Source of the DNA: an uncultured Oscillospiraceae bacterium
GTDB lineage: Bacteria > Bacillota > Clostridia > Oscillospirales > Oscillospiraceae
DNA length: 64,000 bases
NCBI GenBank assembly: GCA_944383195.1
Contig: CALWOP010000002.1
Coordinates: forward strand, 21,657-85,656
Direction: 5' to 3'
Shown here: positions 1 to 64,000 of the stretch, piece by piece
Position numbering within the stretch: the first letter of the stretch is position 1
Layout: every line of letters starts with the position of its first letter
The notes under the pieces: generated by a model
Database searches by the model: none
Seen by the model: the letters and a program-made list of their open reading frames with translations, nothing else
What the model was told of the DNA's origin: nothing
Made by a program: the position numbers and the translations under genes

Positions 1-1058
1 AGTTTGCCGGCCAGCAGCTTTTGGAGCTCATCCATGACATTTTGAATCTGTCCCAGCTTGACGCCGGAAAGGCCGACCTCAATCAGCAGGCTGTGGATCT
101 GCAGGCGCTTCTGGTCAACACAGCCGATATCTTCCGGGACCGGGCCCAGGAGGAGGGGAAGGTCCTGACGGTCCACATGGACCTGCGGGAGCCCAACGTC
201 ATTGGGGATGCCAAAAAAATCACGCAAATCGTCAACAACCTGCTGTCCAACGCCATAAAGTACACCAATCCCGGCGGTACCATCCACCTGGAGGCCAGGC
301 AGTTTGACGTTCAGAAGCACAGCAAGTACCAGATCGTGGTGGAGGACACCGGCATTGGAATGTCACCCAGCTTTTTGGAGCACCTGTTTGAGCCCTACGC
401 CCGGGAAACCGCGTTCTCCTCCCACTCCACCATCGGCACGGGGCTGGGTATGCCCATCGTCAAGGGGCTGGTCCAGCAGATGAACGGGGAGATCGGGGTG
501 GAAAGCGTACTGGGGCAGGGTTCCCGTTTTACAGTCACATTCCCGCTGGAAGCAGCGCCTCCGGCAGAACATACCCCCTCCCAGCCTGCCCCGGCCTGTC
601 CCGAATCCTTTCAGTGGGAGGGCCGCACCATTCTGGTGGCGGAGGATAACGAATTGAACCGGGAGATCCTCACCGAGATCCTGATGGACTTCGGCGCCAA
701 GGTCCTGCCCGCGGTCAATGGTCAGCAGGCGGTTCAGGTCTTTGCAAGTGCTCCGCTCTATTCCGTTGACGCCATTTTGATGGATATGCAGATGCCCATT
801 CTGGACGGCTGCCAGGCGGCCAGCGCCATTCGACAGCTGGACCGGGAGGATGCCCCTTTCGTCCCCATCATTGCCGTGACCGCCAACGCGTTTGCGGAAG
901 ATATCGCCCGGACCACCCAGGCGGGCATGAACGACCATGTGTCCAAGCCCATTGACAGCACAGTTTTGAGCCAGACCCTGCAAAAGCTGATGGGGGAATG
1001 GGACCACAGCCGAAATTCATCCGGCAAAGCCCCCGCAGAAAGCGGAAGCGACAAGTGA
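1..1058 (+). CDS. hybrid sensor histidine kinase/response regulator, 3' part
   Basis: This is the C-terminal part of a hybrid sensor kinase; the frame is open to the left edge, so the sensor region and the phosphorylated His of the dimerisation domain lie outside. Visible from the left are the second dimerisation helix (LIHDILNLSQLDAGK), an HATPase domain with N box NNLLSNAIKYT, G1 box DTGIGM and G2 box GTGLGM, then a receiver domain with acidic pocket AEDN, phospho-acceptor Asp in LMDMQMP and the conserved Lys in SKPI. The layout is that of BarA/RpfC-type kinases. No HPt domain follows in the same protein; the next gene supplies one, so the two probably form a His-Asp-His relay. The output regulator is not in the window. 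Confidence 0.93.
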   Translation, partial: FAGQQLLELIHDILNLSQLDAGKADLNQQAVDLQALLVNTADIFRDRAQEEGKVLTVHMDLREPNVIGDAKKITQIVNNLLSNAIKYTNPGGTIHLEARQFDVQKHSKYQIVVEDTGIGMSPSFLEHLFEPYARETAFSSHSTIGTGLGMPIVKGLVQQMNGEIGVESVLGQGSRFTVTFPLEAAPPAEHTPSQPAPACPESFQWEGRTILVAEDNELNREILTEILMDFGAKVLPAVNGQQAVQVFASAPLYSVDAILMDMQMPILDGCQAASAIRQLDREDAPFVPIIAVTANAFAEDIARTTQAGMNDHVSKPIDSTVLSQTLQKLMGEWDHSRNSSGKAPAESGSDK

Positions 1059-1126
1059 GTTCCGGCAAGGCGAATCTTCTTTACTAACAGCTTGACCCCT
1101 AAATATTGTACAGGAGGCAACAAACC

Positions 1127-1483
1127 ATGGACGAACGTATAAAAACTCAGTTGGCCGGCGCCGATGTGGACGTAGACGAGATGTTGGCCCGGTTCAACCA
1201 CAACGAAAGCCTGGCCATGAAATTCCTGCTCCGCTTTCCCGATGACCCGTGCTTCTCCCAGCTGAAGCAGGGCCTGGCCCAGCAGGATATTGACTTGGCC
1301 TACACGGCAGCCCACTCCCTGAAAGGGTTGTCGGGAAATTTGTCTATGAAGGCCCTGTTCCGGCAGGCCACTCAAATGGTGGACGACCTGCGCCGGCAGG
1401 ATCTTCCGGCAGCGGCAAGCAAGCTGGGTCTGCTGGAGGCGGAATATACCCGTGTCGTCCAGGCGCTGGCCCAGATCCAGTAG
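1127..1483 (+). CDS. HPt domain phosphotransfer protein
   Basis: A 118-residue histidine phosphotransfer protein, almost entirely one HPt domain. The phosphorylatable residue is His63 in AHSLKGLSGNL, which fits the HxxKG HPt motif. The start at the ATG at 1127 is preferred over an upstream in-frame ATG at 1106 because an AGGAGG-type site (about 1111-1117) lies at good distance from it. It follows the hybrid kinase by about 70 bases on the same strand and probably takes phosphate from that kinase's receiver domain. The final response regulator is not visible here. Confidence 0.9.
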   Translation: MDERIKTQLAGADVDVDEMLARFNHNESLAMKFLLRFPDDPCFSQLKQGLAQQDIDLAYTAAHSLKGLSGNLSMKALFRQATQMVDDLRRQDLPAAASKLGLLEAEYTRVVQALAQIQ

Positions 1484-1521
1484 CTCCTGCGCCCCAGCAG
1501 GCTTTGTCCGACCCCGGCCGT

Positions 1522-1551
1522 TTGACACATTCCCCCATTATCCGGTATAAT
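1522..1551 (+). promoter_or_regulatory. sigma-A promoter of the symporter gene
   Basis: TTGACA (1522-1527), 18-base spacer, TATAAT (1546-1551). Transcription from here would give a leader of about 200 bases before the symporter ATG at 1762. No known riboswitch was recognised in that leader, which ends in a G/T-rich run next to the start codon. Confidence 0.8.
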
Positions 1552-1761
1552 AAATGTATTCGTTCACACTGAGAGGACAGAAGCAGGCCCTTTTGTTCCT
1601 CCCCGCGTGAACCGCGCATGGTCCAAAGGCGGATATCGGGGTACCAGTCACACAGCCCAGAGACGTTTCCATCAAGGATGTGTTGCCCGCTTGCCCTCCA
1701 TTCCGTCAGCGGCTCCATGGCATAATTTGTGCCGTATACCGCGGCGGAATGGGGGTTTTTT

Positions 1762-3207
1762 ATGGATCATAGTCTGCTGAGCCTATGGGATCTTGTCATC
1801 ATCGGTGCCTATCTTCTGCTGATGGTACTGGTGGGCGTTTATTCGGTGCGCCGAATCAAAAATACCGGCGACTACTACGTAGCCGGGCGCTCCTTTGGCC
1901 CGCTGGTCCTGATGGCAACGGTCTGTGCCACCATCATTGGCGGCAGCGGTTTGATGGGCCGGGCCGGGGTCGCCTACTCTGACGGGTTCAAAGCCATCCT
2001 TACCGCGGTCCCCTATCTGTTGGGGATGTTCATTTTTTCCGGTCTGGCGGGCAAAATTTCCGACATCGGCATGGCGTATAATCTCACCTCCATCCCCGAG
2101 CTGTTTGAGATGCGCTTTGGGAAGTATGCCAAGCTCATCCTCTCCGCCCTGATTGCCTTTGCCATGATGGGGACGGTGGCCTCCCAGGTGACCGCTACCG
2201 CCACCATTATCAAAATGCTGGGGGGAGAGGTCGGGCTGTCCTATGAGGCGGGGGCATTCATCGCCTGTGTGGTATTTATGGTGTACACGGCTACCTCCGG
2301 CCTGTTCGGCGTGGTCTATACTGATGTGCTGCAATTTTATATGCTGATCATCTTTGTCTACATCCTCATCCCCGTTGCGGCACTGCTCCATGTGGGCGGT
2401 TTTTCCAACTTTGTCGCCAATCTGGACCCTGCTCTGGCCACTCCCTACGTGGACGGCAGCATTCTGGGCGATATTGTGACCTACCTGGTCTTTACCATGG
2501 CCGGCGCGGAAATGTGGCAGCGGGCTTTCGCCGCCCGGGACCGGCGGGCAGCCAAGCGGGGGATGTTTCTGGGCACTGCCGTGTATGGTGTGACCATCCT
2601 CCTGGTGTATTTCATGGGCGTGGTGGCCCGGCAGATCATCGGGGATGACGTTCTTGCGCAATACGGCTCCACCGACGCCGTCGTGCCCGCCCTGGCCATC
2701 AAGATCCTTCCCGTTGGCCTCACGGGCCTGGCCCTGGCCGGGGTGCTCTCCGTCATTATGTCTACCGCGGACAGCTATCTGCTGGTTTCCGTCCAGACCT
2801 GCGTGCACGATATCGGCAAAACCATCCGGCCCAATATGCAGGAGCGCACCGAGATTTTCCTCTCCCGCGCCTTTTCCATCGTCCTGCCCCTGGGGGCTCT
2901 GGTCATCGCTTTATACATTAAAAATGCCTACAATATCCTGATGTTTGCCTGGAGCTTTTACGCCGCAGCGGCCGGCCTGCCTGCTTTTGCCGCGCTCTTT
3001 TGGAAAAAGGCCACCCATGCCGGCATTGTCGCCGCTATGATCTCCGGTTTTGTGGTCTGTGTGGGATGGAAGCTGGCGGGCGAGCCCTTTGGCCTTGGCT
3101 CCGCCGTGCCAGGCACTTTGGCCTGCGGTATTGCGCTGGTGGCCGTGAGTCTGGCTACCTATTCCCGCTCTCCCTCCCTCTATCTGCGGGTAGAAAAGCA
3201 GTCATAA
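1762..3207 (+). CDS. sodium:solute symporter family protein
   Basis: A 481-residue polytopic membrane protein of the sodium:solute symporter (SSS) family, with about 13 hydrophobic segments. It opens with a short outside segment and first helix (DLVIIGAYLLLMVLVGVYSV), then the family-typical run NTGDYYVAGRSFGPL and a glycine-rich stretch ATIIGGSGLMGRAG in helix 2. These are hallmarks of Na+-coupled solute uptake in the PutP/PanF group. The substrate cannot be read from sequence. The start at 1762 is chosen because the upstream GTG at 1729 lacks a ribosome site, while a G-rich run sits just before 1762. It has its own sigma-A promoter at 1522-1551 and ends at a strong terminator. Confidence 0.9.
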   Translation: MDHSLLSLWDLVIIGAYLLLMVLVGVYSVRRIKNTGDYYVAGRSFGPLVLMATVCATIIGGSGLMGRAGVAYSDGFKAILTAVPYLLGMFIFSGLAGKISDIGMAYNLTSIPELFEMRFGKYAKLILSALIAFAMMGTVASQVTATATIIKMLGGEVGLSYEAGAFIACVVFMVYTATSGLFGVVYTDVLQFYMLIIFVYILIPVAALLHVGGFSNFVANLDPALATPYVDGSILGDIVTYLVFTMAGAEMWQRAFAARDRRAAKRGMFLGTAVYGVTILLVYFMGVVARQIIGDDVLAQYGSTDAVVPALAIKILPVGLTGLALAGVLSVIMSTADSYLLVSVQTCVHDIGKTIRPNMQERTEIFLSRAFSIVLPLGALVIALYIKNAYNILMFAWSFYAAAAGLPAFAALFWKKATHAGIVAAMISGFVVCVGWKLAGEPFGLGSAVPGTLACGIALVAVSLATYSRSPSLYLRVEKQS

Positions 3208-3236
3208 GGGCCGCCTCCCACTTTTCCTATTTTATA

Positions 3237-3277
3237 GAAAACGGGCACGTTTCCTTTGGAAACGTGCCCGTTTTTAA
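3237..3277 (+). terminator. intrinsic terminator after the symporter gene
   Basis: Near-perfect inverted repeat, arms of about 17 bases around a TTT loop, followed by a T run. The A-rich left flank means it can also work leftward for the araD operon, which ends at 3365. Confidence 0.9.
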
Positions 3278-3364
3278 ACGCAGCGCAACTTGTTCCGCGT
3301 TTCTCATTTTCTTATTTTCGGGGGCTCTTCCCCATCTCTGAGGCTGCGCCCCGGCGCTTCTTCC

Positions 3365-4063
3365 CTAACCCTGGCCATAATAGGCCCCAGGTCCATGCTT
3401 GCGCAGGTAGTGCTTATCCAGCAGCTCCTGCTGCATGGGTGGAAGTCCCGGCGTAAGCGCCATGGCGTGGAAATCCATGAAGGCCACTTCCTCCAGCACC
3501 ACGGCGTTGTGGACGGCGTTAAATGGGTCTGTCCCCCAGGTAAAGGGCCCATGGCTGTGGACCAGCACCGCAGGCACCTGGGCGGGGTCGATCTTCCGCT
3601 CACGGAAGGTCTCGATGATCACGTTGCCCGTCTCCAGCTCATATTTGCCCGCGATCTCCTCCGGGGTCATCTTCCGGGTACAGGGGATCTCTCCGTAAAA
3701 ATAGTCCCCCTGGGTGGTTCCCATGGCAGGCACGCCCCTGCCCGCCTGGGCAAAGGAGGTGGCCCAGCGGCTGTGGGTATGGACTACGCCTCCCAGGGCT
3801 GGAAACGCCCGATAAAGGGCCAGGTGGGTGTCCGTGTCGCTGGAAGGCTTATAGTTTCCCTCCACCCGCTCGCCGGTCTCCAGGCTGACCACCACCATGT
3901 CCTCGGGCTTCATGCCGTCATACTCCACGCCTGAGGGCTTGATGACCATCAGTCCCCGCTCCCGGTCCACCCCGGACACATTGCCCCAGGTAAAGGTGAC
4001 CAGCCCATGCTTAGGCAAAAGCAGATTTGCCTCACAGACCTGCTTCTTCAGTTCTTCCAGCAT
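3365..4063 (-). CDS. araD: L-ribulose-5-phosphate 4-epimerase
   Basis: A 232-residue class II aldolase-fold epimerase that interconverts L-ribulose 5-phosphate and D-xylulose 5-phosphate in the cytoplasm, the last arabinose-specific step before the pentose phosphate pathway. The functional residues fall at the numbering known for E. coli AraD: zinc ligands His95 and His97 (VVHTHSRW) and His171 ([10 protein letters not shown]), plus Asp76, Asp120 and Tyr229. Length also matches (231 in E. coli). The ATG at 4063 follows an AAAGGAG site; the ATG at 4081 is less well placed. It lies 59 bases after the FGGY kinase gene in one operon. No araA isomerase is in the window. Confidence 0.95.
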
Positions 4064-4122
4064 AATATGGCTCCTTTCCAAGCGGCCGCCGGACAGCAGA
4101 CCTGCTCGGCGGCACTTTGTTT

Positions 4123-5715
4123 TTATCCATTTTTCTGTTCTGCCGCAGCCCGTTCCACCGGGAGCATATGGGTGTAGCGGGCCAGGAATGTTTGAAACCC
4201 AGCCTGTTCCTCCGGGTCCGGCATCTGGGTGGACACCTGCTGTCCAGCAAATACCTTGGCGTCCAGATAGTCCTCCAGGCGCTCTCCCGCCTCTTTATTG
4301 ACCATGTAGGCGGCAAGCAGGGCCATGCCCCAGGGGCCGCCCTCCCCGGCCGTCTCCATCACAGACACCGGAGCGCCCGCCGCGGCAGCCAGGATCTTCT
4401 GGCCCACCACCGGGGTCTTGAAAAATCCTCCGTGGCCAAGCAGGCGATCCACAGCCACCTCTTCCTGGGCCAGGATATCCAGGCCGATCTTCAGCGTAGC
4501 CAGGGCGGAATAGAGCTGCGTGCGCATGAAATTGGCAAAGGTCAGCTGGGCATCCGGCCCTCGGACCAGCAGGGGCCGTCCCTCTTCCAGGTTGGTAATG
4601 GGTTCGCCGGACAGGTAGTTATAGAGCACCAGCCCGCCGCCATCCACCTCGCCCTGCCGGGCGGAGGAAAACATGGCGGTAAAAATCTGATTCATGTCGG
4701 GCGTCTGGCCCAGGGCTTCCAAAAAGCCCTTGAACACCTGGGCCCAGGCATTGATCTCATTGGTGCAGTTGTTGCAGTGGACCATAGCCACCGGAGCGCC
4801 GTCCGGCGTGGTGACCATGTCGATCTCGGGATAGACCTTGGACAGCGCCTTTTCCAGCACGATCATGGCAAAGACGCTGGTGCCGGCGGACACATTGCCG
4901 GTACGCTTGGCCACCGCGTTGGTGGCCGCCATGCCGGTGCCCGCGTCTCCCTCCGGGGGCGCCAGGGGCACACCCGGCTGCAATGCTCCGGTGGGGTCCA
5001 GCAGCCGCGTCCCCTCCGGGGTCAGCCGGCCGGCCGCCTCCCCGGCGCACAGCACCTGGGGCAGAATGTCCCGCAGCTTCCAGGGATAGCCCATTTCGCC
5101 CGCCAGAGCGTCAAAGGAATCCACCATGGCCTGGTCGTAGTCCCGGGTGTTGCTGTCGATGGGGAACATCCCGCTGGCCTCCCCCACCCCCAGCACCTTT
5201 TGTCCGGTGAGCTTATAGTGGACGTACCCGGCCAGGGTGGTGAGATAGGCGATGTCCTTTACGTGTTCTTCCCCGTTGAGCATGGCCTGATAGAGGTGGG
5301 CAATGGACCAGCGCTGGGGAATGTTGAAGGAAAAGCGCTCCGTCAGCGCCTGGGCCGCCTGTCCGGTGGTGGTGTTGCGCCAGGTGCGGAAGGGAGCCAG
5401 AAGCTCCCCTTGTGCATCCAGGGGAAGATAGCCGTGCATCATGGCGGAAAAGCCCATGGCCTTTACCCCAGTCAGCTCCAGCCCATAGCGTTTTTTCACA
5501 TCTGCGCGCAGATTGGCGTAGGCCGTCTGTAAGCCGGTCCACACATCCTCCATATGGTAGGTCCAGTATCCTCCCTCCAGCCGGTTTTCCCAGCCGTAGT
5601 CCCCGGAGGCAATGGGGGCATGATCCGGGCCGATGAGCACCGCTTTGATGCGGGTGGAGCCCAGTTCAATGCCAAGGCAGGCCTCTCCCCTTTGGATGGC
5701 TTCCTGAATGTCCAT
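4123..5715 (-). CDS. FGGY-family carbohydrate kinase (probable ribulokinase-type)
   Basis: A 530-residue sugar kinase with two actin-like ATPase lobes. The first lobe opens with the phosphate-1 motif [12 protein letters not shown]; the second carries the FGGY signature region around [16 protein letters not shown] and a late glycine-rich ATP site ([15 protein letters not shown]). It phosphorylates a ketopentose or similar polyol. Its place directly upstream of araD and opposite an AraR-type regulator makes L-ribulose the likely substrate, but it is not a classic AraB and could act on xylulose. The start at 5715 follows a clean AAAGGAGG; an in-frame extension to 5904 overlaps the promoter and leader and is rejected. 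The leader carries a terminator-like hairpin that may control expression. Confidence 0.88.
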
Positions 5716-5760
5716 GTAACGAATCCTCCTTTGTTGATTTGTCTTTTTTCCCAATACATT

Positions 5761-5798
5761 AAAAAGGGAGGGCCCGGGAATCACCGGGGGCCCTCCCT
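5761..5798 (-). terminator. terminator-like hairpin inside the leader of the kinase-araD operon
   Basis: Read on the minus strand, a 10-bp G+C stem (arms 5766-5775 and 5788-5797) is followed by five T. It lies between the promoter (5882-5911) and the kinase start (5715), so it would end transcription before the genes unless bypassed. A second hairpin (5817-5845) sits just upstream in the RNA. The T-box consensus was not found. Confidence 0.6.
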
Positions 5799-5881
5799 GG
5801 AAATGCAACTCATTCTGCTCCGAGCACAGCAGTGCATTCTGGAGCGGCAGTGATCCAGGATCTCCCGGACTTCTTACCGGG

Positions 5882-5911
5882 AGTATACCCGCTTTTTCGT
5901 CCATTTGTCAA
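5882..5911 (-). promoter_or_regulatory. sigma-A promoter of the kinase-araD operon
   Basis: On the minus strand TTGACA (5906-5911), 18-base spacer, TATACT (5882-5887). It would start RNA near 5875, giving a leader of about 160 bases. Confidence 0.8.
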
Positions 5912-6109
5912 CTAATGTATGGAAATGATTTTTCGTTTCATGTCTGTCAATAATACAAACCGTGTCAAACGTTTCACTGTCCCCATAATTTTTTTGCTCT
6001 GCTCCTGTCTGTTTTATCCTTTGCTCTACCGCTCTCCCCCCTCAAATGTTGTATTTTTTCCTTTCATAGGTACGAATAAATGACGTTCCATCAAAATTTG
6101 AACTCCTCC

Positions 6110-6139
6110 TTGCAATCTTCTTCCCGGGTGTGGTATGCT
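6110..6139 (+). promoter_or_regulatory. sigma-A promoter of the AraR-type regulator
   Basis: TTGCAA (6110-6115), 18-base spacer, TATGCT (6134-6139), 36 bases upstream of the regulator ATG. It diverges from the kinase-araD promoter, as expected for a local repressor. Confidence 0.6.
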
Positions 6140-6175
6140 GAGCACAACAAGCGATTCCACAGGGGGGATGGGAGA

Positions 6176-7246
6176 ATGGCCCATAAGTACCGACAAGTGG
6201 CAGACGCTCTGCGCAGAGATATTCTGGATGGACTGTACGAAAAGCGTATGCTTCTGCCCACTGAGCAGGTCCTGTGTCAGCAGTTCAACGTCAGCCGCCA
6301 AACCGTGCGGCAGGCGCTCTCCCTTTTGACCTCTGAGGGCCTGATCGAACGCAGACAGGGCAGTGGCTCCCACGTGCTTCCCCGGGGCGAGGCTCCAAAT
6401 GCTCCCCGGCGAACGGTGGCAGTGGTCACCACCTATATCAGCAACTATATTTTCCCCTCTATCCTCCGGGAGATCGAAACCGTCCTGTCTGCCAACAACA
6501 GCGCCCCCACCCTCTATGCCACTCAGAACCAGGTCTCCAACGAACGGCGCATTCTCCAGTCCCTTTTGGACGGGAAGCTGCCCGACGGCATTTTGGTGGA
6601 GGGCACCAAGACCGGACTGCCCAATCCCAATCTGGACCTCTACCGTAAATTGATCAGCCGCGGGGTGCCCATGGTCTTCATGCACGGCGTATACCCCGAG
6701 CTGTCCGACTGCTTGTCCGTCCTGGATGACAATGTGGGCGGCAGCCGGCAGCTGGTGGAGTATTTATACCAAAAGGGCCACCGCTCCATTTCCGGCATCT
6801 TTAAAAACGATGACCTGCAAGGTCTTCAGCGCTACGCCGGGTACGCAAACGCGCTGCGGGATCTGGGCCTCCCCCTGGATGACCAGCGGGTATTCTGGTA
6901 CAACACAGAGAGCAAGGCCCTGCTGCTCTCTGACGATGCTTTCTGGGATCAGGCCTCCGACGTGCTCCATAACTGTACCGCGCTGGTCTGCTATAACGAC
7001 GAGATCGCTTCCCGCCTGGTCAGCCTGCTTTTGAAGCAAGGGGTCAAGATCCCCGAAGATGTGGCGGTGGTCAGCTTTGACAACAGCCCCTACAGTGAGC
7101 TCTCCGTACTTCCCATCACCTCCCTGTCCCATGAAGAACACAATGTGGGGCGCATGGCAGCCCAGCTGCTGGTCCGCCTTTTTCACGGGGAGAGCGGCAC
7201 TTCCCAGCTGGCTCCCTGGACGCTGATCGAGCGCAAAAGCAGTTAG
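6176..7246 (+). CDS. araR: AraR-type transcriptional regulator (GntR DNA-binding domain plus LacI-type sugar-binding domain)
   Basis: A 356-residue repressor. The first 70 residues form a GntR winged helix (YRQVADALRRDILDG, QFNVSRQTVRQALSLLTSEG). The rest is a periplasmic-binding-protein-like effector domain of the LacI/GalR kind, with ALVCYNDEIASRLVSLL and VAVVSFDNSP typical of that fold. This fusion is the AraR architecture of Bacillus, where L-arabinose releases DNA. The ATG at 6176 has a GGGAG site; longer in-frame versions would overlap the promoter. It diverges from the kinase-araD operon, its probable target. I could not identify a clear palindromic operator; several TGTCAA half-site-like runs lie between the promoters. 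Confidence 0.88.
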   Translation: MAHKYRQVADALRRDILDGLYEKRMLLPTEQVLCQQFNVSRQTVRQALSLLTSEGLIERRQGSGSHVLPRGEAPNAPRRTVAVVTTYISNYIFPSILREIETVLSANNSAPTLYATQNQVSNERRILQSLLDGKLPDGILVEGTKTGLPNPNLDLYRKLISRGVPMVFMHGVYPELSDCLSVLDDNVGGSRQLVEYLYQKGHRSISGIFKNDDLQGLQRYAGYANALRDLGLPLDDQRVFWYNTESKALLLSDDAFWDQASDVLHNCTALVCYNDEIASRLVSLLLKQGVKIPEDVAVVSFDNSPYSELSVLPITSLSHEEHNVGRMAAQLLVRLFHGESGTSQLAPWTLIERKSS

Positions 7247-7280
7247 CGCCGCCTCAGATCGTGCCCCCTGGACGCTCCCT

Positions 7281-7326
7281 AAAAAAACGCGCGCCGGACA
7301 AGAACTCATGGTTCTGTCCGGCGCGT
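7281..7326 (-). terminator. intrinsic terminator between convergent genes
   Basis: Imperfect inverted repeat of about 16 pairs (arms near 7287-7305 and 7311-7326) with seven T on the minus-strand side (7281-7287), so it mainly ends the leftward VWA gene. It may also stop the regulator transcript. Confidence 0.85.
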
Positions 7327-7349
7327 ATTTCATTTCGATGGCCGATTTT

Positions 7350-9101
7350 TTACAGCAAAAGCAGCGTTTCACTCAGGCGTTTTCCGGCGGAGCCGCCAAA
7401 GTCCTCCGCACGGCGGATGCGCAGGAAAGAAGTGCCATAGATCATCCGCTCATTTTCCAGCTCGTGATCCTCTCCCAAGAAGATGCCGATGATGTGCACT
7501 CCTTCCCGGCGCAGCTTTCTGACCTGGGAACAGGTATCCCGTATGGCAGCTTCTCCCACGTAGGTCTCCGGGGTGCCCGACCGCTTCCGGCCGCTCACCA
7601 TATCGTTGGGCAGGCCGTCACTGAAGACGATCACGATTTTATGGTCTTCCTTCCGCTTCAAAATTCCCTCACCCGCGGCGGCCAGTGCCAGCCCATCCCG
7701 GTTGTTGGATGTGGCCCGGTACTCCAGGATCTTCTGGTCTGCCGTGGGAGGATCATCATAATCCCGGAACCGCCGCAGAACGGTGTGGTCCCCATAGGTG
7801 CAGTAGCTCATTACCCGGTGGGGGATCTGAATGCGGCTCAATGCCGCGCTGAACAGATAGCTCTGCAGCGCCACCATGGACTGGCGAACCGCCTGTGAGC
7901 CGCTGGCATCGATGAGCAGCTCCACCACCACTGTGGATTGATCCTGGCGGAATATTTTGTGAAAGAGCTTGGGTTCCTGGCAGCGGCCCACCTTCCACAG
8001 GGAGCTGTTGTCCAATACGCCGCAGTCTGAACGGTAAATCTCCGGGTCGTTTTTCAAATTCAGCGCGTTGCGAAACGCCTGCTCTATGCTCCGAATTCCC
8101 TGTCGGGCTGCATCCTTGTGCTCCTCCAGCATCCGCAGATTTGCGTCCCGGCACGCTCTAAGGGCCTCCGCACTGGCAGCTGCCCCCTCATAGGCACACT
8201 CAGGCAGGCCGTCGGTAAACAACAGCCTGCGCCCCTCGTGTATTCCCACGCAGACGGAATTTTCCATCTCGTTGCGCTCCTGCTCGGTTTGAAAGCTGGG
8301 GCCGAAATTTCTGGCCAGATACTCCGGAATCGCCGCCAGGGCATCCTCCGGCAAGATGATCGCCTCCGCCGTGGCCGCCGTGGCCTGCTGGTACACCAAT
8401 TCCTGCTGGGGGTCCTCCGGCTGCTGGGGATCATGCCCGTCCGGGTCGGGGTGGTCCCCCTCCCACAAGTCATCCTCAGACAGTTCAAACATGGACAGCT
8501 CGTCCCGGCTGTGGTCGGGCGCAAAGTAGCGGGTAAACACCTTTTTATAAAGGAGCACAGCCACATCCACCAACGCTCTGGCATCCCCGCATTCTCCCAC
8601 CCGCTCCATCAGCTGGGAAAACAGCTCCAGCACATCCTCAAATCCGGTAAAATTCCGCAGGACCTGGCGGCTTTCCTCATTGGCCGCCTGGGGGAACTGC
8701 TTGGTCAGCCAGTAAATGGTCATCCATCCCCGGGAGGAATACCGCAGCCGCAGGGGGTCGGCCTGCAGCAGCTCCCGGGCCGCCTGTTCCCCCATTGCCG
8801 GGATCCCCGGCCGCTGAGAGGACAGTCGGCTGCGTACCGCATACTCCAGGCACAGATGGGCAATGGGGAGCAGCGTATGCATATCATAGTCGGCATACCT
8901 GTGGCGTCTGAGCCACAAATTCAGCTCGTCCAGTCCAAACAGCTTGTCTCCCCCGCCCAGAATGACGCCCTCATATACCGCGATCATTCCCTCGGCTTTC
9001 CGATACGGCTGGCTCATCATGCGAATATATTCCGGGTATTCCCGGGGCCGATGGTCCTCGGAAACAGTTAGAAACAGGCTTTCCTCTCTATCAATACTCA
9101 C
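7350..9101 (-). CDS. VWA-domain protein, partner of MoxR-type ATPase
   Basis: A 583-residue cytoplasmic protein with a C-terminal von Willebrand A domain: the metal-binding (MIDAS) motif DASGS lies in VVVELLIDASGSQ, and the later conserved Asp in IVFSDGLPND. The N-terminal two thirds are helical, with an acidic run rich in Asp and Pro in the middle. The arrangement resembles the CobT/NorD-like VWA proteins that work with MoxR/CbbQ ATPases to insert metals or remodel target enzymes. The start is GTG at 9101 after AGGAG. It begins 12 bases after the ATPase gene ends, so they form one operon. Their target enzyme is not obvious in the neighbourhood. Confidence 0.82.
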   Translation of the reverse strand: MSIDREESLFLTVSEDHRPREYPEYIRMMSQPYRKAEGMIAVYEGVILGGGDKLFGLDELNLWLRRHRYADYDMHTLLPIAHLCLEYAVRSRLSSQRPGIPAMGEQAARELLQADPLRLRYSSRGWMTIYWLTKQFPQAANEESRQVLRNFTGFEDVLELFSQLMERVGECGDARALVDVAVLLYKKVFTRYFAPDHSRDELSMFELSEDDLWEGDHPDPDGHDPQQPEDPQQELVYQQATAATAEAIILPEDALAAIPEYLARNFGPSFQTEQERNEMENSVCVGIHEGRRLLFTDGLPECAYEGAAASAEALRACRDANLRMLEEHKDAARQGIRSIEQAFRNALNLKNDPEIYRSDCGVLDNSSLWKVGRCQEPKLFHKIFRQDQSTVVVELLIDASGSQAVRQSMVALQSYLFSAALSRIQIPHRVMSYCTYGDHTVLRRFRDYDDPPTADQKILEYRATSNNRDGLALAAAGEGILKRKEDHKIVIVFSDGLPNDMVSGRKRSGTPETYVGEAAIRDTCSQVRKLRREGVHIIGIFLGEDHELENERMIYGTSFLRIRRAEDFGGSAGKRLSETLLLL

Positions 9102-9113
9102 GGTGTTCTCCTG

Positions 9114-9968
9114 TCAGACAAATCGGGTCATCACAACATCCTGAACCAGCTGATGCTCATATTCATCAAAGCATTTGTTGACGATACCCATGGCAATCGC
9201 GTCTCTGGGGCGCATTCCGTCCGTCATCAGCCGCAGCGCGGCGATCATTCCCCGCATATCCACCGGGTGGGTGGAGATCTCACCATTGACCGCTTTCTGA
9301 TCCAGGTCCAGGAACAGGCCCACGCAGCGCTCAACGTGTTCTTCCGACGCGCCAGGCACATCGGCGTGCAAAAGCTGGCGCAGCTGCTGCTCGTGGAGGG
9401 TAGGCATCCGGATCACGGTAAACCGGGACACCAGCGCCTCATTCAGCTCCCGGGTCCCCGCATAGCCATAATTCATCGTGGCGATAAAGCGGGTGGCCGG
9501 GTGCATGGGGATACACTCATAGCCAGGCACATCAATGAGCCTGCGGTAGTCCAGCACAGAGTGCATCACGGCAACGGCATCATTTTTTGCCATGTTGATC
9601 TCATCCAAAATGCAGAATCCCCCGTTCTGCGCGGCCTGGGCCACCGGGCCCTTGCGCAGGCGCACTTCTCCCCCCACGAAGGTGTCCGTCCCGATGAGGG
9701 CGCTGCTGTCTGTGTTCACATGGAAAGAGACGGTGTAGATCGGCCTGGCAAACAACCAGGCCAGGTTGTCCGCCAGGATATTTTTTCCCGTGGCCTTTCC
9801 CCCGCTGAGCAAGATATTTTCCCCCTGCAGCAGCGCGGCAACCGCCATCTCCAGAACCTCTTCGCCGATAAATTCCACGGGCGGTTTGATGGTGCGTCCC
9901 TGTACCTGATCTTGCGCGGCATAGCGCTGTTTAAACTCTTCCAGCCGAGTGGTCAGATCTTTTCTCAT
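9114..9968 (-). CDS. MoxR-family AAA+ ATPase
   Basis: A 284-residue AAA+ ATPase of the MoxR/CbbQ group. Walker A is GGKATGKN (residues 56-63), Walker B FCILDEIN, sensor 1 region ATMNYGYAG, and SRF probably holds the arginine finger. The last Walker A position is Asn where most family members have Ser or Thr. Such ATPases act as chaperones with a VWA protein, here the next gene. The start at 9968 leaves a normal N-terminus and has a GGAG site; the open frame extends to 10082, but that extension has no homology-like character. A second ATPase/VWA pair lies at 20.1-23 kb. Confidence 0.87.
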   Translation of the reverse strand: MRKDLTTRLEEFKQRYAAQDQVQGRTIKPPVEFIGEEVLEMAVAALLQGENILLSGGKATGKNILADNLAWLFARPIYTVSFHVNTDSSALIGTDTFVGGEVRLRKGPVAQAAQNGGFCILDEINMAKNDAVAVMHSVLDYRRLIDVPGYECIPMHPATRFIATMNYGYAGTRELNEALVSRFTVIRMPTLHEQQLRQLLHADVPGASEEHVERCVGLFLDLDQKAVNGEISTHPVDMRGMIAALRLMTDGMRPRDAIAMGIVNKCFDEYEHQLVQDVVMTRFV

Positions 9969-10149
9969 AGCGTTCTCCGTTTTCGCCTTTTCTCGGGCAA
10001 AAATGCCCGGATGTTCTGTTGCGGCCGCCTGGGCAGCCGGTCGTCCTGATTTGATTGTATCTTGCCCAGAAAAGCTTGTCAATGCTCTTGCGCAGTTCCA
10101 TTCTTTTGTTGTCCCACAATTCTGCCCCCACAGCCCTGTGAAGGAGACA

Positions 10150-10192
10150 AAAACGGACCTGAGCTGCGTCCTTTACGCCTCAGGTCCGTTTT
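10150..10192 (-). terminator. terminator of the sugar-regulation operon
   Basis: Arms of about 14 bases (10150-10163 and 10179-10192) around a 15-base loop, flanked by A and T runs. It sits 28 bases past the stop of the degenerate ABC gene. Confidence 0.85.
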
Positions 10193-10219
10193 CCCTCTCA
10201 AATTAAACCACACAACACA

Positions 10220-11695
10220 CTAAAGCTGCTGATAAAAGTCCACCCAGGGGGCAGTGCTGGACAAGGTAGAAAAGTCCTTACGGCTGTACACTTCATTGGG
10301 GGCGCTGCGATGGACCCGAACCAGCTGATGGGCCAGCGACAGGCTGTCCGCCAGGTTTACCGCCAGGATCACCACCCCGATCCCCTGTCCCAAAAGCCGC
10401 TCCAGATGGTTCCAGATCCGCATACGCAGCTCCATATCCGCCCCCTGAAACGGCTGAATACAGAAGACCACCTTGGGCTTTTGCAGCAGGATACGGGCAT
10501 ACACTAAATCATATTTCTGCGCCGTTGTCAGCTGCTCCGGCCAGAGCTGAAACAGCTTTGCGTCCAACAGCCCTCCACACTCCTGTTCGATCCCCCGGCG
10601 CAGCCGGGCATCGTGCCACACTCCCGGCAAACGGTGGTCCAGGGTGAAGCACAGGTTGTCCAGAACGCTCAATTCCCGCATCAGCATGGAGTCGTCCGCG
10701 TGTTCCAGCAGGATGGCGATCTTCCGGGTGTATGCCGGGGAAAACGGCTGGCCGCACAGCTCAAAATCTCCCTCTTTCAGGGGCAGCTCTCCCGTAAGCA
10801 GCGCCAGCAGATCTCCAAAAATCTGATTGTTTAGATCCTGGAGCACCACACACTCCCCCGCCCGGACGGAAAAGCTCAGATCTTTTACCATCCCCCCCGT
10901 GATATGCCTGGCCTGAAAGACGGCCTCCCCCCCGGGAGCAGGCCGTTCCCTGCGCTCCATCTGGGCCTGCACCAGGCGGTGGTAAGGCTCGCCGCAGGAA
11001 AACAGCGGCTCTCCCCGCAGCAGCACCTTGGGAATGGTGCCGTTGATCAAAAGGGCCGTCCGGTCACAGATCTCCCGGAGCTCTTCAAAATGGTAGCCGA
11101 TGTAGAGAAAGGCCACCCCCTCCCGGGCAAATCTCCGGATCACCTCATGAAGCCGGGACAGGTCCGCGTCGCTGATAAAGGTCCCCACCTCTCGCAGCAC
11201 GATCAGCCGGCAGCCCCCCAGCACAGCCTTGAGCATCTCCACTACAAACCGCTGAAAGGCGGTCAGCTTGTCCACATAGTCATCCGGGGAAAAGTCCGCC
11301 CCCAGCTTTTCCAGCACAGGCGCCAGCTGGGCCCGCAGCAGCGCGGGGCGGATCAGCCAGCTTTTAAAGCTGGGGCGCAGCACAAAAATATTGTCGGCCA
11401 CCGTCATCCCGGAGACCAGGGAGCTGCGGTTTTCGATGATGGCGATGCGCTGGGGTCCGCGGCCAGGGATCTCACTTCCCCAGGCGTTGATCTGCTTCTC
11501 CCGGTAGTATACATACCCCCGCTGCAAGGGCAGCCGGCGGCGCAGCAGGCCAAGGAGCGTGTTGAGCCCGTGGCTGTTCACCGCAAGAAGTCCCATGATC
11601 TCTCCCCGGAAAATCTGGAGATTGAAATTTTCCAGCTGCACCACGCCCTGTTCCAGACAGGTGACCCGCTCCAGGCGCAAAATCTCCTCTCTCAT
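10220..11695 (-). CDS. degenerate tandem ABC ATPase of the sugar type, probably catalytically inactive
   Basis: A 491-residue protein with the two-cassette fold of RbsA/MglA, but with every nucleotide motif lost. In the first half the Walker A loop reads VNSHGLNT instead of ENGAGKST, the signature LSVGQ-type segment reads LTAFQ, the DEPT of Walker B reads REVG, and the switch His segment SH reads GY. In the second half the P-loop reads QDLNNQIF, the signature LTTAQ, and DEPTRG reads IQPFQG. The fold-specific spacing is kept and the reading frame is intact, so this looks selected rather than decayed. It overlaps the histidine kinase stop by ATGA, implying coupled translation and a shared role. 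A regulatory or sensory role is inference; true ATP hydrolysis is unlikely. Confidence 0.8.
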   Translation of the reverse strand: MREEILRLERVTCLEQGVVQLENFNLQIFRGEIMGLLAVNSHGLNTLLGLLRRRLPLQRGYVYYREKQINAWGSEIPGRGPQRIAIIENRSSLVSGMTVADNIFVLRPSFKSWLIRPALLRAQLAPVLEKLGADFSPDDYVDKLTAFQRFVVEMLKAVLGGCRLIVLREVGTFISDADLSRLHEVIRRFAREGVAFLYIGYHFEELREICDRTALLINGTIPKVLLRGEPLFSCGEPYHRLVQAQMERRERPAPGGEAVFQARHITGGMVKDLSFSVRAGECVVLQDLNNQIFGDLLALLTGELPLKEGDFELCGQPFSPAYTRKIAILLEHADDSMLMRELSVLDNLCFTLDHRLPGVWHDARLRRGIEQECGGLLDAKLFQLWPEQLTTAQKYDLVYARILLQKPKVVFCIQPFQGADMELRMRIWNHLERLLGQGIGVVILAVNLADSLSLAHQLVRVHRSAPNEVYSRKDFSTLSSTAPWVDFYQQL

Positions 11696-12741
11696 GACAG
11701 CGCCTCCTGGTTGGGGATCTCCCGGTCGCTGGTGATGGCAGGCAGGGTGATCTCCACATCGGTGCCGCTGCCCGGAATGGAAAAGACATGAAGGCCATAC
11801 TCGCTGCCAAACAGCAGGCGGATGCGGTCATCCACATTGACCAGGGCCACGCCGCCCCGGGTCTCCCCCTCCTCCCGCACTGCCGACAGGCCGCCCCGGC
11901 CCAGCCGGCTGTTGAGGCGGGCCAGCGTCTCCGCATCCATGCCGATGCCGTTGTCAGACACCCGGATGAGCAGCCTGCGCTGGGTGCGCTCCAGATGGAT
12001 GGTGAGCCGCCCGGTGCCGATCTTCAACTCTGTTCCATGGATGATGCTATTTTCCAAAATGGGCTGCATGGTCAGCTTGGGCAGGCGGCAGCGGAAGATC
12101 TCTTCCTGATCCTCCGGGTCATACTCCACATTCAGCTCCAACCGCTCCCCAAACCGATAGCGCTGAATGCGGAAATAGGTCTGACAGTTTTGCAGCTCCT
12201 CCTCCACCGACACCAGATTTTCCACCTTGCTGATGGTATAGCGGAAAAAGGATGCCAGCGCCTCTGTCATATCCGCCACGCTGTCCAGCTGGGCAATGAG
12301 CGCCTCGCTGCGGATGCTCTCCAGCGTGTTGTAGAGAAAATGCGGGTTGATCTGATTTTGCAGGGCCAGATACTGGGCCTGCCGCTTATTGAGCTGAAAC
12401 AGCTGGGATGGGTTCATCACCGCCCGGGCCTGCTCCAGCAGCCGCTCCGTCCCCGGGCTGATGGCCGCCTGTTCCTCCTGGGCCGGATGGGAGGTATACT
12501 CCTCCAAAAAGGCCCGGATGGCCCGCTCTGTGTGGTTATAGGGGACAATGATCCAGAACCAGGCCAGCCCGGCGCAGCCGGCCAGCAGCGCCAGGCACAC
12601 CAGCAGGGCGCCCCAGGCTGTCCGGCCTGTGACTGCGCCCACCACGATCCCTGCCGCTCCGGTCAGGGCCGCCGCGCCGAATCCAGCGCCCACCCAGGCC
12701 ACACGCGCAGACAGAAACCTCAGGCGCTGATGCCAATCCAT
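11692..12741 (-). CDS. YesM/LytS-type sensor histidine kinase with minimal sensor region
   Basis: A 349-residue kinase of the His_kinase (PF06580) type. Two hydrophobic segments near residues 14-36 and 44-66 are joined by only a few residues, so there is no extracellular sensor, unlike usual YesM kinases with large outside domains. The phosphorylated His is in QNQINPHFLYNTLESIR; the N box is QPILENSIIHG and the G box SDNGIGM. It lies 36 bases after the AraC-type regulator gene and overlaps the degenerate ABC gene by ATGA. The gene pair and the missing sensor suggest that its input comes from a membrane or transporter partner. Confidence 0.88.
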   Translation of the reverse strand: MDWHQRLRFLSARVAWVGAGFGAAALTGAAGIVVGAVTGRTAWGALLVCLALLAGCAGLAWFWIIVPYNHTERAIRAFLEEYTSHPAQEEQAAISPGTERLLEQARAVMNPSQLFQLNKRQAQYLALQNQINPHFLYNTLESIRSEALIAQLDSVADMTEALASFFRYTISKVENLVSVEEELQNCQTYFRIQRYRFGERLELNVEYDPEDQEEIFRCRLPKLTMQPILENSIIHGTELKIGTGRLTIHLERTQRRLLIRVSDNGIGMDAETLARLNSRLGRGGLSAVREEGETRGGVALVNVDDRIRLLFGSEYGLHVFSIPGSGTDVEITLPAITSDREIPNQEALS

Positions 12742-12777
12742 CCCGGTTCCTCCTCTCCCCGGACCGCTTTGGTCCCA

Positions 12778-14367
12778 TCACCCATACAGCTTCCGATACT
12801 GACCAGGGCTGAGGCTGGTCACTTTTTTAAAGGTCTGATTGAAGTGCTTCAAATCGCCATAGCCCACCTGGGTGCAGATTTCCGACACCGGCAGGTTGGT
12901 CTCCTGAAGCAGCTCCTTGGCCCGCTCCATCCGCACCCGCGTCAGGTACTTGGCAAATCCCTCTCCCGTCTCCTTTTTGAAGAGCGCACTGAAATAGCTG
13001 ACGCTGAAGCCTGTGGCGGCACACACATCCTCCAGCGTGATATTCTCGCTGTAATGGCGCTGGATGTACTGCTTGGCCACCCGGATGGGCCGCTGGCTCT
13101 CATTCTCTCTGCGCTGGATGGTCCGCTCCAGCACATGGCGCTGGAACCTGTCCAGGCACAGGAACAGATCCTGGGCGCGGCTACACTGTAAGCATCGGCG
13201 CTCAAAGCCCTCCGACTCCCGCCGGGCGTCCTCTCCTCCCACCCGCAGGGCAAACAGCTTTCCCGCTGAACGCACCAGCTCCAGCAGCTCCCGGCCGCGC
13301 ACATCGGGCACCGCCATGGCGCCCTCCTCCAGCTGCCGGACCGCCTGTTCCGCCTGGGGAATCCCCAGCGTGTCCATGACCAGCTCCACACTGCGCCCAT
13401 AGCGCTCCAGCAAATTTTCCTCGGACAGCCCGGATGCGCTGGGCCGCCCCTCCAGCAGGCGGCTGTTTCCCTCCACCAGGCGTTCACACACCGCATCGCT
13501 GGCCTCCCAAAAGCTCTCAGGCAGCTCCTGGGTCCTTGTCACCGGGGTGCTCAGCCCCAGGGAGCACTCCATGGGGCCGAACAGGGAGCGCTGGGCCACC
13601 AGCTGGTTGAGTCCTTCCCGCATCCGGCTGCGCAGCGCCTCCCGCTGCTCCGGCAAAAAATTAAGTACCGCGCACCCCCATGCGTCCCGGAAGTAAAATA
13701 CGATCCCCTCGCACACCGGGCGCAGCCGTTCTTCAAAAATTTTCCTGGCTTTTTCCCAAATCACGCCCACTGAGGCCGCTGAAAACTGCTCCGGATCATA
13801 ATCCAGCTTCAACAGCATGATTTGCAGCAGGCCCGGCTTCACAGAAAAATGGTATTCCCGGGCCAGCAGTTCCGCTGTGGGGGCCTCCAGCCTCCGCTCC
13901 GCCAGGTCCAGGATCAGCCGGTTGCGCAGGCGGAACAGATCCTCCTGGCTATATTCCCTCAGCTGTCCCGCCTCACGTTCCGCCCCCTGCCGGGCACGGC
14001 AGCGGTCCCCCAGCTTTTTCAGCGTGGCCATCAGCTCCTGCTTTTGAATGGGTTTGAGCAGATAATCCCCCACCCCGTGCTTGATGGCGCTCTGGGCGTA
14101 TTCAAAGTGGGCATAACCGCTGATGATCACGATCTCCAGCTGGGGCAGCTCCTCTTTTGCGTGCTGGATCAGCTCCAGACCATAACAGCCTGGCATCCGA
14201 ATGTCGGTGATGAGGATGTCCGGCCGGATCTTTTTCACCAGTTCCAGCGCCTCCAGCCCGTTTGAGGCGGTGCCCGCCACCTCCATGCCCAAAGCTTCCC
14301 AATCGGCCAGCACCTGCACCAGGCGGCAGACCCGCTCCTCATCATCCGCGATGATCACTTTGAGCAT
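12778..14367 (-). CDS. YesN-type response regulator (receiver plus AraC helix-turn-helix)
   Basis: A 529-residue regulator. The N-terminal receiver has acidic residues IIADDEE, phospho-acceptor Asp in ILITDIRMPG, and Lys in YLLKPI. The middle 300 residues are a poorly conserved linker, typical of this family. The C-terminus holds the AraC double helix-turn-helix (CAATGFSVSYFSALFKKETG and EICTQVGYGDLKHFNQTFKK). It probably binds direct repeats upstream of the sugar importer and catabolic genes after phosphorylation by the kinase encoded next. The start at 14367 has a GAGGAG site about 10 bases upstream. Confidence 0.9.
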   Translation of the reverse strand: MLKVIIADDEERVCRLVQVLADWEALGMEVAGTASNGLEALELVKKIRPDILITDIRMPGCYGLELIQHAKEELPQLEIVIISGYAHFEYAQSAIKHGVGDYLLKPIQKQELMATLKKLGDRCRARQGAEREAGQLREYSQEDLFRLRNRLILDLAERRLEAPTAELLAREYHFSVKPGLLQIMLLKLDYDPEQFSAASVGVIWEKARKIFEERLRPVCEGIVFYFRDAWGCAVLNFLPEQREALRSRMREGLNQLVAQRSLFGPMECSLGLSTPVTRTQELPESFWEASDAVCERLVEGNSRLLEGRPSASGLSEENLLERYGRSVELVMDTLGIPQAEQAVRQLEEGAMAVPDVRGRELLELVRSAGKLFALRVGGEDARRESEGFERRCLQCSRAQDLFLCLDRFQRHVLERTIQRRENESQRPIRVAKQYIQRHYSENITLEDVCAATGFSVSYFSALFKKETGEGFAKYLTRVRMERAKELLQETNLPVSEICTQVGYGDLKHFNQTFKKVTSLSPGQYRKLYG

Positions 14368-14401
14368 TTGATCTCATCTCCTCTCATCCCTTTGCCGGGT
14401 T

Positions 14402-15361
14402 TCAGCGCTGCTCCCTCATACTCTCAAGCACCGTCTCCAGGTCCGGAATACTGGGGATGCCGCCCGGCGCCTGGGTGGACAGGCTGGCGGCTGTGGCGGC
14501 GAACCGGGCCACATACTCCAGCTCCTCCCGCTCCAGCTGTGCCGGTTCCCGGCCCAGCTCCAGCAGCCGGCTGACGGCGCTGCCGCCGAAGATATCCCCC
14601 GCTCCAGTGGTGTCCACCGGGGTCACCTTGGGGCCCCGGACGGAAACACTGGCCTTTCCATTGCTCAGGTAGCAGCCCTCCGGCCCCCGTGTGACCATGG
14701 CCAGAGATACCCCATGTTCCTCCAGCAGACGGCTGGCCCCCTCTTCCGGGCCGCACCCCCACAGGAAGTCCACCTCGTCATCGCTGATCTTTACCACATC
14801 CGCCTGACTAAGCCCCCACAGGATCTCCTGCCGGGCCTGCTCCAGATCGGGCCACAGGGGTTTTCTCAGGTTGGGGTCAAAGGTGATCCGCTTGCCCCGC
14901 TCCCGGGCATAGGCCACCGCTTTCCGGGTGGCGGTACGCACCGGCTCGTCCGTCAGGCTCAGGGTGCCGAAATGGAAGACCTTGGCCTGGTCCAGAAGGG
15001 ACAGATCCAGCTCCTCAAAGCGAAGCTGGGTATCCGCTCCGGGCTTGCGGGCAAAGCTGAACGAGCGCTCGCCCCCCTGGTCAAAGGTGACAAAGGCCAG
15101 GGTGGTAAATACCCCCGGGTCCAGCAGCAGGCCCCGGGTCTCAATACCGGCCTGTTCCAGTGTGCCCTGGAGCAGACGGCCAAAGGCGTCCTCTCCCACC
15201 TTGCCCAAAAAGGCAGTCTTGGCCCCGTATTTGCTCAGCGCCGCCAGAAAATTGCAGGGGGCTCCGCCGGGATGGGCCGCCATGGTGGGGTATCCGTCTC
15301 CATCCGTCTCCCGGGCGGCGAAATCAATGAGCAGTTCCCCCAGGGCCACTACATCAAACAT
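14402..15361 (-). CDS. PfkB-family sugar kinase (fructokinase-like)
   Basis: A 319-residue ribokinase-family kinase. It opens with VALGELLIDFA, has the substrate-side motif GGAPCNFLAALSKYG, and the C-terminal ATP and catalytic-base motif VDTTGAGDIFGG (catalytic Asp). Closest in pattern to fructokinases. It follows the isomerase gene by 12 bases after an AAGGAGG site. If the isomerase makes D-fructose from D-mannose, this enzyme would give fructose 6-phosphate; if it makes D-xylulose from D-lyxose, xylulose 5-phosphate is expected instead. The substrate is not fixed by sequence. Confidence 0.88.
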   Translation of the reverse strand: MFDVVALGELLIDFAARETDGDGYPTMAAHPGGAPCNFLAALSKYGAKTAFLGKVGEDAFGRLLQGTLEQAGIETRGLLLDPGVFTTLAFVTFDQGGERSFSFARKPGADTQLRFEELDLSLLDQAKVFHFGTLSLTDEPVRTATRKAVAYARERGKRITFDPNLRKPLWPDLEQARQEILWGLSQADVVKISDDEVDFLWGCGPEEGASRLLEEHGVSLAMVTRGPEGCYLSNGKASVSVRGPKVTPVDTTGAGDIFGGSAVSRLLELGREPAQLEREELEYVARFAATAASLSTQAPGGIPSIPDLETVLESMREQR

Positions 15362-15373
15362 TCTATTTCCTCC

Positions 15374-16060
15374 TTATTCCTTCGCTGCCGGATATTCGTT
15401 GCACAGCAGGCGGTAGGGCGGTTCATCCTCCTCAATGGCGGGAAAACGGCCCAGCTTCTCATAAAAGCGGTTGTCCGTGTTGTCGTCGTTGCACTGGCTC
15501 ACCTCGCCCAGCAAAACAGGACCGCTGCCAGGTTCCACCTCAAAGTCGTGATAGAGGTAGGGATAGATGGTGATGCTCTCCCCCGGCGTCAGCCGGACCT
15601 GGGTACCCGCGGGGACCACCATCTCCCGGCCGTCCACATGGACATGGACATCGCTCACCTTGTCCAGGTCCTCGTCGGGCGTGGAGTTGTAGACCCGGAT
15701 GAGTACGTTGCCGCCGCCCCGGTTGATGATATCCTCCATCTTGGACCAGTGGAAGTGCATGGGGGAGTACTGGCCCTCCTTGATGTACAGCAGCTTTTCC
15801 GCATAGGTCTTGGTGTACTTGTCCATCTTCAGATTGCCGTTGCGGATGGTAATGAGGGAAAATCCCATTTTGTCGAAATTACCCATCCCGTAGTCGGTGA
15901 TGTCCCATCCCAGCATATTGTCCCGGATCTCATCATAGTCGTGTCCCTTCTCCTGCCACTGCTCGGGGGTGAACTGGCAGAAGGGAGGCAGGGCAAAGCG
16001 GTACTCCCGCACCATCTGCTCCATCTCTTTCAGGGCGGCGTTGATCTCACTGCGTTTCAT
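15374..16060 (-). CDS. D-lyxose/D-mannose isomerase-like cupin
   Basis: A 228-residue single-domain cupin of the D-lyxose ketol-isomerase family. The metal site is visible as MHFHWSKMEDI (His-x-His and Glu) with a later His in YPYLYHDFEV. Characterised members interconvert D-lyxose and D-xylulose and also D-mannose and D-fructose. The ATG at 16060 follows AGGAGG; the ATG at 16087 has none. It is the first gene after the importer genes and has its own promoter (16103-16131), so it and the genes down to 10220 can be expressed apart from the importer. Confidence 0.87.
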   Translation of the reverse strand: MKRSEINAALKEMEQMVREYRFALPPFCQFTPEQWQEKGHDYDEIRDNMLGWDITDYGMGNFDKMGFSLITIRNGNLKMDKYTKTYAEKLLYIKEGQYSPMHFHWSKMEDIINRGGGNVLIRVYNSTPDEDLDKVSDVHVHVDGREMVVPAGTQVRLTPGESITIYPYLYHDFEVEPGSGPVLLGEVSQCNDDNTDNRFYEKLGRFPAIEEDEPPYRLLCNEYPAAKE

Positions 16061-16102
16061 TTGGATGACCTCCTGTCTGGTCGGCAAGTTCTACTGCCTG
16101 TT

Positions 16103-16131
16103 ATTATAGCATAAGCGGACATTTTCCTCAA
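16103..16131 (-). promoter_or_regulatory. sigma-A promoter of the isomerase-kinase-regulator operon
   Basis: Minus strand TTGAGG (16126-16131), 17-base spacer, TATAAT (16103-16108), 43 bases upstream of the isomerase ATG. Confidence 0.7.
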
Positions 16132-16136
16132 TTCCA

Positions 16137-16168
16137 GAGAAACGCCGGCCACAGGACCGGCGTTTCTC
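16137..16168 (-). terminator. hairpin after the binding-protein gene
   Basis: A 12-bp perfect stem (16137-16148 with 16157-16168) lies 36 bases past the stop of the binding protein. It has no T run on the minus strand, so it may stabilise the upstream message or end it only partly, which is common after binding-protein genes. Confidence 0.6.
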
Positions 16169-16204
16169 GCTAAAATTCGTTTGTTTGGCTTTAAAATCCA
16201 ACCA

Positions 16205-17188
16205 TTACTTGGTCAGCACAGAGACGCCGGTGTCGGTGACCGCGCCGCCCAGGTCCTCGCCGTTGATGGCGGCCACGGCAGCCTTTACGCCCTCATAGCC
16301 CATCACATCGGGGTTCTGAGCCATGGTGCACAGCAGGTAGCCGTCGTTGATGAGGTTCAGGATGGCGTCGGACTTGTCGAAGCCCACACCGATGATCTCG
16401 GTCTTGCCGGAGGCCTTGATGGCGTTGCCGATGCCGGTGGTGGAGCCCTCATTGGCGCCGAAGATTCCTACAACGCCCTGGGTGATGAAGTTCTCAGCGC
16501 TGGACTGGCTCTTGGCAGCGTCGCCGTCGCAGTACTGGGTCTCCAGGATGTTGAACTCGGTGCCCTCAAAGGCGGAGCGGAAGCCCTCCTCACGCTTGAC
16601 GCAGGAGTCGGTGGCGGCGTTGACGTTGATGACGCCGATATCGCCGGAGGTCACACCCGCATCGGTCAGGGCCTTGAGCATCTCCTCGCCGGCCTTCTTA
16701 CCAGCGGCGGCGTTGTCGGTGGAGAAGGTAGCCACGGCGTCCACATTGGCGGGAGAGTCCACATAGACGATCTTCACGCCGGCGGCGGCAGCCTCTTTCA
16801 GGGCGCCGGAAATGGCGTCGGGGCCGTTGGCGGCCACCAGGATGGCGTCATAGCCGCCGGCTACCGCGTTGTTGACTTGCTCGATCTGGAGGGCGTCGTC
16901 CTTGGTGTTGGGGGCCATGAAGTCCACAGTCACACCCAGCTCCTGGGCGGCCTTCTGGGCGCCCTCGTTCAGGGTGACCCAGTGCTGGTCAATGGAGTCC
17001 ATGGTGATCAGGGCGATCTTGGCATCAGAGCCGGCGGGGGTGCTGGAAGCAGCCTGGGAGCCGGAAGCGGCCTGAGAGCCGGAGCCGGCGGGCGCGCTGG
17101 AGCCGGAGTTGGTGTTGGACCCACAGCCGGCCAGCAGGCCGATCCCCATCGCCAGACAGCAGGTCAGGGCAAGAAGCTTCTTTTTCAT
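16205..17188 (-). CDS. sugar ABC transporter substrate-binding lipoprotein (ribose type)
   Basis: A 327-residue exported lipoprotein. The signal peptide ends in lipobox LLAGC, so Cys22 is the anchored residue. A Ser/Gly/Ala-rich linker of about 30 residues follows, then a type I periplasmic-binding fold (Peripla_BP_4) with IALITMDSIDQHWVTLNEGA, GYDAILVAANGPDAI and a late GVGFDKSDAIL typical of RbsB-like proteins. The ligand is a monosaccharide, probably a pentose or hexose handled by the isomerase and kinase that follow. It lies third in the importer operon, 68 bases after the permease gene. Confidence 0.92.
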   Translation of the reverse strand: MKKKLLALTCCLAMGIGLLAGCGSNTNSGSSAPAGSGSQAASGSQAASSTPAGSDAKIALITMDSIDQHWVTLNEGAQKAAQELGVTVDFMAPNTKDDALQIEQVNNAVAGGYDAILVAANGPDAISGALKEAAAAGVKIVYVDSPANVDAVATFSTDNAAAGKKAGEEMLKALTDAGVTSGDIGVINVNAATDSCVKREEGFRSAFEGTEFNILETQYCDGDAAKSQSSAENFITQGVVGIFGANEGSTTGIGNAIKASGKTEIIGVGFDKSDAILNLINDGYLLCTMAQNPDVMGYEGVKAAVAAINGEDLGGAVTDTGVSVLTK

Positions 17189-17256
17189 GTTTTGTTCCTC
17201 CTTAATAAATTACAAAGGTTCCTATCTGCCAACTGCATAGTGCAGCTGTACACACA

Positions 17257-18270
17257 TTATGATTTGCTCCCCTTGCGGCTGAGCAGGCCCTTGCGGAACA
17301 CCACATCCAGCAAAACCGCGAAGACCACGATGATGCCGATCACGATGCGCTGGATTCCCACGGGGGCGTGGATGATGCTCAGGCCGTTCTCCAGGGTCTG
17401 CCACACGGCAGCGCCTGCCAGGGTGCCCAGCAGCAGGCCGGTACCGCCCAGGGGGGACACGCCGCCGATGACGCCGGCGGCCACGCCGTACATCTCATAC
17501 ATATTGCCGGCTTCCATATTGCCCATGCCGGCCTGGGCGCACAGGATGAGGCCCACCACGCCCGCACAGAAGGCGCTGACCAGATAGGTCTTGGTCACCG
17601 TGGTGACCACACTGACGCCGGAGAGCTTGGCCGCGTCCACATTGGAGCCGATGGCGTAAATGTGCCGGCCGGTGCGGGTCTTGGACAGCAGGAAGAAGAA
17701 AATCAAAAACAGGATCAGCGCGATCCAGAACGTGTTGTACACCCCGGCGGTGGAGCCGTAGTAGAAGAAGTTCTGGAAGGCATCCGCCGCCTCTTTCCCG
17801 ATGCCGGAGGAGATGGCGTTGGTGTTGCGGTTGCCGTTTACCATGTAGGCAATGCCACGGGCCACAAACATGGTGCCCAGCGTGGCAATGAAGGGCGGCA
17901 GCTTAAACTGGCCCACCAAAAATCCGTTGATCAGGCCCACCACCAGGCAGCACAGCAGGGTGATGAGAATGGCCAGCACCGGGTTTACGCCTGCCACCAT
18001 CAGCGTGGCGGAGGTCATGGCGCTCATGCCCACCACAGAGCCAATGGACAAATCAATGTTGCCGGTGATCAGCACATAGCTCTGGCCGATGCCGATCAGC
18101 AGGTATTTGGACATGGAGCGCAGCAGGTTCATAATGTTGGCGCCGGAGAACATGGTGCGGTCGATCAGGCCGAAAGCGATGTAGATCACGATCAGTCCGG
18201 CAAAGGCGGTCAGGGCCGCCCCCATGCCCCGGACGCTGAGAAAGCGCGGGGTTCGTTTTGTTGCGTTCAT
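17257..18270 (-). CDS. sugar ABC transporter permease (ribose type)
   Basis: A 337-residue permease of the BPD_transp_2 (RbsC) family with about nine hydrophobic segments. The family pattern YVLITGNIDLSIGSVVGMSA and the coupling region GRHIYAIGSNVDAAKLSG are clear. It would form a homodimer with the tandem ATPase encoded upstream. The ATG at 18270 has a GGGAGG site; the start at 18315 would overlap the ATPase gene. The gap to the ATPase gene is 13 bases. Confidence 0.93.
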   Translation of the reverse strand: MNATKRTPRFLSVRGMGAALTAFAGLIVIYIAFGLIDRTMFSGANIMNLLRSMSKYLLIGIGQSYVLITGNIDLSIGSVVGMSAMTSATLMVAGVNPVLAILITLLCCLVVGLINGFLVGQFKLPPFIATLGTMFVARGIAYMVNGNRNTNAISSGIGKEAADAFQNFFYYGSTAGVYNTFWIALILFLIFFFLLSKTRTGRHIYAIGSNVDAAKLSGVSVVTTVTKTYLVSAFCAGVVGLILCAQAGMGNMEAGNMYEMYGVAAGVIGGVSPLGGTGLLLGTLAGAAVWQTLENGLSIIHAPVGIQRIVIGIIVVFAVLLDVVFRKGLLSRKGSKS

Positions 18271-18283
18271 TATTCTTCCTCCC

Positions 18284-19807
18284 TCATTCCGCCGCGGCGG
18301 CGATCTTGCTTTCAAATTTGGTCGCCAGGGTCAGGATCTCGTTCTGCGTGGTCTCCCGGGCCATGACTTCCCCGGTGATCCGTCCATCGCACATGACGAT
18401 GATCCGGTCCGCAATGCCCATGACCTCCGGCATTTCCGAGGAAACAAACATCACCGCGATGCCCTGCTGCTTGAGGTGGTTCATCAGATTGTAGATCTCC
18501 ACCTTGGCCGCCACGTCGATCCCTCGGGTGGGCTCGTCAAAAATCACCACTCTGGAATTTCGGGCCAGCCACTTTCCCACGACCACCTTTTGCTGGTTTC
18601 CGCCGGACAGGTTGCCCGCGTCAATGTCCACACCCGGCGTTTTGATCTTCAGATCCTCCACCGCCTGCTGGCACATGGCGTCCTCCTTCTGGCGGTTCAC
18701 CACCCCCAGGGGGCCGCACAGCAGATCCAGGTTGGGCAGGGCAATATTGTGCCGGATGGAGAGCTTGGTGCAAAGGCCGTCCTTTTTCCGGTCCTCCGGC
18801 GCCAGCACGATGCCCGCCCGGATGGCATCCTGGGGCTTGTGGATGGTGACGGGCTGGCCGACCAGGATCAGTTCCCCACCGTCCTTTGGGTCCACGCCGA
18901 AAATGGCTCGGGTGGCCTCGGTGCGCCCGGCTCCCATCAGCCCGGCAAAGCCCACGATCTCTCCCTCGTACAGGTCAAAGCTCACATCCCGGACCATCCG
19001 TCCGGCATTGAGATGCTTCACTTCAAAAATCTTTTTCCCTTTCTCGCAGGTCACCCGGGGGAACTTCTCCTTGATCTCCCGGCCCACCATATGGGCGATG
19101 ATCTCATCCATGGTGGCGTCCTTAAAGTTCATGGAGGTGATGTACTGACCGTCCCGCATAATGCTGACCCGGTCCACAATGTGCTGCAGCTCTTCCAGGC
19201 GGTGGGAGATATAGATGATCCCGTAGCCGCTCTCTTTCAGCTGCCGGATGATCCGAAACAGCTCGTCAATTTCCTTGGAGGTGAGGGCGGAGGTGGGCTC
19301 ATCCATGATGAGGATTCGGGCCTTGGTGGACAGGGCCTTGGCAATTTCCACCATCTGCTGCTTGGATACCGGCAGATCGCCCACCACCTGGCGGGGGTCA
19401 ATGTCGATTTTCAGCTCATCCAGCACCCGCTGGGCCTCGCTCTCCATCTCCCGGTTGGCCAGGACCATGCCCCGGCACGTTTCCCGGCCCAGAAACATAT
19501 TTTCAGCCACCGACAGGTGGCGGCACATATTCAGCTCCTGGTGAATAATGGCCACCCCGATCTCCTGGGCCTGTTTGGGCGTCAGATCGCCGTATTCCCG
19601 GCCAAAGATCTCCATCGTGCCCGAATCCCGGGTGTACACGCCGCTTAAAATTTTCATCAGGGTGGATTTCCCCGCGCCGTTTTCTCCCAGAAGGGCCAGC
19701 ACCTCTCCCGAACGCAGCTCCAGCTGAACATTGTCCAAAGCCTTCACGCCCGGGAACGTTTTGCAAATGCCTTTCATGGAAACGATGGTCTCATTCATAT
19801 CCTTCAC
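18284..19807 (-). CDS. sugar ABC transporter ATP-binding protein (RbsA/MglA type)
   Basis: A 507-residue tandem ABC ATPase with intact motifs in the first cassette: Walker A GENGAGKST, LPVSKQQMVEIAKAL signature region and Walker B LIMDEPTSAL. The second cassette has GLMGAGRTE in place of a standard P-loop, as is usual for this family, an LSGGNQQKV signature and DEPTRGID. It energises uptake by the permease encoded next. A GTG start at 19807 fits the AGGAGG at good spacing better than the ATG at 19798. It is first in the importer operon. It serves as a control for the degenerate homologue at 10220-11695, where all these motifs are missing. Confidence 0.92.
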   Translation of the reverse strand: MKDMNETIVSMKGICKTFPGVKALDNVQLELRSGEVLALLGENGAGKSTLMKILSGVYTRDSGTMEIFGREYGDLTPKQAQEIGVAIIHQELNMCRHLSVAENMFLGRETCRGMVLANREMESEAQRVLDELKIDIDPRQVVGDLPVSKQQMVEIAKALSTKARILIMDEPTSALTSKEIDELFRIIRQLKESGYGIIYISHRLEELQHIVDRVSIMRDGQYITSMNFKDATMDEIIAHMVGREIKEKFPRVTCEKGKKIFEVKHLNAGRMVRDVSFDLYEGEIVGFAGLMGAGRTEATRAIFGVDPKDGGELILVGQPVTIHKPQDAIRAGIVLAPEDRKKDGLCTKLSIRHNIALPNLDLLCGPLGVVNRQKEDAMCQQAVEDLKIKTPGVDIDAGNLSGGNQQKVVVGKWLARNSRVVIFDEPTRGIDVAAKVEIYNLMNHLKQQGIAVMFVSSEMPEVMGIADRIIVMCDGRITGEVMARETTQNEILTLATKFESKIAAAAE

Positions 19808-20135
19808 CCGTCCCCCTCCTATAGCATATTACCGAATCTCGCTTTTCTACATTATACATTTTTGTCATTGTGCATAAAAGTGGGGATTCTTTTGATTTAG
19901 GTGGGGTTTTTTATGGTCTTTGCCGGGATCACATTTTCTCCCCCCTTAGGCAGACAAATTCCCCCTCCTTTCGCTTTGTCCCCTGTATGAGGGCTTCATA
20001 AATCTTCATTCCCATATTCAGAATTCTTCAGCTTATCTTCCTTGCTCCCCAACAGGCCTACAAGGTATAATGAACCACATTGTAAAAATCCTGCGTTGGC
20101 CGCCCGCCAGCGCCCAAAAGGAGTGGAGCACCACT
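19808..20135. promoter_or_regulatory. divergent promoter region between sugar importer and ATPase gene
   Basis: Leftward, a TATAAT (complement at 19851-19856) lies 44 bases before the importer GTG but has no good -35 element, which fits a promoter needing activation, plausibly by the AraC-type regulator. Rightward, TTGCTC (20042-20047), 18-base spacer and TATAAT (20066-20071) precede the ATPase ATG. I see no gene here. Confidence 0.6.
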
Positions 20136-21194
20136 ATGAACCTTACCATTACCGTCAATCACAAGCAGCTGCTGGACATTCTCTTAAACGTAGGCCTTGA
20201 GCGCCCGGTTTTTATCTGGGGGGCGCCCGGCATCGGGAAGTCCGCCATCGTGCAGGAATTTGCCGACAGCCTGGGGCTGGAGTGCGTCTCCCTCCTGGGC
20301 AGCCAGCTGGCCCCGGAGGATATCATCGGCGTGCCCCAAATCCGGGACGGCTTCAGCGAGTTCTGCCCGCCCCGGTCCATCGCCCGGCAGGAGCCCTATG
20401 TGCTGTTTCTGGACGAGCTGAACGCCTGCACCTCTGAGGTGCAAAAGGCCTTTTACTCCCTCATCCACGAGCGGCGCATCGGTGAATATCATCTCCCCGA
20501 GGGCTCCATCGTTCTGGGGGCGGGCAACCGCGCCCAGGACAACGCCATCACCCGGCCCATGTCCTCCGCCCTCATCAATCGGATGTTTCATGTCGAGCTG
20601 ACCGCCAGCCCCCGGCTGTGGCTGGAATGGGCCGCCCAGGCCAACATCCACCCCTATGTCTACGACTATATCACCAGCCGGCCCGATCATCTGTGGTCCA
20701 AGCCCCCCAAAAGCGAAGAGCCCTTCTCCACGCCCCGCTCCTGGCATATGCTCAGCGACGCCATCCACAGCTACGGCCCGGACGTGAGCCTGGACAGCCT
20801 TCGCGTTCTGGCCTGCGGCTGTCTCAGCCCCCAGCACGCCACTCAATTTCTGGCCTACCTGCGCCAGGTGCGCAGCCAGTACGCACTGGACAAAATCTTG
20901 TCCGGCGAACAGCCCTGGCCGGACAAGCCTGAGGAGCGCGACGTGCTCTACTTCCTAGCCCAGTCCCTGCGGGCACGCCTGGTCAAAGAGCTGCCCTCTG
21001 AGCGGGGCAAACTCAGCGCCGACAGTCGGGCGCTGGTGCTCCAGGCCAAGGATCGCATCACGGAGCTGGCCGATCTCAGCCTGGAGATCGCCCGGATGGC
21101 GGTGACGCCCGAAGACGGCAGAGAGCTGCCCGACTGGTTTGTGGTGGAGCTGTTCCGGGACCTGCCCCGCCTGGCCGACAAGCGAAACGGATGA
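20136..21194 (+). CDS. AAA+ ATPase of the MoxR-like (AAA_5) type
   Basis: A 352-residue ATPase with Walker A GAPGIGKS (residues 29-36), Walker B VLFLDELN, and sensor 1 region AGNRAQDN followed by INRMF. The C-terminal part is helical. The start at 20136 has AAAGGAG some 12 bases upstream; the open frame begins at 20070, inside the -10 element. It overlaps the next gene by ATGA, so the two proteins are made together. Such ATPases paired with VWA or metallopeptidase-like proteins are thought to remodel or load metal into client proteins. Confidence 0.85.
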   Translation: MNLTITVNHKQLLDILLNVGLERPVFIWGAPGIGKSAIVQEFADSLGLECVSLLGSQLAPEDIIGVPQIRDGFSEFCPPRSIARQEPYVLFLDELNACTSEVQKAFYSLIHERRIGEYHLPEGSIVLGAGNRAQDNAITRPMSSALINRMFHVELTASPRLWLEWAAQANIHPYVYDYITSRPDHLWSKPPKSEEPFSTPRSWHMLSDAIHSYGPDVSLDSLRVLACGCLSPQHATQFLAYLRQVRSQYALDKILSGEQPWPDKPEERDVLYFLAQSLRARLVKELPSERGKLSADSRALVLQAKDRITELADLSLEIARMAVTPEDGRELPDWFVVELFRDLPRLADKRNG

Positions 21195-22969
21195 GCGGCA
21201 AGAAGCAGCAACGGGCCAACCCGGCCCGGGAGGCCTTTCAGGCAGGGTGCGGACTGGTGGCCCTGAACCCGGTGCTGGGCCCGCTGATGAAAGAGGCCGT
21301 CCCCCATTTTGACGACAGCTACCCCATGGCACGGGAGGACTGGGCCTGGGTAGACTCCAACGGGGAGCTCTATGCCAACAGCCACCGCCGGGCCTCCGCC
21401 CAGGAGTGGGCCTATGTGGTGGCCCACTGCCTGCTCCACCTGGCTCTGGGCCACATCCGGGAGGACCGGGCGGGGGATCTGGTATGGAACGCCGCCTGCG
21501 ACTGCGTGACTGCCCGCTACCTGTCCGACCTGCGCATCGGCACGCCCCCCGGCGAACTGTCTGCCCCCCTGCCCCCCAACACCCGGGAGGAGGAGAGCCT
21601 TTACCTCTGGCTGAAAGAGCACAGCGACAGCGCCTATTTTCACTTCTCCACCATGAGCGGCGGCCGGCCCGACCTGGTGTGGGAACCCATCCGCTCCAAC
21701 TGGTGGCAGGGCCCCACCAACTGGCGGCAGCTGTTCGCCGAAAGTCTCCGGGAGGCCCTGCGCTCTGCTGTGGATTACGCCGGGGGCGTCACCACCGTTC
21801 CGGGCACCCAGAAAAAAATGGGCCCCATCCAGCGCGCCCAGGAGTGGTTTCTATCCAGCTACCCTCTGCTGGGCGGGGTCGCCTCGGGTTTCCGCCTTAT
21901 CGATGACCCGTTGACCGTCCAGCGGATGAACATTCCCGTGGCTGCCATCTCCATTCAGATGCGGGAGATCTATGTGAATCCCGCCGCCTCCCTGACTGAG
22001 GAGGAGTGGCGGTTCGTCCTGGCCCACGAATACCTCCACGCGGCCCTGTGCCACGAAGCCCGGCTGGAGAAGCGGGACCCAGAGTTGTGGAACGTGGCCT
22101 GCGACTATGTGATCAATCAGTGGCTGCGGGACATGGGGGTGGGCTCCATGCCCGAGGGCCTGCTCTATGACCCGGAGCTTCAGGGCCTGTCGGCGGAGAG
22201 CATCTACGACCGGCTGGCCGCTAACCTGCGCAAATACCGTCGCATGGCCCAGCACGATATCCTCTTCGGCACGCCGGGCTGGACCGGCTCCAAGGACTTT
22301 GTGGATCTGGACGCCTGGTGCCGCGGGGCCATTCAGCGGGGTCTGGACTACCACCAGACCCACGAGCGTGGCTATCTCCCCCAGGGGCTGGTGGAGGAGA
22401 TCCGCGCCCTGTCCCAGCCGCCCATCCCCTGGGATGTAAAGCTGGCCCGATGGTTTGACCAGCGTTTTGAGCCCCTGGAGAAGCGCCGCACTTACGCCCG
22501 GCTCAGCCGCCGCCAGTCTTCCACACCGGACATTCCCCGCCCCTCCTGGCATCAGGAGGAGGCGGCCCAGGCAGGCCGGACGTTCGGCGTACTGCTGGAC
22601 ACCTCCGGCTCCATGGACCGTGCCCTGCTGGCCGCCGCTCTGGGCTCCATCGCCAGCTACAGCGCCGCCCGGGACGTCAAGCAGGTACGCGTGGTATTCT
22701 GCGACGCCGCCCCCTACGACCAGGGGTACATGGAGGCATCGGATATCGCCGGAAGCGTCAAGGTCCGGGGGCGGGGCGGCACTGTCCTCCAGCCGGGGAT
22801 CGAGCTGCTGGAGCAGGCGCCTGATTTCCCCAAAGGGGCGCCGGTGCTCATCATCACCGACGGTGACTGCGACCGGCTGAATCTCCATGGCCGGGATCAC
22901 GCGTTTCTGATTCCCCGGGGCCGCAGCCTGCCCTTTCCGCCCAAGGGGCCGGTCTTTTATTTGGAATAG
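21191..22969 (+). CDS. DUF2201-like putative metallopeptidase/VWA-like protein with duplicated N-domain
   Basis: A 592-residue cytoplasmic protein. The N-terminal half has two copies of a metallopeptidase-like unit. Copy 1 holds HCLLHLALGH (residues 79-88), where the catalytic Glu of HExxH is replaced by Cys, followed by WNAACDCVTARYL. Copy 2 holds HEYLHAALCH (279-288), an intact HExxH with third His, followed by WNVACDYVINQWL. The C-terminal part is a VWA-like domain with MIDAS motif DTSGS (470-474) and LIITDGDCD. This matches the DUF2201 family, usually next to a MoxR-type ATPase, as here with ATGA overlap. The substrate is unknown; a maturation or chaperone role with the ATPase is inference. 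Confidence 0.82.
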   Translation: MSGKKQQRANPAREAFQAGCGLVALNPVLGPLMKEAVPHFDDSYPMAREDWAWVDSNGELYANSHRRASAQEWAYVVAHCLLHLALGHIREDRAGDLVWNAACDCVTARYLSDLRIGTPPGELSAPLPPNTREEESLYLWLKEHSDSAYFHFSTMSGGRPDLVWEPIRSNWWQGPTNWRQLFAESLREALRSAVDYAGGVTTVPGTQKKMGPIQRAQEWFLSSYPLLGGVASGFRLIDDPLTVQRMNIPVAAISIQMREIYVNPAASLTEEEWRFVLAHEYLHAALCHEARLEKRDPELWNVACDYVINQWLRDMGVGSMPEGLLYDPELQGLSAESIYDRLAANLRKYRRMAQHDILFGTPGWTGSKDFVDLDAWCRGAIQRGLDYHQTHERGYLPQGLVEEIRALSQPPIPWDVKLARWFDQRFEPLEKRRTYARLSRRQSSTPDIPRPSWHQEEAAQAGRTFGVLLDTSGSMDRALLAAALGSIASYSAARDVKQVRVVFCDAAPYDQGYMEASDIAGSVKVRGRGGTVLQPGIELLEQAPDFPKGAPVLIITDGDCDRLNLHGRDHAFLIPRGRSLPFPPKGPVFYLE

Positions 22970-23040
22970 CGCCCGGATTTGTCCCGGCTTTGCCTTGCTT
23001 CTTCTCCCGCTGTGACCCTTACCGGCCCATTTTACCTGCC

Positions 23041-23069
23041 TTGGAATTTTTTTCGTTTTATGGTACAAT
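23041..23069 (+). promoter_or_regulatory. sigma-A promoter of the J-domain gene
   Basis: TTGGAA (23041-23046), 17-base spacer, TACAAT (23064-23069), about 90 bases upstream of the ATG at 23161. Confidence 0.7.
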
Positions 23070-23160
23070 GAGCCAATCCATAATGTCACTGGGCAATTTG
23101 TCAGGGGGGAAACGGATATGGCAATCCTGGGAATTGATTTGGGGATCAGGGGGCACACAC

Positions 23161-24627
23161 ATGAGCTGGCCCTGGGATGACCTGGGCCTGGACGGCCCCT
23201 CCTCTCTCAATGAGGTGCGCCGGGCCTACGCCCAGCGGCTGAAAGACGTACATCCCGAGGAGGACCCGGAGGGATTTCAGCAGCTGCACGCCGCCTACCA
23301 AAAGGCCCGTCAACTGGCCAGGCAGGCGCAGCGGGGAGAATCTTCCGCCCCGTGGAACCCGCAGCCGCCCCGCCCCCGTCCTGCGCAGCCGGACCAGGCG
23401 TCTGCGCAGGAGGAAGCAAGCGGGCCGGACTTCACTGCCCTGCTGGAGCAGGAATCGACGCAAGCGCCCCCTCAGCCGGAGTCTCCGGAATCCAAGTTTG
23501 ATTTTGACGACCTGCTCAACCAGCCCCAGGCCCAAGAGGAGGCCCCCCGGGAGCAGCAGAAGCAGCAGGATGAATCCTGGGACTTTCAGCGCCTCCTCCA
23601 TGAGGAAGCCGCCCAGAAGGCAGACACAAAACACCCCGGCGGCGGTCAGAAGCCGCCCAAACAGCAGGCAAAGCAGCCGCGTTCCCGCCAGCGGCGCCCC
23701 GGCCTGGTCATACTGGCCGTGGTTTTGGGCATCTTTTTCCTGCTCCCGGCGGCCATTGGGCTGGGCGTCTACCTGTCCGGACTGTCGGACCGGCAGTCAG
23801 CCAACCGGATCAGCCAGTATATCGAGGAGGATCTGGGCTATCCGGTGGAGCTCCAGTACGCCGACCAGTCCCAAATGCTATTCTACCTGCCGTCACACCA
23901 TAAATCCTTTACAGCCTGGCCGGAGGGGGAGCGGGATCTCTCCCAGGGAAAGCTGGGCTATGGGACCGATTTGGGCAGCCATCTGCTCACCTACGCTTTA
24001 CAGACATTTTGTGATGAGTGGGGCTACGACTATGAGCTGAAGCTGCTGAATGAAGATGGCGATTACCTCTCCGCTGACGAACTGCCGGCCATTTACGGCA
24101 TTTCCACTAACTTTATGGGTGAGTCAGAGTTTCTCACCGCCCTGTGGGAGGAGATGGACCGCTTGTCCCAGGAGAACTGGTACGTCCTGTGGCAGCCTAC
24201 CTACCAGGTACAAATGGAGGCGTGGAATATGCCTTACTTCACCTATCGCTCCTCTGACGGGCCCTTCCCGGGAGCGGAGATCATCTCCCACTATGAGGAA
24301 AAGGTGCCCCTGGAAGTGGTGACCTATCTGGTGGAGGGGTGCGACCTGCGGGAGCTGGATTTTGGGGACCGGGCGTTCCATCTGGAGGATCTGGGCAGCG
24401 TGACCTTGCACGAAGAGTCCTATGTCTTGATGGCCGGAGTGGAGGATGCCACCGGACAGACCACGCGGCTGTACCTCTACAACGGGTCGTACCTGGTCAG
24501 CGTCCCGCCATCGGAGTTTGATCCCAACATGGCCCATATCGACTATGTGCATCTTTTGATGGGAGACAGGATTCCAACGCCGGAATATGATCTCCCCTGG
24601 CCCAGAATCGGGATTTGTCGAAACTGA
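23161..24627 (+). CDS. J-domain membrane protein
   Basis: A 488-residue protein. Residues 10-50 form a J domain (LNEVRRAYAQRLKDVHPEED); the canonical HPD tripeptide is HPE at 31-33. A long Pro/Gln/Glu-rich linker carries three spaced DFxxLL motifs (DFTALL, DFDDLL, DFQRLL). One membrane segment lies near residues 181-207 (GLVILAVVLGIFFLLPAAIG), and about 280 residues then face outside. The outside domain is not recognised. The ATG at 23161 follows a G-rich site and the promoter at 23041; the frame is open upstream to 22990 but that part overlaps the promoter. Presence of HPE rather than HPD makes normal DnaK stimulation doubtful. Confidence 0.75.
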   Translation: MSWPWDDLGLDGPSSLNEVRRAYAQRLKDVHPEEDPEGFQQLHAAYQKARQLARQAQRGESSAPWNPQPPRPRPAQPDQASAQEEASGPDFTALLEQESTQAPPQPESPESKFDFDDLLNQPQAQEEAPREQQKQQDESWDFQRLLHEEAAQKADTKHPGGGQKPPKQQAKQPRSRQRRPGLVILAVVLGIFFLLPAAIGLGVYLSGLSDRQSANRISQYIEEDLGYPVELQYADQSQMLFYLPSHHKSFTAWPEGERDLSQGKLGYGTDLGSHLLTYALQTFCDEWGYDYELKLLNEDGDYLSADELPAIYGISTNFMGESEFLTALWEEMDRLSQENWYVLWQPTYQVQMEAWNMPYFTYRSSDGPFPGAEIISHYEEKVPLEVVTYLVEGCDLRELDFGDRAFHLEDLGSVTLHEESYVLMAGVEDATGQTTRLYLYNGSYLVSVPPSEFDPNMAHIDYVHLLMGDRIPTPEYDLPWPRIGICRN

Positions 24628-24801
24628 GCAAGCACCGGGAGGAACACCGGGGACGGAGCACTTTATGGGAAAGCTGGTTCAAGTCAATTTCAGCGTCTGA
24701 TCTGACCCTGGGGTTCCTGGAGGATCACGCGCGCTGCAAAAGCGGTCAGATCGTCCCTACTGCCTGCTCTGGGATCTGAATCTGGACAAATCGTTTCAGC
24801 A
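24628..24801 (+). other. possible gene remnant after the J-domain gene
   Basis: No intact gene. Just past the stop, the next frame (from about 24623) stays open for some 50 codons with protein-like stretches such as STLWESWFKS and LGFLEDHARCKSG, resembling the middle region of other J-domain proteins. No start codon or ribosome site supports translation. It may be what is left of a second gene. Confidence 0.25.
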
Positions 24802-24838
24802 AAAAGGCCGGCGGCTCAATCTGAGCCGCCGGCCTTTT
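24802..24838. terminator. bidirectional intrinsic terminator
   Basis: Perfect 17-base arms (24802-24818 and 24822-24838) ending in A and T runs, between the rightward J-domain gene and the leftward hemerythrin remnant. Confidence 0.92.
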
Positions 24839-24872
24839 GCCCTCATAGTTCAGGGGTTTCGGGTAAAGCCTG

Positions 24873-25668
24873 TCAAACGGTTTCCTGCGCAAGGCGAAAG
24901 AAGGGGGAATCTGTGGCAACAAAAAACTCTCCCTTTTCCGAATCAAAGCGCAGCGAAATCTTGGGCTGAAATTTCTTCAGTGCCTGCTTGGGGGATATCT
25001 CCAACAAAACACTGCTCTCTACCTCCGCCATCGCCTCGTCTTCTCCAATTAAGTAGCCGGCCAAGGTTTTCCAGAACTGCGCGCCGAATATTTCCACGGT
25101 AGCCAGCACCAACGCCATCTCATTTTCAATTTTATGCCCGTACAAGGTGGTGAAAATATCATCCAACAGCTTCTTCTCCAGACCGGCCAGTACCGTGATC
25201 ATCCGGCCTTGTTTCTGATATACGATTTTATGACACACTATGTCCTTGTCCGTGTCCCCCTGGTAGCGGGCATCCACTGTCTTGGCATTCATTTTGAGTT
25301 TTAATGTGGACTCGAACAGAAAATCCAGCTTGCGTTCGATTGTTGACAGGCTCAGCAGCTGTTCTTTTGGCTCCGTCGAAACGCCTTTGCCCACAATGGC
25401 CATATCCGCTGTGGTAATGAAGCTGCTTATGCAGCCCATATCCCTCATACTGGATCTGGCGCATATATTCCTCTTCCTGGCGTGCGTGGCGCTCAAAATA
25501 ATTTTTTAAGTAGATCAGACTTTCCCGCACGATAAGAAGCCGCGTTTCCGGCTCATATCCCCGCTCCCGGACCCGCTTTAAAATTGATTCTGCAAGAGAA
25601 AAGAGCTGCCGGTGTTCATGGTCGAATTGCTCAATTCCCATCAAATAGCTATCTTTCCACCTTAGCAT
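24873..25668 (-). pseudogene. hemerythrin-domain protein broken by an internal deletion and frameshift
   Basis: The first frame (from 25668, ATG after a GGGAAG site) encodes a bacteriohemerythrin start: MGIEQFDHEHRQLFSL, FERHARQEEEYM and YEGYGLHKQLHYH hold most of the iron ligands. Near 25430 the frame changes by one base. The second frame continues with FITTADMAIVGKG, which matches the last hemerythrin helix (normally His-x4-Asp; the His is now Phe), then about 150 residues of an unrecognised C-terminal domain ending at 24873. Roughly 35-45 residues between the third and fourth helices are missing. A single deletion between two short CAT repeats would explain both the loss and the shift. The oxygen- or iron-binding function is probably lost; the second part has no good start of its own. 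Confidence 0.7.
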
Positions 25669-25762
25669 AACCGTTTTCTTCCCTTTCACGCCGCCCATCC
25701 AGCCGTCACTCCCCGCCCTTTGATGGGCGCGGTCAGAGCGGGAGTTCATTCTATTAGTATAA

Positions 25763-25791
25763 TGTATAAGCTTTTTGTTTTATTGCGTCAA
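25763..25791 (-). promoter_or_regulatory. sigma-A promoter of the hemerythrin gene
   Basis: Minus strand TTGACG (25786-25791), 17-base spacer, TATACA (25763-25768), with a second TATACT a few bases downstream. It appears intact although the gene is broken. Confidence 0.65.
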
Positions 25792-25833
25792 GAAGAAAAT
25801 TTTCGGCTGTGGAACTTTTGATCAAAATGACGG

Positions 25834-25872
25834 CCTATGGGCGCCTCCCACTGATTGGGAGGCGCCCATAGG
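25834..25872 (-). terminator. long hairpin ending the zinc-ribbon/ABC-2 operon
   Basis: A perfect 17-bp stem with a 5-base loop (arms 25834-25850 and 25856-25872), 22 bases past the last stop. The following minus-strand sequence is T-rich but not a clean run. Confidence 0.75.
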
Positions 25873-25894
25873 CCCAGTAAACGCAGAACGGTTT

Positions 25895-27049
25895 TTACCG
25901 GCAAGCGCGGCTCTGCCTGGGGCCGGGCTTGTCAGAGGCAGGCAGAGACACTCCGCCCAATCCCCCAAGCAGTGCGGCCATCCCAACCAGTTTCCAGACT
26001 GCCAAAATCTGGCCCGCGCACCCGTCCAAATAGAGGGTCACAGGCATAAAGCCCGACAGCCGGGACAAGCCGGGCGCCATTTGGGTAAGGTCCACCAGGA
26101 CAGGGGAAAGGAGCAGCCCCGCCGCCGCCGCAAAGGGGAGCAGCACCGGCAGCACCCGCCACACCTGTCCCCGGCTCAGCAACAAGCTCAGACCGCCCAG
26201 GGCCAGCAGATAGGGCAGCAGCATGACCGCCCCCATCCAGGACCCGGTTGCCAGCAGCAGCGCGGCGCTGGATGCCAGCAGCGCGGGAACCATCCAGGCA
26301 GTCAGCCTGGGCAGCAGCACTTGCCAAAGGCTGCGCACCCCCAGCAGGCGCTTTGCCTGGCCGCTTTCTTTCCACCGGCCAAGATCCGCCCCCACCGACA
26401 GGGACCATATCAGCAGCCCCACCGCCAGCAACCCCTGAACGGCCTGTTCCATGCCCGCTTCGGCCAATGCCAGCGGCTCCATGGCCTGCCCGTCCGCCGT
26501 CTCCGGCACCACAGCCACCCGCTGATCTTCGGGCAAAATCTCCTCCAGACGGGGGATGGCCTGCTCCAGCTGTTCCCCGCTTACCTGGAGCCGCTGTTCC
26601 ACATACTCCCTGGCAATGCCTGGGGTGGCCAGCTCCAGCACCACCGCTGCCACCGTCTCCCGCACCAGGGGATACACCGTAGAACCAGGGCCGGTCACCA
26701 GCGTGATGAGTCCCTCATACTCCCCCCGGGCCAAACGTTGGTCAAAGTCTTCCCGTAAAATCAGTCCGCAGTCCCAGCGGCTGGTGGACACACACTGCAA
26801 AATCTCATCTTCATCCGCCGGACGAAAGCGCACCAGCTCCCCGCCGTGCCTTTCCAGCCCAGCCAGAAACGCCGTCCCCTCTCCCTGAGGGGCCGCAACG
26901 CCCACGGTCACGATCCCCCCTTCCCCCTGCCAGGGAAGCAGGCGGAAAAGAGCGGCCGCCCCCGTTAGCAGCAGCAGGAATATCCAAAGCCGCCGGTGCA
27001 GCAGGCATCGGCGCAGCTCCATCCCAAAGGCCGTCGTCAAATATCTCAT
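25895..27049 (-). CDS. ABC-2 type permease subunit
   Basis: A 384-residue membrane protein with one N-terminal membrane helix (LHRRLWIFLLLLTGAAALF), an outside domain of about 150 residues (residues 45-170), and five to six hydrophobic segments at the C-terminus. This is the ABC2_membrane_3 layout of exporters such as the YhgE/DrrB-like group. It overlaps the preceding permease gene by ATGA, so the two are made together, most likely as a heterodimer. The ATPase is encoded three genes upstream. The exported substrate is unknown. Confidence 0.83.
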   Translation of the reverse strand: MRYLTTAFGMELRRCLLHRRLWIFLLLLTGAAALFRLLPWQGEGGIVTVGVAAPQGEGTAFLAGLERHGGELVRFRPADEDEILQCVSTSRWDCGLILREDFDQRLARGEYEGLITLVTGPGSTVYPLVRETVAAVVLELATPGIAREYVEQRLQVSGEQLEQAIPRLEEILPEDQRVAVVPETADGQAMEPLALAEAGMEQAVQGLLAVGLLIWSLSVGADLGRWKESGQAKRLLGVRSLWQVLLPRLTAWMVPALLASSAALLLATGSWMGAVMLLPYLLALGGLSLLLSRGQVWRVLPVLLPFAAAAGLLLSPVLVDLTQMAPGLSRLSGFMPVTLYLDGCAGQILAVWKLVGMAALLGGLGGVSLPASDKPGPRQSRACR

Positions 27050-28251
27050 GACACCGCCTCCTTCCGGCAGCGCCGCCCATAGAGCCATCCGGCCATCAGG
27101 AGAAGTCCGGCGCCTGTCGCCGCCAGAGCCGCCGCGGACCCATAGCTTCCCTGTACGCCAAGCCCTTGGGCCCCCAGCTCCCGCATCCAGGTAATGGGAG
27201 ACAGCTGCCCCAGCGGTTGGACCGGCTCAGGCAGCAGCACCGGGGGAATCATCCCCCCGGCCAGCAGCAGAGCGGCCAGGGTGACCGGGAACGAAAGTCC
27301 TGCGCAGCCCGCTGTGCTGTCTGTCACCAGCGCGCAAAAGGCGGCGTACGCCGTGAGAAAGAGGCCGCAAAGCAGCGCGGCCCACAGTGCCTTGCCGGGC
27401 TCGGCCCCAAATACCAGCCACAGCGCCGCCCAGGTCAGGGCGGTCGCCGCCGCCCAGACGGCCGTCACGCTGGCCGTCAGCCCCACCGCCGGGCTTCGTC
27501 CCACCCAGGTTAGGCGGCGGTAGTGTTCCAGCCACGCCCCCTGGTAGTTCCAGGCAAAGGCCGGGGCCATGGAGAGCATCAGCCAGAAAAAAATGCTGAG
27601 GGTATAGTGCTGCCCAATGGGCAGGCTTCCCGTGGGCAGGACGGCCTTCTCCCCCATCACCACCTGCCGGTTGACGATCCACTGGATATAGCGCAGGTTG
27701 ATCTCCATCATCACCTGATCCCAGGAGCGCCCTCCGGTCATTCCCTGGTCGTACAGATCCAGTACGCCGTACACGCCCGCCTGTGCAGCGGACAGCATAT
27801 CCGCGGCGCTCTGCCCCACCCACAGGATCAGCAAAGACTCCAGCGGCTGCTCACCCCCCACGATGACCCGGACTGCCGGGTTGGTCCCCTGGCGCACCCC
27901 CTGGACGAAGTCCTCCGGCAGGGCCAGCACAGCGGACACCCGGCCCTCTTTCAGGGCGTCCAGGGCCTCTTCTTCCTCCATGGCCTGCACCTTGCAGTAG
28001 CTTTGGATATCCTCCATGCCGGACATATACCGCTCAATGAGCCGGCTGGTGTCGTCCCCCTCGGGCGACGTAATAGCCAGCGTGATCCCTGTAAAATCCA
28101 CGCCCTGGGACAGGGCGGTCTGGGCGATCTGTCCCCCCACCACAGGCAAAAAAGCGCATAGGAAGAAAAGCCCTGCCAACAGGGGGATCTGTCGGCAGAG
28201 CCTTCCAATCGTCAGGCAAAACGAAACGCGAAACAAGTTCAGCGTACCCAT
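27046..28251 (-). CDS. ABC-2 type permease subunit
   Basis: A 401-residue protein of the same layout as the next gene: an N-terminal helix (LCRQIPLLAGLFFLCAFLPVVGG), an outside region of about 170 residues, then five or six membrane segments. The start at 28251 has a GGAG site at 6 bases; the upstream ATG at 28263 has its purine run too close. It sits 16 bases after the zinc-ribbon gene. With the following gene and the ATPase at 29981-30646 it should form one transporter. Confidence 0.83.
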   Translation of the reverse strand: MGTLNLFRVSFCLTIGRLCRQIPLLAGLFFLCAFLPVVGGQIAQTALSQGVDFTGITLAITSPEGDDTSRLIERYMSGMEDIQSYCKVQAMEEEEALDALKEGRVSAVLALPEDFVQGVRQGTNPAVRVIVGGEQPLESLLILWVGQSAADMLSAAQAGVYGVLDLYDQGMTGGRSWDQVMMEINLRYIQWIVNRQVVMGEKAVLPTGSLPIGQHYTLSIFFWLMLSMAPAFAWNYQGAWLEHYRRLTWVGRSPAVGLTASVTAVWAAATALTWAALWLVFGAEPGKALWAALLCGLFLTAYAAFCALVTDSTAGCAGLSFPVTLAALLLAGGMIPPVLLPEPVQPLGQLSPITWMRELGAQGLGVQGSYGSAAALAATGAGLLLMAGWLYGRRCRKEAVS

Positions 28252-28267
28252 TCCCTGCTCCATTTCC

Positions 28268-29968
28268 TTACAGGTACCACATCAGCTCCTGCAGCGCGGG
28301 GATCTTATCCATCAGGCTGTAGACCCAATCCTGGGCGTTGTCCTGGATCTCCCAGCCCAGATCCTCCAGGTCGCTGGCAGACATTCCCCCGATCATGTTC
28401 ACCTCTGCGGCGCCGGTCTCCCGCTTTTCATAGGGACGGATGGAATATTCCATCTCCAGGCCCAGCATCGTCTCTCCATAGGCCTGGAATTCCAGGTTGT
28501 CCAGCGCCAGGGACACAGCGTCCTTGCTGCTGGTCAGCTGGCCCTCGGCCTCCATGGCAAAGCCGTCGCCCTGGATGCTCCACATAAAGTCGTGGGCCTT
28601 GGGGTCATACTCCAGTTCAGACTCCATGGTAAATGCCGAGCCGTAACTGTCCGTGTAGGAGATGGTGGTGAGATCGGTATAGCGGCCGGAGCTTGCCGTG
28701 TGGTCGCCCTCCGACTCCACCCGCAGCTCATCTCCGCCGCCGGAGATCACAAAGCTCCACTGATCCTCATAGGTCTTTCCACCGCCCAGATACAGGCCCA
28801 TTTCAAGCCGTTCTCCGTCGATGACAGGCTCCCACTCCACAGCCGACACATAGCCGCCGTTCAGGTACACCTGCAGTTCAATGTCTCCCACGGTCTTCAC
28901 CGCCTGCTTCAGGCCATCAAAGATCTCTTTGCCCGACATGGCGTTTTCCAGTTCCCGCTCCATGTATGCCAATTCGCTCTGAGGCACCCCCATGGACTCC
29001 ATCAGCTCCATCATGGCATCCTCCAGCTCCAGCGCGCTCACCGCGTCTTCCGTGGCATCCAGATAGTCCCGCAGGGCATCCTCCGGGATCAGGACGCGGT
29101 AGCCGGTGCAATCCAGGTCCGTACCATTGACCTCCACAGATTCTTTGCCTGTCTTCTCCACCTGGATGGCCTTCCGCAGGGCCTTTACCGCCCCTGGGTC
29201 TACCTCCGGCGTCTGGGTATACTTGTCCAGGAAATCATAGAGATTAAAGCTGATGTCTTTGTACATATCCTGGTTGCCGGGGTCCAGATTGGACAGGTCC
29301 GCCCCCAGGGTCATGGTATCCATACCAAGGGCGCTGTCTCCCAAAAATTCCGGCGCGTATACGGAAAGTACGGTATCGTCCAGGGACACCGCCGCCTGTA
29401 CCAGATCAGCCGAGCCGTAGTACGCGGCGGCCGACATGGACATAGCCCGCTTCTCCAGGCTGTAGTCCGCACCCACGCGCACGCCCAGGCCCTCCAGCAC
29501 ACTGGCGTCAAAGTAGTAGTACAGCTCCGTGGGCAGCTCTTTCAGCGTCACGGAAAAATCCGTGCTGTATGCCTGCTTCTCCTGCAGCTTGGACAGTGTG
29601 GTCAGCCCCATATCTTCGACCATCTGGGAATAGGCCGACACACTCTTTTTCATGGCCTTTTCCACCTCTGTCTGGGGGCTGCCGCCCAGCATCCCCGCCA
29701 GCGCTACCCCCGCGCCCACGCACACCACCAGAGCGGCTGCGATCACACCGAACACAAGCCCCTTGCCCCGGCGGGCGCCGCTGCCGCCCAAAATGGGCTC
29801 CTGGTACGCTGTTTGGGCAGATCCTGTTTCCACAGTTTCGTAAACCGGGGCCTGGACAGTTTGGGTCTCATTCACGGGAGTTTGGTCCTCCCCGGTCACT
29901 TTTACCCCACAGTGGGGGCAAAATTTGGCGTTATCATTCAATTCTTTTCCACAATTTTTGCAAAACAT
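28268..29968 (-). CDS. zinc-ribbon membrane protein with large outside domain
   Basis: A 566-residue protein. The N-terminus is a zinc ribbon with two CxxC pairs (FCKNCGKEL and FCPHCGVKV). A linker leads to one membrane helix near residue 90 (VIAAALVVCVGAGVALAGML), and about 450 residues follow outside with no family I recognise. The start at 29968 is set by an AGGAG site 9 bases upstream; the ATG at 29977 abuts that site. It is placed between the ATPase and the permeases with gaps of 12 and 16 bases, so it is probably part of the same machine. Confidence 0.75.
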   Translation of the reverse strand: MFCKNCGKELNDNAKFCPHCGVKVTGEDQTPVNETQTVQAPVYETVETGSAQTAYQEPILGGSGARRGKGLVFGVIAAALVVCVGAGVALAGMLGGSPQTEVEKAMKKSVSAYSQMVEDMGLTTLSKLQEKQAYSTDFSVTLKELPTELYYYFDASVLEGLGVRVGADYSLEKRAMSMSAAAYYGSADLVQAAVSLDDTVLSVYAPEFLGDSALGMDTMTLGADLSNLDPGNQDMYKDISFNLYDFLDKYTQTPEVDPGAVKALRKAIQVEKTGKESVEVNGTDLDCTGYRVLIPEDALRDYLDATEDAVSALELEDAMMELMESMGVPQSELAYMERELENAMSGKEIFDGLKQAVKTVGDIELQVYLNGGYVSAVEWEPVIDGERLEMGLYLGGGKTYEDQWSFVISGGGDELRVESEGDHTASSGRYTDLTTISYTDSYGSAFTMESELEYDPKAHDFMWSIQGDGFAMEAEGQLTSSKDAVSLALDNLEFQAYGETMLGLEMEYSIRPYEKRETGAAEVNMIGGMSASDLEDLGWEIQDNAQDWVYSLMDKIPALQELMWYL

Positions 29969-29980
29969 CCGTTTCATCTC

Positions 29981-30646
29981 CTACCTGTCAGAATTTCTCA
30001 TATCCTCCTGCTCCGGAGCGCCCCACCGGGCCTGCCCGTCCTCCAACCGCAGGCAGCGCCCGCACAGCCGCTCCAGTTCCCGCACCCTATGGGTGCACCA
30101 GATGAGTCTGCCTCCCTGGCCCATGAAACGCTCCAGCCAGTCCAGCAGAGCTTGCCCATAGCGTTCATCCAGGCCCACAGTGGCCTCATCCATCACCAAA
30201 ATTTGGGGTCGCTGAAGCAGCGCCATGGCAATGCTCACCCGCTGGCGCATCCCGCCTGAGAGCTGCGCAATCGGCTTTGGGAGCATAGAGGTCACCCCCA
30301 TTTGCTCCATGACCGCCTCATCCAGGCCCCCGGGAATGCCGCAGGCGGCCTGCCACAGCTTCAGCTGCTGCTTCACCGTCAAATCGCCTGCCAGCTGGTC
30401 CCCCTGGGGCACATAGCCCAGCTGACGGCGCAGGAACTGCCGGTCCCCCATCACGTCACGGCCCTGAAACAAGATCCGCCCGCCGTCCGGCCGCTGCACC
30501 TGGGCCACCAGGCGCAGTAGGGTGGACTTGCCCGAGCCGTTGGGGCCTACGATCCCCAGCCCCTCTCCCGCCGCCAGAGAAAAGCTCACCGGGGCAAGGA
30601 CCCGCCGCCCCCCATAGGACTTGTGGAGCCCCTGAACTTCCATCAT
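29981..30646 (-). CDS. ABC transporter ATP-binding protein
   Basis: A 221-residue single ABC cassette with Walker A GPNGSGKST, Q-loop region VPQGDQ, signature LSGGMRQRV, Walker B ILVMDEATVGLD and switch His in WCTHR. The pattern is that of CcmA-type ATPases for ABC-2 exporters. It starts 6 bases after the upstream zinc-ribbon gene ends, with no clear ribosome site, so translation is likely coupled. It should power the two permeases encoded downstream. Confidence 0.92.
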   Translation of the reverse strand: MMEVQGLHKSYGGRRVLAPVSFSLAAGEGLGIVGPNGSGKSTLLRLVAQVQRPDGGRILFQGRDVMGDRQFLRRQLGYVPQGDQLAGDLTVKQQLKLWQAACGIPGGLDEAVMEQMGVTSMLPKPIAQLSGGMRQRVSIAMALLQRPQILVMDEATVGLDERYGQALLDWLERFMGQGGRLIWCTHRVRELERLCGRCLRLEDGQARWGAPEQEDMRNSDR

Positions 30647-30652
30647 CGCCGG

Positions 30653-31075
30653 TTACGGTTTCACCTGGGTGCCGCACTCGTCACAGAACCGGGCATCGCC
30701 GGCCAGCCGCTTTCCGCAGTTGGTGCAGAAGACATACTCCCCCGACACGGCGGCGGAGGGATTCACCTGAGGCTTTCTCTGTTCGCCCAGGATCTGCCGC
30801 TCCTCGTTCTTGATCTGCTCCAGCTTGGCTTTGAGGGCAGCGCACTCATTGTTCAGGTCCTTGATCTTCTGGCAGTCGGCCTCAATTTCCTCCTGGTTGA
30901 TGCTGCCGGCCAGCCAGCTGTTGTAATACTTCACGCCCAGAGCCGTTATCGCCGCATCCATTGCTTTCTGATTGTTGGAAATGGCCGTGCGGACCCGGCT
31001 GCTCTCCACCAGCGACTCAGACTTCACACTCACCGCCGCCAGGCTTTTGTCAAACGCATCTTTCCACAGTCCCAT
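30653..31075 (-). CDS. small zinc-ribbon protein
   Basis: A 140-residue soluble protein. The first 100 residues are helical with coiled-coil character (LNNECAALKAKLEQIKNEER). The C-terminus is a zinc ribbon with two CxxC pairs (VFCTNCGKRL and RFCDECGTQV). Here the ribbon is at the C-terminus, while in its two larger neighbours it is at the N-terminus. No function is known. It precedes the ATPase gene by 6 bases. Confidence 0.75.
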   Translation of the reverse strand: MGLWKDAFDKSLAAVSVKSESLVESSRVRTAISNNQKAMDAAITALGVKYYNSWLAGSINQEEIEADCQKIKDLNNECAALKAKLEQIKNEERQILGEQRKPQVNPSAAVSGEYVFCTNCGKRLAGDARFCDECGTQVKP

Positions 31076-31138
31076 ATGCTCACACTCCTAAATATTTTCT
31101 TATATGTTTCGTATCCTGTTGATAATCCTCGTTCTCGC

Positions 31139-33217
31139 TTACAGATAGTAGCTGTCATAGTACAGGCTGTCGCTGGCCCAAATGCCGGTGACATCCCGGG
31201 CCAGGCGGACGCTCTCCTCCTTCTCCCACAGGTAGAGGTCGCCATCGCTGATGTAGAGCATCCGAGCGTTGGGCAGGAAGACCACATCGGAAACATCGTC
31301 ATCGATGCGCACTTCCTTTTCATCCTTCACCTGATAGAGGCTGCCCTCTCCGTTTTCCAGGTTTCGATCCTCCAGCTTGAAGATCGTCCCGTCCTCCAGC
31401 TGGAATACCGCGCCGGCATCCTTGGCCAGAACCGTGGTCTTACCGTCTTGATAGAGGGTCAGGTTGCCATAGCTGTAGTCTCCGCTCACATCCGCAAAGT
31501 AGTACAGGGCATCCTGGCTGCCGGTATAGCAAATGGAGAAATCATCGCTCCCCAGCACATCGCCCAGCACCAGGGCGTTGTTCTCCACGGTGCAGCTCAC
31601 GATCTCCGAGGTCTCTCCCCCAATCATAAGCGCCACATGGCCCTCGCCTGCGGGGTAAATCGACCAGACGTTGCTTCCCTCCTCAAGCTCCAGCTCCGAT
31701 TCCACACCGTTCACATTTTGGTAGGTGACGGCCTCTTCCTCATAAATATAGTCATAGACATCATCGTAGTAATAAAGCTGTGCCAGCTCTACCACCGGCG
31801 AAACCTCCTGGCTGTGCTTCTGGTAGATATAGATACCACTATCTCCGCCCCAGGTGGGAATATCATCCAGCCCCTCGGCCAGGACGGTATCTATACCGTT
31901 TTCATAGCGGTGCAGGGTATAGGAGGTCACCTCATAGGGCGTGGACTTCAGCTGTTCTCTGATGTAGTTGCGTCTTTCCACCTGGGACCAGGCCTCCTGG
32001 GCTAAATAGTAGGCCTCTGTATCGTATTTCTTCCAGCCCCATTCGTCTTCCCCAGTGAAAAAGTCCTCATACTTGGGCTCTTGCGCCGTGGCATCCGAGG
32101 CGGCCGAGGAATCCAAGACAAAATCATACAGGGTATGCTCCGTGGTCTGCGTGGTCAGGTAGGTAAACGACAGCTCGCCGCCCCCCACCTTCACATTGTT
32201 CACACTCCAGGCATCCTCCACCAGCAGCTGCTCGGTCTCACCCGGCTTTTTACTGTACACGTCGTATACCGGCATTTCGCTCCACTCATCCTGGCCGGCT
32301 TCGCCCTCGCCATAGAGCAGGACCTCCGCGTCCATTTCGCTGTAGATGCTCGCAGCCCCGGTCAACAGCTCTTCCGCCTCCGCGTCCTCCTGCAAGGGCA
32401 TACGGAAAATCGTGAAGGTGCTGTCCGTCTCGTCCTGCTGTGTGTAATACACCGTTTTCTCTGTTTCATCCAGCGTATAGGAGTAAACCTCGTCGGCCAG
32501 CTTATAGTCGTGTTCCCCGTCATAGCAGTACAGATCTTCTCCGCTGCCGCTCTCCTTCATAAACACGATCCCGCCGTTCTCCAGTGTAGTATACTGGTAG
32601 GTGCTGACCTTGGAGGAAACCCGCTGCGGCCGCTGGCCGTCTTTTCCAAGGTTCGCAGCCTCAATGCAGTACAGGTCCGCATAGCTGCTGTAGTCCTGAT
32701 CTGCCCCCTCAAAAAAATAGACATACTTCCCGTCGGGAGAGATCCAAACGGTGCCGCCCACCTTGTCGGTCAGCTGCATGGTTTCACTGTCCTGCTTCAG
32801 ATCCGCTAAGTACATCAGCTCGCCGTCTTGCTGGGCATACAAATAGAGCTCTTCACTCTTTCCCAGGGAAGAGAACAGGTTTACCGCTGCCACTACCAGC
32901 AAAACCACCACCACAGCCGCGCCGATCAGCAGCCCAATGGCCGCCTTGCCCCGATGCTTGGTCCCGCTTAAAATCGGCGCTGCCGCCGCTTCCGGCGCCG
33001 TCTGGGCGCCGTCGCTGCCGGTTTGGCTGGAATTGGGTCCAGCGGGCACTTCTCCCTGCCCCTGATTGGGGAACGGAACCTGCTCCGGCCCCCGCTCTGG
33101 CTGCACAACGGGTCCTTCCGACCCGGGTACAGTCTCCTCACGTTCCACCGGCTGACCGCAGCCGCTGCAGAATTTGGCGTTGTCTGCTAGTTGTTTTCCA
33201 CAATTCTGGCAAAACAT
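31139..33217 (-). CDS. zinc-ribbon membrane protein with beta-propeller-like outside domain
   Basis: A 692-residue protein, first in its operon. An N-terminal zinc ribbon (FCQNCGKQL and FCSGCGQPV) is followed by a Pro/Gln-rich linker, a membrane helix near residues 105-125 (IGLLIGAAVVVVLLVVAAVN) and about 560 outside residues. The outside part has repeated segments of the kind WISPDGKYVYFFEG and SFTYLT that look like blades of a propeller such as DUF5050/TolB-like domains; this is a pattern judgement only. The start at 33217 follows AAGGAGG. Promoter at 33287-33314. Confidence 0.72.
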   Translation of the reverse strand: MFCQNCGKQLADNAKFCSGCGQPVEREETVPGSEGPVVQPERGPEQVPFPNQGQGEVPAGPNSSQTGSDGAQTAPEAAAAPILSGTKHRGKAAIGLLIGAAVVVVLLVVAAVNLFSSLGKSEELYLYAQQDGELMYLADLKQDSETMQLTDKVGGTVWISPDGKYVYFFEGADQDYSSYADLYCIEAANLGKDGQRPQRVSSKVSTYQYTTLENGGIVFMKESGSGEDLYCYDGEHDYKLADEVYSYTLDETEKTVYYTQQDETDSTFTIFRMPLQEDAEAEELLTGAASIYSEMDAEVLLYGEGEAGQDEWSEMPVYDVYSKKPGETEQLLVEDAWSVNNVKVGGGELSFTYLTTQTTEHTLYDFVLDSSAASDATAQEPKYEDFFTGEDEWGWKKYDTEAYYLAQEAWSQVERRNYIREQLKSTPYEVTSYTLHRYENGIDTVLAEGLDDIPTWGGDSGIYIYQKHSQEVSPVVELAQLYYYDDVYDYIYEEEAVTYQNVNGVESELELEEGSNVWSIYPAGEGHVALMIGGETSEIVSCTVENNALVLGDVLGSDDFSICYTGSQDALYYFADVSGDYSYGNLTLYQDGKTTVLAKDAGAVFQLEDGTIFKLEDRNLENGEGSLYQVKDEKEVRIDDDVSDVVFLPNARMLYISDGDLYLWEKEESVRLARDVTGIWASDSLYYDSYYL

Positions 33218-33286
33218 ATCGCTTCCTCCTTTTTCTTTCACAACCCCCAACAGCACCGGCGTTTATCGCTGGATACTGTTTCCATC

Positions 33287-33314
33287 ATTATAGCATCCTT
33301 TTTCATATATTCAA
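33287..33314 (-). promoter_or_regulatory. sigma-A promoter of the zinc-ribbon/ABC-2 operon
   Basis: Minus strand TTGAAT (33309-33314), 16-base spacer, TATAAT (33287-33292), 69 bases upstream of the first ATG. I see no other promoter inside the six-gene run. Confidence 0.65.
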
Positions 33315-33487
33315 CAAAAATCGGCCTTTTTCTCTCTGGTGCCGAGGATATAATATACAACGTCTATCTCTGAGCGGCTCAAATTTCTTTCCACGGGCGG
33401 TCCCCACAATAGACATCCAGACCGGCGGGCTTGAGCAAGGCCGTAGTCAGCCCCGTCCAAGCCCGCTTTCCCGCTGCATATTCATCC

Positions 33488-35011
33488 TTAGGCAGCCTTG
33501 TTGGTCTGGTCGGAATCTGAGATTCTGTGAAGCAGGCTTGCCACTATGGCTGCCAGCCCAAGCAAACTCAAAAGGGCAGCGTCCAGTCCAATGCCCAGCA
33601 GGACAAACACCACGCCGGCTGCGAACCAGGGAAGCTTCGGCTGCCCCAGCGCAAACTGGAACTTGTACTCCCCGATGTGTTTGAGGGTCTCCGGCAGATT
33701 AAAGCCCTTGACGGTTTCCTCCAGCGTCTGTAAACCGGCGCCGGCCAGAGCCTTCCAGTCCACTTCCTGACTTCCGGCGGCAGCGCTCTGCTCTCCAGGC
33801 GCCCATTCCTCCGTCTTGGGACTTTCCACCCGGTACAGGAAGCTGCCCACGGTGAGACACCATCCAGCCGCCTGCATCGTATAGGGGACCAGAAACGCAA
33901 ACAGTCTAAGACCAAGAGGATAGTAGCTATATTGATAAGATACGGGCAGCCCGGACAGATTCATCTGATACACAAGCAGCAGTACGATCCCAACGGCCAG
34001 GAGCACGGGCCGCGGCTTTTTCAGTACGTAGACACAGGGGGCTTGTCCAAAGCGAATGGTCTGCATGGTCCGAACAGCTTTCCCGTCCGGCCCTCTGGGC
34101 ACTTTTTTCAGGGAACCGGCCACAAAGCAAATCGCCAGGAGGAAAAAGAATTTGGCAAAATTCTCCCCCGCATCATACACCGAGTACAGGCCGTACATGG
34201 GGCGGCACTGATAGCCGATGTAAACGACCCAAATGCCCAAAAGAAGCGCGATCACCGGCCGCTTCAGATAATAGAGTGTATAGACATACTTGCTGGGGGC
34301 CTTGGGGGGCTTGCTCCGCTGGACCGTGGGCTTTTTCACCGCCGCAGGCGCCGGGGCGGCCGGCTCGGGCACCGGGGCGCTTTCCGCGGAAGTATCGGGA
34401 GCGGTGCGGCTCCAGCCGGTTTTGGGCCGGGGAGCGTTTCTGGTGGTATACCACTGGAACACAAAGCCCGCCACGGACAAAATGAGTCCAAAGAAAATAC
34501 CAGCCGGGGCATTGTCCACCCGAAACACGATCATGATGGAGATGCCTGCGATGAGGCCGGAGGGCAGCGCGGTAATGGCGATGATGTAGGGTCTGGCCAG
34601 GAAAATCCCCAGTGCGCCGAACAGAATCAAAACCAGGATCGCGGCCTCCCGGGGCTCTACAAGCGCAAACCACAGCAACGCGGGGATCGTTCCCGTATAA
34701 AAGAACACGCCGATCTGATATACCCGAAACGCCACAAGAGCGCCCGCCACAGCCATGAGCGGTGCAAACACGACCGCAAGCTGGGGAATGTTGATGATAA
34801 CCGCAAACAGCATTCCCACAAAGAACCCCACGACCCCTCCGATGATGGCCGTGAACAGCTTAAACAGCTTGAATCCAAAAAAGCACTGGATCAAGTGAAT
34901 GACCGCCACAAAGGCCAGCACCATTCCGGCGCCTGTGGAAACGATGTGGGATACGCTCTGACCTGCCTGGAGAAATGCTACGATGGCCTCCAAAGCTTCT
35001 TCCAGTTCCAT
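33488..35011 (-). CDS. polytopic membrane protein with DUF4203/TMEM198-like domain
   Basis: A 507-residue membrane protein. The first 220 residues hold about seven hydrophobic segments with small-residue helices such as LFTAIIGGVVGFFVGMLFAV, as in the DUF4203 family. A charged Pro/Ala-rich cytoplasmic linker follows, then four more membrane segments and a last pair at the C-terminus. Function unknown. The start at 35011 has a GAGGTG site; the frame is open to 35131, but that part reads like non-coding sequence. It stands alone between two intergenic regions. An inverted repeat near 33424-33467 may end its transcript but lacks a T run. Confidence 0.7.
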   Translation of the reverse strand: MELEEALEAIVAFLQAGQSVSHIVSTGAGMVLAFVAVIHLIQCFFGFKLFKLFTAIIGGVVGFFVGMLFAVIINIPQLAVVFAPLMAVAGALVAFRVYQIGVFFYTGTIPALLWFALVEPREAAILVLILFGALGIFLARPYIIAITALPSGLIAGISIMIVFRVDNAPAGIFFGLILSVAGFVFQWYTTRNAPRPKTGWSRTAPDTSAESAPVPEPAAPAPAAVKKPTVQRSKPPKAPSKYVYTLYYLKRPVIALLLGIWVVYIGYQCRPMYGLYSVYDAGENFAKFFFLLAICFVAGSLKKVPRGPDGKAVRTMQTIRFGQAPCVYVLKKPRPVLLAVGIVLLLVYQMNLSGLPVSYQYSYYPLGLRLFAFLVPYTMQAAGWCLTVGSFLYRVESPKTEEWAPGEQSAAAGSQEVDWKALAGAGLQTLEETVKGFNLPETLKHIGEYKFQFALGQPKLPWFAAGVVFVLLGIGLDAALLSLLGLAAIVASLLHRISDSDQTNKAA

Positions 35012-35346
35012 TTCTGTCACCTCTAAAACATTTTTTCGGGGCTTAGGGGCTGCCCGGTACCCAAGTCCTGCCATTCCCATTTGCTGTCCGCGCCCCCCGG
35101 CCTTTGGCCGGGAGGCGGGGTGCGTAGGCAATGGTCAGGGTCTGGCCGTTGGGTAAAACCACAATCGGTCCTTTTGAATAGGCGCCCGCTGCCCCGCCTC
35201 TTACATGGTGAGCTTTGCCGCTCACGTCTATATGAGTCCCCAGGCCTGGGCCAGGTTTTATGAGGTTTCACTTTTTTTAAAAAAATTTTTATGGAACAAG
35301 AATGTGCGCTTTTTCGCCGCTTCGGTCGGCCATGGCCCGCCTATTT
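35012..35346. other. intergenic region without a convincing gene
   Basis: A leftward frame of 60 codons (35043-35225, GTG start) has a protein-like piece GPIVVLPNGQTLTIAYA but no ribosome site. An A/T tract of alternating T7, A7 and T5 runs lies near 35272-35292. I cannot support a gene; it could be a remnant. Confidence 0.3.
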
Positions 35347-37107
35347 TTACCTTTCCCATCCCTCCACTTCCGCTTGTATTTCGTAAGCAAGATCCCAATT
35401 AGCGGGATTCTCTTTGATCACAGGAAGTCCGCTGGGGACCACTGCTGTGTTTTCTTCGCTGAGGCAGCATATCTCCAGCTTGGTGCAGGCGGTCAGGGGC
35501 GTGAGATCATAGGGGACGTTATCATACAGGGTCACCGCCCGGAGATTGGCCAGTCCGGCCAGCGGCGTAAGGTCAGTGTCCGGAAGATATGTAACACTCA
35601 GAAACTCAAGCCCGGGCGTTTGTTCCACAAACCCCAGCACAGGGGGGCCCTCCAGCCCTCCGGACAGACTTAAACTCCGCAGCTGGGGCAGCCGCACCGA
35701 ACTTTCCACCTTTGTCCCCCCACTTAGAGGCGTTGCAATGCTCAGGCTTTGCAGATTGGTAAGCTGGGAGACATCCAAAAGATTGTCTCCATCGGCAACA
35801 AGGAGCAATGAGGTCAGAGAGGACTTTGTCTCCACCGGCGTCAGATCCGTTCCGGGAGCAACCTTAAGGGACAAAATTCCCAGATTCGGAAATCGATCCA
35901 AAAAAGACAGGTCGCGCAAATACACCTGCGGCTCATCCCAAGCATTTGTAAACGAATACAAGCTCTTTTGCTCTCCCACTGTCTCCAGCAGGGCTCCGTC
36001 ATCGGGTACCAAATAGTCAAGTCTATCCAACTTTGTCAGCAGGGAGATGTCTTCCAGACTTTCCACCGCCGTTGTCCCCTCTTCCGCCTCTGGGTACAGT
36101 CCCTGTCCCCAGCTGGTTGTCATGCCGTCTTCCACCACATAGAGGGACCTGATCTGTTCCAAATCTTTCTCATGGATGTCCCCCTCCGGCTGATCCAGCA
36201 AGATACGAATGTTGTGCTCAAAGGCAGGGTCGGAGAAGGTCACCGCCGGCTGATGCAGCATCGCCGCAGTTCCTCCCACGGCCACTACCCCCGCTGCCAC
36301 CATGGCGGCAATTTTGATCTTTAACGCACCGGCCACCGTTCCTTTTACCGCGGCGGCCCCTCCTGCGGCGGCTGATCCGCCTCCCGAAGCGGCGGCCGCC
36401 ACACCCGCGCCTGCCGCTCCAGCCGTACCCAGCTGGGACGCGACCGACTGCCAGGCCTGGAACAGCGCCTGAGAGCTGGGCAGCTCTCCTGCCGTCAGGC
36501 GGAACAGCACGCCCACCGGCACCAGGGAATGCAGCCGGATGCCGTCCCGGGCCTCCAGGGCCAGAATGCCCTCTTTCAGCTTCTTCCGGCCATAATTCAG
36601 CCGGCTTTTCACGGTCCCTTCCGAGCACTCCTGCACCTGAGCGATCTGCTCCACCGGACACTGGGAAAAATAAAAGAGGATCATGCACTCCCGCTGTGCC
36701 TCCGGCAAATCATCGATCAGTTCCCTCAGCAGGCGGCGCGTCTCTCCATCGTCCGCCGCCGTCTCGGGGATCAGCTTCTCGTCCGGGTCCGGGATCGCGT
36801 CAAAAAAGCTGGTATCCTCCTCATCCTGCTGGGGTGAAACATACCTGCCCTCTTTCCTCAGCAGTTTTCGGCAGCGGTTGGCCGCGATTTGGGCAAGCCA
36901 GTGCGTCAACGCCTGTGGGTCCCGAAGCTTCTCCAGGTTCTGCATAGCGGACAGATAGGTGTCCTGCACCACGTCCATGGCCAGCTCCGGACGGCCGGTC
37001 AGGCGTAAGGCCAGCGCGTAGATTTGTTTGTTGGTCTGTTGGTACAGCTCTCCCATCGCCTCCTGGTCCCCGGTCTGGGCCCGGCGAACCAGTTCTGTCA
37101 TCTCCAT
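35347..37107 (-). CDS. ECF-type sigma factor fused to a membrane anchor and outside leucine-rich repeats
   Basis: A 586-residue fusion. Residues 1-85 are sigma region 2 (LTGRPELAMDVVQDTYLSAM) and 120-185 region 4 (PVEQIAQVQECSEGTVKSRL). A Gly/Ala-rich stretch and a membrane helix (about 264-284, IKIAAMVAAGVVAVGGTAAM) follow. The rest lies outside: FSDPAFEHNIRILLDQPEGD resembles the cap seen before bacterial surface leucine-rich repeats, and repeats such as LTNLQSLSI and LANLRAVTL follow. The ATG at 37107 has GGAGG at 7 bases. A sigma factor tethered to the membrane with its own outside sensor would need release or would act from the membrane; this is inference. No separate anti-sigma gene is adjacent. 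Confidence 0.85.
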   Translation of the reverse strand: MEMTELVRRAQTGDQEAMGELYQQTNKQIYALALRLTGRPELAMDVVQDTYLSAMQNLEKLRDPQALTHWLAQIAANRCRKLLRKEGRYVSPQQDEEDTSFFDAIPDPDEKLIPETAADDGETRRLLRELIDDLPEAQRECMILFYFSQCPVEQIAQVQECSEGTVKSRLNYGRKKLKEGILALEARDGIRLHSLVPVGVLFRLTAGELPSSQALFQAWQSVASQLGTAGAAGAGVAAAASGGGSAAAGGAAAVKGTVAGALKIKIAAMVAAGVVAVGGTAAMLHQPAVTFSDPAFEHNIRILLDQPEGDIHEKDLEQIRSLYVVEDGMTTSWGQGLYPEAEEGTTAVESLEDISLLTKLDRLDYLVPDDGALLETVGEQKSLYSFTNAWDEPQVYLRDLSFLDRFPNLGILSLKVAPGTDLTPVETKSSLTSLLLVADGDNLLDVSQLTNLQSLSIATPLSGGTKVESSVRLPQLRSLSLSGGLEGPPVLGFVEQTPGLEFLSVTYLPDTDLTPLAGLANLRAVTLYDNVPYDLTPLTACTKLEICCLSEENTAVVPSGLPVIKENPANWDLAYEIQAEVEGWER

Positions 37108-37483
37108 AGTATCCCTCCATCGTACTTGCGCCCTTTCGGGCAAAGTGCCCACAGCGGTGCGCACACACAATATCACCGCCTTATGCAAGCAGCGCGGCGG
37201 TGGTTATAAACAGTTTACCGTATACGCCGGAAACGTGCAACCATTTCACCTGCCGCAAGGGGGACCGTTTCAAAATCGGACCCCCTTTTTTGTGTAAGGC
37301 AGCACCGCTTCTCCACAAGCTCCAAACGCCGCCCCCGTTTCCTCCCATGGGCCGCTACGATTTCCGGCCAAGAAACGACGGATTTCGCTTTCCCATAGAC
37401 AACCGCCCCATCTGCTTTTATAATCATAATCGACTGCCGCCGATTTTTGTATCATCCATGTCTCAGGGGAGGGGAAAGCCGCA
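37108..37483. promoter_or_regulatory. divergent intergenic region with LytTR-gene promoter
   Basis: Rightward, TAGACA (37396-37401), 17-base spacer and TATAAT (37419-37424) lie 60 bases before the regulator ATG. Leftward I see no clear sigma-A promoter for the sigma-factor fusion gene, so it may be autoregulated. No gene is supported here. Confidence 0.6.
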
Positions 37484-38206
37484 ATGTATCAAATCGCTGT
37501 GTGTGACGACGAGGAAGCCATCCGCACGCAGATCATCCAGATCCTGGCCGCCCATCCCCAGCGGGACGCTTTTGGGGTGACTGCCTTTCCCAGCGGGGAA
37601 GCTCTGCTGGAGAGCCTGCGGGCGGGACAGACTTTTTTTCTGCTGATCCTGGACATTGAGCTGCAATCCCAGAATGGCGTGACGGTGGGAAAGCTCCTGC
37701 GGGAGGAATTGATGGACAATGCCACCCAGGTGCTTTACATCTCCGCCCACACCAAATACGCCATGGAGCTGTTTGATGTGCGGCCCCTCAACTTCCTGAC
37801 AAAGCCGCTGGATGCCATAAAGCTCTCCGCCTGCGTGACCCAGGCCCTGGAGCTAACCCCAAAGCTGGACGCGGCCCTGACGGTTTTCTTCGGCAAGCAG
37901 GCCCAGCGGATTCCCCTGCGGGAAATCCGCTATCTGGAGAGCTATCATAAGCGGCTGACCATTCACACCACACAGGGCGAGTGCATTTGCACCCAGCGCT
38001 TAGCCGATGTGCTCTCCGCCCTGCCCCAGCCCGACTTTTTCCAGATCCATCAGTCCTTTGTGGTCAACGACCGCTATGTCCGGCGCATCCACTACGACCA
38101 TTTGTCCCTGGACGACGGAACGGAGCTGTCCATCAGCCAGCAGTTCCGAAAGCAGGTGCGGGAACTGCTCTTCCGGCGTATTCCCCGGGGAGGCGGCCTG
38201 CCATGA
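37484..38206 (+). CDS. LytTR-family response regulator (AgrA-like)
   Basis: A 240-residue regulator. The receiver domain has acidic residues CDDEE, phospho-acceptor Asp in LILDIELQSQNG and Lys in LTKPLD. The C-terminal LytTR DNA-binding domain starts with IPLREIRYLESYHKRLTIHT and includes FFQIHQSFVVN and YVRRI. Members bind paired direct repeats near promoters, often for secreted peptides or virulence traits. It starts after AGGGGAGGG and overlaps the kinase gene by ATGA. The target genes are unknown; the ECF and envelope cluster lies just downstream. Confidence 0.92.
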   Translation: MYQIAVCDDEEAIRTQIIQILAAHPQRDAFGVTAFPSGEALLESLRAGQTFFLLILDIELQSQNGVTVGKLLREELMDNATQVLYISAHTKYAMELFDVRPLNFLTKPLDAIKLSACVTQALELTPKLDAALTVFFGKQAQRIPLREIRYLESYHKRLTIHTTQGECICTQRLADVLSALPQPDFFQIHQSFVVNDRYVRRIHYDHLSLDDGTELSISQQFRKQVRELLFRRIPRGGGLP

Positions 38207-39479
38207 AAAGCCTGCTGGATATACTTGTCTACCTGTGCGCAGACGTGATGCTGCCAACTCCCTGTACCGGCTGTACGGCATCTACTTTGACCGCAGCGGC
38301 GTGGACCGCCGCCTGGAGTATCTGGTCTACGGGGTATGCTGGCTGGCAAATTCCCTGAACAACCAGCTGGTGGGAATCCCCATGGTCAACGCCCTGGGAA
38401 CCAGCGCGTCCCTGCTGGTTCTGACCTTCCTCTATCCGGGCAGGTTTTCCCAAAAGCTGGTGCGGGCCCTGGGCCTGACTTGCCTGCTCATGCTCTGCGA
38501 GGTACCCGTCTACGGTCTGCTGACGGCCCTGCGGGTATCGCCGGAGGCCAACGCCCAGATCGGCTCGCTGCTGGCGCAGCTGCTTTTGTTCCTTATCTCT
38601 CTGGTGCTGAAACAGGGGCATACGCCGCGAACTTCTCCGCAAATTTCCCGGCTGTACTGGGCGGCCATTCTGGCCCTCCCCTCCGGAACCATGTTCCTTT
38701 TGCTGCTTCTCTGCCGGGAATACGCCCGGCTGGGCGGGGTGGTGCTGCTGCTGATCTCCTGCGTTCTGTTTCCCTTGAACCTGTTGACGTTCTACGTGCT
38801 GGATCGTCTGGAGGAATACAGCGCCGCTTACTATGAAGCGGAGCTGCTGGCCCGGCAGAACCGGGCCTACCAGGCCGAGTTTGAGCTGATGCGCCAGTCT
38901 GAGCGGCAGATCAGCGCCCTGCGCCATGATATGAAAAACCATCTGGCCGTACTGCGGGAGTATGCCGCCCAGGGGCGGCTGGACAAGCTGGAGCAGTATC
39001 TGAATACCTTTGACCAGAAGTTGACCCGCCCCGGTTTCGTCCACACCGGCAATCCTGACATTGACAGTATTTTAAATTACAAGCTGGGGCAGGCAGAGGC
39101 GGCCGGTGCCCGGTTGGAACTGGATGTGAAGCTGCCGGAGGGCTTTACGGCGAATGCCTTTGACCTGAATGTGATCCTGGGCAACCTGCTGGACAACGCG
39201 GTGGAGGCGCTGGCGAAAAGTCAGGAAAAGCTGCTGTTTTTCTCCCTGCGGGTAGATCGGGGCGTCTTCTTTTTGAACATCATCAACAGCTACGACGGCG
39301 TGACCCTCCAGACCCAGGGGCGCGACGGCCCGGTCTATCGCTCCCGCAAGGGCGGAGCCAACCACGGTCTGGGGCTCTCCATCGTCCAGCGCATTGTGGA
39401 GCAGTACCACGGCCAGCTTCGGATCGACAGTACCAAGTCTGTCTTTACGGTGGAAACCATTCTCTATCTGGAAGAATAG
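38203..39479 (+). pseudogene. GHKL sensor histidine kinase with N-terminal frameshift
   Basis: The kinase gene starts at an ATG (38203) overlapping the regulator stop, reading MKSLLDILVYLCADVML. At about 38250-38258 the frame changes: the natural continuation NSLYRLYGIYFDRSGVDRRL is found one frame back, so one base seems to be missing near 38256. After that the frame is open to 39479 with about five to six membrane segments, the DHp motif ALRHDMKNHLAVL (phospho-His) and an HATPase_c_5 domain (ILGNLLDNAVEAL, HGLGLSIVQRIVEQ). It is the AgrC-like partner of the LytTR regulator. Whether it is inactive, phase-variable, started internally or a sequence error cannot be told. Starting from the shifted frame would remove the first membrane helix. 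Confidence 0.75.
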
Positions 39480-39500
39480 GCCCCGCCATTTTTCCCAGTC

Positions 39501-39559
39501 AAAAACGCTCTCACCCTCCCCTGGTATCGTCCAGCGGCTTTAGGGCAGGAGCGTTTTTT
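39501..39559 (+). terminator. terminator after the LytTR two-component genes
   Basis: Arms AAAAACGCTC and GAGCGTTTTT with a further partly paired CCCT/AGGG, long loop, T run at the end, 22 bases past the kinase stop. Confidence 0.8.
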
Positions 39560-39605
39560 GCTGCCGGGCCTCCCCGCCATCCGGGCTTTCCTGGGCGCTG
39601 CCCCC

Positions 39606-39634
39606 TTGCAAGGTGGGCAAATCATCTTTATAAT
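39606..39634 (+). promoter_or_regulatory. sigma-A promoter of the ECF sigma gene
   Basis: TTGCAA (39606-39611), 17-base spacer, TATAAT (39629-39634). A C/G hairpin (about 39659-39674) lies in the leader just before the ribosome site. Confidence 0.75.
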
Positions 39635-39702
39635 AAGGGCACTGATAAAATTTGAGCACCCCCCGGTATCCGGGGGCATGGCATGATTCAGGTGGTGAAA
39701 CT

Positions 39703-40197
39703 GTGGGCAATTCCATATCGGATGAAGAACAGATCACAACATTATATCGGGATATGTACGGCCGGATGGTTGCCTACGCCTCCAGTGTTCTGGGCGATCC
39801 ACATTTGGCGGAAGAGGCGGTGCAGGACACGTTCTGCCTCTTCTGCGTGAAAGCCGATACCACCCTGCGCCACGAAAACCCCCGGGGCTGGCTGATGCGC
39901 ACGCTGCAAAACGTTATGCGGAATATGCAGCGCCACCGGGCCGCCATGAACCGGCTGATCATGCGCTCTTTGCAGGTGGAGCACCTGGAGGAGCTGCTGG
40001 TCTATGACGAGGAAGATGTGGACCTTCTCTATGGGGATCTGGCCGCCCGCGCAGATTTCCAGCTGCTCAAGCGGGTGGTGCTGGACGGCTGCACCATGCT
40101 GGAGGCCGCGGAGGAGCAGGGGATCACCGTAGAGGCCTGCAAGAAGCGGGTCCAGCGTATCCGCGCATATTTGAAACAAAAACTTGCTGATTTCTAA
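39703..40197 (+). CDS. ECF-type RNA polymerase sigma factor
   Basis: A 164-residue sigma-70 family protein. Region 2 is seen in LYRDMYGRMVAYASSVLGD and LAEEAVQDTFCLFCVKA; region 4 in MLEAAEEQGITVEACKKRVQ. The start is taken at the GTG at 39703 after AGGTGGTG; an ATG at 39652 would place the leader hairpin within the coding region. It is followed after 59 bases by a membrane protein that is probably its anti-sigma factor. It probably controls its own operon and perhaps the envelope genes downstream. Confidence 0.87.
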   Translation: MGNSISDEEQITTLYRDMYGRMVAYASSVLGDPHLAEEAVQDTFCLFCVKADTTLRHENPRGWLMRTLQNVMRNMQRHRAAMNRLIMRSLQVEHLEELLVYDEEDVDLLYGDLAARADFQLLKRVVLDGCTMLEAAEEQGITVEACKKRVQRIRAYLKQKLADF

Positions 40198-40256
40198 ATC
40201 TCATGTCCCAAATCCACCCCATCTCATACATAAACCTTATGAAAGGAGGGAGCGCA

Positions 40257-41537
40257 GTGTCCACACCGGAGCCCAACAAGAAGCGGGATTATTCCCGCTA
40301 TGACCAGATGAGTACGTCAGAGCTGGAACAGCTTCTTCGCCTGGATTTCCAGGCGGCGGAGAGGGGAGATTCCGATCTGGATGCAATTTTGTATATTTCC
40401 GATCTGCTGGCCAAACGAAATAGCCCCGCCGATACAGACTCCGCCTGGGAGCAGTTTGAGACCAAGTACCGCCCCTATGCCCACGGGCGCTCCCTGTACG
40501 ACCTGGACGACGGCCAGGCGCCGCAGCCACAACCGGCAGTTCCTCCCGCTCCCCCCCGATTCAGGCCTGTCCGTCTCCTGAGGCGAATGGCCCTGCTGGC
40601 CGCCGCCCTCATCGCCTGTCTGCTGGGGGCTATGGCGGTAGCTCAGGCCGCCGGCGTGGACGTGCTGGGCGCCATTGCCCGCTGGACGGATGAGACGTTC
40701 GTCTTTGTGCCCGCAGCATCCGGCCCCCCGTCCGGCACCTCCTTTGATGAGGAGGAGCTGGCGCAGCTCCACGCCTCCCTCCAGCCGCTGGATATGGAGG
40801 GCCGTTTCCCCACCTGGTATCCAGAGGGCTTTGTTCCCGGAGAGCTGGAGGTCACGGAGCTTCACTCCAGTGTATCTGCACACATTGTATTTTTGGGGGA
40901 GGACTGCGTTTATACGGTGGTAGTCCAGCACTATACCCAGCCCCAGACCAACACCGGCATCTTTGAAAAGGATGACACCCCGGTGGAGCAGTATGTTCAC
41001 AACGGCCAGACGTTCTATATCCTCTCCAATCTGGACTCTCTCACTGCTACCACCTATGACGGGGAATTTATGACCATGATCAACGGTTCCCTGACCCGGG
41101 AGGAGATCAAGGCCATCATCGACTCCATCCCCGCACCGTCATCCTCCCTGGAACCGGAGCAGCTGCGGGAGCGCCTGGCCCAGGAGGGCCAGAGCCTGTA
41201 CTTTCCCCAGATTCCGGAGGGATTTGAACCTACCCAATCCCAGTATTACGTGGACCCCATCACCGAGGAGCTCTTCTGGTCCCAGCTCTACCAGCGGGGA
41301 GAAGAATTTCTGATCTTCGGCGTGACCAAGCACGCGGGAGCCCCCGACAACATCTACGAGAAAGACGACACCCCGGTGGAGCAGTATGTCTATCACCAGG
41401 TCTCCCACTACATTTTCAGCAACAACGGCTCCACCACCGCCGCCTGGATGGTGGGAGATACCGAGTATTATATGTTTGCGTCGGATGGGGCCGTGGACAT
41501 GAAAGCGCTGATCCGCTCCGCCTATGAGGCGGTGTAG
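40257..41537 (+). CDS. probable anti-sigma membrane protein with tandem DUF4367-like domains
   Basis: A 426-residue protein with a GTG start after AAAGGAGGG. A cytoplasmic part of about 105 residues leads to one membrane helix (MALLAAALIACLLGAMAVAQ) and an outside part with two copies of a DUF4367-like domain. The copies share RFPTWYPEGF / LYFPQIPEGF and a near-identical KDDTPVEQYV motif that occurs in both. The position directly after an ECF sigma gene and the single membrane helix fit an anti-sigma factor; no zinc-binding anti-sigma motif (HxxxCxxC) is present. What the outside domain senses is unknown. Confidence 0.77.
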   Translation: MSTPEPNKKRDYSRYDQMSTSELEQLLRLDFQAAERGDSDLDAILYISDLLAKRNSPADTDSAWEQFETKYRPYAHGRSLYDLDDGQAPQPQPAVPPAPPRFRPVRLLRRMALLAAALIACLLGAMAVAQAAGVDVLGAIARWTDETFVFVPAASGPPSGTSFDEEELAQLHASLQPLDMEGRFPTWYPEGFVPGELEVTELHSSVSAHIVFLGEDCVYTVVVQHYTQPQTNTGIFEKDDTPVEQYVHNGQTFYILSNLDSLTATTYDGEFMTMINGSLTREEIKAIIDSIPAPSSSLEPEQLRERLAQEGQSLYFPQIPEGFEPTQSQYYVDPITEELFWSQLYQRGEEFLIFGVTKHAGAPDNIYEKDDTPVEQYVYHQVSHYIFSNNGSTTAAWMVGDTEYYMFASDGAVDMKALIRSAYEAV

Positions 41538-41932
41538 CGCAGGCTCTATGATGGATGTTTTCCCGGGGCCCGGTTATTGTCCTCCCGTTCCAACCACTCT
41601 GCCCTTATGGGGAGAGGACTGTTCTTCGGAACAGCCCCCTCCCCTTTTTTGTTTACCTCGGGCACGTATGGCATCTGGAAATTTTTGTCCCCCCGCTCCC
41701 CCCTCGTAACATATACCCTTATGAAAGGGATTCGTTCCAGGACCATCGGCCAGTGGACACACCGCCCCCGCCGGGCAGCCGCGTCAGGCGGCATTTGACT
41801 GCATCGCTGCCTCATGACAACGATTTACGGCGGCCAGACAACGGATTTTGCAATCTGATAGACTTTGGCCCGGCGCTTACCTATAATAATGTCCGCTGAA
41901 TAAACCCCATACAGGAGGAAGAGAGAGAAAAG
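41538..41932. other. intergenic region with terminator and promoter, no gene
   Basis: It holds the terminator at 41609-41650 and a promoter with TAGACT (41859-41864), 17-base spacer and TATAAT (41882-41887) for the next gene. The part between, 41651-41858, contains short open frames on both strands, none with a ribosome site; I see no gene there. Confidence 0.5.
41609..41650 (+). terminator. terminator of the sigma/anti-sigma operon
   Basis: GC-rich stem capped by a TTCG tetraloop and followed by six T, 72 bases past the anti-sigma stop. Confidence 0.93.
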
Positions 41933-43678
41933 ATGAAACCAGAAAGAAGAGAACATATTCTGCCCGGGCTGGTGGGAGCGTTTTTGGGCTCTCTGATCGG
42001 CGTGGCCTGTATCGTGGGCCTGGGACAGATGGGCTATGTGGCATCCCTCAGCGGCGTGGTGATGGCGGTCTGCGCCATCAAGGGCTACTCCCTGCTGGCA
42101 GGTACCATGAGCCGGAAAGGGGCGGTGATCTCCTGTATTTTCACCGTCATCATGACCTATTTCGGCAATCGCCTGGACTTTGCTGTCAGTGTGGCCCGGC
42201 TGGCTGAGGTAGATGTATTTACCGCGTTCCAGGCCATGTCCCGTCTGCTGGACGAGGGGTACATCAACGCTGGTGCCTATTGGGGCAACCTGGTTCTGCT
42301 GTACCTGTTCACCCTGCTGGGTGCGGTGCCCGCCCTCATTGCCGCTTTCCGCCGGGCAACCCCGGTGAGCATACCGCCGGAGCAGCCCGGCGCTCAGGCC
42401 GCGACGCCGTCCGCGGCGGCCATGGAGAACGCCCAAGTACAGGTGTACCCCTTTGCGGGGCTGTCCTGGACGCTGCGTCTGCGTCTGAGCCTGTGCCTCC
42501 CCCTGCTCCTGCCCATTGTTTTGATCGTGGCCGTCTTCTTTGCCCTATATTCCCGTGACGGGGAAAGCCTCAACTCCAACATCCCGCTGATCTGTGGAAT
42601 TCTGGGCGCCACGATAGGACTGCTCGTCAGCGCCGTGTGGATGCTGATCCGCCTGCACCCGCTTCAATCCCTCCAGTTTGTGTTCGTCCGCCTGGGCGGG
42701 GAACTGTGGCGGGTGGATCTGGCCAGGCTCAACCAGATCGAGCCCTACCGCTTCACCACAAAAACCGGCGCTGTGCGGGTTTTGCGGTGGGAGATCCTTA
42801 CGGAGGAGGAGCAGCGGCGGGCCAAATCCGCCATTGAGCGGGCCATCGGCTCCATCCGTGCCGGGGAGATCATGCCGGACAGTCTGCTGCGGCAGTATGT
42901 TTTGTACTTACCTGACCCCAAGTTAGAAAAAGAGACCAAATGGACCTGGAACATCTCTTACGCCCTGAATACGCCCACGGGGACCCACCGGCGGACCATG
43001 ACCATCGGGAAGGTCTATCCCGGCCTTGCTCCCGCCCCTGGGACGACCCCGCCGGAGGGACCCGTGCCCGCCCGGTGGAGCGCCGTCTTTCTGCCCCTGG
43101 TCCTGACCATCCTCCTGGCCTTGGCGGGCTGGGGCATTGGGATGTCCCTGTCCGGGCAGTGGGACAGCGGTGTGAAAGAGCCCTCCATTGCCCAGGTTCG
43201 CCCGGAGTCCTTTGTCCTCTATGAGCAAAATGGCATTCGTTTTCAGATCGACAGCACCTTTCAGGACGTGGACGGGATGGGGCAGTTTATGGACCCAGCC
43301 ACCGAGACATTCTATATGATCGGCGTTTTTCCTGGGGCGGATGAGGATAGCGCGCTGGATGCACTGCTTGCCCCCATTGGGGAGGCCAGAATGCTGGACA
43401 CCTTCCAGGACTTTTCCTTTGCCTATCCCTATGAGGAAGAAGATTTTGTGGCGTTGGAGGCCGAGGACGGCGCTGTCTATCAGCACAATCTGCTCACCAT
43501 CCACTTTACCGATGGGCAGGCCCTTCACAACGCCGTTTCCCTGCCAAATTCCGGGACTTTGATCCAGGTACTGGCCATTCAAGACAGCTCAGATGAGGAG
43601 GAGCAGGTCATGGGGATGATCCAGTATCTGCTGACCACCTTGTCCCAGACCTCCGGGCAGGGGGGCATCTCCGCGTAA
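41933..43678 (+). CDS. multi-pass membrane protein of unknown function
   Basis: A 581-residue protein starting after AGGAGG. Two or three N-terminal membrane segments include LPGLVGAFLGSLIGVACIVGL, with a further one at residues 118-138. A second pair lies near 190-240 (LLLPIVLIVAVFFALYS), then a soluble domain of about 140 residues, one more membrane helix (VFLPLVLTILLALAGWGIGM) and an outside C-terminal domain of about 180 residues. I do not recognise a family. It is first of five same-strand genes for envelope proteins, all spaced by 38-87 bases. Confidence 0.7.
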   Translation: MKPERREHILPGLVGAFLGSLIGVACIVGLGQMGYVASLSGVVMAVCAIKGYSLLAGTMSRKGAVISCIFTVIMTYFGNRLDFAVSVARLAEVDVFTAFQAMSRLLDEGYINAGAYWGNLVLLYLFTLLGAVPALIAAFRRATPVSIPPEQPGAQAATPSAAAMENAQVQVYPFAGLSWTLRLRLSLCLPLLLPIVLIVAVFFALYSRDGESLNSNIPLICGILGATIGLLVSAVWMLIRLHPLQSLQFVFVRLGGELWRVDLARLNQIEPYRFTTKTGAVRVLRWEILTEEEQRRAKSAIERAIGSIRAGEIMPDSLLRQYVLYLPDPKLEKETKWTWNISYALNTPTGTHRRTMTIGKVYPGLAPAPGTTPPEGPVPARWSAVFLPLVLTILLALAGWGIGMSLSGQWDSGVKEPSIAQVRPESFVLYEQNGIRFQIDSTFQDVDGMGQFMDPATETFYMIGVFPGADEDSALDALLAPIGEARMLDTFQDFSFAYPYEEEDFVALEAEDGAVYQHNLLTIHFTDGQALHNAVSLPNSGTLIQVLAIQDSSDEEEQVMGMIQYLLTTLSQTSGQGGISA

Positions 43679-43749
43679 GCGGCAGGCTGTGGGCTTCGAC
43701 CACAGCCCTGATCCAACACAGAAAGAGAGAATGGAGGCTCGTCAAGCCT

Positions 43750-44586
43750 ATGAATTTTACGCAAATCATAACTCTACTGTTTGTCTTTGTCTTCGGCAGC
43801 ATAGTGGTGGCAAGAGTCTATGAAACCGGCCCTGTGATCTGGCTGAAGCGGGCTGCCCGGCGCAGCCGGGCTGAGGAGGGAGCAGACCGCCGGGAACTGG
43901 TTGCCCGTGTGCAGCAGTTGCTCCCTCAGGCCAACGACAGCAACGTGGTATTCTCCCTCCACCGGGAGAGCTCCACCAGCGGCGGCAGCCAGTTTACCAT
44001 TATGAGCAGCACCTATTATCCCAGGGTATTTGTGGTGGATGGGGATTGCTTCTGGATGATTCCCATGGCCTACGACAAGCGCAAGCGGGCCTACGCCCTG
44101 GGCGCTCCTGAGCGCTTTTCCGCCGCCGATGTGCGTCAGATGAGCTTGACCGGAACAAGAGGCAATACCCTTACCTATACCTTCCATCTGGAGTTGGACG
44201 GCAGAAAGCGGGAGATCGACATGGATGTGACCCCCTACTGTTTCCGGAAAAACGCCTATTACCCCTTTGACTTCATGCAGAAGACGGCCTGCGACCGGGC
44301 CGCGCAGCTGGCAGAAAAGATGGCCTTTACCGCCTGCCATCTGACCTCGGAGGAGCTGGAAAAGGGCCGGTTGAAAGACGAGTGCGGCGCCTATGCGACC
44401 TATGCCGGCTGCTTTGGCGTGTTCGGCATCATGTTTGCCGCGGGAGATATCCTCCCCATGGTGCTGGCCTGCTTTGGGATTTCCCTGGTCCTGTTTGGCG
44501 TGATCCTGTCCAAGAAACAGATCCCCAAAATCAGCGCCGTGGTGGTGCTGGTAGAGGCTGCGATCGCCTACACCATGATGAAATAA
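43750..44586 (+). CDS. membrane protein of unknown function
   Basis: A 278-residue protein. An N-terminal membrane helix (IITLLFVFVFGSIVVARVY) is followed by about 190 soluble residues with a mainly beta pattern (FVVDGDCFWMIPMAYDKRKR, TLTYTFHLELDGRKREIDMD), and two C-terminal membrane helices follow. A GGAGG lies 12 bases before the ATG. The soluble part could be a PH-like fold, as in the next and fifth genes of the set, but this is a weak guess. Confidence 0.68.
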   Translation: MNFTQIITLLFVFVFGSIVVARVYETGPVIWLKRAARRSRAEEGADRRELVARVQQLLPQANDSNVVFSLHRESSTSGGSQFTIMSSTYYPRVFVVDGDCFWMIPMAYDKRKRAYALGAPERFSAADVRQMSLTGTRGNTLTYTFHLELDGRKREIDMDVTPYCFRKNAYYPFDFMQKTACDRAAQLAEKMAFTACHLTSEELEKGRLKDECGAYATYAGCFGVFGIMFAAGDILPMVLACFGISLVLFGVILSKKQIPKISAVVVLVEAAIAYTMMK

Positions 44587-44637
44587 GGCCAAAAATCCGG
44601 CTTTACTTCAAACAGATATAAAAAAGGAGAGCATACA

Positions 44638-45072
44638 ATGGACTATTTGATTCTTCTCATCCCTTCCGCTTTTTCCCTGATTTTGATCGTGTCAGTGGTG
44701 GTATTTCTGGTTGTCATGATCAAAAACGGCGGGTTCAGCACCAAGGCCGCGCCCCAGATCACCATGCGCGAGGGGGAGGTCTCCCTTCTGGCCACCCAGG
44801 TGGTCTGGATGCACAAAAAGATCTATCTCAACAAACACAGCATTCCCCACGGGGTTTTGGACATCACCAATCAGCGGGTGGTCTACACCAGGCTCTCCGG
44901 CGCCAAGGTGGACTTCGCCCTGGAGAAGTCCGAGATCGAAGGGGTATTCCACCGTGGAAAAATCGGCGTCAAGATCCAGGCCAAGGACGGCACCGACTAT
45001 GTAATCAACATCATGCCGCCCAAGCACGTGGAAGATGCTCTGGAGCGCATGGGCGTGCCTGTACATAGATAA
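44638..45072 (+). CDS. small membrane protein with PH-like domain
   Basis: A 144-residue protein. One N-terminal membrane helix (FSLILIVSVVVFLVVMI) is followed by a soluble domain with the pattern of bacterial PH-like domains: LDITNQRVVYTRLSGAKVDF, then IGVKIQAKDGTDYVINIMPP and a C-terminal helix (HVEDALERMG). The ATG follows AAAGGAG. It probably lies on the cytoplasmic side of the membrane. Confidence 0.7.
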   Translation: MDYLILLIPSAFSLILIVSVVVFLVVMIKNGGFSTKAAPQITMREGEVSLLATQVVWMHKKIYLNKHSIPHGVLDITNQRVVYTRLSGAKVDFALEKSEIEGVFHRGKIGVKIQAKDGTDYVINIMPPKHVEDALERMGVPVHR

Positions 45073-45159
45073 CGCAAGCGGCCCGGCAGAGGAGCCGCAA
45101 TCTTTCCGATCCTCCGCCACTTAGGCAGAGAAAATTCAGTAAAAGAGGGAGAATTTATC

Positions 45160-46206
45160 ATGACTCAAATCAAAAAACGAAAAACTGCCCAATGGTTTGG
45201 CGCGCTGCTTGCGTTTGCCCTGCTTCTGTCCGGGTGCAGCGGCAATTCCGGAAGCGCCGGTTCTGCGTCCGCCGGCAGCTCTGGCAGCCAGTCCGGCAGC
45301 CAATCCAGCAGCCAGTCTGACACCTCCACGGAAACAACCGATTTCCGCAAGTACAACGCATATTCCGACGTGGCAAGCGACGTTCTGGAAATGGACGGCC
45401 TGCTGGGCGTCTACTTCACCGTGGTACAGGACCAGCCGGAATTTGCATTGGCGGACGGCATGGATTACGGTATGCTCTCCGATGTGTTCTCCGGCTATAT
45501 GCCTGTGAAATTCAACATGGAGTCGGCTGTGAGCTACAACGACGAGGAGCCCGCCTACCCCGAGCAGGACGCCCTGCTTCTCGACTTGCAGCAGCCCTAC
45601 TATGATATGCAGGACATTTTGCAGGATATCTCGGTCTATCTGACCTACCAGGATTATCTGGAGGACGATCTGGCCCAGGCCAAGCAGCTGCACACCAAGC
45701 TCTATGAGGCAGTGAGCGCCTTTGACGCGGCCGCCTGGCCGTTTGTGGAGTCTATGGACGCTCTGGATCAGGCCACGGAGCAGCAGGCGCTGGACAGTCT
45801 GAAAGCCGATGGAATGTACATCGCCTTCTACAGCCGCACCATCATCAACCTCTGCAACGAGATGGATGCCGATATCTGGGCCCAGGTGGAAACTTCTGAA
45901 ACTCTGCCGGCCTTGGATATGACCAATCTGGAGGAGCTCTACACCCAATATCAGGAGGCCTACGCCAGCCTCACCCAGGCGCTGGATGATGAGGAGCAGG
46001 TGAACAAGGTGTATAATTGGGCCTCGGACGAGTACTGGTCTGAGACTTACCACGACGACTTTGTCGCCGCGGTTGACGGTCTGAACACCGCCCTAACCGC
46101 GTTTATGGAGACTGCCCGGAGCCAGTCTGACTACAGTGAAAGCTATAGCCAGTTATCCGAAGCCGTGTCGGAGCTGATCGACCAATATAACGCCAGTATC
46201 GTGTAA
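45160..46206 (+). CDS. lipoprotein, DUF3829-like
   Basis: A 348-residue exported lipoprotein. The signal peptide has Arg/Lys at the start and lipobox LLSGC. A Ser/Gly-rich linker with repeated GSQS units leads to a helical domain of about 280 residues (FRKYNAYSDVASDVLEMDGL, ISVYLTYQDYLEDDLAQAKQ), like the DUF3829 lipoproteins of Firmicutes. Function unknown. It is fourth in the envelope gene set. Confidence 0.78.
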   Translation: MTQIKKRKTAQWFGALLAFALLLSGCSGNSGSAGSASAGSSGSQSGSQSSSQSDTSTETTDFRKYNAYSDVASDVLEMDGLLGVYFTVVQDQPEFALADGMDYGMLSDVFSGYMPVKFNMESAVSYNDEEPAYPEQDALLLDLQQPYYDMQDILQDISVYLTYQDYLEDDLAQAKQLHTKLYEAVSAFDAAAWPFVESMDALDQATEQQALDSLKADGMYIAFYSRTIINLCNEMDADIWAQVETSETLPALDMTNLEELYTQYQEAYASLTQALDDEEQVNKVYNWASDEYWSETYHDDFVAAVDGLNTALTAFMETARSQSDYSESYSQLSEAVSELIDQYNASIV

Positions 46207-46244
46207 TCCGGTGTGGAACCCCCGTCAGAAAGAGAGGAGCGCAT

Positions 46245-46739
46245 ATGGCAAGATATCACAGGCGAACGGAAACCACCACCTATCCCTTAACCGTTTCCAC
46301 TCATGCCCCCTCCCTGGGCCGCCTTCTGGCGCAGGCAGGGCCGGACTGGAAACGCATTGGGCTGGACGTGTTGATCCGCGCGGCGCTTGTTGCGCTGGCA
46401 ACATTTATCTTTTGGAGGAGAGGGGACCTTACCACCAGCTCTCCCTTTGTTCTGATCACCACCGCCTGTATTTATGCGGTCCTGGTCCTGTTCCCTCTTC
46501 GGCACTGCCGGGATTCCATGGGTTTTTATGAGAATGGGATCGTCTATCGGGGCAAGTCCTATCTGTTCCAGACGCCCAAGGCCGAGTGGAGCCGGGTCAG
46601 TGGGACAGGGCATTTCCTGTCGGTCACCTATCTGTATCTGGATGGGATGGCAAAACAGATCAACGTCAGCTGTGTCCGCGACGCCCAGGATACCTTTACC
46701 CGCCTGTACGCCAACAGCCCCCAGCGGGAAATGATCTAA
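46245..46739 (+). CDS. small membrane protein with PH-like C-terminus
   Basis: A 164-residue protein with two close membrane helices (VLIRAALVALATFIFW and FVLITTACIYAVLVLF) and a soluble C-terminal domain (MGFYENGIVYRGKSYLFQTP) like a short bacterial PH domain. It is last in the envelope set and runs into a strong terminator. Function unknown. Confidence 0.68.
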   Translation: MARYHRRTETTTYPLTVSTHAPSLGRLLAQAGPDWKRIGLDVLIRAALVALATFIFWRRGDLTTSSPFVLITTACIYAVLVLFPLRHCRDSMGFYENGIVYRGKSYLFQTPKAEWSRVSGTGHFLSVTYLYLDGMAKQINVSCVRDAQDTFTRLYANSPQREMI

Positions 46740-46776
46740 ACCGCATATCGCAGATTCAGGCCCTTATGGTACTGTT

Positions 46777-46817
46777 AAAAACGCCCTGTGTGGGAGCTCC
46801 CACACAGGGCGTTTTTT
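46777..46817 (+). terminator. terminator of the envelope gene set
   Basis: Perfect 19-bp inverted repeat with almost no loop (46777-46816) ending in six T. Confidence 0.93.
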
Positions 46818-46936
46818 GCCGTCGGCAGCACTGTTATAAAATAGTGCCAGCGTTGGGAACCTTTGGGCCAAGAGCTGCGTCTAAGTGGATAAAGAAGCAC
46901 ACACAAACTATTTATCTGTAAAAAGGAGCGAATGGT

Positions 46937-48037
46937 ATGAACAAGAAGCTGACTGTATTTCTGCTCACCGGGGCGCTGACCTGCGCCATGGCCCTGCCCG
47001 CTATGGCAGCGGAGACCACCGCCGTCCCCATCTCCGCGCCGATTTCTACGGAGGGATCGATTGCTCTGCCGGACAGTGTGCTGTACTATGGCATGGTGCA
47101 GGAGATCGTAAAGGATGACGCAGGGAACATCACCCAGCTGCGTATGATCTCTGAGCGCTACGGCGAGTATGTGATGAACATCACCGATCAGACCCTCTGG
47201 ATCGACAGCGGCCGTCGCGCGGCCTCCGATCCCGCCACGCTCCAGGAGGGGGAGGGGATTTATGTGTTCCACAGCCCCGTGGAGACCCGCTCCCTGCCGC
47301 CCCAGTCCGCCGCCTTTGCCGTGGTGCGCGATATCCCCATGGATGCCGGCTGCGCCCAGTACCACCAGGTAGAGGCAGTTTCTTCGGAAGATGGCCAGCT
47401 GAAGATCACCACTGACAACGGCGGGCTCTATATCCTGACTTCCGAAAATACCACCTTCTCTTTCTACGGCTCCGATCAGGCCGTCTCTCCGGAAGACATT
47501 CAGGCGGGCAGCTATGTGATGGCTTGGTATAGCGCGGTGGCGGATAGTTATCCCGGTCAGACCTTCGCTGCCCATCTGATGCTGCTGCCCAGCCAGACCC
47601 AGCCCCAGGAGGACACCCTCACCCGTGGGGAGCTGGCCATGATGCTCTATGAGCAGGCCGGCAAGCCCGAGGTGAATGGCGATGGGATCTACACCGATGT
47701 GGAGTCTGATTCCCAATCCTTCCAGGCCATCCGCTGGGTAACCAGCCAGGGGCTGATGAGCGGCTATGGAGACGGCAGTTTTGGGCCGGATGACACCCTG
47801 ACCCGGGAGCAGCTGGTGACCATCCTGTGGCGCTACGCAGGCAGCCCCATGCTGATGGACTACCCCGGTCTGGCTCAGTTTGACGATGTGGGTGAGATCT
47901 CCTCCTTTGCCCAGCCCGCTTTCGCCTGGGCCCATCAAAAGGGCCTGATCTCCCCGGACGCAGACGGTCTTCTGCACCCGAAGGCTGACGCGGATGTGGC
48001 GTTGACTGAGGCCATTTTGAACGGGCTGTCTGCCTAA
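46937..48037 (+). CDS. secreted protein with SLH domains
   Basis: A 366-residue exported protein with a signal peptide (VFLLTGALTCAMALPAMAAE) cleaved after AMA. The middle 180 residues are a beta-rich domain of unknown family. The C-terminus has S-layer homology modules: LTRGELAMMLYEQAGK, then FQAIRWVTSQGLMSGYGDGS with FGPDDTLTREQLVTILWRYA, and a last shorter one with AFAWAHQKGLIS. SLH modules bind pyruvylated wall polymer, so the protein should sit on the cell surface. It starts after AAAGGAG and ends at its own terminator. Confidence 0.9.
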   Translation: MNKKLTVFLLTGALTCAMALPAMAAETTAVPISAPISTEGSIALPDSVLYYGMVQEIVKDDAGNITQLRMISERYGEYVMNITDQTLWIDSGRRAASDPATLQEGEGIYVFHSPVETRSLPPQSAAFAVVRDIPMDAGCAQYHQVEAVSSEDGQLKITTDNGGLYILTSENTTFSFYGSDQAVSPEDIQAGSYVMAWYSAVADSYPGQTFAAHLMLLPSQTQPQEDTLTRGELAMMLYEQAGKPEVNGDGIYTDVESDSQSFQAIRWVTSQGLMSGYGDGSFGPDDTLTREQLVTILWRYAGSPMLMDYPGLAQFDDVGEISSFAQPAFAWAHQKGLISPDADGLLHPKADADVALTEAILNGLSA

Positions 48038-48378
48038 GCAGAAATTTTCATCGCATGACAAGAACGGACGCCGGCCCCATTGGGGCCGGCGTCCGTTTAT
48101 CCGAGATACCATTTTCCCGCCTTTATCCCGGCAATTAAGTCGGTTTATGCTTCCCATTTCCCTGAACTTAGTTTCGCCGTGGTGTCTGTCGGCCATGCAG
48201 CCATCCAAAATCATCCCGGTAGAGCTTAGTCTCCTGCCAGTTCAATATGTTGCTGCGGCAGCCACGGACTCCCTCGCCGCAGCAGGCGTCCTTCTTTGTC
48301 TTGCCCATGGCCGGATTGGTCGGCAGGACTCGGATGGCACTGTTCTGGCTGTCCTGCAACAATGCCGCCGCTTCTCCC
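48038..48378. other. intergenic region between SLH gene and kdpE
   Basis: A perfect hairpin at 48062-48100 terminates the SLH gene. The rest holds only a leftward frame of 64 codons (48168-48362) with a Cys-rich piece but no ribosome site or family; I do not support a gene. Confidence 0.4.
48062..48100. terminator. terminator after the SLH gene
   Basis: 17-base arms with a central CCCCATTGGGG turn, followed by TTT; 25 bases past the stop. Confidence 0.85.
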
Positions 48379-49080
48379 CTATTCCACTTTCATCATACGG
48401 TATCCAACGCCAATATGCGTCTGAATATACTGGGGGGAACCGGGCTCTTTTTCCAGCTTCTTACGCAGCGTTGCCATAAACACACGAAGGGAGGCAACGT
48501 CATTTTCCCAGCTCCGGCCCCAGATCTGCTGTGTGATGAACGTGTAGGTCAGTACTTTTCCCGCATTTTTACACAGCAAGCACAGCAGCTTGTACTCGCT
48601 GGGGGTCAAGTGGAGCTCCTGCCCGTCCAAAAACGCGCAGCCGGCCGCATAGTCCACCTTCAGCTTGCCGTTTGTAAATACCGCTTCTGTATTGGCTGCG
48701 CCAATCTGAAGGGCTGTCAACCGCCTCTGTGTCACCCGCAGCCGGGCCAGCAGTTCTTCCACAGAAAAAGGCTTTGTCAGGTAGTCATCGGCGCCGGCAT
48801 CCAACGCTTCGATCTTATCGGTGTCTTCACTCCGGGCGCTGATCACAATGATGGGTAAATTTGACCAGGAGCGGACTTTGTGAATGACCTCCACCCCGTC
48901 CATATCCGGCAGTCCAAGATCCAGCAAAATAATATCCGGATTATGGGAGGAGGCCTCCAAAACAGCAGATTCTCCGTTCGCCGCGGTCAGGAATCGGTAA
49001 TCATGGGCTTTTAATGTGGTGGTAATCAAGTTGCGAACAGCTGTATCGTCCTCCACCACTAAAATCAATGGTTTATTCAT
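48379..49080 (-). CDS. kdpE: KdpE-type response regulator
   Basis: A 233-residue OmpR-family regulator. The receiver has VVEDD, phospho-acceptor Asp in IILLDLGLPDMDG and Lys in YLTKPF. The winged helix includes LTPSEYKLLCLLCKNAGKVL and VASLRVFMATLRKKLE, followed by the usual THIGVGYRM end. It overlaps the kdpD end by 8 bases. There is no kdpFABC pump here; the operon also holds ktrB and ktrA, so Ktr expression is the likely target. Direct repeats of the OmpR-family type lie upstream of ktrB (54077-54106). Confidence 0.92.
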   Translation of the reverse strand: MNKPLILVVEDDTAVRNLITTTLKAHDYRFLTAANGESAVLEASSHNPDIILLDLGLPDMDGVEVIHKVRSWSNLPIIVISARSEDTDKIEALDAGADDYLTKPFSVEELLARLRVTQRRLTALQIGAANTEAVFTNGKLKVDYAAGCAFLDGQELHLTPSEYKLLCLLCKNAGKVLTYTFITQQIWGRSWENDVASLRVFMATLRKKLEKEPGSPQYIQTHIGVGYRMMKVE

Positions 49081-51712
49081 GCAGCTCTACCTCCCCGGCT
49101 GGTACGGAAAATGTAAAAATGGAACCATGGGGCAACCGATCAGCCACGGTAATTTCTCCTCCGTGGGCGTTGACGATGGATTTGCACAGCGCCAATCCCA
49201 GCCCCATGCTGCGGCGGCTGTCCACGATCTGATTGGACGCACTGTAAAACATATCAAAAATATGAGGTTTGTCCTGGTCGGAAATCCCCGGGCCGTTGTC
49301 GGCCACGGAAACATAAATAAAACTTCCCTGTTTCCGCCACCCAATGTCGATCTCAGACCCTGGCGGCGTATATTTGATGGCATTGTCCACAATGTTGATG
49401 ATGACCTGGATCATCAGCCTGGCATCTACCTGTACCAAAAGATATTCTTCACTGCTTTGCACATTCAAATGGTACTCTACGCTCTTCCGGTTAATATGCC
49501 GCAGCGCTTCCGAAACGATCTCATCAATCAGCTCTGTGGAGACTCGAAGATTCATCCGCCCCTCTTCCAGGCGGCTGACCGATAACAGATTTTCCACCAA
49601 ATTGATGAGCCACATGGCGTCATCATAAATATCGGTATACATCTGTTCCTTTGTCTTTGTATCGAACAAATTCCCGTTGGAAAGCAGATTGCTGGCATTT
49701 CCGGAAATGGAGGTCAGGGGCGTACGCAGATCATGGGATATGGAGCGCAGCAAATTGGCGCGCAGCTGCTCATTTTTTGCCAATACCGCCGCCGCTTCCT
49801 TTTCCTCCAGGTTTTTCTGATTTTCAAGGGCAAGGGCGCATTCTCCCAACACAGAAAAAAGGAGGCTTGTCTCAAAGGAATCCAGGGGCTTGTCCGATGC
49901 CGCGATCCCTACGACCCCATATATCTGCTTGCCTGTACGGACCGACAAATAGGTGCAGCAGGCATCGGAAAGGGTCTCCGTTCCCGCTCCTGCCCGTTTA
50001 TTGTTTGTAAGGACCCACCGCGCTACTTCCTGTTCCTTTTGTGTGGTGTAGCTGTCAGTGGACTTGGATTCATCCAAAAGAAAGACTTCCGGACCCATCA
50101 GTTTTTCTTGCTTGACCCGGTAGGCCACGATGTCCCGCTGAAAAATTTTCAACAGCTGTCTTGCCGTAACAGAAATGATCTCTTCCTGATTGCGTGCCTT
50201 TTGAAGGCTCTGGTCGGTTTCAAACAGAAGCTTTGTGCGCCATGCCACCTGAGCGGAGCGCTTGGCGTGGGACTTCAGTTTCGATGCCAACGAGCCGGTG
50301 ATCAGTGAAGTAAGGAACATGATCAGAAATGTAACAGGGTAGCCGCTGTCATAGGCGTGCAGGGAGAATCTGGGCTCTGTAAAAAGGAAGTTGAATGTCA
50401 GCACACTGACAATGGAGGCAATCAAGCTGCAGATAGAACTTTTGGTAGATACGGAAACCAACATGACCCCCAAAATATAGAGGGTAATAATATTGGCCTC
50501 TGTCAACCCCCAATGATAAAACAGAAATCCTATCACCGTAGCCAAAATAAGGATCGCCGTACTTTTCAGCAGATCAAGCACTGATACCCACGGCATATGC
50601 ATGATCTCCCAATGTCTGGCAGAAAAATGCTTGTTTGATCCATTGTCAGGTATGATATGAATATCCAATTCAGGGGTAAGCTCAATCAGCCGCTCTGTCA
50701 AGGATGCCTTTCCCAGCCATGGGCGCGGCATTCCGCTGCGCCCCAGTACGATCTTTGTGACCCCCGACAACCGGGAAAACTCGGCGATCTGATAGGCCAC
50801 ATCATCTCCATAAACCGTCTCAACCGATGCCCCCAGCTGCTGTGCCAGACGAATATTGGCTTGGAGGCGCTCTTTGTCGGCCTGGGTGATCCACTGAAAC
50901 TCTTTTGTTTCCACAAACAGCGCCGTAAAGCCGCAGCGAAACGCGCCCGCCATGCGGGCTGCTGTACGAATGATCTTCTCATTGGAGGGAGCGGAGGAAA
51001 GGCACACCAGAATATGCTCATGGGTGCGGTACCCTGTTTGGCTGTACGTTTCCCGGGTGTATAGAGCTGCCCGATCTGCGCAGCGGCGCAAACCGATTTC
51101 CCGAAGGGCGCTTAATTGGGATAAGGAGCAGCCGGAAAGCAGCGCTCCTTTCTTTTGCTGCAGCAGCCGCTGCTGCAGCCGCTCTGGCTCAATATCAACA
51201 AACTCCACCTGTGCCGCCCGGTCAAAGACATGATCCGGAATACGTTCCACAATGGGAACGTTCAGGATCGAGAGCACAGAGTCCTGAATGCTTTCGATAT
51301 GTTGGATATCCAGCGTGGTATAGACATCCACTCCCGCCTTCAGTAACTCCTCTATGTCCTGATAGCGTTTCCTGTGGCGGGAATTGTCTGAGTTCCTGTG
51401 GGAGAGCTCATCAATCAAAATCAGCTGCGGCCGCCTTTTCAAGCAGGCATCCAGGTCCATTTCCTCGTCTGTCCGCCCATTTGGCACCGCCGTTTTACCG
51501 GGTACTCGCTCAAACGCCGCCGCTAACTGTCTGGTGTCAGGCCACTGCTCTGAGGGACTTGAGCCAATCACTACATCCACGCCAGCCGCCTTGGCCTTTT
51601 GCGCCGCTTTCAGCATAGCGCAGCTCTTTCCGGCGCCGGAAAAATAACTTGCAAAAATCGTCAGCTTTCCCTGCTTTTCTGCCATATCTTCCGTTTGTTG
51701 ATCTGTAGCCAT
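49073..51712 (-). CDS. kdpD: KdpD-type sensor histidine kinase
   Basis: An 879-residue kinase in the full KdpD layout: N-terminal KdpD domain with Walker A GAGKSCAM and VVIGSSPSEQWPDT, Walker B-like ILIDELSHRN; a USP domain (HILVCLSSAPSN); four membrane helices of the DUF4118 region; a GAF-like domain; DHp with phospho-His in SISHDLRTPLTSI; and HATPase boxes NIVDNAIKYT, DNGPGIS and GLGLALCKSIV. The ATG at 51712 follows an AAGGGGGG site; the TTG at 51730 is worse. KdpD senses potassium and ionic stress. The c-di-AMP motif known from Staphylococcus aureus KdpD is altered here (FTALF). Confidence 0.94.
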   Translation of the reverse strand: MATDQQTEDMAEKQGKLTIFASYFSGAGKSCAMLKAAQKAKAAGVDVVIGSSPSEQWPDTRQLAAAFERVPGKTAVPNGRTDEEMDLDACLKRRPQLILIDELSHRNSDNSRHRKRYQDIEELLKAGVDVYTTLDIQHIESIQDSVLSILNVPIVERIPDHVFDRAAQVEFVDIEPERLQQRLLQQKKGALLSGCSLSQLSALREIGLRRCADRAALYTRETYSQTGYRTHEHILVCLSSAPSNEKIIRTAARMAGAFRCGFTALFVETKEFQWITQADKERLQANIRLAQQLGASVETVYGDDVAYQIAEFSRLSGVTKIVLGRSGMPRPWLGKASLTERLIELTPELDIHIIPDNGSNKHFSARHWEIMHMPWVSVLDLLKSTAILILATVIGFLFYHWGLTEANIITLYILGVMLVSVSTKSSICSLIASIVSVLTFNFLFTEPRFSLHAYDSGYPVTFLIMFLTSLITGSLASKLKSHAKRSAQVAWRTKLLFETDQSLQKARNQEEIISVTARQLLKIFQRDIVAYRVKQEKLMGPEVFLLDESKSTDSYTTQKEQEVARWVLTNNKRAGAGTETLSDACCTYLSVRTGKQIYGVVGIAASDKPLDSFETSLLFSVLGECALALENQKNLEEKEAAAVLAKNEQLRANLLRSISHDLRTPLTSISGNASNLLSNGNLFDTKTKEQMYTDIYDDAMWLINLVENLLSVSRLEEGRMNLRVSTELIDEIVSEALRHINRKSVEYHLNVQSSEEYLLVQVDARLMIQVIINIVDNAIKYTPPGSEIDIGWRKQGSFIYVSVADNGPGISDQDKPHIFDMFYSASNQIVDSRRSMGLGLALCKSIVNAHGGEITVADRLPHGSIFTFSVPAGEVELHE

Positions 51713-51752
51713 TGCAGTCCCCCCTTTCAAGCCGGTTTATTATAGCATACTG

Positions 51753-51956
51753 CTACCCGTGCTGTCCGCAAAGCTTCTGAACAAATTCCATCATAAAAGG
51801 CCGGCATTCCCGCTTCTTCCGCCAATGATATTCTGTATCCATGTACGCATTGTTGTGCTCCAGAAAGTCCCCCAGCTTGGAAATGGCATAATAACCAAAT
51901 GCTCCAAACGCCAAAAATCCTCCAATCAAAACGAGTCCTTCCGCAAATGCTTCCAT
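51753..51956 (-). CDS. small single-pass membrane protein in the Ktr/Kdp operon
   Basis: A 67-residue protein with one membrane helix (GLVLIGGFLAFGAFGYYAIS) and a basic cytoplasmic tail (TEYHWRKKRECRPFMMEFVQ). The start is at 51956, 10 bases after AGAGGAAG. It lies between ktrA and kdpD with gaps of 33 and 40 bases. It might be a small partner of the transporter or the kinase, like KdpF is for the Kdp pump; that is inference. Confidence 0.7.
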   Translation of the reverse strand: MEAFAEGLVLIGGFLAFGAFGYYAISKLGDFLEHNNAYMDTEYHWRKKRECRPFMMEFVQKLCGQHG

Positions 51957-51989
51957 TGATACCACTTCCTCTCCCAATCGGGACAGCTG

Positions 51990-52640
51990 TTATATGTGAA
52001 AACATTTTTGAATGTCGCGCTGTGTTCCTAAAACCAAAATCGTACTATGTTCGGGCAAAAATGTTTCCGGCGTGATCACCGTCATGGCAAATTTTCCATC
52101 TTGTTTCACTGCCATGATGTTGACATGATACCGCTTTCTTACATCCAGCTGCCCGATCGTTTTCCCTACCCAGTCTCTGGGCACTTCAATCTCAAAGATG
52201 GCGTGGTCGTCTCCCAGCGCGATATAATCATAAATATGATCGGAGCTATAGCGAATGGCGGTCCAAATGGCCATCTGCTTTTCCGGATATACCACCTCGT
52301 CGGCCCCGTTGCGCAGCAGAAATTTTGCCTGCACATCCCGAGAAGCCCTTGCCACTACTTTTTGAGCTCCCAACTCTTTTAACAGGGATGCCGTCTCCAG
52401 AGAGCTTTGAAAGTTATCCCCGATGGCTACGATACACACATCAAAGTTGCGAACGCCCAGGGAAGCAAGGAACTCCTCGCTGGTGCTGTCTCCGATCTGG
52501 GCATTGGTGACAAAGGGAAGGACCGCATTGACCCTGTCCTCATCCTTGTCCACCACCATGACCTGATGGTTCAATTCATTCAATTTCATCGCAATATGGC
52601 GTCCAAAGCGGCCTAAGCCAATCAATAAAATAGTTTTCAT
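51990..52640 (-). CDS. ktrA: potassium uptake regulatory subunit KtrA/TrkA
   Basis: A 216-residue cytoplasmic protein with an RCK_N domain (ILLIGLGRFGRHIAMKL; nucleotide motif GLGRFG and the later acidic VVDKDEDR) and an RCK_C domain after about residue 135. It forms a ring that gates the KtrB channel in response to ATP/ADP or NAD(H) and, through RCK_C, often c-di-AMP. It begins 22 bases after ktrB with GGAGG. Confidence 0.93.
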   Translation of the reverse strand: MKTILLIGLGRFGRHIAMKLNELNHQVMVVDKDEDRVNAVLPFVTNAQIGDSTSEEFLASLGVRNFDVCIVAIGDNFQSSLETASLLKELGAQKVVARASRDVQAKFLLRNGADEVVYPEKQMAIWTAIRYSSDHIYDYIALGDDHAIFEIEVPRDWVGKTIGQLDVRKRYHVNIMAVKQDGKFAMTVITPETFLPEHSTILVLGTQRDIQKCFHI

Positions 52641-52662
52641 AAGTCCTCCATTTCACCATACA

Positions 52663-53997
52663 TTATCCCACTGTAATTCGTTCCTGGGGAAGTCTGGCAC
52701 TGTTTCCCTGGAAATTGGAGAGGGCCGCAAATATGAGGGTCAGTCCCCCCACCCGTCCAAAAAACATCAGTGCGATCAAAATAAGGTGCGAGATCCAGGT
52801 GAGCTGCGGTGTGACGCCAAGGGTAAGTCCTACGGTTCCAATGGCTGAAGCAGTCTCAAACAAACAGGTCAATATGGGCAGATTTTCGATTCTGCTGATC
52901 ACAAGTCCCCCTGTCAAAAACAGCATCAGGTACATCATCAAAATGGTGGCCGCCTGAGACACTGTTTCACTTGCAACCCGCCGGTTAAAAAAGTGAGGGG
53001 CTTCTCTGCGGCGGAAAACGGCAAGAGAACTTGCCACCAGGACCGCCAAGGTGGTGGTCTTCATTCCCCCCGCAGTAGAACCCGGCGACCCGCCAATCAG
53101 CATCAAAATTGTGATAATGGACTGGCCGGTCTCACTCAAAGCCGTCAAATCCGCGGTATTGAAGCCGGCGGTCCTTGGTGTGACCGCCTGAAAGAACGAT
53201 AACAGCATTCGTTCTCTCAGGGAGGCTCCGGAAAATTCAAAGAAGAAAAAATATACGGTGGGAAGCAAAATCAAAGTTCCAGTTACGGTCAGGATCACTT
53301 TGCTCTGCATTCGATATTTGCGGAAGTGGAACCAATGTGTGTGAATGTCTTCCCAGGTCAAAAAGCCAATGCCGCCCACCACGATCAGCAGCGCGATCAC
53401 AATGGAGATCACAGGATCGCCTGCATAATCGGTCAGGGAAGAAAACGGGGCTTTTATTCCCATTAAATCAAAGCCCGCATTGCAAAAGGCGGAAATAGAA
53501 TGAAATACCGCATACCACGCACCCTTGAAAAGTCCAAACTCATGGGAAAACACCGGGAAGAGCAGCACTGCCCCCAGCAGTTCCACAGCCAGAGCCGTCT
53601 TTAAAATAAACCCGGTCAGCCGTACGATCCCGCCCACATTGGGCGCCGCGATTGCTTCCTGCATGGTACTGCGCTGCATAAGGCCTATCTTTTTGCCCGA
53701 CAGGATGACAAACGCCCCCGCCACAGTCACAACCCCCAGTCCGCCAATCTGGATCAGCAGAATAATGACAGACTGTCCGAAATTGGACCAGTAGGTGGCG
53801 GTATCATAGATCACCAGTCCCGTCACGCAAACTGCAGAGGTTGACGTGAACAGCGCATCCAAAAAGGGGGTACAAACCCCCGCTTTTGTCGATACAGGGA
53901 GCATGAGAAGAAAACTTCCCATCAAAATGACCAGCAGAAAGCCCACTATGATAATCCGGAACGGGGACTTATTATTTTTATGTAAAAGCCGCCACAT
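52663..53997 (-). CDS. ktrB: potassium transporter KtrB/TrkH
   Basis: A 444-residue membrane protein of the TrkH/KtrB superfamily with four M1-P-M2 repeats. Filter-like loops are visible: SAVCVTGLVIYD, ISAFCNAGFDLMG, VTPRTAGFNTADL and SAIGTVGLTLGV, each with the central Gly. The unit imports K+ with Na+ or membrane potential. First gene of the ktrB-ktrA-orf-kdpD-kdpE operon, with repeats upstream likely to bind KdpE. Confidence 0.94.
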   Translation of the reverse strand: MWRLLHKNNKSPFRIIIVGFLLVILMGSFLLMLPVSTKAGVCTPFLDALFTSTSAVCVTGLVIYDTATYWSNFGQSVIILLIQIGGLGVVTVAGAFVILSGKKIGLMQRSTMQEAIAAPNVGGIVRLTGFILKTALAVELLGAVLLFPVFSHEFGLFKGAWYAVFHSISAFCNAGFDLMGIKAPFSSLTDYAGDPVISIVIALLIVVGGIGFLTWEDIHTHWFHFRKYRMQSKVILTVTGTLILLPTVYFFFFEFSGASLRERMLLSFFQAVTPRTAGFNTADLTALSETGQSIITILMLIGGSPGSTAGGMKTTTLAVLVASSLAVFRRREAPHFFNRRVASETVSQAATILMMYLMLFLTGGLVISRIENLPILTCLFETASAIGTVGLTLGVTPQLTWISHLILIALMFFGRVGGLTLIFAALSNFQGNSARLPQERITVG

Positions 53998-54042
53998 AAG
54001 TCTCCACCTCTTAATACGTCTTTATCTCTTCTTTATACTCTC

Positions 54043-54106
54043 ATTATCTACATATCGTCTAAAGAGGGTGTTAACGTATTAAGACACATATTAAGGCGGT
54101 ATTAAG
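54043..54106 (-). promoter_or_regulatory. ktrB promoter with three direct repeats
   Basis: Three exact copies of TATTAAG (plus strand 54077-54083, 54089-54095, 54100-54106) are spaced 12 and 11 bases, one DNA turn apart. On the minus strand they end just upstream of the -35 position of a weak promoter whose -10 is GATAAT (complement 54043-54048). This is the layout of PhoB/OmpR-family activated promoters; KdpE from the same operon is the natural candidate. Confidence 0.6.
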
Positions 54107-54309
54107 ATGCCGCCACATCTGTCATGATACGCTCCATCTGCTCCGCTGACAGTAACAAGGCGGGCAGCTTTTCCGCTGGCTCTTCGGTGACCCGTACCGG
54201 AATCGGGGACAACGGCTGGTCTCGAATCATTTACAATGGGAATGAAGCTTATGTGTCGGGCCATTACCTGAGCACCACAAAACCCGATACATCTACAGGG
54301 CTAACCTAG
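54106..54309 (+). pseudogene. remnant of an SH3b-domain protein
   Basis: About 65 codons read as one bacterial SH3 domain: MIRSICSADSNKAG, GSSVTRTGIGDNGWSRII and EAYVSGHYLSTTKP match the strand pattern of SH3_3 domains. A stop codon (54103) lies directly in front and no signal peptide or enzyme domain is present. Wall-binding SH3b domains are normally part of larger secreted proteins, so this is a truncated piece; the upstream part was lost. An internal ATG at 54124 has no ribosome site. Confidence 0.55.
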
Positions 54310-54437
54310 GAGAGGAACAACGAAAGCCGCTTCTCTCCTTGCATTAGATCGGTCTCCACGGATAGCTGAAATAAAGCAGACAAAAAGTTATAAAACAAAG
54401 AAGACAGTATATTTCTTAACATAAGAAACATAACAAA

Positions 54438-54474
54438 GAAACACCCTCTGCGGGAATCCCGCAGAGGGTGTTTC
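54438..54474. terminator. terminator of the tct/glycerate operon
   Basis: Near-perfect 17-bp stem (54438-54474), 75 bases past the glycerate kinase stop on the minus strand, followed there by T-rich sequence. About 130 bases between it and the SH3b remnant hold nothing I recognise. Confidence 0.8.
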
Positions 54475-54548
54475 CGGTGATTACCAAATTTGGTTTCTCA
54501 CCATATGAAGAAGGAATAAAGAGAATCAGCAAAGCATCCGTTCCGAAG

Positions 54549-55676
54549 CTATGTAACTGCCCTGATCAACCGTAAAATATCTTCCAGCGTTCTCTGGTAG
54601 TATACATCGCTTTTCGGCGCGTACTCCCAAAAATCCTGGGCCGAGCGATCAATGCTGAACATAGCGGTGACGCCCAGATCATATCCAGCGGCCGCATCTT
54701 CTGCAATCCCTCCCACCAGGGCCACCAGGGGGATGTTCCGGGGCTTGGTCCGCCCGGCAATGCCCGAGATGACCTTGCCGTGGACGCTCTGGCCGTCAAT
54801 CCGGCCCTCGCCGGTGATGACTAGATCTGCCCCCTCCAGCATGGCGTCAAACCCAACGGTACCCAGCACGCTTTCAATGCCGGACTTCAGCTGAGCGCCA
54901 AGAAAGGCCACACAGCCTCCTCCCATGCCCCCGGCGGCGCCGGCGCCGGGCAGGGCGGCCACCGAGCAGTTCAAGCTCATCTGAATGGCCTTGTCCAGCT
55001 TGCGCAGGCCCTCATCCAGCTGCACCACCATGTCCTGATTTGCCCCCTTCTGGGGGGCGAAAATATAGGCCGCCCCTCTTGGGCCGTAAAGGGGATTATC
55101 CACGTCGCACATGACGGTAATGGTGACCCCCTCCAAACGCTCCCGAGCCTGGGACACGTCGATCTTGTGGATCTGCTCCAGGGTCAGCCCCGTAGGGACA
55201 AACTCCTCCCCCCGGCGGTCATAAAACTTGACCCCCAGGGCGGCGGAACAGCCGCAGCCGCCGTCGTTGGTGGCGCTCCCCCCCAGGCCCAGGAGAATTT
55301 CCCGGCAGCCATGCTCCACCGCGTGGGCAATGAGCTGCCCTACTCCGTATGTGGTGGTCCGACTGGGGTCTCTCCGCTGCCCCACCATGGGAAGCCCCGC
55401 GGCGGCGGCCATCTCGATGATGGCGCACGCGCCCTTACGGCCATAGACTGCCTGGATGGTTTCTCCATAAGGCCCCGTCGCCGCAGCTTTGACCCTCTGG
55501 GCTCCCATGGCCTCCACAAAGCAGTCTACCGTCCCCTCTCCCCCGTCTGCCACCGGGACCGTCAGCACCTGGCACTGGGGAAAGAACTTGGGGATGGACG
55601 CTTTGGCAATCCGGCAGATCTCCAGGCTGGAGATGGTACCCTTGAAGGAGTCGGAAATGACAATACACTTTTTCAT
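54549..55676 (-). CDS. glycerate kinase (GlxK/GarK family)
   Basis: A 375-residue kinase of the type 1 glycerate kinase family, phosphorylating D-glycerate (2-phosphoglycerate in most members) to feed glycolysis. Diagnostic parts are VISDSFKGTISSLEICRIA at the N-terminus, VADGGEGTVDCF, GLGGSATNDGGCGCSAALG and a late VITGEGRIDGQSVHGKV. Length is as usual for the family. It is the last gene of the operon, starting 4 bases after the dehydrogenase gene, so its product should be glycerate made by that dehydrogenase. Confidence 0.93.
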   Translation of the reverse strand: MKKCIVISDSFKGTISSLEICRIAKASIPKFFPQCQVLTVPVADGGEGTVDCFVEAMGAQRVKAAATGPYGETIQAVYGRKGACAIIEMAAAAGLPMVGQRRDPSRTTTYGVGQLIAHAVEHGCREILLGLGGSATNDGGCGCSAALGVKFYDRRGEEFVPTGLTLEQIHKIDVSQARERLEGVTITVMCDVDNPLYGPRGAAYIFAPQKGANQDMVVQLDEGLRKLDKAIQMSLNCSVAALPGAGAAGGMGGGCVAFLGAQLKSGIESVLGTVGFDAMLEGADLVITGEGRIDGQSVHGKVISGIAGRTKPRNIPLVALVGGIAEDAAAGYDLGVTAMFSIDRSAQDFWEYAPKSDVYYQRTLEDILRLIRAVT

Positions 55677-55680
55677 GCGC

Positions 55681-56646
55681 TTACTTGTTGACCACGTTGA
55701 TGGGGGCCCCGTCCAGGTAGGCCTTTACATTGTCCACGGTGATGTCCATGATGCGCTGGCGGGCCTCCTTGGCCCCCCAGGACATATGGGGGGTGATGAT
55801 GCAGTGGGGGGCGGAGAGCAGGGGGTTGTCCTCCCGAATGGGCTCGGTGTACACCACGTCCAGACCGGCGGCGGCCAGCTTGCCGGACTTCAGGGCCTGG
55901 GCCACATCCTGCTCGTCAATGAGCTGGCCCCGGGAGTTGTTGATAAGAATGGCCCCGTCCTTCATCTTGGCGATATTGGCCCTGTTGATGATCTTTTCAT
56001 TCTCTGGGGTCAGGTTGCAGTGCAGGAAGATGACATCCGACCGGGCCAGCAGGGCATCCAGCTCCACATACTCGGCAATGGCCTTTCCCGAGTCGTTGGG
56101 GTAGAGGTCATAGGCCAGCACCTTCATGCCCAGGGCCTTGGCGATACGGCCGGTGGTCTGGCCGATGCGGCCAAAGCCGATGATGCCGGCGGTCTTGCCG
56201 TCCAGCTCGATGAGGGGATAGTCCCAGTAGCACCAGTCGATGTGGTTCTGCCATTTGCCCTGCTGGACCGTCTGTGCGTGATGGCCAATGTGGTGGCAGA
56301 TCTCCAGCAGCAGAGCGATGGCGTATTGTCCCACACAGGCGGTGCCGTAGGTGGGGACATTGCACACCAAAATGCCCTTCTCCTTGGCGTAGTTGTAGTC
56401 GGCCACATTGTAGCCCGTGGCCAGGAAGGCGATAAGCTTCAGGTTGGGGCACTTGTCCATAGTCTCTTTGGAAATGGGGGTCTTGTTTGTGATGACCACC
56501 TCGGCATCGCCAATGCGCTGGGCAATGCCCGGGTCCTCCACATAGCTGGTGCGGTCGTATACCTTCAGCTCGCCCAGCTTACCCAGTTCCTCCCAGCTCA
56601 GATCGCCGGGATTTTCGGTATATCCATCCAGAACAACAATTTTCAT
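55681..56646 (-). CDS. D-2-hydroxyacid dehydrogenase (hydroxypyruvate reductase-like)
   Basis: A 321-residue NAD(P)-dependent dehydrogenase. The Rossmann motif is GIIGFGRIGQTTGRIAKALG; catalytic residues are Arg in NNSRGQLID, Glu in the following segment and His in PHCIITPHMSWG. Known relatives reduce hydroxypyruvate, glyoxylate or similar 2-oxoacids. Being followed directly by glycerate kinase, reduction of hydroxypyruvate to D-glycerate is the likely reaction. The ATG follows AGGAGG. A hairpin (56672-56707) separates it from the transketolase genes. Confidence 0.9.
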   Translation of the reverse strand: MKIVVLDGYTENPGDLSWEELGKLGELKVYDRTSYVEDPGIAQRIGDAEVVITNKTPISKETMDKCPNLKLIAFLATGYNVADYNYAKEKGILVCNVPTYGTACVGQYAIALLLEICHHIGHHAQTVQQGKWQNHIDWCYWDYPLIELDGKTAGIIGFGRIGQTTGRIAKALGMKVLAYDLYPNDSGKAIAEYVELDALLARSDVIFLHCNLTPENEKIINRANIAKMKDGAILINNSRGQLIDEQDVAQALKSGKLAAAGLDVVYTEPIREDNPLLSAPHCIITPHMSWGAKEARQRIMDITVDNVKAYLDGAPINVVNK

Positions 56647-56671
56647 GGTTTCCCTCCTATCTTGTCAATGA

Positions 56672-56707
56672 AAAACGGCAAATAAGCTGGGGCCTATTTG
56701 CCGTTTT
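56672..56707 (-). terminator. hairpin inside the catabolic operon
   Basis: 13-bp arms (56672-56684 and 56695-56707) between the transketolase and dehydrogenase genes. It may reduce expression of the last two genes. Confidence 0.6.
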
Positions 56708-56725
56708 GCAGCTCTGTATCAAACT

Positions 56726-57667
56726 TTACAGCATTGCCTTGCAGGCGTCAACAATGGCCTCTACGGTAATGCCGTTTTTAGCCAGCAGACGTTCATAAGG
56801 CGCGGACTCGCCGAAACAGTCGGGGATACCGATGCGCTTGACCTTGCCGCAGCCCAGCTCGGCGGCCACCTCACACACGGCGCTGCCCAGGCCGTTGATC
56901 ACGTTGTGGTCCTCCACGGTGACCACGCCCTTGCACTCCTTGAGCGCCTTGGTCACCGCCTGGGTGTCCAGGGGCTTGATGGTGTGCATATCCATCAAAG
57001 TGGCCTGGATGCCTTCCTCAGCCAGCTTGTCGCAGGCGACCAGAGCCAGGGACATGATCTCGCCGGTGGCAATGATGGCCACATCCTTGCCGCTGCGGAT
57101 CTCCTTGGCTTTTCCGATGACGAATTCTTCGTCCTCGTCATAGATGTCGGGCACCGCGTCACGGGTAAAACGCAGATACACAGGGCCGTAGTGCTGGGAG
57201 GCGGCCCGCACCAGCTTCTTGGTGGAGACATAGTCACAGCCCATAATGACAGTCATATTGGGGATGGTGCGCAAAATGCCCATATCCTCAATCCCCTGGT
57301 GGCTGGCGCCGTCATTGGCGGGAGTAAAGCCGCCGTGAGAACAGGCAATCTTCACGTTCAGCTTGGGGTAGCACACCTCTTGGCGAATCTGCTCCACCAT
57401 GCGCATACTGCCAAACACCGCGTAAGTGGTCACGAACGGAATCTTGCCGCAGGTGGCAAGGCCAGCGGCCACACCGCAGGCGTTCTGCTCCGCAATGCCC
57501 ACATTCACCTGCTGCTCGGGCAGCTCCTTGGCAAAGGGGATGGTCTTGCAGGACTTGCCGATGTCACAGTCCACCACGTAGATGTCCTTGTTCTCCTTGC
57601 CCAGAGCCAGGATCTCCTCGCCGTAGGCGTCCCGGGTGGGATGGCTGGTATTCTTCACCTGTACCAT
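56726..57667 (-). CDS. transketolase family protein, C-terminal subunit
   Basis: A 313-residue half-transketolase holding the pyrimidine-binding and C-terminal domains. The Glu that activates thiamine diphosphate is in VNVGIAEQNACGVAAGLA; FTPANDGASHQGIEDM and RTIPNMTVI are also typical. It needs the N-terminal subunit, whose stop codon directly precedes this ATG. Split transketolases in catabolic operons transfer a two-carbon ketol unit; hydroxypyruvate or an unusual ketose could be the donor. The substrate is not set by sequence. Confidence 0.92.
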   Translation of the reverse strand: MVQVKNTSHPTRDAYGEEILALGKENKDIYVVDCDIGKSCKTIPFAKELPEQQVNVGIAEQNACGVAAGLATCGKIPFVTTYAVFGSMRMVEQIRQEVCYPKLNVKIACSHGGFTPANDGASHQGIEDMGILRTIPNMTVIMGCDYVSTKKLVRAASQHYGPVYLRFTRDAVPDIYDEDEEFVIGKAKEIRSGKDVAIIATGEIMSLALVACDKLAEEGIQATLMDMHTIKPLDTQAVTKALKECKGVVTVEDHNVINGLGSAVCEVAAELGCGKVKRIGIPDCFGESAPYERLLAKNGITVEAIVDACKAML

Positions 57668-58501
57668 TTAAAATCCCTCCTCAATATCCTTCATTGCCTG
57701 GGCATACTGCTCGTCGTTGGGGGCCATGCCGTGCCACTGGACCACATTCTCCATAAAGGAGACGCCCTTGCCCTTTACGGTGTGGGCCACAATGCACTTG
57801 GGCTTGCCGGACTGGTCGGCCCGAACGGCCTCCAAGGCGTCCAGGATCTCGTTCATGTTGTGGCCGTCGATCTCCCAGGTCTGGCAGCCAAAGGCGGTAA
57901 ACTTGGCCACCAGGTCGCCGTTGGGCATGACCTCGTCGCAGGTACCGTCGTTTTGCAGGCGGTTGCGGTCCAGGAGGACGACCAGGTTGTCCAGATGGTA
58001 CTTGGCGGCAGTTTCCACGGCCTCCCAAATCTGGCCCTCGTCGCTCTCGCCGTCGCCTACCATACTAAACACACGGTAGCTCTTACCGTCCCGCTTGGCA
58101 CACAGTGCCATGCCCACCGCCACGCTCAGTCCCTGGCCCAGGGAGCCGGTGGAAATGTCCACACCGGGGCAGCGCTTCATGTCGGGATGGCCCTGGAGAA
58201 TGGAACTCTCCTTGCGCAGGGTGCCCAATACCTCCTTGGGGAAGTAGCCCTTTAGGGCCAGGCAGGTGTACAGCACCGGGCACACGTGGCCCTTGGACAG
58301 GACAAAGCGGTCACGATCCTCCCACTTGGGGTTCTGGGGGTCGATATTCAGCTCATCAAAGTACAGGGCGGTCATCATGTCGGCGGCGGACAGAGATCCA
58401 CCGGGATGGCCGGACTGGGCGGTGTGGATCATGGTCAAAATTTCTTTGCGTACTTCCTTGGCCTGTGCCTCCAGGCGCAGGACCTTCTCCTGATCTGCCA
58501 T
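57668..58501 (-). CDS. transketolase family protein, N-terminal subunit
   Basis: A 277-residue half-transketolase with the diphosphate-binding domain. The thiamine diphosphate motif begins with GDGESDEGQIWEA and ends about 26 residues later in DRNRLQNDG; the substrate-side His residues are in AQSGHPGGSLS and SKGHVCPVLY. It is made together with the C-terminal subunit, with zero bases between the genes. A full transketolase would be one chain of about 660 residues. Confidence 0.92.
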   Translation of the reverse strand: MADQEKVLRLEAQAKEVRKEILTMIHTAQSGHPGGSLSAADMMTALYFDELNIDPQNPKWEDRDRFVLSKGHVCPVLYTCLALKGYFPKEVLGTLRKESSILQGHPDMKRCPGVDISTGSLGQGLSVAVGMALCAKRDGKSYRVFSMVGDGESDEGQIWEAVETAAKYHLDNLVVLLDRNRLQNDGTCDEVMPNGDLVAKFTAFGCQTWEIDGHNMNEILDALEAVRADQSGKPKCIVAHTVKGKGVSFMENVVQWHGMAPNDEQYAQAMKDIEEGF

Positions 58502-58514
58502 CTGTGATTCCTCC

Positions 58515-59180
58515 TCACTTGCAGTTCATCAGTTCTTTGATCTTTTCAAAGCCGGATGCACCGATCTTGAACAGGGGCACATCCACAGGCTCATGCTTGA
58601 GCAGGCTCATGGAAATCTGGGCAAAGGCGATGCAGTCCACTTCCTTGGACAGTTTATACAGAGCCTCGCACACCATCTCGTCGTGCTTATCCCGGTCACC
58701 GGCACACAGCACATCGAAAGCGCCGTCCACTACCGCGGGGACGATTTCGATCTCCTTGCCCATCTCGGCGGCCTTTTCCTCGATTTCCCAGGAAATGGCG
58801 CCGGGGCTGGTGGGGATGGTGCCCAGTACGCCGATGCGCCTGCCGCTCTTGGCGGCCATCTCGGCCACAGGCTCCTCAATGTTGATCATGGGGATGTTCA
58901 GCAGGGGGCGAATCATCTTGGTGGCGTGGTTGACGGAGGTGCAGGTGCAGATCACGCCGTCCGCGCCGGAGGCCTCGGCGGCCTTGGCGTAGTTGAGCAT
59001 CCGTGAGGCAATGGTGGGGGTCATGCCGCTGTACTTCCGGGTGTCCACCAGCAGGCTGTCGTCCATGATGTTGTACACTTCCATGTCCGGGTTGGCCTCG
59101 GCAAAGGGCTTGCCGAAAGGATTGAAGATAATGTCCATGAAGTTGTTGACAGTATTGATGGTATAAAGAAGCTTGCCCAT
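58515..59180 (-). CDS. aspartate/glutamate racemase superfamily protein
   Basis: A 221-residue protein of the Asp/Glu/hydantoin racemase fold. The first active-site Cys is in GVICTCTSVNHA, and a nucleotide-like loop GRRIGVLGTIPTSPG follows. The second catalytic Cys usually found near the C-terminus is not in the expected place: the matching segment reads CIAFAQISMS. One-cysteine members include decarboxylases and isomerases, so a racemase role is uncertain. It lies 3 bases before the transporter gene stop side of the operon and likely acts on the imported acid first. Confidence 0.82.
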   Translation of the reverse strand: MGKLLYTINTVNNFMDIIFNPFGKPFAEANPDMEVYNIMDDSLLVDTRKYSGMTPTIASRMLNYAKAAEASGADGVICTCTSVNHATKMIRPLLNIPMINIEEPVAEMAAKSGRRIGVLGTIPTSPGAISWEIEEKAAEMGKEIEIVPAVVDGAFDVLCAGDRDKHDEMVCEALYKLSKEVDCIAFAQISMSLLKHEPVDVPLFKIGASGFEKIKELMNCK

Positions 59181-59183
59181 AGG

Positions 59184-60722
59184 TTATTCCTCCTCATTGG
59201 AAGCGGCGGCCACAGGCTCGGCAGCAGCCTGGGCGGCGGGCTTTTTCTTAATAATCATGCGAACGATCACGAATACGATAATGACCAGGAACAGCAGGGA
59301 GATGGGCCGGGTGACGAAGATAGACAGGCTGCCGTCGCTGACGATGAGAGAGCGGCGGAAGTTCTCGTCGATCATGTTGCCCAGGATGATGCCCAGCACG
59401 ATGGGGGCGGGAGAGTACTGCATCTTGTCCAGGATGTAACCCAGAACACCAAACACCAGGCAGACCACAATATCAAAGGCCCGGTTATTGATGGCGTAGG
59501 CACCCACAATGGACAGGGCGGCCACGATGGGCATGAGGTAGATCTTGGGGACCTTCAGGATCTTGGTCATGGGCTTGGCCAGGATCATACCGGCAATCCA
59601 AAGAGCCACCACGCCCAGGAACAGCAGAGCTGCCACGTAGTAGATGAAGGTTGGATTGTCCCGCATGATCATGGGGCCGGGACGAATGTTGTGGATCATA
59701 AGGGCGCCCAGCAGCACGGCGGCCGGAGGAGATCCGGGGACGGCCAGGGTCAGCATGGGGATCATAGCGCCGCCGATGGCTGCGTTGTTGCCCACTTCGG
59801 GGGCGATGGCGCCCTCGTAGGAGCCGGTGCCGAACTTCTCAGGCTCCTTGCTGGTCTTTTTGGCGGCACCGTAGGCCACCCAGGCGGCCACGTCCTCGCC
59901 CACGCCGGGCAGAGCGCCGATGCCAAGGCCGATGAGGGCGGACTGGACCACCAGGCGCAGCTTGCCGTAGACCAGGCGTATAACGGAGATCTTTTCTTTC
60001 TTTTCGTCCTTGAGCTCGTTGACCGTCATATCCTCGTCGTCATGCTTGGCAAAGGCCTTGATGACCTCGGGGATGGCGTAGAAGCCGATCATGGCAGGCA
60101 CCATCTCGATGCCGCCCATGAGGGCGTTGTTGCCAAAGTCAAAGCGGGAGGCGCCCTGGAGGGTATCCATACCGATCTGGGCAATGAGCAGGCCGATCAG
60201 GCCGCCAATCCAACCCTTCAGTGGGATGTCGCTGGTGACGATGGAGCCGCAGATCAGCACCCCGAACAGGGCGAGCATGAAGTACTCGGGGCTGGTGAAC
60301 TTCAGGGCAATGCTGGTCAGGGGCGGCGCGATGAGGGCCAGGGCCAGAATGCCGATGAAGGTACCGATAATGGAAGCCAGGCGGGTCACCTTGATGGCGG
60401 TCTCCGCCTTGCCCTGCAGGGCCAGAGGATGTCCCTCCAGGGCGGTGGCCGCGGCAGAAGCAGTGCCGGGGATGTTCAGCAGAATGGCCGACATGGAGCC
60501 GCCGTAGATGGCGCCCACATACACGCCCAGCAGGATGGCAAAGGTGTAATCCAGGGGGAACTTATAGGTCAGGCCCGTGAGCAGGGCAATGCCCATGGTG
60601 GCAGACAGGCCGGGCAGAGCGCCGATAATGACGCCCAGAAGTGTGGACATCAGCAGGATGAGGAGCACCATGGGGTCCATCAGCTCCACAAACTGTTGTG
60701 CCAGCATAACTAAACCGTTCAT
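59184..60722 (-). CDS. tctA: tripartite tricarboxylate transporter permease TctA
   Basis: A 512-residue membrane protein with about 12 segments, the large permease of a tripartite tricarboxylate (TTT) transporter. It shows the two family motifs GLSATMGIALLTGLTY and GLGIGALPGVGEDVAAWVAY and a third GGAMIPMLTLAVPGSPPAAV. It works with TctB and the binding protein TctC to import carboxylates by ion coupling. It ends 3 bases before the racemase-like gene starts. Confidence 0.94.
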   Translation of the reverse strand: MNGLVMLAQQFVELMDPMVLLILLMSTLLGVIIGALPGLSATMGIALLTGLTYKFPLDYTFAILLGVYVGAIYGGSMSAILLNIPGTASAAATALEGHPLALQGKAETAIKVTRLASIIGTFIGILALALIAPPLTSIALKFTSPEYFMLALFGVLICGSIVTSDIPLKGWIGGLIGLLIAQIGMDTLQGASRFDFGNNALMGGIEMVPAMIGFYAIPEVIKAFAKHDDEDMTVNELKDEKKEKISVIRLVYGKLRLVVQSALIGLGIGALPGVGEDVAAWVAYGAAKKTSKEPEKFGTGSYEGAIAPEVGNNAAIGGAMIPMLTLAVPGSPPAAVLLGALMIHNIRPGPMIMRDNPTFIYYVAALLFLGVVALWIAGMILAKPMTKILKVPKIYLMPIVAALSIVGAYAINNRAFDIVVCLVFGVLGYILDKMQYSPAPIVLGIILGNMIDENFRRSLIVSDGSLSIFVTRPISLLFLVIIVFVIVRMIIKKKPAAQAAAEPVAAASNEEE

Positions 60723-60737
60723 CTGTCTCCTCCTTTC

Positions 60738-61313
60738 TCAGGGCAGGGGAATCAGGGCCAGCATACCGAAGCCATATGCGATGGCGCCGGCAGCCAGAGC
60801 GGATGCCACAAAATACTTGAGGATGGGAACCAGCTTTTTCTCTCCAAACACCACCATCATGCAAAACAGCATAAGGAACGTGGCGATCATGAAGGGGAAG
60901 GCCTGGAAGCGGGGGAAGAAGTCCAGGTACTCCCGGCACAGGGGCATAAAGGCGAAGATATATGCAGACAGGATGACCGTTACAATCACGGCAACCCGAA
61001 ATTCTTCGTTTTTCAAAAGCGCGCGGACATTACCCAGCTTGATAAAATCAAACCGGGCGCCCTCTCTGCGGGCGAAGTGGAACAGGCACAGGGCACAAAC
61101 AAAGACAAATGCAGCAATGATAAAGGGCACCAAGCCAACAGACTGATACCATGTTTCCAGGCTCTGTTTGATGTCATCGCCTCTGACGTCCTCGAAGTCA
61201 CGTCCGAAGGGGTTAAACAGCAGCTTCACACTTTCGATCATGGCTGCAATGGAGACGACCATCAGAGAGACGCTGAATACCAAATCTGCCCGCCGTAAGG
61301 TTGATTTTTTCAT
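60738..61313 (-). CDS. tctB: tripartite tricarboxylate transporter small permease TctB
   Basis: A 191-residue protein with four membrane segments (LVFSVSLMVVSIAAMIESV, LVPFIIAAFVFVCALCLFHF and two more), in the usual place before TctA and of typical TctB length. Sequence conservation in this family is low, so the call rests on topology and position. Confidence 0.87.
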   Translation of the reverse strand: MKKSTLRRADLVFSVSLMVVSIAAMIESVKLLFNPFGRDFEDVRGDDIKQSLETWYQSVGLVPFIIAAFVFVCALCLFHFARREGARFDFIKLGNVRALLKNEEFRVAVIVTVILSAYIFAFMPLCREYLDFFPRFQAFPFMIATFLMLFCMMVVFGEKKLVPILKYFVASALAAGAIAYGFGMLALIPLP

Positions 61314-61333
61314 GTCAAATCTCCTTTACTGGT

Positions 61334-61361
61334 GGGAAGCGCCCCAGCCGGAGCGCTTCCC
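61334..61361 (-). terminator. hairpin between tctC and tctB
   Basis: 9-bp GC stem (61334-61342 with 61353-61361) without a T run. Such hairpins after binding-protein genes stabilise the upstream message and let the binding protein be made in excess. Confidence 0.55.
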
Positions 61362-61377
61362 GTCGGCTGATCAATCG

Positions 61378-62457
61378 TTACACACCGGGCTGGGGAATGC
61401 CGAAGTCCTCGGGGCTGTAAGTGGTCTGGCCCATGTCGTACAAAACCCAGCACAGCTTGCTCTCCAGCTCAGCGGCAAAGGCGGAGGCCTCGTCGCCTGT
61501 CAGGTCATAGATCTGGCAGACCTGATCCTCAGCGAACTGCTGGATCTTGTCGCTCTTCATAGCCTCGTGGAACACCTCTTCCAGATACTCCACAACGGCG
61601 GCATCGGTATCGGCGGGCACCATGAAGCCCAGGAACTGGCTCAGGGGCAGGTAGGCCTCCAGCTCAGGCACCACGGAGGTCACAGCGGGAATGCTGCCAT
61701 AGTCGGGGAACTCCCAGTCGGCCTTATCCATGACGCACAGGGGGATCAGATCGCCGGAGCGGACATACTCCACCACCTCGCCGGCAGAGGCAACCACCAG
61801 GTCGGCCTCGCTGGACACACAGCCCTTGATAGCGGTGCTGGAGCCGTCATAGGCCACCCACTTGAAGGGGACGTTGCCGTAGGAGTCAAACAGCTTGGCC
61901 AGAGCAAACCACAATCCGCCGGTGGTACCGGCAATGGAGACTCCCTCGTCGCCCTGGGCGGCGGCCACGACTTCTTCCAGGGTGGTCATGCCGGCATTCT
62001 TGTTGATGCACAGCACACCGGGAGAGCCGGCAGCAATGAAGAACTTCCAGTCCTTGCTGGTCAGCTCGGAGTTGGTCATAACGGGAATGGTGAGGGGGGT
62101 CTCAGAGGTGCCGCACAGGGTGTAGCCGTCATGGGCGGCATCCCACACATACTGCACGCCGATGGAGCCGGCAGAGCCGCCGGTCATGTTGGAAGAGACC
62201 ACGGTCTGGCCCATAATGGAGCCCATGGAGTCCATCAGGGCACGGTTCCACACGTCCGTGCCGCCGCCGGCGCCGAAGGGAATGATGTTGTTGATGGAGC
62301 GCACCGGATACTCCAGCTCGCTTTCGCCGCCGGACACCGCACCGGAAGAGGCAGCACCGGAAGAACCGGCGGAAGTTCCGCCACCGCCGCCACAGGCGAC
62401 CAGAGACAGTGCCATAGCTGCAGCCAGCGCCAGAGATAACAGCTTCTTCATTTTCAT
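61378..62457 (-). CDS. tctC: tripartite tricarboxylate transporter binding protein TctC
   Basis: A 359-residue exported lipoprotein with lipobox SLVAC after a Lys-rich start, a Gly/Ser linker, and a TctC/Bug fold: YPVRSINNIIPFGAGGGTDV is the typical start, where the ligand carboxylate is bound, and GGSAGSIGVQYVWDAAHDGY is the second motif. The ligand is a small carboxylate. The ATG at 62457 follows AGGAGG; in-frame sequence up to 62529 overlaps the promoter and operator region. First gene of the operon. Confidence 0.92.
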   Translation of the reverse strand: MKMKKLLSLALAAAMALSLVACGGGGGTSAGSSGAASSGAVSGGESELEYPVRSINNIIPFGAGGGTDVWNRALMDSMGSIMGQTVVSSNMTGGSAGSIGVQYVWDAAHDGYTLCGTSETPLTIPVMTNSELTSKDWKFFIAAGSPGVLCINKNAGMTTLEEVVAAAQGDEGVSIAGTTGGLWFALAKLFDSYGNVPFKWVAYDGSSTAIKGCVSSEADLVVASAGEVVEYVRSGDLIPLCVMDKADWEFPDYGSIPAVTSVVPELEAYLPLSQFLGFMVPADTDAAVVEYLEEVFHEAMKSDKIQQFAEDQVCQIYDLTGDEASAFAAELESKLCWVLYDMGQTTYSPEDFGIPQPGV

Positions 62458-62521
62458 CTTTTTTCCTCCTAAACAGTTCAATTTATATCTCAATGCATCC
62501 AGCACTGAAACGTCAAATATA

Positions 62522-62533
62522 TAGGACATCCTA
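62522..62533. promoter_or_regulatory. probable operator of the FCD/GntR regulator
   Basis: TAGGACATCCTA is an inverted repeat with 5-base arms in front of tctC. The core CATCCTA recurs at 63346-63352, before the regulator gene, and TAGGACGACCTA is found at 63554-63565. Confidence 0.5.
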
Positions 62534-62549
62534 CCTTTAAATTGTTTTA

Positions 62550-62590
62550 AATAAGCTCCTTATCGTTTCTATGCGGTTAAGGAGCTTATT
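62550..62590 (-). terminator. hairpin after the GntR gene
   Basis: 13-bp arms (62550-62562 and 62578-62590) directly after the regulator stop at 62594, before the tct promoter. It likely ends the regulator transcript, though the T run is poor. Confidence 0.65.
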
Positions 62591-62593
62591 CGT

Positions 62594-63322
62594 TCAATCA
62601 CTGATTTTGGACTTAATGTCCTTTCTCCAAGAGGATAAGCTTCGGGCAATGACTTCCTCTACCTTACTCTCATCTCTCTGCACAATGCAGTCCACCATCT
62701 CCTGATGGTGCAGATCAGCCAGGGCAAACAGCTCTTCCGTCCGGATGTTTTTCTCGATGGATCGCTCAAACAGATCATATACCCCTAGGACCATCCGCTC
62801 TAAAAAGCGGTTTCGGGTACATTTGGCCAAATATTGGTGGAACTCATAGTCCAGCCTGGCCGCCGCCCCAATTTCACCGTTGGTAAACTTCGCCCGCATT
62901 TGGTTGATATACTCCTGAAGCCGATGAATATCTTCCTGGCTCGCCTTTCTTACTGCCATGTGCAGCACATCTTCGTCCAGCGTCTGGCGAAACTCAATGA
63001 GTTCCTCCGCACTGCTGCTCTCCAGTAGTACGCTGTACGCCACGCTGTCAATAAAGCTGGGCTTTACCTCGCTGCAGATATAGGTGCCGTCGCCCCGGCG
63101 AATTTCCACAATGCCAATGGCAGAGAGGATCTTCATGGCCTCGCGCAGGGAATTGCGGCTGACATTCAGCTCCTCCATAAGCTCAAATTCGCTGGGCAGG
63201 CGGTCGCCGCTGCGAAAGCGCCCGGAGGAAATCGCGTTGCGAATCTGATGAAGTACATTTTCTACTACCGTGCCGTTGTTGGCCGGCTGCATCCGCTGCA
63301 CCGTGGCTACTGTTGAACTCAA
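62594..63322 (-). CDS. GntR-family regulator with FCD effector domain
   Basis: A 242-residue regulator. The winged helix is seen in VLHQIRNAISSGRFRSGDRL and LNVSRNSLREAMKILSAIGI. The C-terminal FCD domain is helical with metal-binding residues in DYEFHQYLA and LHHQEMVDC. The start is TTG at 63322 after GGAGGGAGC; the ATG at 63292 lacks a ribosome site. FCD regulators sense small carboxylates. It precedes the tct operon on the same strand and probably represses it and itself. Confidence 0.9.
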   Translation of the reverse strand: MSSTVATVQRMQPANNGTVVENVLHQIRNAISSGRFRSGDRLPSEFELMEELNVSRNSLREAMKILSAIGIVEIRRGDGTYICSEVKPSFIDSVAYSVLLESSSAEELIEFRQTLDEDVLHMAVRKASQEDIHRLQEYINQMRAKFTNGEIGAAARLDYEFHQYLAKCTRNRFLERMVLGVYDLFERSIEKNIRTEELFALADLHHQEMVDCIVQRDESKVEEVIARSLSSWRKDIKSKISD

Positions 63323-63862
63323 TCTGCTCCCTCCAAAACATCAAACATCCTACATCTCGGAGTATAGCACTTTATTTTTCACTGTCAAGGCAGTCTGTTG
63401 AATTTCGTTAGCCTGCCTATTTTTCTCGTATTGAATTTATCGAAAATTACAAAACCAGGATTTTTTAATCAAAATTCAAACGTTGCATTGACAAAGCAAA
63501 CAAAAGTAGTAAGGATTATATAAAGCACTGCTTTTTTATTCTCCCCTTAAACGTAGGACGACCTATTTGGGAGGCCAATATTTCCCCATCCGGACGGACG
63601 GCAAAAAACACGCCCGCAATGCTACGCAAATACTCGAGAAGAATGTGCTCACCTGTTAGGCAAGCTCATTGAACAAATGAGGTCGGAGATTACCGCAGAA
63701 AAAGCACGGCTGCGGCAGGCTGAAACGACAGGCTGAAAAAACAGCGAGCCTCCGGAGGCAAAGTACCTTCGGAGGCCCATGTTTCTCTGTCTGTGGCTGG
63801 TTGTGTGGTCAAATAAAAAAGCAAAAACTCAAACATCATGAAAAAGTCAGAAAAACATAAGA
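63323..63862. other. intergenic region with decayed coding traces
   Basis: No intact gene. On the plus strand from about 63551 a frame reads TTYLGGQYFPIRTDGKKHAR, and from about 63655 another reads GKLIEQMRSEITAEKARLRQ before a stop (63735). Both look protein-like but have no start, so they may be pieces of a mobile-element gene. A hairpin with arms GCCTCCG and CGGAGGC lies near 63749-63777. Confidence 0.35.
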
Positions 63863-63897
63863 AAAGCCACTTAAACCCGAAGATTTAAGTGGCTTTC
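63863..63897 (-). terminator. terminator following the tRNA-Thr fragment
   Basis: Stem of about 12 bp (63866-63877 region with 63885-63897) immediately downstream of the tRNA 3' end on the minus strand, ending TTTTCTT. It is the natural end of a tRNA transcript. Confidence 0.75.
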
Positions 63898-63898
63898 A

Positions 63899-63944
63899 TG
63901 GAGCTGCTAGGCAGATTCGAACTGCCGACCTCATCCTTACCAAG
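63899..63944 (-). tRNA. 3' half of tRNA-Thr (GGT), probable attachment site
   Basis: On the minus strand the sequence begins in the anticodon loop (CTTGGTAAG, anticodon GGT), continues through the variable loop and the T arm (GGCAG, TTCGAAT, CTGCC) and ends with acceptor strand TAGCAGC, T and CCA. The 5' half (acceptor 5' strand, D arm and left anticodon stem) is missing: the bases at 63945-64000 are A/T-rich and do not match. A 3' tRNA copy that starts in the anticodon loop is the usual footprint of a tyrosine-recombinase integration site. Confidence 0.75.
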
Positions 63945-64000
63945 CGACTTTTTGAATTTTTTCTAACTATTTTTTGCGCTTTATGGCCATATCTGCTCCA

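Follow-up and report, generated by a model that had tools for sequence, protein, structure and literature searches.

A tandem RbsA-like pseudo-ATPase as the probable input component of a sensor-less YesM-type histidine kinase

Short YesM-type histidine kinases that lack an outer domain pose the question of what they sense. The window, which is the whole stretch of 64,000 nucleotides from an uncultured Oscillospiraceae bacterium that was analysed here, contains such a kinase, and beside it lies a tandem RbsA-like pseudo-ATPase, called pABC here, which raises the question of what a dead importer motor does next to a kinase of this type. The reading preferred here, with a probability of about 0.68, takes pABC to have given up ATP binding and hydrolysis of the RbsA kind and to have become an indispensable third part of a two-component system for sugar sensing, as cytoplasmic input or adaptor of a sensor-less kinase whose regulator would switch on rbsABC via a promoter repeat. 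The features of the locus are as follows.

10220..11695, minus strand: pABC, tandem RbsA-like pseudo-ATPase of 491 aa with an ATG start; the ORF is intact
10637..10672, minus strand: pABC codons 342-353 (LSVLDNLCFTLD), second most conserved window of the family, at the equivalent position of half 2
11375..11410, minus strand: pABC codons 96-107 (GMTVADNIFVLR), the 12 residues with the highest conservation in the family, right after the former half-1 Q-loop
11692..11695, minus strand: ATGA, kinase stop overlapping the pABC start
11692..12741, minus strand: YesM/LytS-type histidine kinase of 349 aa (His_kinase and HATPase_c)
12778..14367, minus strand: YesN-type response regulator of 529 aa with an AraC-type HTH (Response_reg and HTH_18)
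14402..15361, minus strand: PfkB-family sugar kinase, from model matches
15374..16087, minus strand: D-lyxose isomerase family protein (Lyx_isomer, 1.5e-102)
16205..17188, minus strand: RbsB-type sugar-binding protein, from domain and model matches
17257..18270, minus strand: RbsC-type permease, from domain and model matches
18284..19807, minus strand: RbsA with intact motifs, from model matches and motif reading, starting with GTG at 19807 or ATG at 19798
19851..19856, minus strand: TATAAT, putative -10 element for rbsA transcription
19873..19906, minus strand: direct repeat, presumed response-regulator site, with CCCC half-sites at 19903-19906 and 19882-19885, 21 bp apart

pABC has the full-length tandem RbsA fold according to sequence models and AlphaFold2. 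It aligns with the RbsA of the window at 23% identity over 489 columns (2e-33), and the XylG, AraG and RbsA models match it over almost its whole length with 97-112 bits, where their cut-offs are 689-745. The AlphaFold2 model has a pLDDT of 88.7 and a pTM of 0.83, and the solved folds nearest to it are tandem DppD/OppD. Read beside RbsA, the nucleotide motifs are all gone from both halves. In half 1, the Walker A GENGAGKST is replaced by AVNSHGLNT, IHQE by IENR, the signature LPVSKQQ by LTAFQRF, the Walker B ILIMDEPT by LIVLREVG and the switch YISHR by YIGYH, while in half 2 the Walker A GLMGAGRTE has become DLNNQIFGD, APEDR has become LLEHA, the signature LSGGNQQ has become LTTAQKY, the Walker B VVIFDEPT has become VVFCIQPF and VSSE has become LAVN. 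Loss of the second Walker A lysine alone is not special, because the ordinary RbsA of the window is already without it (GLMGAGRTE), as is RbsA of B. subtilis in the available part of the source (PMC11466899). The sequence-only reading, which had described an RbsA-type layout kept in an intact frame with the motifs lost from both halves, is borne out by the alignment, the models and the motif reading.

The motif loss is a property of a family, which is represented by the best 80 of 99 relatives; these are 80 loci and not 80 genomes, as L059 and L112 lie in one assembly. None of the 81 aligned members has an intact Walker A (GxxGxGK[ST]), the second signature (SGG) or the second Walker B acid, and both GxxGxGK[ST] and the SGG of signature 2 are present in all 61 RbsA rows of the loci. 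The loss is uneven, since the half-1 Walker A lysine is kept in 18/81 members and occurs together with the Walker B Asp-Glu in 9/81, and at the former second nucleotide site the Walker B Glu is replaced by Q in 75/81; the composite ATP site formed by Walker A1, Walker B1 and signature 2 is not intact in the family. A class-wide search gives at least 13 full members at 375-679 bits, followed by a gap down to at most 235 bits, and the loci read at or below 235 bits carry RbsA motifs. The large genome searches scored three to five candidates per genome, so their counts are lower bounds. The intact motifs in close orthologues that would mark a recent decay were found in none of the orthologues read, and that candidate was rejected. 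The ratio dN/dS of pABC is 0.052-0.162 in 18 of 19 pairs, the remaining pair being saturated, and similar values are found for the kinase and the regulator. By these ratios the family is under purifying selection, the relaxed or neutral rates that mark a pseudogene are absent, and an explanation of pABC as a pseudogene or frameshift artefact was rejected.

Alignment A3 holds 62 sequences (61 of the 80 loci and the window). In a quick tree, the RbsA proteins of the loci form one clade (SH-aLRT 100) and pABC another (98), which falls outside the first, and a remnant of the neighbouring rbsA left by recent local duplication was rejected on this ground; the deep placement of pABC is unsure because its branches are long. 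Four own-genome rows of the tree lie on very long branches, perhaps from wrongly read frames, and were not relied on.

Conservation within pABC has moved, as the aligned sequences indicate, from the ATP sites to the segments that follow the Q-loops of both halves. The Walker A loops have entropies of 2.01 and 2.29 bits and are less conserved than the mean of 1.89, and the reverse is found in RbsA, where the corresponding entropies are 0.03 and 0.06. In ABC importers, the segments after the Q-loops hold the coupling helices of the permease, and we take codons 96-107 to be this coupling-helix groove position from the established structure of such importers. The conserved segments would fit docking to a membrane partner, but part of this signal may be fold, because the post-Q-loop segment is partly conserved across ABC importers generally. 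Conservation also runs high at the former site 2 (windows 405-416 and 439-450), which a new ligand pocket would explain equally well.

The kinase, as far as its sequence and model tell, is without a sensor of its own. Its AlphaFold2 model (mean pLDDT 78.8 and 88-93 within the helices, pTM 0.58) has membrane helices at residues 10-38 and 43-79 joined by an outer loop of about 4 residues, and thus the two helices and the near lack of an outside loop that had been read from the sequence are reproduced. H134, N138, N231, D263, G265 and G267 are invariant over the 52 rows of alignment A4, which consists of 51 of 67 kinases of suitable length and the window, and with these catalytic residues and the AraC HTH of the regulator the pair has the marks of a YesM/LytS-YesN two-component system. 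Across the kinases, the outer loop is variable and the cytoplasmic juxtamembrane motifs are conserved, with YLSxR ahead of helix 1 and P-Y...G-Y behind helix 2; by regular expression the N-terminal motif is found in only 53/76, and the aligned column R13 is conserved at 94%. In L107 and L114 the kinase gene has a short or a split reading frame.

The earlier claim that the pABC start codon overlaps the kinase stop is correct, and the overlap is preceded by AGGAGG; the same -4 spacing occurs in 44 of the 78 loci that have a neighbouring kinase. In these 78 of the 80 loci a short YesM-type kinase lies at most 333 nt upstream of pABC, contig ends truncate the remaining two loci, and homologues scattered without the kinase did not appear. 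The expectation that pABC always sits beside such a kinase stands for these loci and fails in genome G690, where pABC is on a different contig from the kinase, which still adjoins rbsA. The regulator is upstream of pABC in 75/80 loci, with four of the misses cut by contig ends and one (L107) a scrambled locus. Kinase and pABC are found in the identical 9 of 60 related genomes, own genome counted, and the kinase is present in all 15 further pABC genomes that were asked. The tie of pABC to a sensor-less kinase is therefore supported at the level of gene content, and the module is distributed across several families and at least two classes of the phylum. Its carriers include Clostridia from the gut and other anaerobic Clostridia, among them cultured species such as Caproiciproducens galactitolivorans and Hespellia stercorisuis.

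The ribose-type importer and sugar enzymes that the sequence-only reading had seen upstream are the five genes from the PfkB kinase to RbsA listed above. Any RbsABC gene is within the fetched stretch in 69/80 pABC loci and RbsC in 62/80, and an RbsC orthologue lies elsewhere in 16 of 17 remaining cases asked. G001 and G003 hold pABC and no RbsC match at 1e-90 (the contig ends near in G001 and the locus is broken in G003), and the genome of L107 has no RbsC match at 1e-70. One RbsABC lineage is the companion of the pABC-kinase module.

The repeat before rbsA scores 27.3 in the window, where the next best score is 14.1 and the best of five shuffled windows reaches 15.1. Among 59 upstreams with a long RbsA and 320 nt ahead of it (58 loci and the window), the strict repeat pattern is found in 41, window included, where shuffled sequences give 1.9 on average; one of 18 controls has it. 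A matrix built from the 41 gives 16.0-29.9 in 17 of the 18 other upstreams, and 58/59 carry the 21-bp repeat with a -10 box at a score of at least 15, 89-158 nt ahead of rbsA, with 0.05 of 59 in shuffled sequences. Of 60 loci with a long rbsA, 53 score above 20 in front of this gene, six of the 53 with two neighbouring matches; of the seven without such a score, L047 and L112 have only 154 and 99 nt upstream. Elsewhere in the 80 loci (1.32 Mb), scores above 20 are found at three places, of which one adjoins an rbsA fragment, and there is none in 73 kb of 17 control loci, which include L142, a pABC fragment. The repeat also precedes importers whose contig differs from that of the module (L211, 28.9; L209, 17.4) and is present in G690 (24.3), while it is missing in L110 (-0.7) and was not found in L158 (best 10.8) or in L212, where the RbsA match begins only at residue 197. 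A search for regulatory RNA in the window gave none at the gathering threshold. The conserved repeat in the importer promoter lends new support to a circuit from module to importer, which binding of the regulator to this site would close.

Evolutionary distances between the proteins, compared over 57 and 56 loci in which every gene was of sufficient length, link pABC to the kinase and the regulator and not to RbsC or RbsA. The partial distance correlation of pABC is 0.46 with the kinase (sd 0.07, random 30-locus subsets), -0.08 with RbsC (sd 0.12) and 0.09 with RbsA (sd 0.12), and docking of pABC on the permease gains no support from it. A correlation of 0.34 between kinase and RbsC, which in the all-locus split traces to the kinase's cytoplasmic portion (0.57), was set aside as a partner signal, as it falls to 0.14 and 0.11 within each architecture. 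Of the interpretation first offered for this locus, the part that holds is a pseudo-ATPase under selection that goes with a sensor-less kinase and with the importer; the proposed contact with the permease finds no echo in these distances.

Its place beside a sensor-less kinase and a regulator with a likely site before the matching importer makes the dead motor the probable source of the kinase's information on the sugar. In the mechanism that we propose, an RbsA paralogue would have been repurposed as pABC, the cytoplasmic input or adaptor subunit of the kinase, which would phosphorylate the YesN-type regulator, and this would bind the 21-bp direct repeat and turn rbsABC on. Since in the window all these genes are lined up on a single strand, induction of rbsABC would raise the pABC-kinase-regulator module too. 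The two conserved coupling-helix grooves most likely hold a membrane partner, which may be the kinase juxtamembrane segments (YLSxR, P-Y...G-Y), the RbsC permease or both, and the conformation of pABC, set by whether sugar-loaded RbsB works on RbsC, would set the kinase output.

Other roles can be weighed against the same data. It is possible, though doubtful, that pABC replaces RbsA on the RbsC dimer and forms with RbsB and RbsC a receptor that does not transport and passes its signal to the kinase without the use of ATP. Like RbsA, which in B. subtilis has been modelled as RbsA1-RbsC2-RbsB in the part of the source at hand (PMC11466899), pABC is a single tandem chain, its groove windows are the most conserved and RbsC accompanies it in most loci, but the distances hold no pABC-RbsC signal beyond shared history and three genomes (G001, G003 and that of L107) give no RbsC match. 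Rather unlikely is a cytosolic ligand sensor that binds the kinase only and whose former second nucleotide site (FCxQPFxGAD, LAVN, QKYDLVYxR) is now a pocket for a sugar or sugar phosphate. The tracking of the kinase and not of the permease, the frequent Q for the Walker B Glu and the rank of windows 405-416, 439-450 and 393-404 among the eight most conserved agree with it; conservation at the putative pocket may nevertheless be structural, and the coupling grooves would be left partnerless unless they hold the kinase.

That pABC acts as a brake, which holds the kinase or the permease in an inactive state when sugar is absent or adjusts the assembly of the importer, and does not provide the input, is unlikely. 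The same linkage and selection fit it, and kinase and ABC transporter restrain each other in the Bce system in the sections of the source available (PMC10314905), but if pABC were no more than a brake the kinase would have no input; nothing in the data separates input from brake. Binding of nucleotide or hydrolysis of ATP through a changed site is very improbable, as the half-1 Walker A lysine and Asp-Glu kept by a minority of members are set against a complete Walker A motif or partner signature in 0/81, Walker A loops that are no longer conserved, and a window protein with neither a Walker A lysine nor Walker B acids in place. A decaying pseudogene or operon passenger is hardly credible. Damaged copies exist in G003, where pABC and the regulator are split in a stretch without RbsABC match, in G025, where pABC is incomplete, and in G094, where an internal stop lies near its end, but 79 of the 80 fetched members have at least 450 aa before a stop or contig end, the dN/dS values already refute decay for the family, pABC and kinase occur one-to-one, and G690 has pABC away from the operon.

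In this module a short YesM-type kinase has a single conserved, dedicated partner, a promoter site, a matching importer and cultured hosts too, which makes the question of what it senses directly testable. If pABC is indeed the input or adaptor of the kinase, it is an ABC-class pseudoenzyme whose part in signalling is defined. The family also offers a means to annotate proteins that automatic pipelines likely label as sugar importer ATPases. Whether it stands for a new class of transport-coupled sensing, where a duplicated importer motor stripped of its ATP chemistry is kept as the cytoplasmic receptor through which a sensor-less kinase reads the importer or its substrate, appears to us evenly balanced.

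A dead RbsA with a kinase was not found described in open-licence papers, which is weak evidence of absence. In the UhpB-UhpC system, a transport-deficient transporter paralogue is the receptor for a kinase, a likeness to pABC, but UhpC is a membrane carrier of another class. The XylFII-LytS-YesN system of Clostridium beijerinckii is reportedly a three-component sugar sensor, in which, as here, a paralogue of a transporter part has joined a LytS/YesM-type kinase and a YesN-type regulator, and the system serves an importer encoded close by. XylFII is said to be an extracellular sugar-binding protein that meets an extracellular domain of the kinase, whereas the third part here is a cytoplasmic pseudo-ATPase and the kinase is almost without outer part. 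The BceS kinase belongs to another family than the YesM-type kinase. In BceAB-BceS of Firmicutes, as described in the available parts of the sources, a kinase that has no dedicated sensing domain takes its cue from an ABC protein and induces the transporter genes, the ATPase BceA is active, signalling needs ATP binding or hydrolysis, and the substrate is an antimicrobial peptide (PMC10314905, PMC6978683). The two-helix kinase with a minimal outer loop is shared, but here a separate dead RbsA-like ATPase stands beside an importer with intact motifs. In CuaDSR of Ruminiclostridium cellulolyticum, a binding-protein paralogue, a kinase and a regulator control an ABC importer operon, and CuaS, which is bound by CuaD, has a large extracytosolic section between helices 30-49 and 316-339 (in the part of PMC10384115 available), compared with about 4 residues here; that part of the source mentions no ATPase paralogue. 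A binding protein on an extracellular kinase domain, the mark of three-component sensors, is thus replaced here by a loop of about 4 residues and an ATPase paralogue as third gene. With RbsA-type importer ATPases pABC shares length, tandem two-half layout and fold, and it differs from them in the loss of the nucleotide motifs and the apparent shift of conservation to the coupling grooves.

In the window, the sugar locus is transcribed from the minus strand in the order RbsA, RbsC, RbsB (the importer RbsABC), a D-lyxose isomerase family protein, a PfkB kinase, a YesN-type regulator, a short YesM-type kinase and pABC, the last three forming the module. pABC resembles RbsA over its whole length and lacks the motifs of both nucleotide sites, which the RbsA of the same locus keeps, and its start overlaps the kinase stop in an ATGA, so the sequence-only reading was correct in describing a dead tandem ATPase next to a kinase. 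The features of the locus and its surroundings are:

6080-7246 (+): regulator combining a GntR-type DNA-binding with a LacI-like sugar-binding domain
7350-10082 (-): pair of AAA_5 (MoxR-like) ATPase and VWA-type protein, on one side of the sugar locus
10220-11695 (-): pABC, a 491-aa RbsA-type tandem pseudo-ATPase
10346-10483: pABC codons 405-450, where FCxQPFxGAD and LAVNLAD, two new and strongly conserved motifs, occupy the positions of the former half-2 Walker B and H-loop
19873-19906: direct repeat before rbsA
20070-22969 (+): second AAA_5 and VWA-type pair, on the other side, with a DUF2201 putative metallopeptidase domain

A species-level scan (one genome per species, GTDB 220, alignment query) gave 99 relatives, and the analysis kept the 80 best loci. 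Among the 81 aligned members, none has GxxGxGK[ST] in half 1, the second signature or the second Walker B acid, and the position of the half-2 catalytic glutamate is Gln in 75. The half-1 Walker A lysine is kept in 18/81, and together with the Walker B Asp-Glu in nine (L080, L081, L082, L084, L085, L087, L088, L090 and L115), where the partner signature is gone; judging from these residues, residual nucleotide binding by the nine is possible. Of 19 pairs, 18 give pABC a dN/dS of 0.052-0.162 and one is saturated. These ratios, similar to those of kinase and regulator, confirm the purifying selection that the earlier reading had proposed to check. With its motifs lost, pABC is therefore selected for a role different from the usual ATPase cycle.

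The Walker A loops, nearly invariant in RbsA (entropy 0.03 and 0.06 bits), reach 2.01 and 2.29 bits in pABC, against a protein average of 1.89. Conservation in pABC is highest in the 12-residue windows 96-107 and 342-353, right after the two former Q-loops, at positions that rank 115th and 184th of 480 in RbsA; windows at the former half-2 H-loop, the half-1 signature helix and the half-2 Walker B rank next. In established ABC importer structures, the region behind the Q-loops is the groove receiving the permease's coupling helix. The AlphaFold2 model of pABC is confident (pLDDT 88.7, pTM 0.83), and Foldseek places seven tandem DppD/OppD chains among its first eight rows (DppD TM 0.72-0.76 by query length).

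In 78 of the 80 loci a kinase is found no more than 333 nt upstream of pABC, with a stop-to-start distance of -4 in 44 of the 78; in the remaining two loci the sequence before pABC is 274 and 2 nt long. The kinase is also present in 15/15 further pABC genomes asked. In genome G690, pABC is outside the operon, and regulator, kinase, RbsABC and promoter repeat are together on another contig. The 19.9-kb stretch around pABC in that genome (L157, pABC at 9115-10563) contains neither kinase nor regulator nor any RbsABC gene. L107 and L114 have a kinase frame that is short or split. The regulator is upstream of pABC in 75/80 loci, four misses being contig-cut and one (L107) in a scrambled locus. The kinase model has two membrane helices with a connecting stretch of about four residues, and the outer loop sequence is variable across loci. 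Besides the catalytic boxes, conserved features are a cytoplasmic YLSxR ahead of helix 1, at 68% (Y), 75% (L), 77% (S) and 94% (R) and reading FLSAR in the window, as well as P67, a Gly at column 81 (the window has Glu), Y82 and P96 after helix 2.

Among 60 related genomes, pABC is found in nine, its own included (E 1e-40 or better), and the kinase in the identical set (1e-45 or better). At least four of 300 sampled genomes of the family hold pABC, again with its own. In the class-wide search of 391 genomes, at least 13 complete members, again counting its own genome, score 375-679 bits, and a fragment lying at a contig end (G378) scores 232. Below the complete members the next match reaches 235 bits, and RbsA motifs are present in the 16 other loci read there (L149 read in the second half only). 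Phylum-wide, at least seven of 398 genomes hold pABC, five of them new; in each of these five, regulator and kinase precede pABC and RbsA follows it, and in two of them one stop is counted within the match. Cultured organisms among the best 80 of 99 relatives include Clostridium symbiosum, Hespellia stercorisuis, Lacrimispora celerecrescens and Caproiciproducens species.

Of the 80 fetched stretches, 69 contain at least one RbsABC gene and 62 contain RbsC. For the 18 lacking RbsC, 17 genomes were searched and 16 have an orthologue elsewhere (1e-70 or better); the eighteenth locus, L038, has the same match position as G001:C102, and G001 has no RbsC match. RbsA precedes the module in one locus group (39 of 56 compared loci) and follows it in another (17 of the 56). 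Among the 60 relatives, RbsC is found at 1e-90 in eight, seven of which also hold pABC; G013 carries the importer but no module, and G001 and G003 have pABC and no RbsC match at this threshold. The stretch from G013 (L191, 6545-10958) carries a related importer (RbsC 58%) and isomerase, without regulator, kinase, pABC or promoter repeat. In G003 (L033, about 8700-12400) the module is broken, with regulator and pABC split, isomerase truncated and no RbsABC match in the stretch, which is consistent with decay after importer loss. Since the sampled locus RbsA form one clade (quick tree, 14 rows), the module accompanies one importer lineage. Judged by the isomerase and kinase genes, the imported sugar may be a pentose or hexose, for example D-lyxose, D-mannose or a ketose; the isomerase is in only 16/80 stretches at the cut-off used.

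Before rbsA, C-tracts spaced by about 21 bp form a direct repeat with the consensus CCCCCnTAAATCnAAAnnnnCCCCCCTT; TATAcT lies downstream of it. The strict pattern occurs in 41/59 rbsA upstreams, compared with 1.9 on average and 5 at most in 50 shuffles; of 18 control upstreams of other RbsA genes, one has it. A matrix built from the 41 strict sites, the window site among them, scores 16.0-29.9 in 17 of the 18 rbsA upstreams outside this set, and 58/59 reach at least 15, 89-158 nt ahead of rbsA (20 shuffles: mean 0.05, maximum 1 of 59). Across the 80 loci (1.32 Mb), the matrix exceeds 20 ahead of rbsA in 53 of the 60 that have a long rbsA, and otherwise ahead of the L107 rbsA fragment and in two further places; in 73 kb of 17 control loci it never does. 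The window site scores 27.3 (runner-up in the window 14.1). Six importer stretches were fetched from genomes whose module stretch lacks RbsC, and three have the repeat (L211 28.9, L209 17.4, L210 16.2). L208 and L193 end before the promoter, and L212 (G1129) has no repeat, its RbsA match (3478-4392) being limited to residues 197-501 with RbsC behind. The repeat is also absent in L110, in L158, which is the most diverged module, and in the importer promoter of G013.

Partial correlations of tree distances are 0.46 for pABC and kinase, 0.37 for pABC and regulator, -0.08 for pABC and RbsC and 0.09 for pABC and RbsA, in a crude test on 56 loci with means of 60 random 30-locus subsets. These values speak for pABC as a probable part of the kinase module, and in the same 56 loci they give no support to a direct contact between pABC and permease. 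Because the distances tie it to the kinase module, we read pABC as an input or adaptor subunit of the kinase, with a probability of roughly two in three; its grooves may hold kinase, permease or both. Rival explanations are that pABC contains a repurposed ligand pocket, or that it acts as a brake.

In XylFII-LytS, a binding-protein paralogue has reportedly been recruited to a kinase and regulator, whereas here the candidate third component is a dead ATPase. The same difference holds for CuaD-CuaS-CuaR, in which a binding-protein-type transporter paralogue is recruited to kinase and regulator (PMC10384115). In Bce modules, kinases without a sensing domain read an ABC transporter whose ATPase is active (PMC10314905; PMC6978683), in contrast to the dead ATPase here. 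The open-licence literature searched gave no description of a dead ATPase as third component.
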